DNA from: Fibrobacter succinogenes
GTDB taxonomy: Bacteria > Fibrobacterota > Fibrobacteria > Fibrobacterales > Fibrobacteraceae
NCBI GenBank assembly: GCA_902795385.1
Contig: CADBLC010000001.1
Span: 1 to 39,041, forward strand
Direction of reading: 5' to 3'
DNA length: 39,041 bases
In this document: positions 1-39,041 of the stretch, in pieces
How positions within the stretch are numbered: the stretch's first letter is position 1
Layout: each line of letters starts with the position of its first letter
Made by a program: the position numbers and the translations under genes
The notes under the pieces: generated by a model
What the model saw: the letters and a program-made list of their open reading frames with translations, nothing else
Told to the model about the DNA's origin: nothing
Database searches by the model: none

Positions 1-3000
1 GACATTCGCATGGTTCTCGTTCTCGAGGATAGCCACCGACGTGAGCTTGGGCGCAATGCCGTCGCTTATCTGCTTTTCGGCAGTCTTCACGACACCGCTT
101 TCGCTCATGTAAATCGTCACCTTGCCACTCGGCGCGGTCGTCTCGGGAACAAGGCTATCGTCAAGCAAAAGCATCGCCTCGGAACCCGTAACCAGGCTCG
201 TCGGCTTCACGATAAAGCTCGCCTCGCCACCCGTCGTAGAATCCAAGACAACCAGCACACTATCAAGCTTGACCTTGGTTCCGTCAAACTCGCTGCCCGT
301 AAACTTGATGGACAGTTGGTCACCCTTGGAATTGCAGTTCCCGTCCAGCAAAAGTACGGTCTGCGGCGACGGAGTAGTCGGCTTGGCATAGAAGTACTGG
401 GATGTCGAATCCTCTTCGTCTTCGGCGTCGACGTATATCACAGTAATGGTATCGCCACCCAGCAAGGACACGTTCGGCAGGCTGGTGGTCGCATTCGCGA
501 CAGCGCTCAGCCAATCGCTCTCGAAATAGCCCAGCACTTCGTCCGTGCGCTTCAGGATTACAGAGGTCGAATCCTTGGTGCGGGAGTTCACGAGCTTGAC
601 AAAGACCGTTCCGTGAGAGCGGTTATCCTTGTCGCTCACAACGACCTTGAACTTCATCGGGTTGTCCGTCACAGGGCTCGAGACAGACGAGCCGTCTTCG
701 CGAACAAGCTGAATCTGGCCAAGCGTACGGTCGCCCTTGCTGAACTGCACGTAGTAGGTGCGGTTCACGAAGGCACAGCCGCCATTCTCCTGGCATTCGG
801 AGCACTTGGGATCCGGCCCGGCGAACACGGTCACGTCGACCTTGTTTGTACCGATGGACATCTTGACGGGGATATCCAGCATGTACAAGCCAGAGGAAAC
901 ATCGTACACGGCCGCAGTCTCGAGCTGTTCGGGACTCAGAGCCACGCCGTTCACCCAGATGGAATTGACATGGCCGCTTTCCGTAATGAACGCATTGCCC
1001 CTGAGGTGCATGGTACTCGTAGTAGAGTCAAGCTGGATGTACGAACCGTTCGCGACGTCGAACGGCTTGTCGAACGTCACGGTAATTTCGTAATGAGCCC
1101 TCTTCGTCGTCATTTCCTGGTAAGACGGGCTGAAACCGGATATGAATTCGTCCTTGCGGTAAATCACGATGTAGGGGTTGACCGGAGCGTAGTCGCCATC
1201 ACCGAAGTCCTTGTCGAGAATCGGCATACCTTCGTAATCGGCGCCGTCCACAGCACGTTCGTGAGGAGCCCAGCTCCAGTCGCCGCTGGTGGCGGTCATG
1301 CGTTTTTTCGCCGCCGTACGTAGAGTCTCGCAACCGCCGTTCTGGTAAAGGCCCGAAGAGAAACCGAAGTCGATACGCATACGCGAAGAAGACTTGATTT
1401 GCGTTCCGCCAAGCGGAATCGGGAAATACCATCCGTAAGTACCCGTTGCAGCATCGTAAGTATCGTCCAGGCGAACCGGGACGGAATGGCGCAGGTTATA
1501 GCGTATCATTTCGTCGGCGCTATTGCCCTGGGCATCGACACACGGTTTGTTGAAGCCGGCTTCGTCGTAAGCCTGGCAAATATCTTCGTCAATCAAAAGC
1601 GGGCAGGATCCGGGCTGGTTGTTCTCGCCCGGAACCGGGTTGATGTCCTCGGGCCTTGCCGTAACATACAGGCGCAAGGTGAGGCTATCAAAGGCGCGGT
1701 CCTCATTATTAATAATGTTCACGTTCAAGAAGTCCATACCCGTAAATTCATACTGGTAGGCAAGAACGCTAAAGTCGTACGCAGTCACGGGAGTCGTGAA
1801 CTTGAGCGGAGCTCCGTTGTCGTCTACACACTTCGAGATTCCATTGCTCTCGACGCAGTAGTAGTAGGTCGTCTTTTCCTTGAGTTTCCCTATCTTCACG
1901 TAGTGGAAACTTGTCGGTATCCCGGACACGTCGGCATTCCCCACAATATCGCAGTTGCCGTTCGGAGTTGTCGGGCACTTCATCTGGTCTTTGCTCGTAA
2001 GCACCGTATCCCAGTACACCTTGGATTCATACTGGCCATTGGGCGTATACCACATGATTTCCGCAGAATCGCTCGTAAGGTTACATACCTTCACGTTCTG
2101 GATATCGGCATCACCCGGCGGGCTAAGCAAGGTGGTAAACGAATAGGGCGTCGACGTGCTATCCACGAGCCATCTCGTAGTGTAGGCCTCGCTCCTAGCA
2201 TTGATTGCCACGACCTTGAAGAAGTACGTGGTACCGTTTTTGAGGTCTTTCATGTGGATTTCGTGTTCCACCGCGGGGAGGGAATCCTTGACCACCGTAT
2301 TGAACGGTCCAGTTTCATTCGTGCTGTAAAGAATCATCGCGGGGCCACGGACATCCTGCGAAATCTTGACGATGGCGGAATCGTAACCCACGTAACGGAT
2401 TTCGACGTTTATCTGTGACGGAGCGCGGTTGAGGTCTTCTTCCTTCACAGCCACGGCAGACGCGGCAAGGAACATGGCCGTTCCATCAATACATGTTTCA
2501 GCTTGGAAGTAGTTTTCCCAGCTTCTAGCTCCATCAGGATTGAATATCAAACCAGTCGCGTTTGCACCATCACCACCGGGGTTCCAGTTGGGTTCCGTAT
2601 TCGGGTTGACCGCACCGAAAACGGCACCTACAGGCGGCTTGTACTTGTAACCGGCACCGGGCATGTTCTTGCCCTCGGGGTTAGAAGCTCTGTGGTGCGG
2701 GTGGTGGTGGTTCTTGTCACCGACACCCATCAGGAACGAAAGATCCCATGGGTTAACACCGAGCATGTAATTCAGCTGGTTGATACCCAATTGCTTCATC
2801 TTCTCCGAATTCCAGAACTGCTGGCCTTTTTGCGGGAGCTTTACACCCTCGAGGTCCTTGGTCACGTCGGCATAGGCGAACACGTCGAAGATGTTACCTG
2901 CCTGGTAGCGGTTGTAAATCCAGGTGGACTGCGTCTGCATCTGGTACCACAGCGGGCTCGCGGTAACGTTTCTTGTACCGTCGCTCCAGCTGGGAATGGT

Positions 3001-4758
3001 CACGGAGTTGCCACCCGTCTCGGATCGCGCGGCAACGTTAGACGCCATCGTGTAGGCCACGTTCTCGGCGTACCACAAACGGTCTTCCTTGCCAATGCCA
3101 AAAGCGGCGGCCGTACTGTCGTCCTTCAAAAGCATCTTGTAGAAGCCGTAGAGCGCGTAAGTCTGCACGCTGGCCCAGTCGGTATTGTTTTCCTTGCGGT
3201 TATCTCGGCTGCTAGCGAACCAGCCTCCGCGGAACACGCCCTCGCTCACCTTCCCCGCACCGAGCACGGCATCCTCGACGGCGTCGTCCAGGTACTTCAT
3301 GCCGGAATCGGGATAGGTGCCGTAATGCATGGCGATAGCCGCAACACTAAGGTCGTCGTAGAATGAGTTACCGCCGTTATAGGCCGGAGTACCCCAGGCG
3401 CCGGGAATCTTGTTGTGCGTGTTGTTAGACCTTCCCAGGGCTAACGCCTTGGCAAAATCGTACAAGGCCTTTGCAGCCATCTTACAGGAGTCGGCAAAAG
3501 CCTTGTCGTACGTCGCATAATCCCTACCCAAAATGGAAAGGCCGGCAGCAATCTCGGCCGAGACGTTCGCACCGAGTTCGCCCACGCGGACGTCTCTCTC
3601 GTGCGGACCGCCACGCCCAGTCAATGTTGGCGGAAGTGCGTCTTGGTTCTCGGGCCTGCCCCACCATCCGTGGTCGGCACCGAAGTTTCCAATCGATACG
3701 GCCATGTTGTCGACAACGCCCTTCGCTACCCTGAACGAGCGCAAGAAGTAGTCGGCACCGTGCTTAGCTTCGCGGAGGATATCGGGAACACCGTCGGTAT
3801 TCACCGTCTGCGCATGGTTATAAGCATAATTGTCGTCGTCACGGCTCGGGTTGCTCGCCGCCATCACGGCAAGCACCATGAACGCGTACGCCTGGGTATA
3901 GGATTCCTTCAGGTGGTCACCACAGTCATACCAGCCGCCCTGCAGTTCACCTTCCTTCACGGTAATGCCAGCAACACTGCCACTGCCGATATTGTCTACG
4001 ACGGGGCCCGCACCATCCTTCGTATGGCTAGGGGCGTGGAACCAAGATTCGGAATTACCGCTACGGTTGATTCCGTAGAACTTGATAACGGCGTCGCGGA
4101 CCATGGAATACACGCGGTTGCTGATGATGAAAGTGGAAGAATACTGCTTGCCGACCTTGACGCGCATGCGCTGGTCCGTGGGAAGCCCGGCGAGCTGAGA
4201 AAGGTAACCGACACAGACCGTGCCCGAGGGGCCGTTCTTGCCGACGGTGTAACGGTTCTTGTTATTGGTGGCAGCATCCGTGGCCGCCGTAATCGTCAGC
4301 GAAGACTGGGTTGTCTGGCCCGTAGAAGTGAACGTACCGCCGCCGGCAATCTCGTTACCGTCCAGGTCGACAACGGAGAACGTCTCGCCGCAGGTACCGC
4401 TGGACACATAGTAGAACTGCTTTTCCGGGTCGTCCAGGAGGTAACCCGCCTGGTTAATCCTTATACGGCTGATGCGCATGTCGAGGGCGTCGTGGAACGC
4501 CTGGTTCAGCGTATCCGGAATGAATGCGTTGGGCACAAAGGACTGCGGGACTGCCCCGACCTTCGGAACCGGGTTCCTCTTCCTGGGGTTAGGCAAGAAA
4601 CTGCTAAAGCTCTCTACCGTGCCACCATCATCGGTCGCAATCGTGTCCCACACCATCGGGTACACAGGGCGGATAAGGTCGTAAGGCGTCGGCTGTTCCT
4701 GCTCGACGGCCAGCGAGAGAGTCGCAAAAAACAAAAAGGGTACAACAAAAAAGGGCAT
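1..4758 (-). CDS. GH9 multi-modular cellulase, C-terminus cut by window edge
   Basis: Endo-acting glycoside hydrolase family 9 enzyme (likely cellulase), exported. The frame is open from an ATG at 4758 to base 1 (1586 codons) with no stop, so the C-terminal part is missing. A strong GGAGG lies just upstream of the ATG. Residues 1-17 form a signal peptide. An N-terminal Ig-like CelD_N module (about 95-215, starting RINQAGYLL) precedes the catalytic domain (about 220-780). That domain shows GGWYDCGDH with the acidic pair D278/D281, NPWDLSFLMGVGDKN followed by a His-rich stretch, and a proton-donor candidate E754 in QAETCIDG. Two fibronectin-III-like modules follow (about 790-985). Next comes a beta-sandwich module (about 990-1200) that may bind carbohydrate, then Ig-like modules related to those in the second GH9 enzyme (29525-35371). 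The family assignment is secure; exact substrate and module names beyond Fn3 are inference. Codon use is uniformly GC-ending, like most neighbours. Confidence 0.93.
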   Translation of the reverse strand, partial: MPFFVVPFLFFATLSLAVEQEQPTPYDLIRPVYPMVWDTIATDDGGTVESFSSFLPNPRKRNPVPKVGAVPQSFVPNAFIPDTLNQAFHDALDMRISRIRINQAGYLLDDPEKQFYYVSSGTCGETFSVVDLDGNEIAGGGTFTSTGQTTQSSLTITAATDAATNNKNRYTVGKNGPSGTVCVGYLSQLAGLPTDQRMRVKVGKQYSSTFIISNRVYSMVRDAVIKFYGINRSGNSESWFHAPSHTKDGAGPVVDNIGSGSVAGITVKEGELQGGWYDCGDHLKESYTQAYAFMVLAVMAASNPSRDDDNYAYNHAQTVNTDGVPDILREAKHGADYFLRSFRVAKGVVDNMAVSIGNFGADHGWWGRPENQDALPPTLTGRGGPHERDVRVGELGANVSAEIAAGLSILGRDYATYDKAFADSCKMAAKALYDFAKALALGRSNNTHNKIPGAWGTPAYNGGNSFYDDLSVAAIAMHYGTYPDSGMKYLDDAVEDAVLGAGKVSEGVFRGGWFASSRDNRKENNTDWASVQTYALYGFYKMLLKDDSTAAAFGIGKEDRLWYAENVAYTMASNVAARSETGGNSVTIPSWSDGTRNVTASPLWYQMQTQSTWIYNRYQAGNIFDVFAYADVTKDLEGVKLPQKGQQFWNSEKMKQLGINQLNYMLGVNPWDLSFLMGVGDKNHHHPHHRASNPEGKNMPGAGYKYKPPVGAVFGAVNPNTEPNWNPGGDGANATGLIFNPDGARSWENYFQAETCIDGTAMFLAASAVAVKEEDLNRAPSQINVEIRYVGYDSAIVKISQDVRGPAMILYSTNETGPFNTVVKDSLPAVEHEIHMKDLKNGTTYFFKVVAINARSEAYTTRWLVDSTSTPYSFTTLLSPPGDADIQNVKVCNLTSDSAEIMWYTPNGQYESKVYWDTVLTSKDQMKCPTTPNGNCDIVGNADVSGIPTSFHYVKIGKLKEKTTYYYCVESNGISKCVDDNGAPLKFTTPVTAYDFSVLAYQYEFTGMDFLNVNIINNEDRAFDSLTLRLYVTARPEDINPVPGENNQPGSCPLLIDEDICQAYDEAGFNKPCVDAQGNSADEMIRYNLRHSVPVRLDDTYDAATGTYGWYFPIPLGGTQIKSSSRMRIDFGFSSGLYQNGGCETLRTAAKKRMTATSGDWSWAPHERAVDGADYEGMPILDKDFGDGDYAPVNPYIVIYRKDEFISGFSPSYQEMTTKRAHYEITVTFDKPFDVANGSYIQLDSTTSTMHLRGNAFITESGHVNSIWVNGVALSPEQLETAAVYDVSSGLYMLDIPVKMSIGTNKVDVTVFAGPDPKCSECQENGGCAFVNRTYYVQFSKGDRTLGQIQLVREDGSSVSSPVTDNPMKFKVVVSDKDNRSHGTVFVKLVNSRTKDSTSVILKRTDEVLGYFESDWLSAVANATTSLPNVSLLGGDTITVIYVDAEDEEDSTSQYFYAKPTTPSPQTVLLLDGNCNSKGDQLSIKFTGSEFDGTKVKLDSVLVVLDSTTGGEASFIVKPTSLVTGSEAMLLLDDSLVPETTAPSGKVTIYMSESGVVKTAEKQISDGIAPKLTSVAILENENHANV

Positions 4759-4879
4759 GGAGCCTCCTTAATCTAAACATATCCCTTTCCCATAGTGAAA
4801 ATAGTCTTTTTTTTCTGTTTTATTTCGCCCAATTAAAAGATTAGAGACTAAAAGCGACTTTTTTTATATATTCAATGGC
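4759..4879. promoter_or_regulatory. Divergent intergenic region between GH9 and lipoprotein genes
   Basis: This 121-base AT-rich gap must hold promoters for both divergent genes. On the + strand a T-tract runs into TATATATT (about 4859-4871), only about 10 bases before the ATG at 4880; no Shine-Dalgarno is visible there, so a very short leader is possible. On the - strand the sequence reads ATATGTTTAGATT shortly before the GGAGG of the GH9 gene. Promoter assignment is by eye only. Confidence 0.35.
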
Positions 4880-6079
4880 ATGAAAGCTATTAGAAAACTT
4901 ACAATATCCCTTTTTTGGGGTCTTTCCTGCATATCCCTCCCACTAACAGGGTGCGGATCCGATTCTGCATCCTCTCCCGACACGCCTGCCTATTCTGATA
5001 ATAATTCCAACGGCATCGACAACCCGGGCATAGAATCCTCCGATAGCGGTTCTGGCAACCAGGGTGGCCAGCAGGGCAACCTCAGCCAGGGCAACGGTTC
5101 GGGCACAAGTTCCCCCTCCGTTAACAGTTCCGGCAACACAATGAACTCCTCATCGTCCACGGTAACCAAAAAAAGTTCCAGCTCGCAGCAGACCGTCCCG
5201 TCTTCTTCCTCGAAAAAGACCGCGACCGTCAGCTCCGACGAAGTCCTGAACACCCCGACCATGACCGTCAACGGCTCATGCCAACCCAAAACGCCGATAG
5301 TTGCGCGCGACAGCATGGCGACATGGGAATTCCTCCGTTCGCAGGGCGACGTGTTCGACCAGATTCTCGCCCCCTACGTATGGACGTTCAGTGACGGCAA
5401 GACCCTCCAGGGCAACGGCCTCAACTCCGTCAACGTCATCTACAACGAATCGGGAACCGTGACCGCACAGCTGTCGGTCGACGGCAACATCGTGGACTGC
5501 TCTCCCCTGCAAGTGCAGGGCGATCCGATCGTCATCTCGTCGTGCAAGGCGAGCACCGTGAGCGCAAACGCCGGCGATGTCATCACCTGGACTGTAGAAG
5601 CCACCTCCGAATCCCCCATTACCGGCTACACCTGGACATCGACCACCGAAGGCGCCGTAGTCAACGGTTCCGGCACAACCGCCTCGGTAACGGCGACAAG
5701 CGCCATGCACAAGAAGAACCTCGAAGTCACCGTGGCCGTCACGAACGAAGACAAGACTACCGAGACCTTCGCATGCGAAAGAGTCAGCATCACGGACCCC
5801 AACCAGGTGGACGTCGTGATTGCCTATACCAACGTGGACTCTACAAAGGTATTCCCGAGCAATCAGACCATTGTCGCCCAGTACCCGTCTAACGCGGTCA
5901 ACTGCATGATGGTCTGTGGCGGTGGCGCCGACGGCGTGAAGCTGGTTGTCGATGGCGAAGAGTTCGAAATCGGCTATTCCCTGAACGTGACCCCCAAGAA
6001 GTGTACCGACGGCTCCGCGGCAGGCACCAAGATTACGGTGTTGGCCTCGATGAACGTCTACTGCTACGTACCGTACTAA
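4880..6079 (+). CDS. Lipoprotein with Ser-rich linker and PKD/Ig-like modules
   Basis: Predicted outer-surface or periplasmic lipoprotein of 399 residues with no recognised catalytic domain. A basic N-terminus and hydrophobic stretch lead to the lipobox LTGC, with the lipidated Cys at 25. Residues about 26-125 are a low-complexity Ser/Asn/Gly-rich linker typical of Fibrobacter surface proteins. Two PKD/Ig-like beta modules follow (about 135-310; APYVWTFSDGKTLQGNG and ITGYTWTSTTEGA are typical PKD-type strands). A C-terminal domain of about 90 residues contains several Cys (CMMVCGGG) that could form disulfides. The gene stands alone, diverges from the GH9 gene and ends at a strong terminator. 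I chose the ATG at 4880 because it leads straight into the signal peptide; an earlier ATG at 4874 is out of frame. A role in substrate or cell-wall binding is possible but not shown. Confidence 0.85.
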   Translation: MKAIRKLTISLFWGLSCISLPLTGCGSDSASSPDTPAYSDNNSNGIDNPGIESSDSGSGNQGGQQGNLSQGNGSGTSSPSVNSSGNTMNSSSSTVTKKSSSSQQTVPSSSSKKTATVSSDEVLNTPTMTVNGSCQPKTPIVARDSMATWEFLRSQGDVFDQILAPYVWTFSDGKTLQGNGLNSVNVIYNESGTVTAQLSVDGNIVDCSPLQVQGDPIVISSCKASTVSANAGDVITWTVEATSESPITGYTWTSTTEGAVVNGSGTTASVTATSAMHKKNLEVTVAVTNEDKTTETFACERVSITDPNQVDVVIAYTNVDSTKVFPSNQTIVAQYPSNAVNCMMVCGGGADGVKLVVDGEEFEIGYSLNVTPKKCTDGSAAGTKITVLASMNVYCYVPY

Positions 6080-6100
6080 TCCGGCAACAAAAGAATTGCA

Positions 6101-6131
6101 AAAAGCCTGCCCACAAACGGGGCAGGCTTTT
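6101..6131. terminator. Bidirectional rho-independent terminator
   Basis: A 12-base-pair stem (AAAAGCCTGCCC at 6101-6112 with GGGCAGGCTTTT at 6120-6131) and a 7-base loop are followed by a T run on the + strand. The - strand also ends in a T run. It lies between the convergent genes ending at 6079 (+) and 6149 (-) and probably serves both. Confidence 0.9.
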
Positions 6132-6148
6132 TTTTTACAAGTTCGTGT

Positions 6149-8308
6149 TTACATCTTGTAGTACTTCTGCAGGGTCTGTTCCACCTTGCGAATCCCCTGC
6201 ACCGCAAGCGGCACGTCGCCAAGATGGAAGCGAATTTTTCCGGAGCGCCCGTGCATGGCGCTCACCCCGTCCGTATGTACGGAAGCATGGACAAGGTAAA
6301 CAGGCTCCGCCGTGATTTCCGAGGCATTCTTGCCCATGCGGGTCTCGATATCGCCGCCGCCTTGCCAGCTAAGCGCCGCCGAAGGCAACTTGTCGACCGA
6401 TGCCGGGATAGCGTACACGCTGTCTACGGGCAGTTCCTGGAACGCTTCGCCCTTCAGGCGCACGGACACACGGGCGGGGCGCCCGGTAAACAACCGGGAA
6501 ACCTCCTCCTGCGACACGACCGCCACGAAATCGAACGACGACGTGTCCAGCAACATCCCCAGGGAATCGCCCTTCATCACCCACTTGCCCTCGAAATCGT
6601 CGACATCCTCCGAATTCCAGATGCCACCGATTCCCGCCACCATCACCAAGCGGTCACGCTGGCGCTTGAGTTCGTCCAGTTCCTGGCGCAACACCTCGAT
6701 ACGTTTTTCAAGCGGGTGCATGTTCTCGGGAGTCTCGTTCAGCGCGCGGTAGTACTCCTGCAGGGCCTCGTTAATCTCGGAATTCTTCTCTTCCAGCTGG
6801 AACCCGAGTTCCTCGTTTTCCAGGACAACTAGCGTATCGCCACGCGTCACGCGATCACCGGACTCGTGGAAGGCCTTCGCCACACGGCCCGAAGTCGCGA
6901 CAATCGTATTCTCGTACAGCCCGGATTCAAGCACGCCAGGAGCAGTAAACGTATCGGGCACGGGAATGTAGAACAGCGCGCCAAAGACTATCGCGAAGAA
7001 CGATACGGACAGCGACACCGCACGCAGGCGCACACGCATCAGGCCCGGGCTGTAGAAAACGTACTTGAGGAACCTGCCCACGGGCATCACGACCATGGAA
7101 AGCAGGAGCATAGCCCCCATGATGACCGACAGAATCAGGTAGTGCTGCGATATGGCGATAATGAATCCTGTAAAAAGGAAAAAGCGATAAATGGCGCTCG
7201 AAATGCCGTACACCGTATAGATTACAGCCTCGCTCCAGGCCGTAGCGATTTTCTGGGCATCCTGCTTGCGGAAAGCGAAACGTTCCAGCAAGTATTTAAG
7301 GTGCAATACAGAATGCTGCTGCAGGTTGGGCATGTCCAGCAAGTCCGTCAAGATGTAGTAGCCGTCAAAGCGCATCAACGGGTTGATGTTGAACAGCACC
7401 GTAGAAATAGACGACATCACCAAGACATTGTAGGCAATCCCCTTGACAAATCCGCCTCCAACGTTCGCCCAGATGATAAGGGCCACGGAAGCGATAAAGA
7501 ATTCGCAGAGCATGCCCGCCGCACCCACAAACGCCCTGTGACGCTTTTTGCGGAACGACCAGCTCGCGGTAGCATCCATGTACGGGAGCGGAACGAGCAG
7601 CATGAACATGATGCCTATCGTATGCACCTCGCCGCCGTACTTCTTTACCGCGAAGGAGTGTCCCAGTTCGTGGAGAATCTTGACAAGCACGGTGCAGACG
7701 TACACCCAGCCGATATTGGAAGGCGCAAGCAGGCCCTGGGCCTGGTCTTTGAGCGCATCGAAATTCTCTATGCCGAACTTGACCGCAACCGCGATGGTCG
7801 CAAGCCATACGACAAAGAAGAACTTCGAGAAAAACAGCGAACCCACCCACCGGAAACGCTTCAGCAGGGGTTCCGGGTCAAAAATCGGGATACGAAGGAA
7901 GAATATGTTCAAAAGCGAGGACTTGACCTTCTTCTGGGTATTCTTCTTGTCGCGCTCGAAAAGCTTTGTACCGTCCTCCGCACCCTCGTACAGGAGCATG
8001 TTGGCTTGGTAAAGCTGGGCGAGCATCTCGATGACCTCCCCCTGGCCGGGAACGTCTTCGGCGCCGCTGTTCAGCAGGTCGCTCCAGATTTCGCCGACCG
8101 TCTTGTGCATGCCCAAACGCGAGATGAACTCGTATGCGTCGGGAGGCAGGCGATAGTACTTGTTGGTGAAAGGTTCAAAAAGGACGTACCACAAAACGCC
8201 GCGATACATCTGACGGCGCACCCGGACACTGGCTCGGAGAGCAATCCTGCTTCCGCTGAGCCTATACCAGGATTCATGAAATATTTTACGCTGCTGGTCG
8301 AGAATCAT
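6149..8308 (-). CDS. PqqD-like / M50 peptidase / HlyD-like membrane fusion protein
   Basis: Inner-membrane protein of 719 residues, probably part of an export machine. Residues about 25-105 resemble the PqqD/HPr-rel-A fold (FEPFTNKYYRLPPDAYEFI), which in other systems binds leader peptides. Hydrophobic segments start near 155. An M50 site-2-protease-like core carries the zinc motif HELGH (213-217) and the third-ligand motif NPLMRFDGYY with D315, so all expected metal ligands are present. More membrane segments run to about 450. The C-terminal part (about 450-719) is HlyD-like: a lipoyl-type half-motif (ATSGRVAKAFHESGDRVTRGDTL), a helical hairpin (about 505-560), then a second half and a beta barrel. 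It is the last gene of its operon: the ATG lies 10 bases after the stop of the giant gene and has no visible Shine-Dalgarno, which suggests translational coupling. Proteolytic processing or membrane passage of the giant is inference. The AlgE-type or ABC domains of classical systems are absent. Confidence 0.88.
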   Translation of the reverse strand: MILDQQRKIFHESWYRLSGSRIALRASVRVRRQMYRGVLWYVLFEPFTNKYYRLPPDAYEFISRLGMHKTVGEIWSDLLNSGAEDVPGQGEVIEMLAQLYQANMLLYEGAEDGTKLFERDKKNTQKKVKSSLLNIFFLRIPIFDPEPLLKRFRWVGSLFFSKFFFVVWLATIAVAVKFGIENFDALKDQAQGLLAPSNIGWVYVCTVLVKILHELGHSFAVKKYGGEVHTIGIMFMLLVPLPYMDATASWSFRKKRHRAFVGAAGMLCEFFIASVALIIWANVGGGFVKGIAYNVLVMSSISTVLFNINPLMRFDGYYILTDLLDMPNLQQHSVLHLKYLLERFAFRKQDAQKIATAWSEAVIYTVYGISSAIYRFFLFTGFIIAISQHYLILSVIMGAMLLLSMVVMPVGRFLKYVFYSPGLMRVRLRAVSLSVSFFAIVFGALFYIPVPDTFTAPGVLESGLYENTIVATSGRVAKAFHESGDRVTRGDTLVVLENEELGFQLEEKNSEINEALQEYYRALNETPENMHPLEKRIEVLRQELDELKRQRDRLVMVAGIGGIWNSEDVDDFEGKWVMKGDSLGMLLDTSSFDFVAVVSQEEVSRLFTGRPARVSVRLKGEAFQELPVDSVYAIPASVDKLPSAALSWQGGGDIETRMGKNASEITAEPVYLVHASVHTDGVSAMHGRSGKIRFHLGDVPLAVQGIRKVEQTLQKYYKM

Positions 8309-8318
8309 TGTCTATGCA

Positions 8319-11300
8319 TTAACCTACAAAAGCGGAAGCCACAAACTGGCAAGCTTTTGCGGCGTGCAAATATACATAGATAAAGTCATCTTCGCTCGCC
8401 ACGTCCGAGATATTGACCTGATAAGCCAAATCAGTATCCTCTTCGACACTCCTGCGCTTCTTGCTAGAGTCGTCCCAGCTCCACGTAAGTGCCGGCAGAG
8501 AGTTGCCGTCTTCGCTATTCACCATCAGGCTCACCGTCGATGCAGAAGCAATGTTCGAGGCGCCGATCTTGATGCGGACAGTCTCACCTGCTCCCACAGC
8601 AACGAAGCCAGGCATGCCGTCGACCAATTCCACTTCGGTGCTGGATTCAGCCGCATCAGACGACGCAGCTGCAAGAGCCGCAGGGGCTGCCGCCGGAGCC
8701 GGGGCAGGAGTGGTTGCTGAACTTGAGGCTTCCCTCCATAAATCAATTTGAACAACTCCATTTTCTGGTGAATACGTATCTATACCACTTTCAATTGCCT
8801 CATAACTTCTGACATCACCCACTCTTGTAAAGGGGAGACCATTCTGATAAATTATCCTGGATCTACTTCCACCAATCGCAGTATTACACGCCTTTGAAGT
8901 ATACTCAATAGCAGCAACGCCATCAGGAGAAGCCGCAAAATGCAAAAAACCAGTCACTTCAACAGGTAATCCTGTTTCTCCACTATAAATAACAAACTGA
9001 TTTCCTGAAACTTTTACATAATACCCTGTTGTGCTTGGTGTTTCAGACAAATCGTATCGATCTTCACCAACAACCAGCTGCAAACAATTTGTAGAATAAT
9101 TTATTCCATATTCAATACTACCATGAGCATACGCTAATTGGAATGTAGAGGAATTCAAAATGAAGCAGTTATCTAGCCCATAGTATGCCGGATTTTGCGA
9201 GTAATGCTTCAACATATTTACATAGTCTAAACGCCCTGTTATAGGAACCAATTCGTCAGTTGATGCACTATAAATATAAATCTTATTTTTCTCAGCCTTA
9301 TACCAGTAATCGCTACCAGAAGTTTTTGATGTAGAGATATAGCTCACGTCACCGGCTTCGTTTGTAAATCTTAGTGACGCCAAAGACAACTTTGTCAAAT
9401 CAATTTCCGGTCGATCACATAGAATAACACCGCTATTAACCACATCAAAGCCTAATTTGTCACACATAGGGCTATTAAACGCCATTATATCCCCGCTAGA
9501 TTCATCCGACAATAAAATTGGGATGTTCATCATAAAATCAACTTTATCAGCAGGCGATGAGGTTTCAATATCTTGCAACAAGAAAGCAACATCATTGTCA
9601 TCTACATAATTATCCCCTACGTAGACAATCTTTATCTTTTGTATAGAGTTATAATTATTCGAATCAAATTCTTTTACAATCGACGAGCAATAATTTCCCT
9701 TCTCATCAACCAAAAGTATTCCCGAATTTTTATTTCTTTCTTCAAGATCCGAAGTCAGCGGAACAGAAATTTTCACAGAAACTTTACCTTGCGGTTTCTG
9801 AGACAGTTTTATTCCATATTCAAACGTTTCACCTTCACTCATTATCGGAATATTATCAAGGCCGTCTGTTATCAACTCTATGGTTTTCGCCCTATTTTTT
9901 CTCAATTTCTCTATTTGCGTTCGATATTGACTTTCTGTTAAATCCGAGCCAACATAAAGAACATTTTCTCCAGCCTCTAGATCAACGAACATTTTGTTAT
10001 AAAATAATTTTTCACTCCCCATTACATAATAATGGTTCGTTCCCTCTCCACCAAAGAAATGGAATTCATCAATACCTATCGTTTGGAGTTCGCAACAAGA
10101 GGACAATATTGAATCGCATGAATAAACAACATCCTCCAAAGTTGTTGCATAATAATTTAAGGTTGCCATTCGGCATATATACTCACATTTGACATCTCTA
10201 GCATATTCATTTCCTTTTCCCGTAAGGGAGATTAGCCCCTTATTTACAATAAAGTCACCATTTTCATCAACGAAATTTCTAATATTATACGTAACTCCTT
10301 CAAGTCCACCATGCAACGACAATGCAGAATTTGAATGGAGTATTTCAAATACATCCGTACCGGCACCACCTTCTACAAATAACGCATGGGTATTGCCCGA
10401 ATCCAACAAACCTTCGGATGTTTTAATTACGGAATCATTGAAAGAATCAAGCGCATTGACTTTCGGCAATCCATTTTTATACAATCGTCCAATGTTAATT
10501 TCATCATTGCCACCGCCAGCATCAATTGACATGGACGAAAGTGTACTGCTCACCGTAACAACATCATTACCTAATCCGGTTTCCACAGAAATGTTTTCTA
10601 CACCCCTATTTTCTCCGGCGTACCAATAGTTGACTCGTTCCACAGTACCCTTGCCATTATCTTCCGGCATCATACCAATCATGCCCAATCCCTTGTCAGA
10701 TGAGCGAATCAATATATTATCGCCATCTAATGTACCCAAGGCTTTCATGGAATCATTCTTATCGTTACCGGAATCCATAACATTTGTAAAGACGTCTTTA
10801 GAGCCGCCAACAAATTGAACCCTATATGTGTCATTTCCGCTTTGGCCATCAACAAAATCGGAATCATTACCGGCAATAATAGTATCATCGCCACCACCCG
10901 TTTTTGATTTAGCTTCATTGGAAATACCGAATGTTTGGCCTATAGAAACAATGACATCACCAAGAGCTTCCTTCGCACCATCAATAACGCCATTCTTATT
11001 AAACCACTGGCCATCCTTTACAGTTTCTTTTTCATAGTCAGTCCAACCGTCATCACCAAAGATGAAGTCATTGCCGATCCCGCCGTCAAGCGTATCATTT
11101 CCGCGGCCACCGTAAACAATGTCCATGCCGCTACCGCCGTCTATCTTGTCGGAGCCAGCATCGCCATCGATAAAGTCATTTCCGGCGCCACCGGTGATAA
11201 TATCATCACCACCAGTTAATTTCGCTTGGACTTTATCTGTCGCATTCCTACCATCGTCCCCAAAAATGACATCGGCACCATTGCCACCGTCAATTACGTC

Positions 11301-14300
11301 GGAGCCTTTGTTAGAAGGAACCTCACCATATTTATTATCATCTAATTCTTCCCAAGAATTAACACCATCAAGCACATTCCCTATCGAGGACAAAATGGAA
11401 GCATTATTGCTCACAAATTTCTTGGCGAAATCAAACACTCCTATCGTATCCGCCTTGAATTTACCACCATCAGCCGCAGTAAAGAACGGACTGATGTATT
11501 TATCATTGGCATCCACCATGCCCTTCAAATCGTGCGGAACAAGGGTATACGGCAACTGGGCGCCATTAGCATTGTCGCTACGGGCAATTACCATATTCGA
11601 CTTGAACGGCATATCACCAAAAATGACATCCGTGCCATCCCCACCATGAATGGCGTCGTCACCGGAACCACCGTAGATAACATCGTTACCTTGGCCACCA
11701 TCGATTGCATCATCGCCGCCATTTGCGTGAATGAAATCGTTGCCAGCGCCACCATAAATATGGTCAATAGCACCTCCGCCATATACTAGGTCATCACCGC
11801 CATCATCAAAGGAATCATGATGGTCCGCGACATCGAACCCACGAGAATCTCTCGACAAACGGCCATAATCGCCAAAAATGGTACTTTCTCCAGAGCCGCC
11901 AACAATAAAGTCGTTCCCGGCACCACCGAAGATGTAATTCTTCGGTTGAGGCTTTTTCTCATCCTTTATACTTGCGCCCAGTATGACGTCCGTCCCTCCG
12001 GAAGCATTATCCGACGGATACGCAATAGCATACTGCAAGGTTTTCTTCTTTTTACCCTTGGAGTCCGGCGTAAATTTCACATCGCCTTCGTCGCCAAACA
12101 GGTAATTCGTCCCAGAAGAAGCGCCCTTGATAACATCCGTTCCCGATGAGCCAACTACCACAGCGACGTACCCTTCAGCAAGATTCAAACCGCTCAAGTC
12201 AATCGAATCATCGCCATTACCGCCGTAAACAAATATATTGAATTCCGCTTTTACCTTGGAAGAAATCTTTATTTTGTCATTTTCCTCACCGGCATAAATA
12301 CACAGATTCTCTTCATTTACTTTATATTCCCTGTGATTTTTATTTTTACTGTTGTTAAAGATGATATCAGCTTTGTTAGAACCCGTAACAATCACCTCAA
12401 TATCATCTGCGCCATCTTCAGAAAGTTCGGCAACACTGTTCTCCTTGGCAAACTCACCGACATTCACGACAAGGCTATCGCCACTCCGCGTAGCCAAGTT
12501 GTCATGCTCACTTGCCGTTTTAAAGAGGTCAAAAGCGCCACTGCTCCATAACGTCCATTCCTTGCGGTAGAAGAACACATCAAGATAAGCAAAAGCACGT
12601 GCGCTAATAGAGGCAGACACATCGAAGGTGTCTAGCGGATTTAACGACAGCATTTCCGCCATTTCGGTCAAACGGACCTTGCCATCGTCGTTCGGGTCCT
12701 TAAGATCCAAATTCACGTTCAAATTCAAGCCGACATTCACGCCAAATCGGCCTCCGAGGCTGGCACCAGCCACAACACCGGAATGGAAAACCACTTCGGT
12801 AACGTCGTCACCAGAAAGCGGATCCCAGTCAGCCACATAGAAGCCATCAATCAAGGCTGCAACATTCTTGAAGTTCGACTGAGCCCAGCGTTCTATACCA
12901 TAGGTATCGTAACCAAAGCACAAATCAATATCTACGCCAAAGCTGAATCCGACATCGGCGCAGAGAGGGCCGATAATCGGGAAACTCTTACTCCAATCAA
13001 AACTAAATTTGAGCGGTTTCATGTCGAACACAACCAAATCGGCATGTCCACCCACCAAAATCTTCATTATTTCGGTTTCAGGATTATCTATTATCGGGAA
13101 TATCCAATTACCCCCGAATTCGGGTTTCTGAATTTCTGTTTTAGAAGAATCCGCACCAGGAGAAGGCAACATCCATTTTTCAGCGGCACTCTTTACATCC
13201 TCAATCTTATCCGAAATAGCTTCCTTAGCGTAATCTACGTAGGAATCCACATTACCAGCAATTGAAGATACCGTATCGACAGCGCTCTTCAAATCCACAA
13301 AAGATTTCTTTAAATTCAATTTACTCAATTTTTCGGATACAAATTTTTCTGCATCAGAAATCTTTCCGTCAATGAAATCCTGCCCCGCCTTTTTCAAATC
13401 CTCGTCCATATTGAGATTGTCAATATTCTTGATATCCCATGAACCTATATAGATCCCCTTGTTCGTATATTCTTTCAATTTCCCGACCATATTATCAATC
13501 TCAATAATATCGTCAAGGAAACCAAAATTCATTTTCTTCTTGTTGCCGAACTTTTTCACCAAATCGAGAACGGTTATGCGCACCTTACCCGCAGGGAGTT
13601 TATTGAGCACAGGAATCTCGGTCTGGAGGAATTTTATCAAAGGTCGCACAGGGTCAATAACCTTATTTACCTTCTGAATTACGCTGCCAATCGTATTTTT
13701 TACAAAAGAACCACAATCAAAAACGATATCATTGAGCGCAACGGCTTTCAAGTCGCCCATTCCCTTGCCAAAATCCGACGCCCAGCCAACGCTAAGACTC
13801 GTATCAATATGGGGTGCCGATTTAGAATATCCACCTATGCCAAGCGTCATCGGGACATCTAAATTAATTTCCCCTCGCAAGTTTGCCTGAGTAGAAATGC
13901 CAGACAACAGCTCATTCATTCGAATCGTCGTCTTGGCTTTTTTATCATTTTCCCAGTCGTTTAAAGCAACTTTATCACTCTTATCCCCGTCATTCAGGTC
14001 GATTCCCAATATAATCGGCTTGACTTGTCCTGCATCAACTTTAGCCGACATCGCAAGGAATCCAAGCGAGCCTTCAATCGATGCACTCGGCTTTACCGTA
14101 AGCATTATCTTCAGGTCGTCACCAATATGCGCCGTGCCCACAGATTCGCCCTTAACCTTTTGTTCTACATCGCTATAATCTGTTTCAGGATTATTCTTTT
14201 TATCATATCCATTCGACAAAAGGATAAAGGCTCCTTCCTTCTTTGATATACCGAAGCCTATATCCAGCATCATTTTCAATTCCAGTGCTACACCGCCGTC

Positions 14301-17300
14301 TGCGCGAAGACCGAGGCCTGGGAAACCGAGGTCAAAATCGGCATTCTTGTCCAAGGTGTAATTGACGCTAAGACGCAAGTGCCAGTACGCCTCGTCTTCC
14401 GATTCATAGAACTGAATCCCATGATAATACCGATTGAATTCTTTTTGCGCCCACCACGCAGAATTTCCATCACCGCACATTTCAAGGGAGTCTGTTCCGG
14501 TCGCGATATAGTCACACAATATGGTATACAATTTTTCTGTTACGGCATAGGCATTCATGCCATCCGTCTTCTTGTACACATATTTGCGGAGAGGTTCAAT
14601 AAAGTCCGTATTAAGGAAAGAGAGAGAATCACCGATATTTACAATAGAGTCCCCGACAAGAGGAATATGGCGAATATTGCCCTTTACAAGGGCGCTATTC
14701 AAGCTACTCTGCAAGCGACGGACGGTATTGCTCAACCCATCTACAGAGTTCCTAAGCTTATCGAACAGGTTGGTCTGTTTCAATTCAAGATTTCTAACAT
14801 TAGAAAGATCCAATGTCAGCAGGCCTTCCTGGATACCACCATACGCATAGACCTGCCCTGCAGCATCCTTGCAAAGCACCTTTGTTTGCGGCGTAGAGTT
14901 TATACTCGAATTACAATTGAGTGAAATAAGCCCCGCATCTGCGCCATATTTGTAGACATAAAGAGTGCCATTCAAATCCAAATCAAGGTTTTTGCCATTT
15001 ATTTTGGCTTTCAAGGAAATTGAACTATCCTTGCCAGACTGTGATTCAACTTGAAATTCAGCTTGTTTCAGTACATCCTTTCCATCAACTTTTTCAACAG
15101 CATTGACTTCCATGTCTGCACTAATATGCGAAGCTTTGACACTAATGTTCCCCCCAATTATAGGATCAAGTACTTTAAAGCTAATCGCTCCTTCGGCAGC
15201 ATAAATATTTACTTGGCCCGTAAAGGAAATCGTCGCATCAATGTATGCCCTGAGCAGGCTATTCAAACGGAAGTCTTCACGACCGAGATTCAACGAATCC
15301 AATTCAAGAAGGTTGTTTGAAATTTTCTTATTCCACGTAAACGTCAAACGTAGAACTGTCTCCTTAACGTTTCTCTCTACTCCATTCTCCTTAACTACCC
15401 GCACCCTATAGTCGTATTTGGCCGTCACACCCATGCCAATTTCTTTCTCGATGTAATCAATAATTTCCTGTACATTAGAGCCAGACTTTATCCGTTGGAA
15501 ATAATTATCAAGTTCCTCGAACTTATTCCGAAGCCCCATTATTTCCAGAATGCTCTTGCCAAGAATCGGCAACTGAATTTTATCAAGATTCGATTGTGCT
15601 TTCGCGCCAAAGAAATAAGAGTCCCATTTTGCGCACATTTTACTGCTAAAATCATCGTACAAATGCGCCATCGAATAGTTCTTATGATGGAAACCACATT
15701 CGGCAGTATTCAACGATTCCTTTTTCACAAGTTCTTCGTTCGGCATCCACTCCATACGACCTGCACGAATAACTGCTTTAGCCGAAAAAGCGACATCAAT
15801 ATCTTTCATGGTCGGGTCCACTTTAACTTCAAACTTTGGTGTTCCAAACCCAGCCAAAAAACCATAATTATAAGTCGGTTCTTTTATTCCCTTGAGACGA
15901 GTTTTTGTTTTATCCGCACCAATTGTTGTGACACAATTGAGCCCAGTTATATTTCCTTTAATTCTTTCGCCAAACACACCATAACGCGCCGCAATATTGA
16001 TATTTCCATTAACAATTACATTGGCGATTGTCAAATTAAAATTCTGGAACAACGGAACCATCGCATCATCTTCAATAGCGTCATCAATCAAGTTCGCGTC
16101 AACAAAGAACTCATCTCTCTCTTTTTCAGGATCACTGCCGTATTCGCCACACAACCCAAGCATCGACGCTATCGTGAACCCATTAATATCGCTAATTTTC
16201 TGGATACGGTATTTGATTTCATATTCTTTTTTCGCAACAATCTTCAAACCATCAACGGCAAAATATTCTACTGCATCCTTGTCGCCCTGTTTTTCGCCTA
16301 TCGCCTTATTCAATTTAAGGACAATTTCTTGAAGAATCTCATCAACCGTACAATCTTTGACTGCAGCATTCTTTTTCTGGCAAGCGTCAACAATCGAAGA
16401 TAAATCCAATTCATATTTTTCTTGATGTTCCTTAGATTCTTCATGAACATTCACGCACACTTCTATAGCGGACGTTTTCAAGACATCCTTGTATTCAATC
16501 GATTCACTTGGAGTCGAAACCTTAAATAAACCAGACGCATCAACCTTTTCAACAACTGGATAGAAGCCTAAAAGTTCCGCATCAGCAATATTTCCAAAGT
16601 AGATTGTAAAATTTTCAACCGAACGGAAACACAATCTTCCGTCTTTAACAGAAACCTCTACGTCGGGAACATCAAAACCTTCTTCATGCGATTCCTTAAT
16701 ACGTGCATTCATGTATTTTGCAAGAGCATGCAAGGACTTCATCTCCACCATTTCGGCACTGTCAAAATTAACATTCAACCGATCGTCATCATCAAAAAGA
16801 ATATCAACATAAACCTTCGGGCTTTCATCAGCATCGATATTCTGGAAATAGGTAATATCAACCTTATCGGAATAGATTTCCTTATACTTTAAGATTTCGT
16901 ATACTGTTTTTTCACCTTCCTTATTCTGCGAAAAACTATAGAAGCCAAGCCAATTCAGAACGGATTCATCAGTACAGCCGACAACAAATTCCTTTGACGA
17001 TTTAAAGCTAATTTTGTCATTATGCGAAATTACATAAAGACCAACATTGTCAGCACTCCATTCAAAGCCCTCATTGAGCGCATCTTGAAGGATTTTTGCG
17101 GCATCGGACGCCCATTTTTTTGATTCAAAATCGCTTTTCTCTAACTTAATAGTCTTTTTCTTTCCATCCACTTCAAAAATCAATTCAAAAGACGAAGGAA
17201 CTTCTGCCCACAAATCCTTTTCACCAACTTTAGTGCCAAACTTCGCAGAGGCAATTTTTTCATCCATCTGGACTTTTTTCGTCTCATCATGAGAAGTTGC

Positions 17301-19838
17301 GATTACAACGTGTTCAATCCATCTTTTATCCGCAAATGAAGAATAAGTTGTAAAGCCCAACCACTCTGCAAACTCTTTGTCATAAAAATCAATCGAATAA
17401 TCTTGTAAAGAAACAAAACGAATCTGGCCATTGAACGACTCAACCATGAGCTGGGCCGGCTCATAGACAATTCCCTTTTCTGCGTCTTCAATTTCCCAAC
17501 GGAATTTTGAATTAATCATTTCTTGCAAGCAAGAGGCTATATCCCCAACACTCGATGCAGAATTGAAATAACCAGGAGCAAACTCTATTTCACAAGACTC
17601 ATTGCCCACAGTAACCGTCATTTTTGCAGAATTATTATAACGTTCGGGAGGAAGTTCATTGGAAACCCAAATCGTCTTCACGTTGTCTTTTGTAAAGGTA
17701 ACTGAATTGTTCCATTCTTCAATTTGTTTACCGTCTTTTAAAAGTACAACTTTTAAGTGTTCCTTAAAATCATTGCCGATGGATTCTATTACAGAATCAT
17801 CATTTGAATCAATCAATACTGCAAGGTATTCATTGTTTAATGCCACAACCTTTACATTCTTGACGTCATCATTTTTACTACGGCCCAAGACCGATGTCAA
17901 AAGTGAGGCTAGTCCTTCAATGTCATTCGCAACAAAGTTTTTTGTCTTCTGATCAAGATATTTATAATCAATTTTAGCTTTATCCGCATTTGCATTCCAC
18001 TTTATAACAAAGCCATAATTTGGCGTAACACCATCAAATTCCGGATATTTTGACAAATCGAGTTGAACCGCAGAGCTAGAAGCACTATACAAAACATAGG
18101 AACATGTATCAGCATTTACGCATGAAGTAAATCGGTTTCCACACTGACCCTTTACATAATTCGCATATGTAGAAAGATCAGACCATCCACCATAATAATG
18201 ATCCATCTTTTCGGCCACAATTGCATTCGCACCAATAATGGATCCGAGTTGTTCGTCGTATTGGCCTAAACCCAATTTATCTAATTCACTAGTACTCTTC
18301 GCCTTTTCGGATTCAACAAAAGGAACGAGCAATTGGAAACTTAACGTAGCCCTAGAACTTACGGTAACAGAGGGTATTTCCAGTACCTCCACATTAAAGA
18401 AATTTTCCAACCATTCCTTCGAAAGGGCGACCGAAGAATCCTTCTCGGAAATAACCAATTCCACAGGGATGCTTATGCCTTTAGCGTCAACAGAAATCCT
18501 CTTGTCTTGACGAACTTCATTATTCCAGTACTTATTGTTCTTAAGGCGCGTTACTAATTCTTGGAGAGTTGCAGGAGGTTCATTGATGATATTGGACAAC
18601 AAATCCGACAAATTCAGAAGACTATGGGCATTTCTCGCTAGACACCCACTGAAGTCTACATTATTGTCATAATAATCCCCACTCTGGATAGCGGACAATT
18701 TGGACGATATTCCCTGGAGTTTCTCCAGAACCTTGCCCATGGAGAATGTATTAAAACGTTCGATTGAAGTGTGATTCCATTTACCCTCGCTATTTTCATC
18801 AAACGACAGAGCCCTTTCGTATGTGTATTCTTGATTTTTGACTCCACTGACAAACGTATCACCAATCTTTTTTATGTTATAGTGCAATTTTGCCCCAAAG
18901 CCGTCATCAACCTCGTTAGCCGTAATTAAGTCGCCAACTGATTCTTCCCACTTTGAAGATATCGTCCATTTAGAGACGATATTCACTAACGAATTCGAGA
19001 CATTCGTTTCTGACAAGCCTAGAACGCCATATTTCGCTTCAAATTCGGGCGAGCTAGCCTCCTTGAATTTAGTGGAAAAAGTTGCTACAGACTCCAAATC
19101 AACCTTATTCTCGGCACGTCCGTCAAGAACAAATGTGAATTCCAGCTTTTTGCTATATTCCGAAAAATCAAAATCCGATTCTATTTCAACATTTGTACTT
19201 GACAGATCTGCGGTAAATAAATCCTTAGCTTTTTTTATATCAGTGTCTTTCTTGTTATAGCGATCTAATTGTGATGAATAATTAGAAGACCATGCAACTG
19301 GATAATCCGCATTCAAACGAGTAAAAGAGCAAGATGCATCAAATACGATTTCACCATTTGAATTCAAATTGGCTTCATACGTAATATCAGCTTTAAAGTA
19401 CTTTAATTCAGGGTGAAGAGCCCCATTCTTGACCTTCTCTTGCAACTCTGCGGCACTAATCTTTTTCCCATCAGTGGGCAATTTCTTTTGAATATCGCTC
19501 TTGATTGCGTCTATTATCACTTTGGAGCTATCGAGACCGTACTCTCCATAGTATGTATTGTCAAATTGAACCAAATCCGATATTTTCGCGCGTTCATTCG
19601 TTGTTGTATTCTCATTCTTCACATAAAGCGCGGTAATAAACTGATTCACATTCGCGTTAGATTGCAGCGTTGACGAACTCCAAAGAGGCGCACTTGAAAG
19701 ACATTCGAGTTCATTAGTCCAATCCGACACAGAATAGGCGGTCGAAGCATCCATCAAAAGACGAGGTTCCAGGGCCTCAATCTTGTATTTCTTTCCAACA
19801 TACTTTTTCATAGCATTCCTTTTTTGCTGCTTCGACAT
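8319..19838 (-). CDS. Giant LEPR-XLL / RTX calcium-binding surface or secreted protein (3839 aa)
   Basis: Very large, probably exported adhesin-like protein. There is no Sec signal peptide. The N-terminus is basic and holds LEPRLLMD at 23-30, the LEPR-XLL motif known from the starts of huge repetitive exported proteins. Residues about 737-1232 contain four diverged tandem repeats ending in LGF/LGL. A canonical EF-hand loop (DPNDDGKVRLTE) occupies 2381-2392. RTX (hemolysin-type) Gly-Asp repeats of the GGxGxD kind span about 2537-3005 and bind Ca2+ in known proteins. A Calx-beta-like module (about 3330-3435) follows. An Ala/Pro-rich linker near 3700 precedes a C-terminal beta domain of about 110 residues. 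AGGAG upstream supports the ATG at 19838, but an in-frame ATG at codon 10 also has an AAGGA before it. The gene sits 21 bases after a FISUMP lipoprotein gene and 10 bases before the M50 fusion gene. It is AT-richer than both export operons, except at its 3' end. Confidence 0.9.
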   Translation of the reverse strand: MSKQQKRNAMKKYVGKKYKIEALEPRLLMDASTAYSVSDWTNELECLSSAPLWSSSTLQSNANVNQFITALYVKNENTTTNERAKISDLVQFDNTYYGEYGLDSSKVIIDAIKSDIQKKLPTDGKKISAAELQEKVKNGALHPELKYFKADITYEANLNSNGEIVFDASCSFTRLNADYPVAWSSNYSSQLDRYNKKDTDIKKAKDLFTADLSSTNVEIESDFDFSEYSKKLEFTFVLDGRAENKVDLESVATFSTKFKEASSPEFEAKYGVLGLSETNVSNSLVNIVSKWTISSKWEESVGDLITANEVDDGFGAKLHYNIKKIGDTFVSGVKNQEYTYERALSFDENSEGKWNHTSIERFNTFSMGKVLEKLQGISSKLSAIQSGDYYDNNVDFSGCLARNAHSLLNLSDLLSNIINEPPATLQELVTRLKNNKYWNNEVRQDKRISVDAKGISIPVELVISEKDSSVALSKEWLENFFNVEVLEIPSVTVSSRATLSFQLLVPFVESEKAKSTSELDKLGLGQYDEQLGSIIGANAIVAEKMDHYYGGWSDLSTYANYVKGQCGNRFTSCVNADTCSYVLYSASSSAVQLDLSKYPEFDGVTPNYGFVIKWNANADKAKIDYKYLDQKTKNFVANDIEGLASLLTSVLGRSKNDDVKNVKVVALNNEYLAVLIDSNDDSVIESIGNDFKEHLKVVLLKDGKQIEEWNNSVTFTKDNVKTIWVSNELPPERYNNSAKMTVTVGNESCEIEFAPGYFNSASSVGDIASCLQEMINSKFRWEIEDAEKGIVYEPAQLMVESFNGQIRFVSLQDYSIDFYDKEFAEWLGFTTYSSFADKRWIEHVVIATSHDETKKVQMDEKIASAKFGTKVGEKDLWAEVPSSFELIFEVDGKKKTIKLEKSDFESKKWASDAAKILQDALNEGFEWSADNVGLYVISHNDKISFKSSKEFVVGCTDESVLNWLGFYSFSQNKEGEKTVYEILKYKEIYSDKVDITYFQNIDADESPKVYVDILFDDDDRLNVNFDSAEMVEMKSLHALAKYMNARIKESHEEGFDVPDVEVSVKDGRLCFRSVENFTIYFGNIADAELLGFYPVVEKVDASGLFKVSTPSESIEYKDVLKTSAIEVCVNVHEESKEHQEKYELDLSSIVDACQKKNAAVKDCTVDEILQEIVLKLNKAIGEKQGDKDAVEYFAVDGLKIVAKKEYEIKYRIQKISDINGFTIASMLGLCGEYGSDPEKERDEFFVDANLIDDAIEDDAMVPLFQNFNLTIANVIVNGNINIAARYGVFGERIKGNITGLNCVTTIGADKTKTRLKGIKEPTYNYGFLAGFGTPKFEVKVDPTMKDIDVAFSAKAVIRAGRMEWMPNEELVKKESLNTAECGFHHKNYSMAHLYDDFSSKMCAKWDSYFFGAKAQSNLDKIQLPILGKSILEIMGLRNKFEELDNYFQRIKSGSNVQEIIDYIEKEIGMGVTAKYDYRVRVVKENGVERNVKETVLRLTFTWNKKISNNLLELDSLNLGREDFRLNSLLRAYIDATISFTGQVNIYAAEGAISFKVLDPIIGGNISVKASHISADMEVNAVEKVDGKDVLKQAEFQVESQSGKDSSISLKAKINGKNLDLDLNGTLYVYKYGADAGLISLNCNSSINSTPQTKVLCKDAAGQVYAYGGIQEGLLTLDLSNVRNLELKQTNLFDKLRNSVDGLSNTVRRLQSSLNSALVKGNIRHIPLVGDSIVNIGDSLSFLNTDFIEPLRKYVYKKTDGMNAYAVTEKLYTILCDYIATGTDSLEMCGDGNSAWWAQKEFNRYYHGIQFYESEDEAYWHLRLSVNYTLDKNADFDLGFPGLGLRADGGVALELKMMLDIGFGISKKEGAFILLSNGYDKKNNPETDYSDVEQKVKGESVGTAHIGDDLKIMLTVKPSASIEGSLGFLAMSAKVDAGQVKPIILGIDLNDGDKSDKVALNDWENDKKAKTTIRMNELLSGISTQANLRGEINLDVPMTLGIGGYSKSAPHIDTSLSVGWASDFGKGMGDLKAVALNDIVFDCGSFVKNTIGSVIQKVNKVIDPVRPLIKFLQTEIPVLNKLPAGKVRITVLDLVKKFGNKKKMNFGFLDDIIEIDNMVGKLKEYTNKGIYIGSWDIKNIDNLNMDEDLKKAGQDFIDGKISDAEKFVSEKLSKLNLKKSFVDLKSAVDTVSSIAGNVDSYVDYAKEAISDKIEDVKSAAEKWMLPSPGADSSKTEIQKPEFGGNWIFPIIDNPETEIMKILVGGHADLVVFDMKPLKFSFDWSKSFPIIGPLCADVGFSFGVDIDLCFGYDTYGIERWAQSNFKNVAALIDGFYVADWDPLSGDDVTEVVFHSGVVAGASLGGRFGVNVGLNLNVNLDLKDPNDDGKVRLTEMAEMLSLNPLDTFDVSASISARAFAYLDVFFYRKEWTLWSSGAFDLFKTASEHDNLATRSGDSLVVNVGEFAKENSVAELSEDGADDIEVIVTGSNKADIIFNNSKNKNHREYKVNEENLCIYAGEENDKIKISSKVKAEFNIFVYGGNGDDSIDLSGLNLAEGYVAVVVGSSGTDVIKGASSGTNYLFGDEGDVKFTPDSKGKKKKTLQYAIAYPSDNASGGTDVILGASIKDEKKPQPKNYIFGGAGNDFIVGGSGESTIFGDYGRLSRDSRGFDVADHHDSFDDGGDDLVYGGGAIDHIYGGAGNDFIHANGGDDAIDGGQGNDVIYGGSGDDAIHGGDGTDVIFGDMPFKSNMVIARSDNANGAQLPYTLVPHDLKGMVDANDKYISPFFTAADGGKFKADTIGVFDFAKKFVSNNASILSSIGNVLDGVNSWEELDDNKYGEVPSNKGSDVIDGGNGADVIFGDDGRNATDKVQAKLTGGDDIITGGAGNDFIDGDAGSDKIDGGSGMDIVYGGRGNDTLDGGIGNDFIFGDDGWTDYEKETVKDGQWFNKNGVIDGAKEALGDVIVSIGQTFGISNEAKSKTGGGDDTIIAGNDSDFVDGQSGNDTYRVQFVGGSKDVFTNVMDSGNDKNDSMKALGTLDGDNILIRSSDKGLGMIGMMPEDNGKGTVERVNYWYAGENRGVENISVETGLGNDVVTVSSTLSSMSIDAGGGNDEINIGRLYKNGLPKVNALDSFNDSVIKTSEGLLDSGNTHALFVEGGAGTDVFEILHSNSALSLHGGLEGVTYNIRNFVDENGDFIVNKGLISLTGKGNEYARDVKCEYICRMATLNYYATTLEDVVYSCDSILSSCCELQTIGIDEFHFFGGEGTNHYYVMGSEKLFYNKMFVDLEAGENVLYVGSDLTESQYRTQIEKLRKNRAKTIELITDGLDNIPIMSEGETFEYGIKLSQKPQGKVSVKISVPLTSDLEERNKNSGILLVDEKGNYCSSIVKEFDSNNYNSIQKIKIVYVGDNYVDDNDVAFLLQDIETSSPADKVDFMMNIPILLSDESSGDIMAFNSPMCDKLGFDVVNSGVILCDRPEIDLTKLSLASLRFTNEAGDVSYISTSKTSGSDYWYKAEKNKIYIYSASTDELVPITGRLDYVNMLKHYSQNPAYYGLDNCFILNSSTFQLAYAHGSIEYGINYSTNCLQLVVGEDRYDLSETPSTTGYYVKVSGNQFVIYSGETGLPVEVTGFLHFAASPDGVAAIEYTSKACNTAIGGSRSRIIYQNGLPFTRVGDVRSYEAIESGIDTYSPENGVVQIDLWREASSSATTPAPAPAAAPAALAAASSDAAESSTEVELVDGMPGFVAVGAGETVRIKIGASNIASASTVSLMVNSEDGNSLPALTWSWDDSSKKRRSVEEDTDLAYQVNISDVASEDDFIYVYLHAAKACQFVASAFVG
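10825..12230 (-). repeat. RTX nonapeptide repeat region inside the giant protein
   Basis: About twenty Gly/Asp-rich units with the pattern GGxGxDxhx are visible in several blocks, for example GGAGNDFIHANGGDDAIDGG and GGQGNDVIYGGSGDDAIHGG, separated by longer inserts. Such repeats form a Ca2+-bound parallel beta roll in known RTX proteins. At the DNA level they give recurring ACCGCC/ATCATC tracts, which could be mistaken for direct repeats. Confidence 0.92.
12663..12698 (-). other. EF-hand calcium-binding loop in the giant protein
   Basis: The 12-residue loop DPNDDGKVRLTE (residues 2381-2392) matches the canonical EF-hand spacing: acidic or Asn at 1, 3 and 5, Gly at 6, a hydrophobic residue at 8 and Glu at 12. 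It lies about 150 residues before the RTX block and adds a second kind of Ca2+ site. Confidence 0.7.
16145..17630 (-). repeat. Four diverged tandem protein repeats (about 120-135 aa each)
   Basis: Four consecutive segments of the giant protein share a layout. Each has an N-terminal beta pair, an amphipathic helix of the type ASCLQEMINSKF, KILQDALNEGF, ALAKYMNARI or EIVLKLNKAIG, a strand pair such as GQIRFVSLQDYSIDF or GRLCFRSVENFTIYF, and an end in WLGF, WLGF, LLGF or MLGL. Approximate spans are 17335-17630, 16920-17210, 16550-16830 and 16145-16500. The pattern loosely recalls the flagellin/hook IN motif, but I do not recognise a named family. Identity is low, so the boundaries are approximate. 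Confidence 0.65.
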
Positions 19839-19859
19839 ACTTCTTTCTCCTCTTTCTCC

Positions 19860-21047
19860 TTAGTTTGCCTTATAATTTTTCACGCAACGCACCGACATGG
19901 CATTTGTCTTTCGGCGTTCATTGTCGCTCTCGAACCACTTTGCCAAATTAAAGATAATGGCATACGCACCGATGTCGTTATACTCCTCGGGAAGCCACAT
20001 ATATCCATATTCCGGCATCATTTCATATTCCCTCGAATTAACGGTGCTTAGCAATCCTGCAGGCAGTGCAGAAAAACCGTAATCATCATCATTTCCAAAA
20101 ATTCGCGAAATATGATCTCCTATATAGGTGTCACCAACAATCATTTCCCATTCATTTTTGTTAAGGACATGCCATCCTTCCGGGCAAATTCCCTGAACCT
20201 GCAAATCGTCCCACTCATAAGACGCCTGCTTCGGGGCGATTGTTTTTGAGCATCCACTTGTCGTTCCCATTGCCACGGAATCGCAGGCTCGCGGTAGCCC
20301 CATAGCTTCGCTCCAAGAGTAAAGGCCACCAAACCCATTATCGCAATACCAAGCATCGTCGTTATAGCAGTACTTTTCGACAACGTCATCCTTAAATATG
20401 GTATCATCAGACATTATCTGCTTACCATAATTAAGATTCTGCGCAAACACCTCTAATTTCGGGCTGTCACCCATTTCAATTATTTTATAGGTTTGACTAT
20501 CCCTCTTGTCTATAAAGGTCGCATATTGTACATCCGGGTTAAACAAGCTATCCATCTGATAATGTTTGTTTTGAGACGCCGAGGAAGAGCTTATTTCCGT
20601 TTCAACCCATTTTCCATCATGACAAACTTCATAGATTTTTTTTCGTTTTGACACCATGAAATACCGGATATCTCCTTCCGTATCGCACACGTCATCTATC
20701 GTATCAAGAGGAACAATATCCAACGAATCCAGCGAAATACGGACGCTAGAGTTATTGACATCGCCCTTACTACTGGATGATACATTCTTGCTCGAGGAAG
20801 ATTCTTCTTCGTCGTCAGGGGAATACGAAGAACTTGAGGCTTCCGAATTCTCTTCCGAGCTACTAGACGCAACCGAAGACATTTCCTGGTCTTCCGAGGA
20901 AATTCCGCTATCCGTACTTTCGATTTCCGAGGTGTCGCCGCTTTGCACGGGGTTCGAATTTTTTCCGTTACTGCAGGAAGAAACGGCAAAGGCTAACGCG
21001 AAAAGGGCAAAAAAAGCCCACTGCTTTTTCAGAAAGGAAGTTCTCAT
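19860..21047 (-). CDS. FISUMP-domain lipoprotein, first gene of the giant-protein operon
   Basis: Lipoprotein of 395 residues from the ATG at 21047. A longer frame starts at 21062, but the 21047 start puts the basic signal peptide at the N-terminus with GGGGATA just upstream. The lipobox is AVSSC with Cys25. A long acidic Ser-rich linker follows (about 26-100). The C-terminal two thirds form a FISUMP domain: an AQNLNYG-type motif, paired YCYND and YCDNG Cys motifs, GLYSWSEAMG, CPEGWHVLNKNEWEM, GFSALPAGLL and an MSVRCVKN ending. FISUMP is a Fibrobacter-enriched family of unknown biochemical function, with a fold probably related to the FGE-sulfatase/C-type-lectin type. The stop is 21 bases before the giant gene, so the two are probably co-transcribed; a surface partner or anchor of the giant is a reasonable guess. 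Confidence 0.88.
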   Translation of the reverse strand: MRTSFLKKQWAFFALFALAFAVSSCSNGKNSNPVQSGDTSEIESTDSGISSEDQEMSSVASSSSEENSEASSSSYSPDDEEESSSSKNVSSSSKGDVNNSSVRISLDSLDIVPLDTIDDVCDTEGDIRYFMVSKRKKIYEVCHDGKWVETEISSSSASQNKHYQMDSLFNPDVQYATFIDKRDSQTYKIIEMGDSPKLEVFAQNLNYGKQIMSDDTIFKDDVVEKYCYNDDAWYCDNGFGGLYSWSEAMGLPRACDSVAMGTTSGCSKTIAPKQASYEWDDLQVQGICPEGWHVLNKNEWEMIVGDTYIGDHISRIFGNDDDYGFSALPAGLLSTVNSREYEMMPEYGYMWLPEEYNDIGAYAIIFNLAKWFESDNERRKTNAMSVRCVKNYKAN

Positions 21048-21067
21048 TCTATCCCCATACAAAAATG

Positions 21068-21091
21068 ACCCAAGCGCCCTTGCGCTTGGGT
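21068..21091 (-). terminator. Hairpin terminator after the DUF3467 gene
   Basis: A perfect 10-base-pair stem (ACCCAAGCGC at 21068-21077 with GCGCTTGGGT at 21082-21091) and a 4-base loop lie just past the stop of the DUF3467 gene. On the - strand it runs into a short T-rich tract. It also sits about 20 bases upstream of the FISUMP lipoprotein start, so read-through or attenuation could set expression of the giant-protein operon. Confidence 0.75.
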
Positions 21092-21105
21092 TAAGTTTTA
21101 TTCAA

Positions 21106-21429
21106 CTAGGCCTTCTTGGTCTCATTGTTTGCCGCCGTATTGGGCAACCCGATATCTATCGTGCCGTACTTGGCCTCGTAGGCGCGCAGCGTGGCCGAAA
21201 GCATAATGGCGAGGCGTTTCGCCGTAAACGGGGTCATCATCACGCGTTCAGCAATATCTACGTTCACCTTTTCCTGGCCCATCTGCCAGGCATTGTTCAC
21301 GCCGAGAAGCATAATCACTTCTTCACGGCCGGCAATCACGTTAGTGGCATTGGCATAAAGATTCTTCATATTGGTATCGTTCCAGACGACAGTCGACTGG
21401 GCTCCATTCTTTTCATTATTTTCGGCCAT
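21106..21429 (-). CDS. DUF3467 family small protein
   Basis: A 107-residue cytoplasmic protein with no signal peptide. The ATG at 21429 is preceded at good spacing by GGAG; a longer frame beginning with TTG (adding MERY) places that GGAG inside the coding region, so I prefer the ATG. The core (WNDTNMKNLYAN, then MMTPFTAKRLAIMLSATL, then YEAKYGTIDI) matches DUF3467, a short family related to gas-vesicle-type or secretion-associated small proteins whose function is not established. It lies between the two export operons, on the same strand as the giant-protein operon and separated from it by a hairpin. Its position suggests a regulatory or chaperone-like part in the same system, but nothing in the sequence proves this. 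Confidence 0.8.
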   Translation of the reverse strand: MAENNEKNGAQSTVVWNDTNMKNLYANATNVIAGREEVIMLLGVNNAWQMGQEKVNVDIAERVMMTPFTAKRLAIMLSATLRAYEAKYGTIDIGLPNTAANNETKKA

Positions 21430-21706
21430 ATAGCGCTCCAAATAGTATAATTGTAAGTTTGTCCAAAACAGACGTATTACAATTTAATAATTACGCACAA
21501 CTTTCGCCACAATCTTTTTGAAATATTTTTTTACAGATATGGCCGCATCCCAAGAAAAGAAATGTTTACAATTTTGTAATAAAAATAACAACTTAATTCA
21601 CTTGGCGGTATTCAACAACGTAATACATTAACTAAATTTTTCGTTTTTCCCTACCAAAAGATTTCTATCTTTCCTCTGCTTATCATCGACTTAAGGGTTT
21701 CCTTAT
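21430..21706. promoter_or_regulatory. AT-rich divergent control region between the two export gene sets
   Basis: This 277-base gap separates the DUF3467 gene (-) from the lipoprotein-HlyD-TolC-GAF operon (+). It is strongly AT-rich, with T tracts near 21520-21535 and 21640-21656. On the - strand a TATACT hexamer sits about 20 bases before the DUF3467 ATG, a possible -10 box. I see no open reading frame and no convincing operator palindrome. Shared control of both sides from here is likely by position only. Confidence 0.4.
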
Positions 21707-23179
21707 ATGAAGAACAAACTATTGTCCGCCTTTATCGCGGCCTCCTTCCTCTTTTTTGCAGGATGCTCCGTCTCCGATTCCGTAGACAGCGAGTACTCCA
21801 AATGGACATTCTCGGGAACCGTCATCGATTCCGAGAACGGCCAGGGCCTGAGCAAAGTGGTCATCACCTACCAGGATTCCGATGGCGACATACAGACCGT
21901 CGAGACCGACGCTAGCGGCAACTTCTTTATAAAAGAGCTCCCCTACGGCTCCCTGAATTTTTCCTTTAACTATAAGAGTATCAAGGACAAAGACACTCTT
22001 TACTACACCCCGAAAGTCATCAATATAGGCTCGTCGGGCGAATCCAGCCGCATGGAAGGGGTCATCGCCGGTACAGCCCTGATTGTCCGCATGAGCCCGC
22101 TCAACGCCAAGCTCGAGGGCGAATGCTACCTAATCGAAGAATCCACCGAAAAGAAGATTCCCGTTTCCAAGGCCAAGGTTTACCTTGTCCACCAGGACAC
22201 CGCCTTCGTGAACCTTTCCCCCAAGAGTTTCGAGGCCCAAACAGACTCCTTGGGCAAATTTAACTTTACAAAGCTTCCGGCCGACACGGGACTCGTCCTC
22301 CGGATTGAAGCCGTCACCCACAAGAACCTGCGCTACATTTCGAACGACATTGACCTTCCTCGCCTCAAGTCCACATCCACGACAAACCTCGGGCGCATCT
22401 ACCTTTCTCGTGACACCCTCGTCAGCGCAGCCCCGCTCATCAAAAAATCCAACGTGATGGACGCGAACCGAGTCGGACTCGAGAACGTGTCGCAACTGTC
22501 GACTCCGTACTATATCTTCAAGGAAAACCTCAAGACCGACAACCTTTCAGTCACGGTAAAAGCAGACACCGTCTCTATCGCAGTTGTCCCGAGAGTCAAC
22601 AAGGACACGCTTTTCCTGGACCACACCGAAGCCTTCCCGCCTGCAGCCGAAATCACGGTAAAGATTATCGCCTACGGCAAGGATTCCGGCGAAAGGCTCG
22701 AGGTGGAGCTCAGCGGAACATCCGCTTTCAAAACCGGCATGGGCATTTATGCGGTCACCAGCAATACCTGGCCCAGCAACAAGAATTTCAAGGCGTCGTT
22801 CGGAATTTCGGACACCATCTGGGTCAAGTTCTCCAAGACGCTGGCGAAAAACACCGACCGCATCCAATGGAACTACACTAGCGGCGTCGACTGCACCATC
22901 TACGGAAACGGCTACTACGCCAACTCCAAAACCTGGATCAACAAAGATACACTATTCGTCCAAATGCTCGAAGGCATCCTCATGAACAGGGACCGCGGCG
23001 ATTCCGTGGGCATGAACATCACCGTCTACGCCGACGACGGCTCCTACATGAAAGGATTCGTTGTCCGTACGGAACTGGTCGTTCCGCAGCCGACAGCCAA
23101 GAATGATGACGAAGAAGATGATGATGCCGATGCAAATGCTGATGGCGATAGTGCCAACGTAACTTTCGTACAAGACTAA
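21707..23179 (+). CDS. Lipoprotein with carboxypeptidase-regulatory-like domains, first gene of export operon
   Basis: A 490-residue lipoprotein with lipobox FFAGC (Cys20). Residues about 34-95 form a CarboxypepD_reg-like beta sandwich (WTFSGTVIDSENGQGLSKVV, then TDASGNFFIKELPYG). A second copy spans about 120-235 (KIPVSKAKVYLVHQD, then TDSLGKFNFTKLPADTG). The rest (about 240-465) is beta-rich without a recognised family. The C-terminus has a highly acidic tail (NDDEEDDDADANADGD) that could bind Ca2+. It starts the operon and is followed after 6 bases by the HlyD-type adaptor gene, so it is probably an accessory lipoprotein of the export complex, perhaps at the outer membrane. An AAGGG lies 10-12 bases before the ATG, a weak ribosome site. 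Confidence 0.85.
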   Translation: MKNKLLSAFIAASFLFFAGCSVSDSVDSEYSKWTFSGTVIDSENGQGLSKVVITYQDSDGDIQTVETDASGNFFIKELPYGSLNFSFNYKSIKDKDTLYYTPKVINIGSSGESSRMEGVIAGTALIVRMSPLNAKLEGECYLIEESTEKKIPVSKAKVYLVHQDTAFVNLSPKSFEAQTDSLGKFNFTKLPADTGLVLRIEAVTHKNLRYISNDIDLPRLKSTSTTNLGRIYLSRDTLVSAAPLIKKSNVMDANRVGLENVSQLSTPYYIFKENLKTDNLSVTVKADTVSIAVVPRVNKDTLFLDHTEAFPPAAEITVKIIAYGKDSGERLEVELSGTSAFKTGMGIYAVTSNTWPSNKNFKASFGISDTIWVKFSKTLAKNTDRIQWNYTSGVDCTIYGNGYYANSKTWINKDTLFVQMLEGILMNRDRGDSVGMNITVYADDGSYMKGFVVRTELVVPQPTAKNDDEEDDDADANADGDSANVTFVQD

Positions 23180-23185
23180 CGCACC

Positions 23186-23986
23186 ATGCGCAACCATATT
23201 ACAGCGACACTTTTCCTTTTTTCGTGGGTAGCCGTTGCAACTGCCGGCGGTTATGACGGCATCACGGAACCCATCGAACAAGCAAAAATCGGCTTCACCA
23301 TCCCCGGGAAAATCGACAGCATCTGGGTCAAGGAAGGCGACATGGTCCACAAGGGCGATACGCTCATCAACCTCGTGAAAACCGAAGACGAGCTGCGCGT
23401 CCGCGTTACCAAGATTGCCGCCGAAGACGTTTCCGAAATCGCCTCCGCCAAGGCGAAAATGGACACCTACGAAAAGGACTATAAGGCCATCAAGAAACTT
23501 TTCGAGACGAGTTCCTCCGTAAGCGAAGAACAGGTCTGGGAAAAAGAGCTCAGCTACAACGTCGCCAAGGCGGAGTGGGAAGCGGCCAAGGCTCACAAGA
23601 GCAAGGATTCCCTAGAATACAGTCTCGCACAGGCGCAACTCGAAAAGCAGTACCTGATATCGCCCTTCGACGGCGAAATCGTCTCCATCACCAAAAACAA
23701 GAGCGAGAGCGTCGAGGCGCTAGCCCCGGTTTTGGAGATAGCCAACGTGCGCACGTGCCGCCTTACCGCCTACATCATCGCAAACAAGGCAAAAAGTCTC
23801 AAGGTTGGCCAGCAGGTAAAACTACAGCTCAACGGAAACCAGAAGGTAAGCGTCAAGAAAGGAAAAATTGAGTTCATCTCGCCGTTGGTCGACAAGGCCA
23901 GCATGCTGCGTACAGTCAAGGTCATCTTTGACAACAAAGACAAGTCCATAGAACCCGGCGTCACAGGGAAAATCCTGCTTCAATGA
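23186..23986 (+). CDS. HlyD-family periplasmic adaptor (short, no membrane anchor)
   Basis: Periplasmic adaptor of 266 residues. A signal peptide (about 1-20, cleaved near ATAGG) replaces the membrane anchor usual in HlyD. The lipoyl half-motif KIGFTIPGKIDSIWVKEGDM (about 32-51) is followed by a helical hairpin (about 65-150). The second half-motif (QYLISPFDGEIVSITKNKSE) and a C-terminal beta barrel follow, ending at VTGKILLQ. This is the standard order for a membrane fusion protein that docks on a TolC channel. Its ATG is 6 bases after the lipoprotein gene, and its stop overlaps the TolC start (ATGA), so translation of the two is coupled. Confidence 0.9.
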   Translation: MRNHITATLFLFSWVAVATAGGYDGITEPIEQAKIGFTIPGKIDSIWVKEGDMVHKGDTLINLVKTEDELRVRVTKIAAEDVSEIASAKAKMDTYEKDYKAIKKLFETSSSVSEEQVWEKELSYNVAKAEWEAAKAHKSKDSLEYSLAQAQLEKQYLISPFDGEIVSITKNKSESVEALAPVLEIANVRTCRLTAYIIANKAKSLKVGQQVKLQLNGNQKVSVKKGKIEFISPLVDKASMLRTVKVIFDNKDKSIEPGVTGKILLQ

Positions 23987-25461
23987 GATACGTTTTCCCC
24001 ATACTGCTCCTTTCGGCGGTCTTTGCGCAAGCACAGGATTCCCTGTACCTGTCCTTCGACGATGCCCTGAACACGGTCATCGCGCACAACTCCGACGTAC
24101 AAGAAGCCAAGTACGAATGGATTAGCCGCAAGGAGATGTCGTCGGGGGCTTACGGCGACTTTGAACCGCAGCTAGTCGGGCGAATGAACAAGGAACGCGC
24201 CGACCGCCCCAGCGCCCTCTTTACCGAGACCAAGGACGAGTACAAGATTAGCGTACAGGGGAACCTGCCCACGGGTACGCAATACGACGTCGGTTTCAAC
24301 CAGGCGACCTACACCCACAGCGACTACACCTCGGAACTCTACTTTGGCGGGGAACTGCGGCAGCACCTCCTCAAGGATGGCCCCATCTATTTTGCGCCCA
24401 CCAACAATCTGAGGCAAGCCAAGCTGCAACAGGAAGTAGCCTACCAAAAGTACAGAAACACCCTGACCGACATCATCGAGAACTTTTGCGACGCTTACTG
24501 GAACTACTACTACTCGCAACAGATTCTCGTATTCGCGACCAAGTCTGCAGATGTAGCCAAGGAAATCGTTGACGACGCCTCCAAGCGACTCTCGCTCGGC
24601 CTGCTTTCACCGCTGGACTACCAGAAGGCGGTTGCCGAGTATTCCGACCGCGAAAGCGCGAGGCTCGAAGCCCTAGACAAGCTCCGCAGCGCAAGGCTCA
24701 CCCTTTTGCTGAGCCTTTCTTCGTCGGAATACATGCAGGACACGCGTCCCATCGCCATCCACCCCGATTTCAGTATCGATTCCTCCATACTCCTCGATAC
24801 AAAGGACCTTCAGGACTCCATCAAGATGATGCATCCTGTCTACTTGTACCAGAAGGCAGACCTGGAATTGCGAGAAACCGTACTGAGCGCCCACAAGTCG
24901 AGTTTTTTACCCACGCTAGACCTTATCGGCAGCTACGGCATCCGCAGCCGCGACGATAACGCACGCACCGCCGTACACAACTTCAAGGAGACAAAGCGCA
25001 GGCAGACCGTTCTCGCCGGGGGTATCGAGTTCGTTGTCCCGCTTTTCGCCAACATCAAGGAACGTCACCAGATGGCCGCCGAAAAGGCCAACGTACGTTC
25101 TTCCGAAATGCGCCTGTCCCTCGTACTGGACAAGCTCTTGGAAGAATTCCGCATATTGCGCAAAAGGACAGACGAAGTGAGGAGCCAGTTCCAGTACGGC
25201 GAAACATCCGTAGACTTCCATAAGAAAGAGCTCGAAGAAGAATTCAAGAAAATGAAACTGGGCAAGAGCAACTACCACCAGATTTTCGATATCGAAGAAG
25301 ATTTGCAAGAAGCCCAGAGACGGCATCTCGAGACCATCCGGATGCTCCATGTGATCGACATCCGTGCATCCAAGGCCAAGGGAAAGCTCCTTTTACAGAA
25401 CAAGCTCGAAAAATGGCACGACGGGAAACTGTTGCTGCGGGAGGACCTGCTAAGTGAGTAA
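23983..25461 (+). CDS. TolC-family outer-membrane channel protein
   Basis: A 492-residue outer membrane factor. Residues 1-17 are a signal peptide. Two long helical repeats with TolC-type motifs follow: FDDALNTVIAHNSDVQEAKY at the start, a ...RLSLGLLSPLDYQKAVAEY segment, AHKSSFLPTLDLIGSYG and a second helical arm ending QRRHLETIRML. The protein is long for the family but typical of Bacteroidota/Fibrobacter versions. The ATG overlaps the stop of the upstream HlyD gene by four bases, and its own end overlaps the next gene by eight bases. In context it is the exit duct through the outer membrane for the substrate served by the three adaptors here. Confidence 0.92.
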   Translation: MRYVFPILLLSAVFAQAQDSLYLSFDDALNTVIAHNSDVQEAKYEWISRKEMSSGAYGDFEPQLVGRMNKERADRPSALFTETKDEYKISVQGNLPTGTQYDVGFNQATYTHSDYTSELYFGGELRQHLLKDGPIYFAPTNNLRQAKLQQEVAYQKYRNTLTDIIENFCDAYWNYYYSQQILVFATKSADVAKEIVDDASKRLSLGLLSPLDYQKAVAEYSDRESARLEALDKLRSARLTLLLSLSSSEYMQDTRPIAIHPDFSIDSSILLDTKDLQDSIKMMHPVYLYQKADLELRETVLSAHKSSFLPTLDLIGSYGIRSRDDNARTAVHNFKETKRRQTVLAGGIEFVVPLFANIKERHQMAAEKANVRSSEMRLSLVLDKLLEEFRILRKRTDEVRSQFQYGETSVDFHKKELEEEFKKMKLGKSNYHQIFDIEEDLQEAQRRHLETIRMLHVIDIRASKAKGKLLLQNKLEKWHDGKLLLREDLLSE

Positions 25462-26893
25462 TCCAGAAATGAACGTGGACCCGAACGTCCTTATTAAGGC
25501 CCTGCAGGGAGCGTTGAATTCTTCGAACAAGAAGATCGTGCAGCTCAATTCCGTCGTGGATATTGCACGCAAAGTCAACGAGACAAACAAGTTCAAGACC
25601 GCCTTGCTCGCCTTCGCCGGCGAAATCGCCGACAGGTTGCACGCCGAACGCGTGAGCATCGGATGGCTAAAGCATGACTACATCCAGCTCAAGGCCATAA
25701 GCCACACCGACCGCTTTGAAAAGAAAATGCAGATTGTGCAGGATTTGGAAGCGGCCATGGAAGAAGCCTACGAACAGGATGCCGCCATACTCTTCCCGGC
25801 ACCCGAGAACGGTTCCGCCCTGACGCGCTCCCACGAGCAGTATTCAACAAAGCACAATGCGGGCAACCTGCTCTCGGTCCCTATACGCCATAACAACGAC
25901 ATCATGGCGGTGGTCACCTGCGAAAGGGCCAAACAGCCCTTTACCGATATTGACGCCTCGGAAATTTTCCTTGTCGCCACCCTTACCAGTGCGCGCATCA
26001 AGGAACTGTACCAAAAAAGCAACTGGTTCGGCGCCCGCATGGTACGCCAGACCCGGAACCTTTTGGCAAAGTGCCTCGGCTTCGAACATACGTGGGCAAA
26101 ATTCTTCGGCATTCTCGCAGCCTCCTTCGCCGTATTCGCGGCGATATTCCCCCTCCAATACAAGGTGAACGCCCCCGCCATTCTCAAGACGGACAAGGTG
26201 ATGTACCTTACCGCCCCCTTCAACGGGTTTATCGACAGCGTTTCGGTAAAGCCCGGAGACATCGTGTACAAGGGGCAGGAACTTATGCGGCTCGACCAAA
26301 AGGAACTCAAGCTCGAAGAAGCGAACCTCCTTGCCGAAGAGCAGAACAACCGCCGCGAAATCCAGAAAGCACAGGCCAACCAGATGCTGGCCGACATGAG
26401 AATCCACCAGGCCCGCCTGGCACAGACTCTGGCCAAATTGCAGACGGTACGCTACAAGCTTTCCAAATCTGTCATATACGCAACGGCTGATAGCGCCATC
26501 ATCATCGAGGGCGACCTGCAAAAGAGAATCGGCGCCCCCGTAAACCAAGGTACAGAACTGTTCCAGATGGCACTCATCGAGAACATCTATGTCGAAGTGG
26601 ATGTCGCCGAAGAGGAAATCAAGAACGTCAAGACTGGTGTCAAGGGATTCCTCGCACTCAAAAGCCGTCCCGACTTGACATTTGAATTCAATACGGACAG
26701 GATTACCCCGACCGCCACGGTCAAGGAACAGGAAAACGTATTCCCCGTCAGGGGCGAACTCCTTGGCAGGGCACCGAACTGGTTCCGTCCCGGAATGACA
26801 GGCATCGCCAAGATTCTTGCCGGCAAAAAAACGTTGTGGTGGATTCTGAGCCACCAGGCACTGGACTACTTGCGCCTCAAGCTCTGGTGGTAA
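25454..26893 (+). CDS. GAF-domain / HlyD-type inner-membrane adaptor fusion
   Basis: A 479-residue two-part protein. Residues about 40-190 form a cytoplasmic GAF domain (TALLAFAGEIADRLHAERVS, then LLSVPIRHNNDIMAVVTCER), a small-molecule or signal-sensing fold. A single transmembrane segment (about 217-235) follows, then an HlyD adaptor: first lipoyl half (YLTAPFNGFIDSVSVKPGDI), a coiled-coil hairpin (about 275-335), second half and a barrel to about 455. The C-terminal tail is Trp-rich (TLWWILSHQALDYLRLKLWW) and may be membrane-associated. The GTG start at 25454 is chosen because GGGAGGA sits 8 bases upstream and the frame overlaps the TolC gene by eight bases; an ATG five codons later is possible. 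The fusion could couple a cytoplasmic signal to assembly of the export channel (inference). Confidence 0.88.
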   Translation: MSNPEMNVDPNVLIKALQGALNSSNKKIVQLNSVVDIARKVNETNKFKTALLAFAGEIADRLHAERVSIGWLKHDYIQLKAISHTDRFEKKMQIVQDLEAAMEEAYEQDAAILFPAPENGSALTRSHEQYSTKHNAGNLLSVPIRHNNDIMAVVTCERAKQPFTDIDASEIFLVATLTSARIKELYQKSNWFGARMVRQTRNLLAKCLGFEHTWAKFFGILAASFAVFAAIFPLQYKVNAPAILKTDKVMYLTAPFNGFIDSVSVKPGDIVYKGQELMRLDQKELKLEEANLLAEEQNNRREIQKAQANQMLADMRIHQARLAQTLAKLQTVRYKLSKSVIYATADSAIIIEGDLQKRIGAPVNQGTELFQMALIENIYVEVDVAEEEIKNVKTGVKGFLALKSRPDLTFEFNTDRITPTATVKEQENVFPVRGELLGRAPNWFRPGMTGIAKILAGKKTLWWILSHQALDYLRLKLWW

Positions 26894-26908
26894 AGCAAAT
26901 CCTTGTAT

Positions 26909-28057
26909 TTACTGATAGTCTTTCACGCAGCGGAGAGACAAGCCCCTATTCTCATCAACGGCATCATACGTGACGTCCTTGCTGTCGTATGTCATGCCAT
27001 AGGATTGGGCGCTAGTATTATCTATAAAATTCGATGTCCAGAACAAGGCTATCGTAGATTCACCATAGAACGAACCATACGAGTAATAGCCTCCCGGCAG
27101 TGCCGCAAAGCCAAGATCATCGGTTCCTTTGACACCTTCATTCCATCCGTCTTTCGAACGCAGCATCGCACCAGACGAATCTTCTTCCTTTTCCAATTCA
27201 AACAACAGCAACCATTCAGCCGTCGAAGAAACATGCCAACCCTCTGGGCACAAACCATGGAACGGATTGGCTACGTTGCATTTTTTCCCGTAGCCGCATT
27301 CTTCTTCTGTCCTGTTGAGCACCGCTGCCCACGTATAGAGCCTGCCGTATTTTTTGCAATTTTCTTCTTTATTATCGTAGCACCAGCTCTGTTTTCCGTC
27401 ATTAAACGCATAATTCAGATTCTCCGTCATCCATGTCATGGCGTTTTCACCTTCGCCAATAACAGCATAACGGTACACCTGATTATCACGTACATCTACA
27501 AAGTATTTGTCTAAATCAAACAAGACCCCTTGAACGCAGAATTTTTCTTCGGGATTGTACGCAGAATCGAGACATAAAGCCGAGTATAGCTTCGACTCTC
27601 TTCCATCGGAACATTTGAGAACAATAACTCCGGCAGAATCGCTAGCTATTCCGCAATCGACTTTAGAGGAATCGCCCCTTTCGCCTTTTTCGCCCATGGG
27701 GCCCGTATAACCCGGAATTTGGGCGGAATCACCTTTCACGCCCTTTTCTCCAGAGGCACCGTCCTTTCCGTCCGAACCAGCGAGGCCGTCGTCACCAGCG
27801 CCACCCTTCAATTTTACCCAGTCGTTTCCATCGCAAAAATACGACGCTCCGGAATCGGCAACAAACACCTTTTTTCCGACAGCCGACGTATCGCACGACT
27901 CCGTCGAAAGCTTTTTCCCGGCAGCAAGGACTTGATCGGAATCGTCATAAACTTCGATGACCTTATTATCGCCATCACCGCAAGCTACAAGCGACAAAAA
28001 AAGCAAACAGAATGTTGCGCTACAAAACAACCCTAAAAATTTTTTGTTGTAGCGCAT
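26909..28057 (-). CDS. Collagen-like FISUMP lipoprotein (second gene of pair)
   Basis: A 382-residue lipoprotein starting at the ATG at 28057. A longer frame starts at 28072, but GGAGG lies just before 28057 and the signal peptide begins there. The lipobox is SLVAC with Cys26. Residues about 30-84 form a small Cys-containing module (CDTSAVGKKVFVADSGASYF). Residues 85-129 are collagen-like Gly-x-y triplets. The FISUMP domain follows (about 185-382: MTWMTENLNYAFNDG, YGRLYTWAAVL, GLCPEGWHVSSTAEW, LGFAALPGGYYSYG, LRCVKDY). Its ATG is one base after the TGA of the upstream paralogue, so the two form an operon. It converges on the GAF-HlyD gene with only 15 bases between and no visible terminator. 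Confidence 0.9.
   Translation of the reverse strand: MRYNKKFLGLFCSATFCLLFLSLVACGDGDNKVIEVYDDSDQVLAAGKKLSTESCDTSAVGKKVFVADSGASYFCDGNDWVKLKGGAGDDGLAGSDGKDGASGEKGVKGDSAQIPGYTGPMGEKGERGDSSKVDCGIASDSAGVIVLKCSDGRESKLYSALCLDSAYNPEEKFCVQGVLFDLDKYFVDVRDNQVYRYAVIGEGENAMTWMTENLNYAFNDGKQSWCYDNKEENCKKYGRLYTWAAVLNRTEEECGYGKKCNVANPFHGLCPEGWHVSSTAEWLLLFELEKEEDSSGAMLRSKDGWNEGVKGTDDLGFAALPGGYYSYGSFYGESTIALFWTSNFIDNTSAQSYGMTYDSKDVTYDAVDENRGLSLRCVKDYQ
27671..27805 (-). repeat. Collagen-like Gly-x-y stretch in the downstream FISUMP lipoprotein
   Basis: Residues 85-129 are mostly Gly at every third position (GGAGDDGLAGSDGKDGASG, then GPMGEKGERGDSS), with one interruption at SAQIPGY. GEKG and GKDG triplets typical of bacterial collagen-like proteins are present. 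It could trimerise into a stalk holding the FISUMP domain away from the membrane. Confidence 0.8.
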
Positions 28058-28058
28058 G

Positions 28059-29282
28059 TCATTCCTCCACATAATCTTTCACACAACGCACCGAAAGAGC
28101 ATCGTGCTTTAGCATTCTAAAATCTACTCCGTCATCCATTCTTGGTTTTGAATGATAAAGACGTACGCTAAAAGCACTTGTTCCATCATAATTAGCATAA
28201 GTCCATAATCTAGCTTTTTGACCGATCTCACTAAATACACGGACGTCTTTAGAAACACTCATAAATCCAGCCGGTTTTACAGCCAAGCCCCAAACATCCG
28301 TACCATTGCCACTAGCACCATCATAGTCGTCCCATCCCTCTGAGGATTTGAGTTTTCCACCAATGTAATTGTAAGTTGTTGAGGAGGCATCTACCAATGC
28401 ACTCCATTCCGCAGTCGTTGTCAAATGCCAGCCTTTCGGGCAAACTCCCCTAAACTTAGTCGTCGTTGAACGCACATTATCATCACCCGAGGCATAATAG
28501 CCGCATCCCTCGCAATCCGAACTGAACTTGGCAGCACTATCCGCTGCCGCCGACCACGTATAGAGACGGCCATATTCCTTGCAGTTTTCAGGATCGTCAT
28601 CATAACAATAGCTCTTGGCGGAACCCTCGTTGTAATCGTAATTCAGGTTTTCAGCCATCCAAACACGATTGCCGATTTCGACAAAACCATAAACTTGGCC
28701 GTCTCTCTCATCGCACAACTGGTTTGCAGGATTATACGGTTTTCCGCCACAAGAAAAGATTTCCCCATTCACACAAGCCGCTTTTTCCGGGTCAAACGGG
28801 GTATAGCCACATATAGACTTGTACATTTTCACGGAATCCGCATTCTCCCCATCGCCGCACTTGATAACGACAACGCCATCCTTATCACTTGCAATTTTGC
28901 AGCTCGTCCCCGCGACACCATCATCGCCCTTGGGGCCCTGGGGGCCTTTTTCGCCCGGAATGCCTACCCCATCATCACCCTTGGGGCCATTTTCTCCCTT
29001 TTCACCATCTTTTCCGTCTTTGCCGGCCTTGCCCGGTTCGCCCTTCAGCGAAGTCCAGCTTTTGCCGTCACACATATAGAATTCCGTAGAGTCCACAACA
29101 TAAAGTAGTTCACCCAAGCTCGTAGAATCACAAGTCTGATTTTTCAGGCTATCCCCTGCAGCCAACACGGCGATGTCGTCGTTATGGTATACGGTAGTTT
29201 CGGTAACCGAATTGCTGCAAGCAACCAAAAACAGCATTCCGACTAAGCTAATAAATTCAGCACAAAAGAACTTGTTTTTCAT
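28059..29282 (-). CDS. Collagen-like FISUMP lipoprotein (first gene of pair)
   Basis: A 407-residue lipoprotein, paralogous to the next gene along its whole length. The ATG at 29282 is preceded by GGGGA. The lipobox is FLVAC with Cys22. Residues about 25-80 match the small module of the downstream paralogue (VLAAGDSLKNQTCDSTSLGE). Residues 81-125 are a collagen-like stretch, followed by a Cys-bearing segment. The C-terminal FISUMP domain (about 200-407) has VWMAENLNYDYNEG, YGRLYTWSAA, GVCPKGWHLTTTAEW, WGLAVKPAGFMSV and LSVRCVKDY. It heads a two-gene operon that diverges from the second GH9 gene. Surface display with an adhesion or recognition role is inferred from the domain type. Confidence 0.9.
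   Translation of the reverse strand: MKNKFFCAEFISLVGMLFLVACSNSVTETTVYHNDDIAVLAAGDSLKNQTCDSTSLGELLYVVDSTEFYMCDGKSWTSLKGEPGKAGKDGKDGEKGENGPKGDDGVGIPGEKGPQGPKGDDGVAGTSCKIASDKDGVVVIKCGDGENADSVKMYKSICGYTPFDPEKAACVNGEIFSCGGKPYNPANQLCDERDGQVYGFVEIGNRVWMAENLNYDYNEGSAKSYCYDDDPENCKEYGRLYTWSAAADSAAKFSSDCEGCGYYASGDDNVRSTTTKFRGVCPKGWHLTTTAEWSALVDASSTTYNYIGGKLKSSEGWDDYDGASGNGTDVWGLAVKPAGFMSVSKDVRVFSEIGQKARLWTYANYDGTSAFSVRLYHSKPRMDDGVDFRMLKHDALSVRCVKDYVEE
28908..29042 (-). repeat. Collagen-like Gly-x-y stretch in the upstream FISUMP lipoprotein
   Basis: Residues 81-125 keep Gly at every third position over about 15 triplets with one shift near GVGIPG. They are rich in GKDG, GEKG and GPKG, charged triplets that stabilise hydroxyproline-free bacterial collagen helices. 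Confidence 0.85.
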
Positions 29283-29524
29283 TTGTTCCCCATTAGTTTG
29301 TGCAAATTTATAAACTTTTTTTATAGTCGCACTGTTTTTTTTATTAAATTATTTATTACTTTCGTAATGGTTACATTCTGTTCACATAGCCAATCCGGGG
29401 TTCCAAACTCAAAAATTTCGGCTTAAAATAGGGCGAAAAACGCAAATTCCCCCTACTGGGGCTTAGGAAAATCGAGCTTTTTTATTTATATTAAATAAAA
29501 AGTTACCTTGCCAGGTATTCTCCT
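29283..29524. promoter_or_regulatory. Divergent AT-rich intergenic region (FISUMP pair / second GH9)
   Basis: This 242-base gap holds no gene. On the - side TATAAAAAAAGTTTATAAA lies about 25 bases before the FISUMP ATG. On the + side a T-tract followed by TTATATTAAA (about 29476-29497) lies about 30 bases before the GH9 ATG, in the position expected for a -10 region. A small CCCC-tact-GGGG hairpin occurs near 29450-29461. The GH9 ribosome site is weak (AGG about 11 bases upstream). Confidence 0.4.
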
Positions 29525-32500
29525 ATGAAAAAAACAATCTTTGCATTACTTCTGCTTGGCTTGTCCCTATCTAGCGCAGCGATCGAACTTCCAAACATCG
29601 ACCGCACGGACAAGGTTCACGAACGAAGATATTTGGACTCCATTAACGTCTATCACCGTCGAGCAATCCGCGTAAACCAGGTTGGCTTCAGACCCCAAGA
29701 CCTCAAGTTCGCCTATGTGGCCGACCCTTCGGAAACCAACTTCAAGGTCATTGACGCCAATAGCGGCACCGAAGCCTTGAGCGGCACGTTAACCTTGATT
29801 GACGATCACGTGATTAAGCCCAACATGTGGGTCGACGGTGCGTTCAATTCCATTACAACAATGTACCACATGGGCTCGCGGGATACGAGCACCAAGACCG
29901 AAGCCCTTTACCGAGCCGATTTTTCGGCACTTTCTCCCAGCACGCCGGGACAATATTTTATTGTTGTAGGGAATGATACATCTGCCACTTTTGATATCCA
30001 CCCCTATGTTTTTAATGCCATATTAGAAAATGCGTTGAAGTTCTTTGGTATTCAGCGTTGCGGTAACACCAAGTCCCATTTTCATGCGGCATGCCATTTG
30101 AAAGATGGTTCGGCTATTGGTCATGACTTGACGGGTGGTTGGCACGATTGCGGCGACCACTTTAAACCCTCCGAAACTCTAGGCTATGTCGCTTACGCTT
30201 TGATAACGACATACCTTGTGTATAAGGACAAGGCCGAAGACCGTTATGGTGAATCTTACGATGATACAGTGATTGTCGATGGTGTCCCTGATATTTTGTG
30301 GGAAGCCAAGATCGGTGCCGATTACATCTTTAAACTTTATAAGGCATCGAAAGCGGATGGCCTTATTGAAAAACATGATATGTGGCATACCGTAGGCAGT
30401 ATATTAGATCACGCTTTTTGGGACCAGCCGGAAAGACAAGATGCCCAGGCTTATGAGCATGGCGGCCCCGACCGCGATGTCAGTGATTCGATAGGTTCCT
30501 ATGCAGGTTCCTTTGCTGCTACATTGGCTTATTTCTCTGTGGCATGGAAAGATTACAACCCGGTTTATGCAGATTCCCTTTTGGAGGCTGCCAAGGATAT
30601 TTACAAGAATGTTGCTTACTATCATTCCCCAGCGGTACACGGATATCAATCATCGTCCATTCCTAGCGATCTTTATCCGGGTGGCAATAGTGAATTCAAT
30701 ATGAATGACGACCTTGCCGCTGGAGCTCTCGCCTTGTGGTATGCGACCAAGGACACCTCGTACCAGTTCGATTTGTATAAGGATTTGAAAATCCATGACA
30801 ATAGGGTGAATTATGGAAACAATAATGAACCTGGCGATGCTGGTGCTTACTTTAGAGGAGGTTTCTTGGGAGTCCTCAGCGGTTTTTATCCTGGTGGCTG
30901 GATGACCGACTATGAAAACGTCCATACCTACGTGTTATTTTCGTTCCTTAAGCTAATCCTGGCCGACAAGGATACGGCACTAACGTACAATGTGGGGGAA
31001 CTAGAACGCGATACCCTTATACAACGTGCTACAAACGCCTTGCGGCGCGCGACTGCTGACGGTACGAAAGGCGATAAGGTTATATGGAATAATAGATGGG
31101 GGACAATTCATGCGGTTCCTCCGTACGATATTCTTTACCCTACAGCGTGGGGGCTTAATCGTTACAATATGGGTTCCGCCAATGCCGTCTTTATGCTTTC
31201 GGAAGTGCTTCCGGATGGGCCTGAAAAACAGGCGTATTTTAACCTAGCTCTCGAAAATATTTATTATACCTTGGGCGCGAACCCTTGGGATATCTCTTTC
31301 ATGATGGGTGCAGGCGACAAAAACCAGAACCATCCGCATAACCGAACTTCTAACCCAGATGGATATGATGCTGGTGGAAAGCCTTATAAATACAGGTGCC
31401 CGCGAGGAGCCCTGATGGGCGGCTATTTCCCCGACATGACCTTGGAAGATTACTGGCAAGATTACACAAAAACAGAAACTTGCATCGACTTCTCGGCACA
31501 GCTTTTGATACCTGTTCAACGCCTTGCCGAAGTCTTACCGCCCGATAACGAGGGTCCCCTGTTCAGCAACATTCAGGGAACTCCCATTTCCGAAACTTCT
31601 GCCATTGTAAGCTGGGATGCAGACGAAGTTTCCCTGGTAACGGTTTTCTATAGTACGACCCCAGACAAGATGAACGCCAAGTCGGTCCAGCAGGACCACG
31701 CTTCCAAGGGCGGAGCCGTGACCCTCGAAGGTTTGGAAATGGGAAAAACCTATTACTTCTTCCTGGAAGGGGTAGACGTATCGCCCAAGCACAACATTAC
31801 CACCGACGACAACCACGGCCAATGGTACCAGTTCACAATGACTCTTGAGCCCGTCACTATCAGCGGCGTAACCATTTGCCAGGTAGACAACCGAAGCGCC
31901 AAGATTTACTGGTGGACCAACGTTCGTTCGAACGGCGTCGTAAAATACGGAACGTCGATGTCGGCACTGAACGCGTCGCAGTCCTCGACAGACGGGGCCG
32001 TCTTGTTCCACGAAGTTGAGCTCAAAAATCTTTCTCCCGGCACCACCTACTACTTCTCGGTATCTTCGGGCATGAGCGAAGATAAGAACGGAGGCTCGGG
32101 ATACAGTTTCACTACCGAAAGCGAAGCTTCCTACGCAGATCTCGTGATTACGATTAAGCCAAGCGCTTATCAAGATGAAACTGAATGCAATCATGCGAAT
32201 GGATGGAAAAACTGTAGGGAATTTATTGTTGAAATCGACAATAACGACACGCTTGTGTTTGAAGATTTTGAACTCCGCCTGTATTTGGGTGCGAAAGCCG
32301 ATGCCATTGCTCCTGCTAGCGACATAAAGCATGTTTTTGATGGAAAAGGCAAAGAACAGATGAACTGGAGCACCCAGCTAGTCACTTTTGGTCCGCAAAC
32401 GGCCGATGCTACCGGACAGTATTATTTGCCCATTACCATCAAGGATAAACTTTATGTCTCGGGGCGTATTATTTTCCAGATTAAGTGGAATTATGGACTT

Positions 32501-35371
32501 AACTTCGGCGACTTCAGTGGCGACGGTTGGTCTCTTAGGCCGCATTTGGATCCTGACGACCCGGTGCCTTTCGAAGGCGTTGACCTGACGAACGCTCCGT
32601 ACTTTACCGGTTCTGAAACAGACCAGGTTGAAAGGTTCCCGAACGGAGATACGCTCCCCGCTTTTATAGAAAACCCCTATATTCCGGTCTACTACCACGG
32701 CAAGCATATCTTTGGGTATAGTCCGGAAGACACTCCGGAAACAGGGCCCCAGGTGCACCGTACGATATCCATTAATTTTGAAGAGCCATTCAAGAGCCCC
32801 TATTACTCCGTTGAGAAACTAGACTACAAAACAACCTATAAAGGAACCAGCAAGGTCACTCCGACCGGATTCCTCGACGACTTCGAAATGAACGGAGTTT
32901 CACAGTTCGGCCGCACCATATACGATCCGGACACCCGCAAGGATGCTTTTATATTCGGGCTCGACACGACACTCGCCTACGGCAACAACTACATGGAATG
33001 GGTCAGCTGGCACAACCACGGAGCCAACCTGAGCGGCAGCTACGACTGTGCCTGCGCCGTGGTCCGTAGCAACGTGGAAATTGACACCATCACAACCCCG
33101 CCGGAAGAACGCTACCTGTCTTTCACTACCAACCCGATTAGCGCCTATACAGGCAAGAAGGCGGAGGTCCACGTACAGCTGTTTGACAGCACGCTCACCC
33201 CGATTACTACAGAACGCGTAAGCCTCCAGATCAGTTCCGAAAACGGCCTCGCCAAGTTCTACGCTACAAGCGACGCGACCGTATCCGAAGGAAACGGTTT
33301 CACAGTCGATATCGTAAACGGCGAAGCGGTATTCTACGTCAGCGCCGACGTGTCCATGGAAACCCTGCTCCATGCGCTTGGTCCCACCACGTCTAAGGTG
33401 CGCTACAACGATTCGCCCACCAAACTCATCATTCAGGATTTACCGCCATGGCCCATCATCGACCTGGCAAGAATGGTTGACACGGACTGCAACGGCGTCC
33501 CGGACGCTTTCGACATCACGCTCTCCAACGAGTACATGGCCGACCAGCAGCAATCCTTCAATTCCGTCAAGTTCGTTTATGGCAACGACACGCTGACATC
33601 CAACAAAGTCATTTCGCAGAGCGGCAAAAACCTGATTGTCGCGGCCGATATTGCCGACACCTCCATAAATTCGAACCCGACCGGGAGCATTACGCTCATA
33701 AGCAATATCGCAGGCAAGCAGGAATCGTCTACCGACTTCTACCAAGACGGCATCGCGCCCACGCTTGTCTCGGCCTCCGTGCTGGAACGCCTGGACACCG
33801 CCACCACCGACCGCGTGTACTTGCAGTTCAGCGAGCCCATCCAGGCTCCCGGACTCTCCTGGCCCACCAAGGTCATGCCCAACGACAAGTCTATCACGGT
33901 TAAGGCAGCAAAGCTATACAACGACAGCTTGAACATCTGGGAATACGAAATCGAATTCGACGCAGGCGGAGCTTCCCAGATTACCGAAGGCATGCAGGTC
34001 CAGTTGCTTTCTACCAGCAACATCCACGACCTCGCGGGCAACGGCATCGGCGACTGCCCGCCGGCAATCCTCCCCGTACTCCTGAAGATTCGCCCCGTGC
34101 CCATGACGTACGCAAGCATTTCGGACCCGAACGAAGACGGCATTGCCGACCACGTCGACATCATCTTCTCGCAGGCGGTCGATGCAAAGCACACGCCCGA
34201 AAAGATTTCCATCGAATTCGGTAGCGCAACGCCCGAAACACTGTGGGTCGAAAAATCCCAGTTCAAGTTCGATGCGGCGAAGACAAGCGTTTCCATCAGC
34301 CTGAGTCCCACCTTTGCGCTCGGCAACACAAACGGCCCGTACGAAGGAATCGTGGCCGGCAAGAACCTCGTGGGCGCAGGCCTCGTGATGCAGCACCTCG
34401 GTACGGGAGCCTCCTACGAGAGCAACACCGTTCTCGCCGAAGACAAGGTCGGACCGATATTCGTCTCGGCTTCCGTACAGAACTCGAACTTCAACACGGC
34501 CAACATGAACTTCAGCGAGCCCGTCAATATCATCGATTCTTCCAGGGTGCTGTTCCTGCGCGAACGTGACGACCTCTTCGCCAAGAGGACCGACGTTTAC
34601 CGCTGGGCGCTGAGGCCTTCTATCTTGAACATCATCGACACGAGCGAGAGTTTCATCATGGACGGCGACCGCGTGCGCCTTGCACCGCTCGACCAGAGCG
34701 CCTTCGTCGACATGAGCGGCAACAGCCCCGCCACAAACAACCCGTGGGTGACCGTGGGTGGCGAAGGCGACCCGAAGATTACCTTCAACGTGTATGTCCG
34801 CGACAGGCTTTCCAGAATCAACACGGCCGTAGGCAACGCGACTCCGGAAGACCCGACCATGGTGCTGTACATCATGAACCCGTTCACGCGCAAGCTTGAC
34901 GCCATCAACGCAAGCACCGGAACCGTCATCAAGCAGGGCATCGACACCACCGTCACGCCGCTTACCGGCGCCGTCTGGGTATTCGACCTCACGGTACCGC
35001 GTGGCGGATCCGTTGGCGAAAACGCCGCCTGGAGCTCGCTCGATATCTCGTACGACCTGCCCATCTACACGAACCTGGGCTCGTTCGTCAACAGGCTTTC
35101 GGGCAAGTACAGCATCAATCCGGCCACTTACCTCTCTTCCACCAACAAGATTACCATGTTCGTGGAATGGACCAACGTGGCAGGAATCGGCGTCCGCTCC
35201 CAAAACGGCCGCGCCGTCGGTACTGGCGCCTACATCTACAAGGCGGAACTCAAGACGAAGTTCATCCCCAATACCGAGAAAGACGCCAAGACGCAGGAAA
35301 GGTTCAGCGTAGGCGAATCCTTCGACAAGACGAAGGTATTCGGCATAAAGCGCCAGAACGGCACCAACTAG
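29525..35371 (+). CDS. GH9 multi-modular cellulase, complete (1948 aa)
   Basis: Large secreted glycoside hydrolase family 9 enzyme. Residues 1-19 are a signal peptide. A CelD_N Ig-like module (about 48-155, RVNQVGFRPQDLKFAYV) precedes the catalytic domain (about 160-675). It has GGWHDCGDHF with D208 and D211, NPWDISFMMGAGDKNQNHPH and a proton-donor candidate E651 in KTETCIDFSA. Two Fn3-like modules (about 690-870) and a beta-sandwich module that may bind carbohydrate (about 880-1100) follow. Several Ig-like modules come next, two of them starting with acidic Ca2+-site-like turns (DTDCNGVPDAFDI and DPNEDGIADHVDI). The C-terminus is short and basic (VFGIKRQNGTN), possibly a sorting tail of the type IX kind reported for Fibrobacter; that is inference. 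The architecture parallels the GH9 enzyme at 1-4758. Codon use in the catalytic core differs from the flanking modules. Confidence 0.94.
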   Translation: MKKTIFALLLLGLSLSSAAIELPNIDRTDKVHERRYLDSINVYHRRAIRVNQVGFRPQDLKFAYVADPSETNFKVIDANSGTEALSGTLTLIDDHVIKPNMWVDGAFNSITTMYHMGSRDTSTKTEALYRADFSALSPSTPGQYFIVVGNDTSATFDIHPYVFNAILENALKFFGIQRCGNTKSHFHAACHLKDGSAIGHDLTGGWHDCGDHFKPSETLGYVAYALITTYLVYKDKAEDRYGESYDDTVIVDGVPDILWEAKIGADYIFKLYKASKADGLIEKHDMWHTVGSILDHAFWDQPERQDAQAYEHGGPDRDVSDSIGSYAGSFAATLAYFSVAWKDYNPVYADSLLEAAKDIYKNVAYYHSPAVHGYQSSSIPSDLYPGGNSEFNMNDDLAAGALALWYATKDTSYQFDLYKDLKIHDNRVNYGNNNEPGDAGAYFRGGFLGVLSGFYPGGWMTDYENVHTYVLFSFLKLILADKDTALTYNVGELERDTLIQRATNALRRATADGTKGDKVIWNNRWGTIHAVPPYDILYPTAWGLNRYNMGSANAVFMLSEVLPDGPEKQAYFNLALENIYYTLGANPWDISFMMGAGDKNQNHPHNRTSNPDGYDAGGKPYKYRCPRGALMGGYFPDMTLEDYWQDYTKTETCIDFSAQLLIPVQRLAEVLPPDNEGPLFSNIQGTPISETSAIVSWDADEVSLVTVFYSTTPDKMNAKSVQQDHASKGGAVTLEGLEMGKTYYFFLEGVDVSPKHNITTDDNHGQWYQFTMTLEPVTISGVTICQVDNRSAKIYWWTNVRSNGVVKYGTSMSALNASQSSTDGAVLFHEVELKNLSPGTTYYFSVSSGMSEDKNGGSGYSFTTESEASYADLVITIKPSAYQDETECNHANGWKNCREFIVEIDNNDTLVFEDFELRLYLGAKADAIAPASDIKHVFDGKGKEQMNWSTQLVTFGPQTADATGQYYLPITIKDKLYVSGRIIFQIKWNYGLNFGDFSGDGWSLRPHLDPDDPVPFEGVDLTNAPYFTGSETDQVERFPNGDTLPAFIENPYIPVYYHGKHIFGYSPEDTPETGPQVHRTISINFEEPFKSPYYSVEKLDYKTTYKGTSKVTPTGFLDDFEMNGVSQFGRTIYDPDTRKDAFIFGLDTTLAYGNNYMEWVSWHNHGANLSGSYDCACAVVRSNVEIDTITTPPEERYLSFTTNPISAYTGKKAEVHVQLFDSTLTPITTERVSLQISSENGLAKFYATSDATVSEGNGFTVDIVNGEAVFYVSADVSMETLLHALGPTTSKVRYNDSPTKLIIQDLPPWPIIDLARMVDTDCNGVPDAFDITLSNEYMADQQQSFNSVKFVYGNDTLTSNKVISQSGKNLIVAADIADTSINSNPTGSITLISNIAGKQESSTDFYQDGIAPTLVSASVLERLDTATTDRVYLQFSEPIQAPGLSWPTKVMPNDKSITVKAAKLYNDSLNIWEYEIEFDAGGASQITEGMQVQLLSTSNIHDLAGNGIGDCPPAILPVLLKIRPVPMTYASISDPNEDGIADHVDIIFSQAVDAKHTPEKISIEFGSATPETLWVEKSQFKFDAAKTSVSISLSPTFALGNTNGPYEGIVAGKNLVGAGLVMQHLGTGASYESNTVLAEDKVGPIFVSASVQNSNFNTANMNFSEPVNIIDSSRVLFLRERDDLFAKRTDVYRWALRPSILNIIDTSESFIMDGDRVRLAPLDQSAFVDMSGNSPATNNPWVTVGGEGDPKITFNVYVRDRLSRINTAVGNATPEDPTMVLYIMNPFTRKLDAINASTGTVIKQGIDTTVTPLTGAVWVFDLTVPRGGSVGENAAWSSLDISYDLPIYTNLGSFVNRLSGKYSINPATYLSSTNKITMFVEWTNVAGIGVRSQNGRAVGTGAYIYKAELKTKFIPNTEKDAKTQERFSVGESFDKTKVFGIKRQNGTN

Positions 35372-35396
35372 CCTTGTTGCACGTATAACAACCAAG

Positions 35397-35419
35397 AAAA
35401 CGCGAGTTCCTCGCGTTTT
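35397..35419 (+). terminator. Rho-independent terminator after the second GH9 gene
   Basis: A 10-base-pair stem (AAAACGCGAG at 35397-35406 with CTCGCGTTTT at 35410-35419) and a 3-base loop are followed by a run of Ts. It lies 26 bases past the GH9 stop. Confidence 0.9.
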
Positions 35420-35460
35420 TTTTCTTTTCCCGCAATTTTTTTATATGTTTCTTAGCAGGT

Positions 35461-37812
35461 ATGCAAGAAGCCCTGTTTTCAAACTCCCCCACCGACCTGA
35501 TCCTATCCATCGTAGGATTCATTCTCGTCGTTGCATTCCCGTTCACCATCAGCCAGAAAACAAAAGTCCGGCAACTGCCCAGGGCCCTGCAGCAGTTTGT
35601 CGCGACCCTCCTCATCTGGAACTTCGCGCACATCATTGGCGATGCCGTAATCGGAACGGCAAATAGCCCGGCAGCCTACATCCTGTTCGGCATCCAGGCG
35701 ATGGCCTGGATTCAGGCGGGAGACTCCTCCCGGCACGTCGCCGAGATAAGCTTTGTCGCACGCAGGACTCCCCTTTGGCGAATCAAGCACATCGTGGCCG
35801 AAATATGCGTCATCACGGCCACGGTCATGTTCTGCATCAACCAGGAATGGATGGTCCAGACTTTCGGCATCCCGTTCCTGGGGCTCGAACAGCATCCGGC
35901 ATTCGTCGTCTACGGCATGCTGTTCATGATTTTCGTGGTGCCCGATCTGGCCTTGACGTTCTATAACATGCTCAGGCGCAGCCTGCACATGAGCGACCAG
36001 ACTCTCGTGCAAATAAACGTGTACATGCTTACGGCATTCGGGTTCTTCGTCCTCTTCCCGCTCACGCTCGATTTCATAATCCCGCTGGCCTACAATTTCC
36101 AGAATTCTCCCGAGCCCGTGACCTTCTTGCAGTGGTTCCAGTACTGCACCATCTTCATCGCCATCCTGTGCGGACAGTATTTCACCTCGGTATCCTTCAA
36201 GAACAAGAGCGCCTGGTGGTTCCTCAACGGCTTTGTCCGGTACATGGGCGACTGCGTCGTCTACTTCGATTCCAAGGGCCACATCCTGTTCGCCAACCCG
36301 GCTTCGCAGCAGATTTTCCAGCTGAGCGACTCCGATATCGCCACCGTGAACGTCCAGCAGCTGCTGCCCGACATCGACACGCAGCAAGAGGCCACCTACA
36401 CCAACGTGAAGGTCAAAATCAAGAACGAGCTCCACACGTTCAACGTCGGCATATTCAAGCTGAAGCAGTCCCTCACCACCTCCGTCAACGTGCTTTTGCT
36501 CAGCGACCAGACGAACCTCCTGTTCTACCAGCAGCGAATCAAGACGCTCAACCGCCAGTTCACGGAATACAAGCAAGACCTCATCCGTTACCAGGAACGC
36601 CTCGACATCTCCGAAAAGCGCTCCAAGGAAACGGAAAACATCAACGCGACGCTTATCAACGCGCTGCCCTTCCAGTTCTGGTCCAAGAACGAGAACGGCG
36701 TGTACCTGACGCAGAACATCAAGGACGTCACCATGCGCGGGAACCTCAACAAGACTACCGACGCACCGGACTCCATCAAGGTCGAAGAAATCGAGGCACG
36801 CGAAGACGGCCGCAGCAAGATTTTCACGACGTTCGAAGACGCCGACCACAACGAGATTTCTGAAGAAGAAGCTAGTATCAACATCAAGAACGACAAGCAG
36901 ATTTACGTCTACCAGAACCACTTCATCCCCATCATCGTCAACAGGCCCCCGTACAAGGTTATCGGCCTTAAGATTGACATGAGCGAAGAAAAGCGCCTGG
37001 AACGCGAAAGAAACATGCTGCGCGAGCAAAAGATTATCCATTCGCGACTCGAAGACCTCGGTACGGCATGCGGCGCCTTCGCGCACGACTACAACAACCT
37101 GCTGGGTTCGCAAATCGGGTTCTGCCAGCTGGCGCAGGAACTGCTCAATTCTGTAACGCCCACCATCCCCGACGAAAAGGTGCAGAAGAGCCTCGCCAAG
37201 GCATCGAGCTTTGTGAGCGAAGCGACTACCGCAGCCCAACGCGGCAAGCAATCGCTGAACGTGCTGCTCGATACCGTCCGCGGCAAGACAGAAAGCAAAA
37301 TCCCGAGCACCGTGTTCCCGCCGGCCACAATCGTCCGCAGCGTTATAGACAAAGTAATTCTCACACTTCCGCCGAACATCCAGGTTGTTTCCGGAAAGAT
37401 GAACGAGACTGCCGAAATCAAGGCGCAGGTCCCGTCGCTGGAACGTATTCTGAGCAACCTTGCAAACAACGCCATCTACGCGATGAAGGACAAGGGCGGA
37501 ACGCTGAGCTTCGACGTCCAGCTCGAAACCCTGGACCACCAGCTGCTTACCCCGTACGCCCCGCCCATCCCGCCGGGATCGTACGTGAAAATATCCGTCG
37601 CCGACACCGGCACCGGCATCGATTCCGGGACCCTGGAACGCATTTTTGCCCCGTTTTTCACCACGAAAGCACCCGGAGAGGGCCTCGGATTGGGCCTTTC
37701 GAGCGCTGTTCGCCTGTTAAAAGAGGGAAATGCCTATTTCACCATACAAACTACGGTTGGCGAAGGCACGACATTTAATCTATATTGGGATTTGTACGAA
37801 GAAGAAAAGTGA
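35461..37812 (+). CDS. 7TM PAS sensor histidine kinase
   Basis: A 783-residue membrane histidine kinase. About seven transmembrane segments fill residues 10-240, resembling a 7TM sensor input. A PAS domain (about 260-360, MGDCVVYFDSKGHILFANPA) is followed by a short coiled coil (about 365-400) and a second PAS-like domain (about 400-520, LINALPFQFWSKNENGVYL). The H-box is AHDYNNLLGSQIGFCQL with the phospho-acceptor H542. The ATPase domain has the N-box NLANNAIYAMKDKGG, VADTGTGID and a G-box ending GEGLGLGLSSAVRLLKEG. This is the NtrB-like AHDxNN class. It has no fused receiver; a single-domain response regulator follows after 16 bases. A T-tract with TATATG just upstream may be its -10 region, and AGG lies very close to the ATG. 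Confidence 0.92.
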   Translation: MQEALFSNSPTDLILSIVGFILVVAFPFTISQKTKVRQLPRALQQFVATLLIWNFAHIIGDAVIGTANSPAAYILFGIQAMAWIQAGDSSRHVAEISFVARRTPLWRIKHIVAEICVITATVMFCINQEWMVQTFGIPFLGLEQHPAFVVYGMLFMIFVVPDLALTFYNMLRRSLHMSDQTLVQINVYMLTAFGFFVLFPLTLDFIIPLAYNFQNSPEPVTFLQWFQYCTIFIAILCGQYFTSVSFKNKSAWWFLNGFVRYMGDCVVYFDSKGHILFANPASQQIFQLSDSDIATVNVQQLLPDIDTQQEATYTNVKVKIKNELHTFNVGIFKLKQSLTTSVNVLLLSDQTNLLFYQQRIKTLNRQFTEYKQDLIRYQERLDISEKRSKETENINATLINALPFQFWSKNENGVYLTQNIKDVTMRGNLNKTTDAPDSIKVEEIEAREDGRSKIFTTFEDADHNEISEEEASINIKNDKQIYVYQNHFIPIIVNRPPYKVIGLKIDMSEEKRLERERNMLREQKIIHSRLEDLGTACGAFAHDYNNLLGSQIGFCQLAQELLNSVTPTIPDEKVQKSLAKASSFVSEATTAAQRGKQSLNVLLDTVRGKTESKIPSTVFPPATIVRSVIDKVILTLPPNIQVVSGKMNETAEIKAQVPSLERILSNLANNAIYAMKDKGGTLSFDVQLETLDHQLLTPYAPPIPPGSYVKISVADTGTGIDSGTLERIFAPFFTTKAPGEGLGLGLSSAVRLLKEGNAYFTIQTTVGEGTTFNLYWDLYEEEK

Positions 37813-37828
37813 AACACAAGGAGTGAGC

Positions 37829-38203
37829 ATGGCCACGATTCTTATCATTGACGATGACGAACAGTTCAACCTGATGTTGAAGTCCGCCATGGAAATCAAG
37901 GGCTATGACGTAGAAACGGCAACGAACGGCAAAGAGGCCAAGGCCCTTTACCAGAACAAGAAGTACGACGTCATCATCACGGACATCATTATGCCCGACG
38001 TGGACGGTTATGAAGTTATTTTGGACCTCCGCCGAATGGGTATGAGCAACCGTACCATCGCCGTCAGCGGTGGTGGACGTACGGCTGCGGATGACTACCT
38101 GGTCACGGCGCAGCACTTCGATGTCGCGGCAACGTTCAACAAGCCCGTTGACCTGCAGGCGTTGAGGGCCAAGGTCGAGGAAATAATCCAGAGCCTCAGT
38201 TAA
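37829..38203 (+). CDS. Single-domain response regulator (CheY-like receiver)
   Basis: A 124-residue receiver domain without an output domain. The ATG at 37829 is preceded by AAGGAG at a 5-base spacing; a longer frame from 37730 would overlap the kinase gene and adds no domain. The acidic pocket is D8/D9, the phospho-acceptor is D52 in [15 protein letters not shown], the switch Ser is in IAVSGGG, and the conserved Lys is in FNKPVDL. All phosphotransfer residues are present. It lies between the kinase and the sigma-54 activator, so it may relay phosphate or act as a sink or output for the kinase. Confidence 0.93.
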
Positions 38204-38213
38204 GAGAGCCCCT

Positions 38214-39041
38214 ATGAAAATCCTGATCGCCGATTTGGATAAAACCTTTATCAGCGACATCCAGCAATCCTGGTCCCTGGCCGACTCGGAGCTGTTGGCG
38301 TGTTACGACAGGGAAGCCCTGATGCCCCTGGTCAAGAACGATTCCATAGACCTCGCCTTTATCGAGGTCCCGTTCCTGACGCTCGAAAACATGGACATGG
38401 TGAGCTACCTGAAGGAAAAAAATCCAGGTATCGAGATTTTCGTCCTCTGCGATTCCAAGAACTGGCCGGGAGCGACCGGCGCCATTAGCCGCGGGGCGAA
38501 CAGCTTCTTGATGAAGCCCGTCACCGTGGGGCAGCTCGAAAGCACCGCCCAAAAAGTCCAGTCGCAGCAGCAGGCCAAGAACACGCACCAGCTGATGGAA
38601 TCGCAGGTGCTCGACAGCCTTTTGGGCGATACGCCCGAAATGCGCAAGATTCTCAAGACCGTCTACAAGATTGCGCCGACCACCAGCACGGTGCTCATTA
38701 CCGGCGAATCCGGCTCGGGCAAGGAATTTCTCGCGAACGTGGTGCACCGCTTTAGCAAGCGCGCTGCGGAGCCGTTCGTGGCTGTGAACTGTGGCGCCAT
38801 TCCCGAAAATCTCGTAGAAAGCGAACTCTTCGGTGCCAAGAAGGGCTCGTACACCGGCTCCACCACCGACAAGAAGGGCCTTTTCGAAGCCGCGAACGGC
38901 GGTACGCTGTTTTTGGACGAAGTCGGCGAACTGTCGGCATCGACGCAAGTCAAGCTTTTGCGCTTTTTGCAGAATCACGAAATCAGGCGAGTCGGCGAGA
39001 CCGAGGCGCGCTACCTGGACGTACGCGTTATCGCCGCGACA
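38214..39041 (+). CDS. Sigma-54-type AAA+ activator with degenerate receiver, 3' end cut by window
   Basis: NtrC-like transcription activator, 276 codons in the window with no stop; the rest of the AAA+ domain and the DNA-binding end are beyond the right edge. Residues about 1-120 are a receiver fold, but the usual phospho-Asp is Glu51 ([10 protein letters not shown]), while an acidic pocket (D7/D9) and the Lys in [10 protein letters not shown] remain. The AAA+ domain starts near 135: Walker A GESGSGKE (164-171), the loop-1 motif GSYTGS (211-216) in place of the classical GAFTGA, and Walker [13 protein letters not shown]. The ATG lies 10 bases after the receiver gene, so kinase, regulator and activator form an operon. 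The Shine-Dalgarno is weak. Confidence 0.92.

Follow-up and report, generated by a model that had tools for sequence, protein, structure and literature searches.

A PqqD-M50-HlyD fusion protein of Fibrobacter succinogenes as candidate inner-membrane hub for the secretion of LEPR-XLL giants

Introduction

How might an RTX protein of several thousand residues be exported from a locus that encodes periplasmic adaptors and a TolC-family channel, and which part would be played therein by a membrane protein combining PqqD-like, M50 and HlyD segments? This question is raised by a stretch of 39,041 nucleotides from Fibrobacter succinogenes (GenBank assembly GCA_902795385.1, contig CADBLC010000001.1), referred to here in its entirety as the window. 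A SecA/M50/GAF-HlyD locus was already described from genomes by Kamneva, Poudel and Ward in 2015, who named no substrate and termed the role of the locus "completely unknown" (PMC4452313).

Architecture of the fusion protein

The fusion protein (P0001, 719 aa) is encoded on the minus strand at positions 6149-8308 by an open reading frame with ATG start and without internal stop codons. In a Pfam scan, HlyD_2 (5.8e-5), Peptidase_M50 (2.5e-4) and, at residues 41-105, PqqD (0.015) were detected, and each of the three segments is matched by profiles or structures. The single chain of three segments proposed in the initial annotation is thus confirmed. Hydropathy indicates approximately seven membrane segments, which would place the PqqD-like domain in the cytoplasm and the HlyD part in the periplasm. 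The AlphaFold model of the complete protein is of modest confidence (pLDDT 71, pTM 0.38).

PqqD belongs to the RiPP recognition element type of domains. The PqqD-like domain of the fusion comprises residues 19-105 (7994-8254, minus strand), and separate scanning of the N-terminus gave PqqD as the sole Pfam family (8.4e-4). Comparison of a profile of this domain with PDB sequences returned PqqD 3g2b as top match (2.9e-4), with the lasso-peptide B1/RRE protein TfuB1 in second place (0.032). The Pfam score of the fusion itself, 20.1, is slightly below the gathering cut-off of 23.4, and PqqD is matched in 14 of 16 homologues, at best with 1.1e-7. In the model, residues 21-100 form beta strands followed by three helices with pLDDT mostly between 72 and 84. 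Hence, the HMM check bears out the PqqD-like segment, which is regarded as a candidate leader reader that would bind the leader peptide of a substrate.

At the C-terminal end, residues 448-719 (6152-6967, minus strand) constitute a HlyD/MacA-type periplasmic adaptor domain resembling MacA and MexA in Foldseek comparisons (1e-11 to 1e-12). While the HlyD identity of the proposed adaptor arm is supported by these matches, its supposed reach towards TolC is not, as the modelled hairpin is short (helices 499-525 and 527-552). Likewise, the fusion can no longer be called unusual: full-length homologues occur in Fibrobacterota, Spirochaetota and Alphaproteobacteria, and the architecture is widespread and mostly described already. 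At NCBI, several homologues are labelled "PqqD family" and several of their neighbours "LEPR-XLL domain-containing".

The locus and its giant protein

The fusion gene starts only 10 bp downstream of the stop codon of a gene for a giant RTX protein, the presumed substrate (3839 aa; 8319-19838, minus strand), which is matched by HemolysinCabind (1.3e-26) and partially by NF033943. On the same strand, domain scans identified a FISUMP-domain protein with lipoprotein-like N-terminus upstream of the giant (19860-21062), a type of gene that precedes other giants too, as well as a DUF3467 protein of 107 aa (21106-21429; PF11950, E 8.5e-16), which is conserved across the cluster loci. Four genes are transcribed divergently from these on the plus strand, encoding a carboxypeptidase-regulatory-like lipoprotein (21707-23179) kept in the clusters of Fibrobacterota, a HlyD/RND-type periplasmic adaptor of 266 aa (23186-23986; TIGR01730, 5.7e-36), a TolC-family outer-membrane channel of 492 aa (23983-25461; OEP, 2.6e-32) and a GAF-TM-HlyD adaptor of 479 aa (25454-26893; GAF, 5.7e-7; HlyD_D23, 7.5e-18). 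Across phyla, the conserved locus consists of a LEPR-XLL RTX/Ig-like giant, DUF3467, GAF-HlyD, PqqD-M50-HlyD, a truncated SecA paralogue, HlyD and TolC, all of which are present in the window except for SecA. Consequently, the idea that one protein alone could do the job has to be abandoned, the fusion being one of at least six parts, while the proposed link between giant and fusion is strongly supported by an adjacency that is conserved across phyla.

A role of the DUF3467 protein as SecB-like chaperone was not supported: its model is poor (pLDDT 59), a PDB match with E<=0.001 was not obtained and the sequence profile yielded nothing significant. The cluster is flanked by genes for large GH9 glycosidases with fn3-like domains (1-4758, minus strand; 29525-35371, plus strand), and a PAS histidine kinase (35461-37812) followed by a sigma-54-dependent response regulator (38214-39041) possibly controls nearby genes. 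Judged by its FISUMP proteins and its relatives, the cluster belongs to Fibrobacter. A PHROGs search gave no match.

RTX repeats as found in the giant are typical of substrates of ABC-dependent export, and the GAF domains hint at regulation. One could therefore envisage that the giant exits via an ordinary ABC type 1 system and that the fusion is a regulator acting by regulated intramembrane proteolysis. However, those window proteins that were scanned include neither an ABC exporter nor an anti-sigma factor, and a match to the HlyB family above cut-off was found in none of eight genomes searched, whereby a HlyB-type exporter was also rejected as motor. Moreover, the fusion bears an adaptor domain, and this explanation is judged very unlikely.

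The LEPR-XLL leader

The N-terminus of the window giant, MSKQQKRNAMKKYVGKKYKIEALEPRLLMDA, is matched by the LEPR-XLL model (NF012209, over cut-off), with the leader motif IEALEPRLLMDA at residues 20-31 of the giant (19746-19781, minus strand). Fibrobacter giants generally carry leaders of the LEPRLMMDA type, and in alphaproteobacterial giants located beside the fusion a start rich in basic residues is followed by LEPRVLLNAD, FEPRVLLSAD, MEPRVLLSADP, LEPRLLLSAD or IEPRILLSADP. Within the first 70 residues of the giants examined from Fibrobacter and Alphaproteobacteria, no hydrophobic signal core was found, and inspection of the C-termini across phyla by eye revealed no obvious common motif. Common to the giants is thus an N-terminal leader in which a Sec-type hydrophobic core is absent, a feature compatible with a reader of the PqqD type.

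The association between leader and fusion was surveyed in 61 Fibrobacterota genomes, 10 of which contain the fusion. A LEPR motif in an open reading frame of at least 1000 aa occurs in 7 of the 10 genomes with M50-HlyD compared to 1 of the 51 others. The one fusion-less genome with such a motif (G018) is 88% complete and gave no match to the housekeeping SecA either.

Further LEPR motifs deserve mention. The genome of the window contains a second LEPR giant of 5310 aa (G000:C8:330-16262, L039) with a FISUMP-type gene upstream, which is a probable second substrate. At G006:C38:28771-28815, a LEPR motif lies in an 8227-aa open frame whose contig differs from that of the fusion gene. In Fibrobacter genomes G007, G029, G003, G005, G020 and G032 (L014, L016, L017, L018, L019 and L020, respectively), LEPR leaders open short or broken frames, some of them in genomes without the M50-HlyD fusion; these look like decayed or silent starts of giant genes.

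The M50 core

The membrane core of the fusion contains a HELGH zinc site at residues 213-217 (7658-7672, minus strand) and, in the context NPLMRFDGYY, the distal zinc ligand D315 (7364-7366, minus strand). Both the HExxH motif and the distal aspartate are located within membrane helices, corresponding to the pattern of M50/site-2 proteases, and the M50 part matches the sequence of MjS2P (3b4r) with 0.004. The zinc-protease site is indeed intact: each of the residues H213, E214, H217 and D315 is unchanged throughout the 14 aligned homologues, the most distant of which is 22% identical. This site may serve in cleavage of the leader.

Kamneva et al. suggested that SecA acts as ATPase and that the pore is functionally completed by the membrane helices of M50 (PMC4452313). 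Along these lines, the M50 part could represent a pore or scaffold without a working protease, the leader being merely a targeting tag. A mere pore, however, would not need the four residues that are retained down to 22% identity, which renders this explanation rather unlikely.

A different alternative arises from the similarity of residues 49-411 to the daptide protease model NF041824 (1.1e-42) and from a match to NF058609 (9e-8), according to which the fusion would mature and export a small RiPP-like peptide of the daptide or epipeptide type, with the giant as mere neighbour. Yet both scores are far under the curated cut-offs (146.6 vs 300 bits for NF041824, an equivalog model, and 32 vs 225 for NF058609), no RiPP enzyme turned up in the scanned window proteins, and fusion and LEPR giant occur together in different phyla. 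Hence, this possibility appears very improbable.

Distribution of the fusion and the SecA paralogue

In most Fibrobacter homologues, the fusion gene is directly followed by a gene for a SecA paralogue of approximately 650 aa, in which the DEAD, preprotein-binding and second nucleotide-binding domains are kept while SecA_SW is not matched. Its similarity to E. coli SecA ends close to where the helical scaffold begins, and most of this scaffold, including the two-helix finger, is missing. In a phylogenetic tree, these paralogues separate from housekeeping SecA as a lineage of their own with full support (100/100). The paralogue of the window genome is found in the same MAG on another contig (C122:2770-4740) and scores below all SecA2 equivalog cut-offs, e.g., 440.5 vs 930 for TIGR03714. 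In the closest relative, RUG11357, the SecA gene adjoins the M50 gene. Since the C122 SecA (82% identity) and the fusion (83%) are equally diverged from this adjacent pair, C122 plausibly originates from the same organism as the window.

Co-occurrence of both proteins is pronounced: the paralogue is present in 9 of the 10 fusion genomes and in 0 of the 51 fusion-less ones (Fisher 6e-10, a descriptive value as the genomes are related), and in the tenth fusion genome the contig stops just past the M50-HlyD gene. Genome G005 contains two copies of each. In a collection of 72,556 plasmids, the top 12 records for M50-HlyD (H1-H12) and for the SecA paralogue (H51-H62) are the same plasmids. The paralogue gene is split into two frames on a Rhizobium johnstonii plasmid (L076:3429-5413), and an in-frame TAG is found in that of G031.

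Clusters of another class, here termed class B, occur on Citrobacter, Variovorax and Azospirillum plasmids in the order giant-TolC-HlyD-HlyD-M50HlyD, and no SecA paralogue lies beside them. Their leaders read LEARYMFDAA or LESRQLFDGAA, following the pattern LE[AS]RxxFDxA. The Citrobacter cluster is present in 24 of 5,426 E. coli genomes, where it is mostly plasmid-borne. With class B lacking an adjacent paralogue, the fusion is not accompanied by SecA in all cases. Thalassospira combines a LEPR giant with M50-HlyD, and SecA is not nearby. IncHI RSP proteins were considered as class B substrates and discarded, as the respective papers credit the type IV system of the plasmid for RSP export and TolC is unmentioned.

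Proposed mechanism

With high confidence, the fusion protein can be assigned to a secretion system of LEPR giants and SecA paralogue. Its function therein is probably that of an inner-membrane hub in the ABC-less, type-1-like secretion of LEPR-XLL giants. In the complete mechanism, which this judgement is meant to include, the cytoplasmic PqqD-like domain would capture the RTX giant by its basic leader, while an ATP-driven push would come from the SecA paralogue, whose chain ends after the second nucleotide-binding domain. For crossing of the inner membrane, the M50 core would serve as passage or as its gate, and it may cut the leader close to the LEPR motif. Finally, the HlyD part of the fusion, together with the HlyD and GAF-HlyD adaptors, would build a periplasmic conduit to TolC. 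Leader binding, pore, cleavage and the order of action are deduced components of this scheme, with cleavage being less certain than the whole.

More tentatively, and with somewhat less than even confidence, these systems could represent a distinct route for giants, in which a LEPR leader is read by PqqD and cleaved within the membrane, a minimal SecA drives passage through HlyD-TolC without any ABC transporter, and a sister class resides on enterobacterial plasmids. If the proposed hub function is true, the LEPR-XLL motif would gain a function, and an exit path would be at hand for multi-thousand-residue proteins that possess neither a Sec signal nor a HlyB-type exporter. The secondary-SecA locus of Kamneva et al. 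thereby acquires candidates for both substrate and signal, along with residues that can be tested.

Comparison with known systems

Type 1 secretion systems (HlyB-HlyD-TolC) likewise employ a membrane fusion protein as adaptor, a TolC-family channel and an RTX substrate. In contrast, the present locus has no ABC exporter, its substrate carries an N-terminal leader, and a dedicated SecA paralogue is the likely motor. With the daptide and YydH-LiaK M50 proteases, the fusion shares the PqqD-like domain and the M50 core covered by NF041824, while it differs in its score far below cut-off, in its additional HlyD domain and in having a giant instead of a peptide as substrate. SecA2 of Gram-positives and mycobacteria is comparable in being an additional SecA protein that has the DEAD motor and the preprotein-binding domain and probably serves special substrates, whereas the C122 paralogue is truncated, without SecA_SW match, under all SecA2 cut-offs and found in a Gram-negative context.

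Resemblance is also seen to the locus of Kamneva et al., which comprises GAF-HlyD, M50-HlyD, HlyD, a secondary SecA_DEAD and sometimes an OEP gene, again without ABC transporter (PMC4452313). Methylobacterium extorquens AM1 is reported to possess such a GAF/M50/SecA_DEAD/HlyD operon. Its GAF-HlyD, M50-HlyD and HlyD trio is found together in the window (25454-26893, 6149-8308 and 23186-23986, respectively), and the secondary SecA_DEAD, absent from the window, is located on the other contig of the same MAG and is adjacent in relatives including RUG11357. PqqD, LEPR and DUF3467 do not occur in the main text of that study (PMC4452313), and no paper joining leader, PqqD, DUF3467 and SecA locus was found in the open-access papers searched. 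Hence, the fusion itself is already known, while the present analysis contributes the joining of leader, PqqD domain, DUF3467 and SecA locus as well as the extension to Fibrobacterota and Spirochaetota.

What the first reader, a model, noticed from the sequence alone, without database searches (positions are those of the whole stretch)
26909..29282. Tandem paralogous lipoproteins with collagen-like stalks and FISUMP heads
Both proteins have a lipid anchor, a small Cys module, about 15 Gly-x-y triplets and a FISUMP domain. They look like duplicated, possibly trimeric, stalked surface receptors. Collagen-like stalks joined to FISUMP heads are, to my knowledge, little described. The triplet region differs in detail between copies while the layout is kept.
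Basis: partly seen in the sequence, partly recalled or inferred. Interest (0 to 1): 0.5.

Follow-up and report, generated by a model that had tools for sequence, protein, structure and literature searches.

The report
Collagen-stalked lipoproteins with trimerising caps
Two neighbouring genes of a Fibrobacter bacterium encode lipid-anchored proteins that look like three-stranded lollipops: a cap that resembles the trimerising piece of animal collagens XV and XVIII, a short collagen rod, and a lectin-like head that may grip sugars.

Summary
Two adjacent minus-strand lipoprotein genes (A 28059-29282, B 26909-28057) each encode a lipobox, a 45-residue Cys module, 14-15 Gly-X-Y triplets with one break, a Cys-rich linker and a FISUMP head. 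A run of 9 triplets was reached in 0 of 20000 shuffles of each protein.

The fusion recurs across Fibrobacterota: 51 distinct ones were gathered. In stretches from seven near-complete genus genomes, 24 of 39 collagen ORFs carry FISUMP, in 4 of the 7 genomes.

The main new point is the 'small Cys module'. Its model (pLDDT 88.8) best matches trimerising modules: phage Mtd N-terminus, collagen XV/XVIII trimerisation domains, phage hyaluronidase N-terminus. Two relatives in collagen-bearing genes pass Pfam's Collagen_trimer cut-off; the window copies do not. The head model resembles C-type-lectin folds, Legionella Lcl among them.

Best reading: trimeric, membrane-anchored lollipop adhesins, built like Lcl but with a lipid anchor, an N-terminal trimer cap and a FISUMP head. 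Trimerisation, surface exposure and ligand (plant glycan likely) are inferred, not shown. New variant of a known kind.

The parts
28059..29282 (-). gene A, 407 aa collagen-FISUMP lipoprotein
   Evidence: ORF; PF09603 and PF01391 over cut-off
29217..29282 (-). A signal peptide with lipobox LVAC, Cys22
   Evidence: read from sequence; C22 invariant in 11 fusions
29043..29183 (-). A Cys module (residues 34-80), proposed trimerisation cap; Cys51 and Cys71
   Evidence: AF2 model pLDDT 88.8, matches; relatives match PF20010
28902..29042 (-). A collagen-like stalk, 9 + 6 triplets with one break
28719..28901 (-). A Cys-rich linker (hairpin plus C-x-YNP/FDP-x-C type motifs)
   Evidence: sequence; strands in the model
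28074..28718 (-). A FISUMP head, C-type-lectin-like fold
   Evidence: TIGR02145 residues 189-403; VIA matches
26909..28057 (-). gene B, 382 aa collagen-FISUMP lipoprotein (start moved from 28072)
28063..28068 (-). probable ribosome-binding site of B (GGAGGA) overlapping the end of A
   Evidence: sequence
27980..28057 (-). B signal peptide with lipobox LVAC, Cys26
   Evidence: read from sequence
27806..27946 (-). B Cys module, proposed trimerisation cap
   Evidence: HMM match; row of A3
27668..27805 (-). B collagen-like stalk, 9 + 5 triplets with one break
   Evidence: PF01391 22.9 bits, under cut-off
27503..27667 (-). B Cys-rich linker
   Evidence: sequence, alignment
26918..27502 (-). B FISUMP head
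   Evidence: TIGR02145 157 bits

Best explanation
A and B are co-transcribed outer-membrane lipoproteins that each form a lollipop-shaped homotrimer (or, less likely, a mixed trimer). After lipidation of the Cys, the 45-residue module brings three chains together and sets the register. The Gly-X-Y segment then zips from the N-terminal end into a triple helix about 13 nm long with one flexible break. The Cys-rich linker ends the rod, and three FISUMP heads with a C-type-lectin-like fold are displayed for multivalent binding, most likely to plant-wall glycan or to surface protein partners. Shown here: the domain order, the recurrence of the architecture, the likeness of the module to known trimerising modules, and the likeness of the head model to the C-type-lectin fold. 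Inferred: co-transcription, trimer formation, surface exposure, glycan ligand.
For: Domains. Module: the 17 best rows of VIA on its model (Z 5.0 to 3.2) are Mtd variants, collagen XV and XVIII trimerisation domains (three of them inside engineered constructs) and phage hyaluronidases; the first other row has Z 3.0. Foldseek ranks collagen XV and XVIII domains first, probability 0.92 and 0.93. PF20010 Collagen_trimer matches 15 of 48 module rows, best E 2.1e-6, and none of 24 shuffled rows; of 10 rows scanned singly all 10 match within profile positions 14-42, 2 over the cut-off. In 41 of 51 fusions the module ends within 12 residues of the first triplet run. Stalk: 132 Lys/Arg(Y)-Gly-Asp/Glu(X) pairs against 73.2 +/- 4.9 in 1000 shuffles (maximum 91) over 953 triplets. 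Head: Lcl C-terminal domain 8q4e Z 7.9, rmsd 2.7, 100 of 131 residues, among many C-type-lectin folds. Anchor: 45 of 51 fusions show a lipobox-like motif, with Asp at +3 in 34 of the 45.
Against: No oligomer was modelled or measured. A's own module is weak against PF20010 (E 0.18) and Mtd_N (E 0.14); the two PF20010 matches over the cut-off come from one array in one genome, and 9 of the 10 rows scanned singly are from that genome. In a more varied set only 2 of 9 modules matched PF20010, at E 0.05 and 0.16. Module Z values stay under 8, a level at which chance arrangements occur. Foldseek E-values are not significant for the module (0.26 or worse) or for the full model (0.83 or worse; the only C-type lectin I see in the 50 rows shown is rhodocetin, rank 15). 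The module also occurs in 17 FISUMP ORFs without collagen among the 80 loci, so it is not only a collagen cap. 8 of 51 fusions lack a recognised module. 29 fusions lie above their charge-pair shuffle mean, 7 below, 15 equal, and the fusions are related, so the total is not made of independent events. Fourteen or fifteen triplets with a break and no hydroxyproline may be only marginally stable at gut temperature (inference).
Confidence: 0.65

Rival explanations
1. The Gly-X-Y region is only a flexible, monomeric spacer between the lipid anchor and the FISUMP head.
For: Short and interrupted stalk; AF2 gives pLDDT under 50 for residues 80-125, though a single-chain model says little about a triple helix; B's stalk is under the PF01391 cut-off; most FISUMP ORFs seen do without collagen (111 of 119 ORFs in 80 loci).
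Against: Strict every-third-Gly phase, charge-pair enrichment, a module with trimerising look-alikes directly in front in 41 of 51 fusions, a stalk of 64 unbroken triplets in a genome of another family of the class.
Confidence: 0.18
2. FISUMP heads are not sugar binders but docking modules, a cohesin-like scaffold that holds enzymes or other envelope proteins; the collagen rods space the docking points. This differs from the best explanation in the ligand, not in the build.
For: PMC4704652 reports that TIGR02145 was suggested as a possible cohesin analogue (passage); a 1948-aa GH9 protein is transcribed divergently next door; very high copy number (119 matches in the own genome).
Against: Several fold matches are ligand-binding surface or secreted proteins (Lcl, Mtd, TvpA, snake and animal lectins), but formylglycine-generating enzyme and EgtB are matched as well, so the fold does not decide. 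No dockerin-like partner was looked for.
Confidence: 0.3
3. The heads are diversity-generating retroelement targets, and the tandem copies are variants made by mutagenic retrohoming.
For: Fib_succ_major and DUF1566 domains occur as such targets in human microbiomes (PMC4159848, passages); TvpA, Mtd and TaqVP appear among the fold matches.
Against: No RVT_1 match in the own genome, which is about 75% complete; A and B differ all along their length, stalk included.
Confidence: 0.03
4. The Cys module is an unrelated small beta domain, and its likeness to collagen XV/XVIII and Mtd modules is a chance of small folds; trimerisation, if any, comes from the heads as in Lcl.
For: Small size, Z 5 or less, weak sequence scores for most members, hhalign probability only 13% against one collagen XVIII sequence.
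Against: Register-true PF20010 matches over the cut-off in paralogues that carry collagen, none in 24 shuffled rows, and the best 17 structural rows are all of the trimerising kinds named above.
Confidence: 0.25

Closest known systems
Legionella collagen-like protein Lcl (collagen stalk + DUF1566/Lcl_C trimeric head)
   Same: Collagen-like stalk in the middle, C-type-lectin-like head at the C-terminus; the Lcl head structure 8q4e is third of the fold matches; a published HHsearch comparison finds DUF1566 and Fib_succ_major similar (PMC4159848, passage).
   Different: Lcl is a type II secreted peripheral protein with a helical N-terminus (PMC11162425 passages); here a lipid anchor, an N-terminal beta cap and a FISUMP head. 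NCBIfam's Lcl model scores about 20 bits against a cut-off of 500. The paper's list of FCB relatives, as read in the passage, names no Fibrobacter; its supplement was not read.
Multiplexin collagens XV and XVIII, trimerisation domain (PF20010)
   Same: Predicted fold of the Cys module (collagen XV 3n3f Z 4.8, rmsd 1.9, 42 of 53 residues) and in-register Pfam matches in relatives.
   Different: In animals the domain follows the collagen region (recalled); here it precedes it, and it carries two invariant Cys.
Phage Mtd N-terminal domain (PF18454) and phage hyaluronidase N-terminus
   Same: Small beta module in a trimeric phage protein (trimer state recalled); one relative of the module (L040) scores E 4.6e-5 against Mtd_N, under its cut-off (23.7 against 26.3 bits); fold matches Z 5.0 and 3.8.
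   Different: Tail-fibre context, no lipid anchor. In 50,697 phage records only two matched protein A, over the head alone at 26% identity.
Fibrobacter FISUMP proteins (TIGR02145, PF09603)
   Same: The head is a clear member.
   Different: Most members seen lack collagen; 8 of 119 FISUMP ORFs in the 80 loci carry it.
Scl1/Scl2 bacterial collagen-like adhesins
   Same: Charge-rich bacterial Gly-X-Y stalk.
   Different: LPXTG wall anchor (model names) and other heads (recalled); the scores come from the collagen stretch only.

Membership tests
FISUMP domain protein (TIGR02145 / PF09603) | score over the curated cut-off | tested here: met
   A 156 and B 157 bits against 41.65; 93.5 and 93.7 against 33.9
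Collagen-like protein (PF01391) | score over the curated cut-off | tested here: inconclusive
   A 32.8 over 27.2; B 22.9 under it
Collagen-like protein (PF01391) | Gly at every third position beyond chance | tested here: met
   run of 9 in each, 0 of 20000 shuffles each
Collagen-like protein (PF01391) | forms a triple helix | not testable with these tools
   only indirect: charge pairs, cap
Lcl family (NF046116) | equivalog score over cut-off 500 | tested here: not met
   A 19.7 and B 20.6 bits, collagen stretch only
Lcl family (NF046116) | Lcl_C/DUF1566 head | tested here: inconclusive
   Lcl_C weak in 4 of 11 fusions, best E 0.0093, not listed for A; 8q4e Z 7.9
Lcl family (NF046116) | trimeric lollipop | not testable with these tools
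   no oligomer prediction available
C-type-lectin-like fold | head model superposes on C-type-lectin folds | tested here: inconclusive
   VIA: TvpA Z 8.3, Lcl 7.9, FGE 7.6, snake lectins about 7; Foldseek over the whole model, nothing significant, rhodocetin at rank 15
Multiplexin collagen trimerisation domain (PF20010) | score over cut-off 23.8 bits, window copies | tested here: not met
   A's module 12.3 bits, E 0.18; not listed at E 0.1 for whole A or B
Multiplexin collagen trimerisation domain (PF20010) | score over cut-off, relatives of the module | tested here: met
   two modules of array L082, 28.0 and 28.1 bits
Multiplexin collagen trimerisation domain (PF20010) | fold | tested here: inconclusive
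   Z 4.8 to 4.1, rmsd 1.9-2.8; Foldseek first ranks but E 0.26 or worse
Mtd N-terminal domain (PF18454) | score over cut-off 26.3 bits | tested here: not met
   A's module 12.6 bits; best relative L040 23.7 bits
Diversity-generating retroelement target | reverse transcriptase in the genome | tested here: inconclusive
   no RVT_1 in the own genome, about 75% complete
Outer-membrane lipoprotein | lipobox at the end of a signal peptide | tested here: met
   LVAC in A and B, read from sequence; lipidation and sorting not testable
Cohesin analogue | binds a dockerin-like partner | not tested
   suggestion cited in PMC4704652

The most novel reading that the evidence does not exclude
Fibrobacterales have their own family of N-terminal collagen trimerisation caps that shares ancestry with the trimerising domain of animal collagens XV/XVIII and with phage fibre caps (Mtd, hyaluronidase). 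It is used to display a large, fast-diversifying repertoire of lectin-fold FISUMP heads on collagen rods, with tandem copies that in several arrays keep cap and rod while the heads diverge or are swapped.
Probability: 0.3. Interest if true: 0.7.

Novelty: new variant of a known kind. Interest (0 to 1): 0.5.

Why it matters
Fibrobacter degrades cellulose without cellulosomes and carries dozens to over a hundred FISUMP domains whose role is open; 54 in S85 (PMC4704652 table and text passages). A lollipop with a known type of trimer cap gives a testable role, multivalent display of lectin-fold heads, and a soluble design (cap + rod + head) that can be expressed. For collagen biology it suggests that a trimerising fold solved in animal collagens and phage proteins also starts bacterial collagen rods. 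For biomaterials it offers a compact natural N-terminal trimer cap.

Tried and rejected
DGR origin: no RVT_1 in the own genome. Sequence relatives in the PDB: the head profile gave two matches at E 0.77 and 1.2 that I judge unrelated; whole protein A gave collagen-type chains and one unrelated hypothetical protein, all at E 0.097 or worse. Foldseek on the full 407-residue model found nothing better than E 0.83; the VIA second look was used instead. hmmsearch of the module profile against PDB sequences is dominated by antibody chains; a Tribody chain, in the stretch that a collagen XVIII query also matches, is second at E 0.22, and the collagen XV domain is 21st at E 0.55. hhalign of the module profile against one collagen XVIII sequence gives probability 13% only. 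A tree of 81 heads did not resolve the place of A and B, had long branches and an unsettled bootstrap; it is used only to say that A and B are not shown to be sisters. The idea that the window pair shows 'conserved rod, diverged head' failed: A and B are 38% identical before the collagen, 52% in it, 40% in the linker and 45% in the head. The pattern holds for other arrays (L048, L082, L083), while the L074 pair, one member of which is cut (heads 94% against 84% before them), and one L083 pair (65% against 62%) go the other way. My first count of 53 fusions held two cut copies of genes already counted; the numbers here are the recount. The text of the F. succinogenes papers searched for the word has no 'collagen' in the main text (passages seen, no supplements), nor does a review of prokaryotic collagen-like proteins hold 'Fibrobacter' or 'lectin'. 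Paper searches: 'FISUMP', 'Fibrobacter'+'collagen-like', 'major paralogous domain', 'Fib_succ_major', F. succinogenes lipoprotein/adhesion terms, collagen XVIII trimerization domain + bacterial + phage terms, 'multiplexin'+'trimerization domain'+'bacteria', 'bacterial collagen'+'trimerization'+'lipoprotein'+'C-type lectin', 'Fibrobacter'+'outer membrane vesicles'+'major paralogous'. In the listings and passages I saw no description of this fusion or of its cap; only open-licence papers are held, and most listed papers were not opened.
Full report
What is there. The window is contig 1 of a 2.73 Mb, about 75% complete genome with 119 FISUMP matches; named relatives found by likeness to A are mostly Fibrobacter. 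Genes A (28059-29282, minus, 407 aa) and B (26909-28057, minus, 382 aa) lie head to tail. B's start at 28072 in the mechanical ORF list is probably too early: a GGAGGA site inside A's last codons serves the ATG at 28057, one base after A's stop, so the two are probably read from one message (inference). Each protein has a signal peptide ending in LVAC, a 45-residue module with two Cys, Gly-X-Y triplets (A 9 + 6, B 9 + 5), a Cys-rich linker and a FISUMP head. Residue shuffles never gave a run of nine (0 of 20000 each).

Recurrence. In the own genome 5 places match the collagen profile; 3 are collagen-FISUMP fusions: A, B and one on contig 88. Of 41 genomes, the own included, 38 have a collagen match at E 0.01. 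I took the stretches around all collagen matches listed for seven near-complete genomes of the genus. In these stretches 39 ORFs hold at least 8 triplets in runs of 5 or more; 24 of them carry a FISUMP domain by an HMM built from 30 domains of the own genome. At least two of the 39 are neighbours of a listed match rather than listed matches themselves, which favours tandem arrays. The fusions are in 4 of 7 genomes (3 of 5, 15 of 19, 3 of 5 and 3 of 4 ORFs) and absent in 3 (0 of 1, 0 of 3, 0 of 2); one ORF is cut by a contig end. In the named genome collection, the best 80 loci for a fusion alignment confirmed against A hold 119 FISUMP ORFs, 8 of them fusions, including a Chitinispirillia bin, a Fibrimonadaceae bin and a Fibrimonadales bin. 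Over all loci held, 51 distinct fusions were found after removing two cut copies, with 8 to 64 triplets, median 16. So the fusion is widespread in the phylum but patchy, and a minority of the FISUMP proteins seen.

The Cys module. In 41 of 51 fusions it ends within 12 residues of the first triplet run; 8 fusions lack it. An alignment of 48 copies (A3) keeps two Cys invariant and a Gly and a Trp nearly so. Pfam PF20010, the collagen trimerisation domain, matches 15 of 48 rows, best E 2.1e-6, and 0 of 24 shuffled rows. Ten rows scanned singly, nine of them from the genome with the strongest matches and one from another, all match PF20010 within profile positions 14-42, two over the curated cut-off. 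In a set chosen for variety, 2 of 9 modules matched PF20010 (E 0.05 and 0.16) and 2 matched Mtd_N, one at E 4.6e-5. Across whole genomes PF20010 gives a match in 3 of 41, over its cut-off in 1, and in none of 14 control genomes. The model of A's module has pLDDT 88.8. Its structural neighbours are Mtd, collagen XV and XVIII trimerisation domains and phage hyaluronidases, Z 5.0 to 3.2, before the first other row, an SH2 domain, at 3.0; Foldseek also ranks the collagen domains first, without significant E-values. These neighbours are trimeric (recalled for Mtd and hyaluronidase; named so in the entry titles for the collagens). In the full-length model the same stretch was already matched to the collagen XVIII and XV domains at Z 3.6-4.0. 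As a sequence family the module is found in 31 of 31 genus genomes and 63 of 120 genomes of the phylum, all 63 within the order. It also occurs in FISUMP ORFs without collagen (17), so it probably trimerises heads in general rather than collagen alone.

The stalk. Over 953 triplets of 51 fusions, Lys or Arg in Y followed by Asp or Glu in the next X occurs 132 times against 73.2 +/- 4.9, maximum 91, in 1000 shuffles of X and Y residues within each protein; 29 fusions lie above, 7 below, 15 at their mean. A and B have 3 such pairs each against 1.4-1.5. Such pairs are known to stabilise hydroxyproline-free triple helices (recalled). The fusions are related to one another, so the counts are not independent.

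The head. Residues 184-407 of the model match C-type-lectin-like folds: TvpA Z 8.3, Lcl head 8q4e Z 7.9 with rmsd 2.7 over 100 of 131 residues, formylglycine-generating enzyme 7.6, snake C-type lectins about 7, human CL-K1 4.8. Foldseek on the whole model gave no significant match. Lcl_C is weakly matched in 4 of 11 fusions, best E 0.0093. A published HHsearch comparison already relates DUF1566 and Fib_succ_major (PMC4159848, passage).

How it probably works. Lipidation holds the N-termini at the membrane; the cap trimerises and nucleates the triple helix from its N-terminal end; the rod, about 47 residues or 13 nm (0.29 nm per residue, recalled), lifts three heads off the membrane. After the lipobox Cys the fusions keep an acidic motif (Asp at +3 in 34 of 45, Glu or Asp at +4 in 34 of 45), which recalls the surface-export signal of Bacteroidota lipoproteins (recalled, untested). 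The heads would bind multivalently. The ligand is not shown. PMC4704652 lists TIGR02145 among 'other cellulose-binding proteins' and reports a 'possible cohesin analog' suggestion (passages). A FISUMP protein of F. succinogenes S85 has no value under G and values of 3 and 10 under MC and AS in a cell-envelope table, which I read as glucose and two celluloses (PMC4619616, table passage); it is not known to be a collagen fusion. A GH9 protein is encoded divergently beside A, a weak hint at plant-wall use.

Tandem arrays. Elsewhere in the genus several arrays keep cap and rod while heads diverge. In L048 the first 120 aligned codons agree in every amino acid and every 4-fold site compared (one copy is cut at the locus edge and begins after its signal peptide); the heads are 59% identical with 4-fold sites 57% the same. 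In L082 and L083 three pairs with 65-73% identity before the head have heads of 34-37%. Not all pairs do so, and A and B do not. This looks like head swapping or gene conversion of the 5' part and deserves its own study.

Known or new. The layout collagen stalk + lectin-fold head is known from Lcl, for which trimer, lollipop shape and glycosaminoglycan binding are shown, with relatives reported in the FCB superphylum (PMC11162425, passages and outline). The window proteins are not Lcl: the Lcl equivalog model is far from met. New here, as far as my searches go, are the FISUMP head on the rod, the lipid anchor and the N-terminal cap of multiplexin/Mtd type. Hence: new variant of a known kind, interest 0.5.

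Noticed in passing
window 8319-19838 (-), with 19860-21062 (-), 6149-8308 (-), 21707-26893 (+): A 3839-aa protein with RTX calcium-binding repeats directly follows a third FISUMP gene (in which no collagen or cap was found); around it lie HlyD-type adaptors, one fused to GAF and one with a weak M50 match, and an outer-membrane efflux protein: it looks like a secretion locus for a giant exoprotein.
   Followed up: partly
L048, L082, L083: Tandem collagen-FISUMP arrays with conserved cap and rod and strongly diverged heads; in L048 120 aligned codons agree down to 4-fold sites.
   Followed up: partly
L042, L065, L071, L085, L092: Other long interrupted collagen proteins of the genus, with alternating triplet runs and two-Cys hairpin modules and a different C-terminal domain; L042 shows an 'LRHAARP' stretch that recalls histidine phosphatases. 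No family scan was made.
   Followed up: no
L031, L060, L073: Collagen run followed by an unrelated C-terminal region kept between genomes, perhaps transglutaminase-like by eye; no family scan was made.
   Followed up: no
L034, L037: Collagen segments separated by a 'GKSAYELAVAxGFTGTEAEWLASLKG'-type module, two copies in L034 and one diverged copy in L037.
   Followed up: no
L046 (other family of the class): A collagen-FISUMP fusion with 64 unbroken triplets and no recognised Cys module, but a similar W-ending hairpin-like stretch in front of the rod.
   Followed up: no
L167, L188: FISUMP heads 40% and 33% identical to A in records labelled Treponema sp. UBA3870 and a Bacteroidales bin.
   Followed up: no
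LR756501.1, LR756503.1: Two 735 kb uncultured phage records encode a distant relative of the FISUMP head (26% identity, E 3e-9).
   Followed up: no
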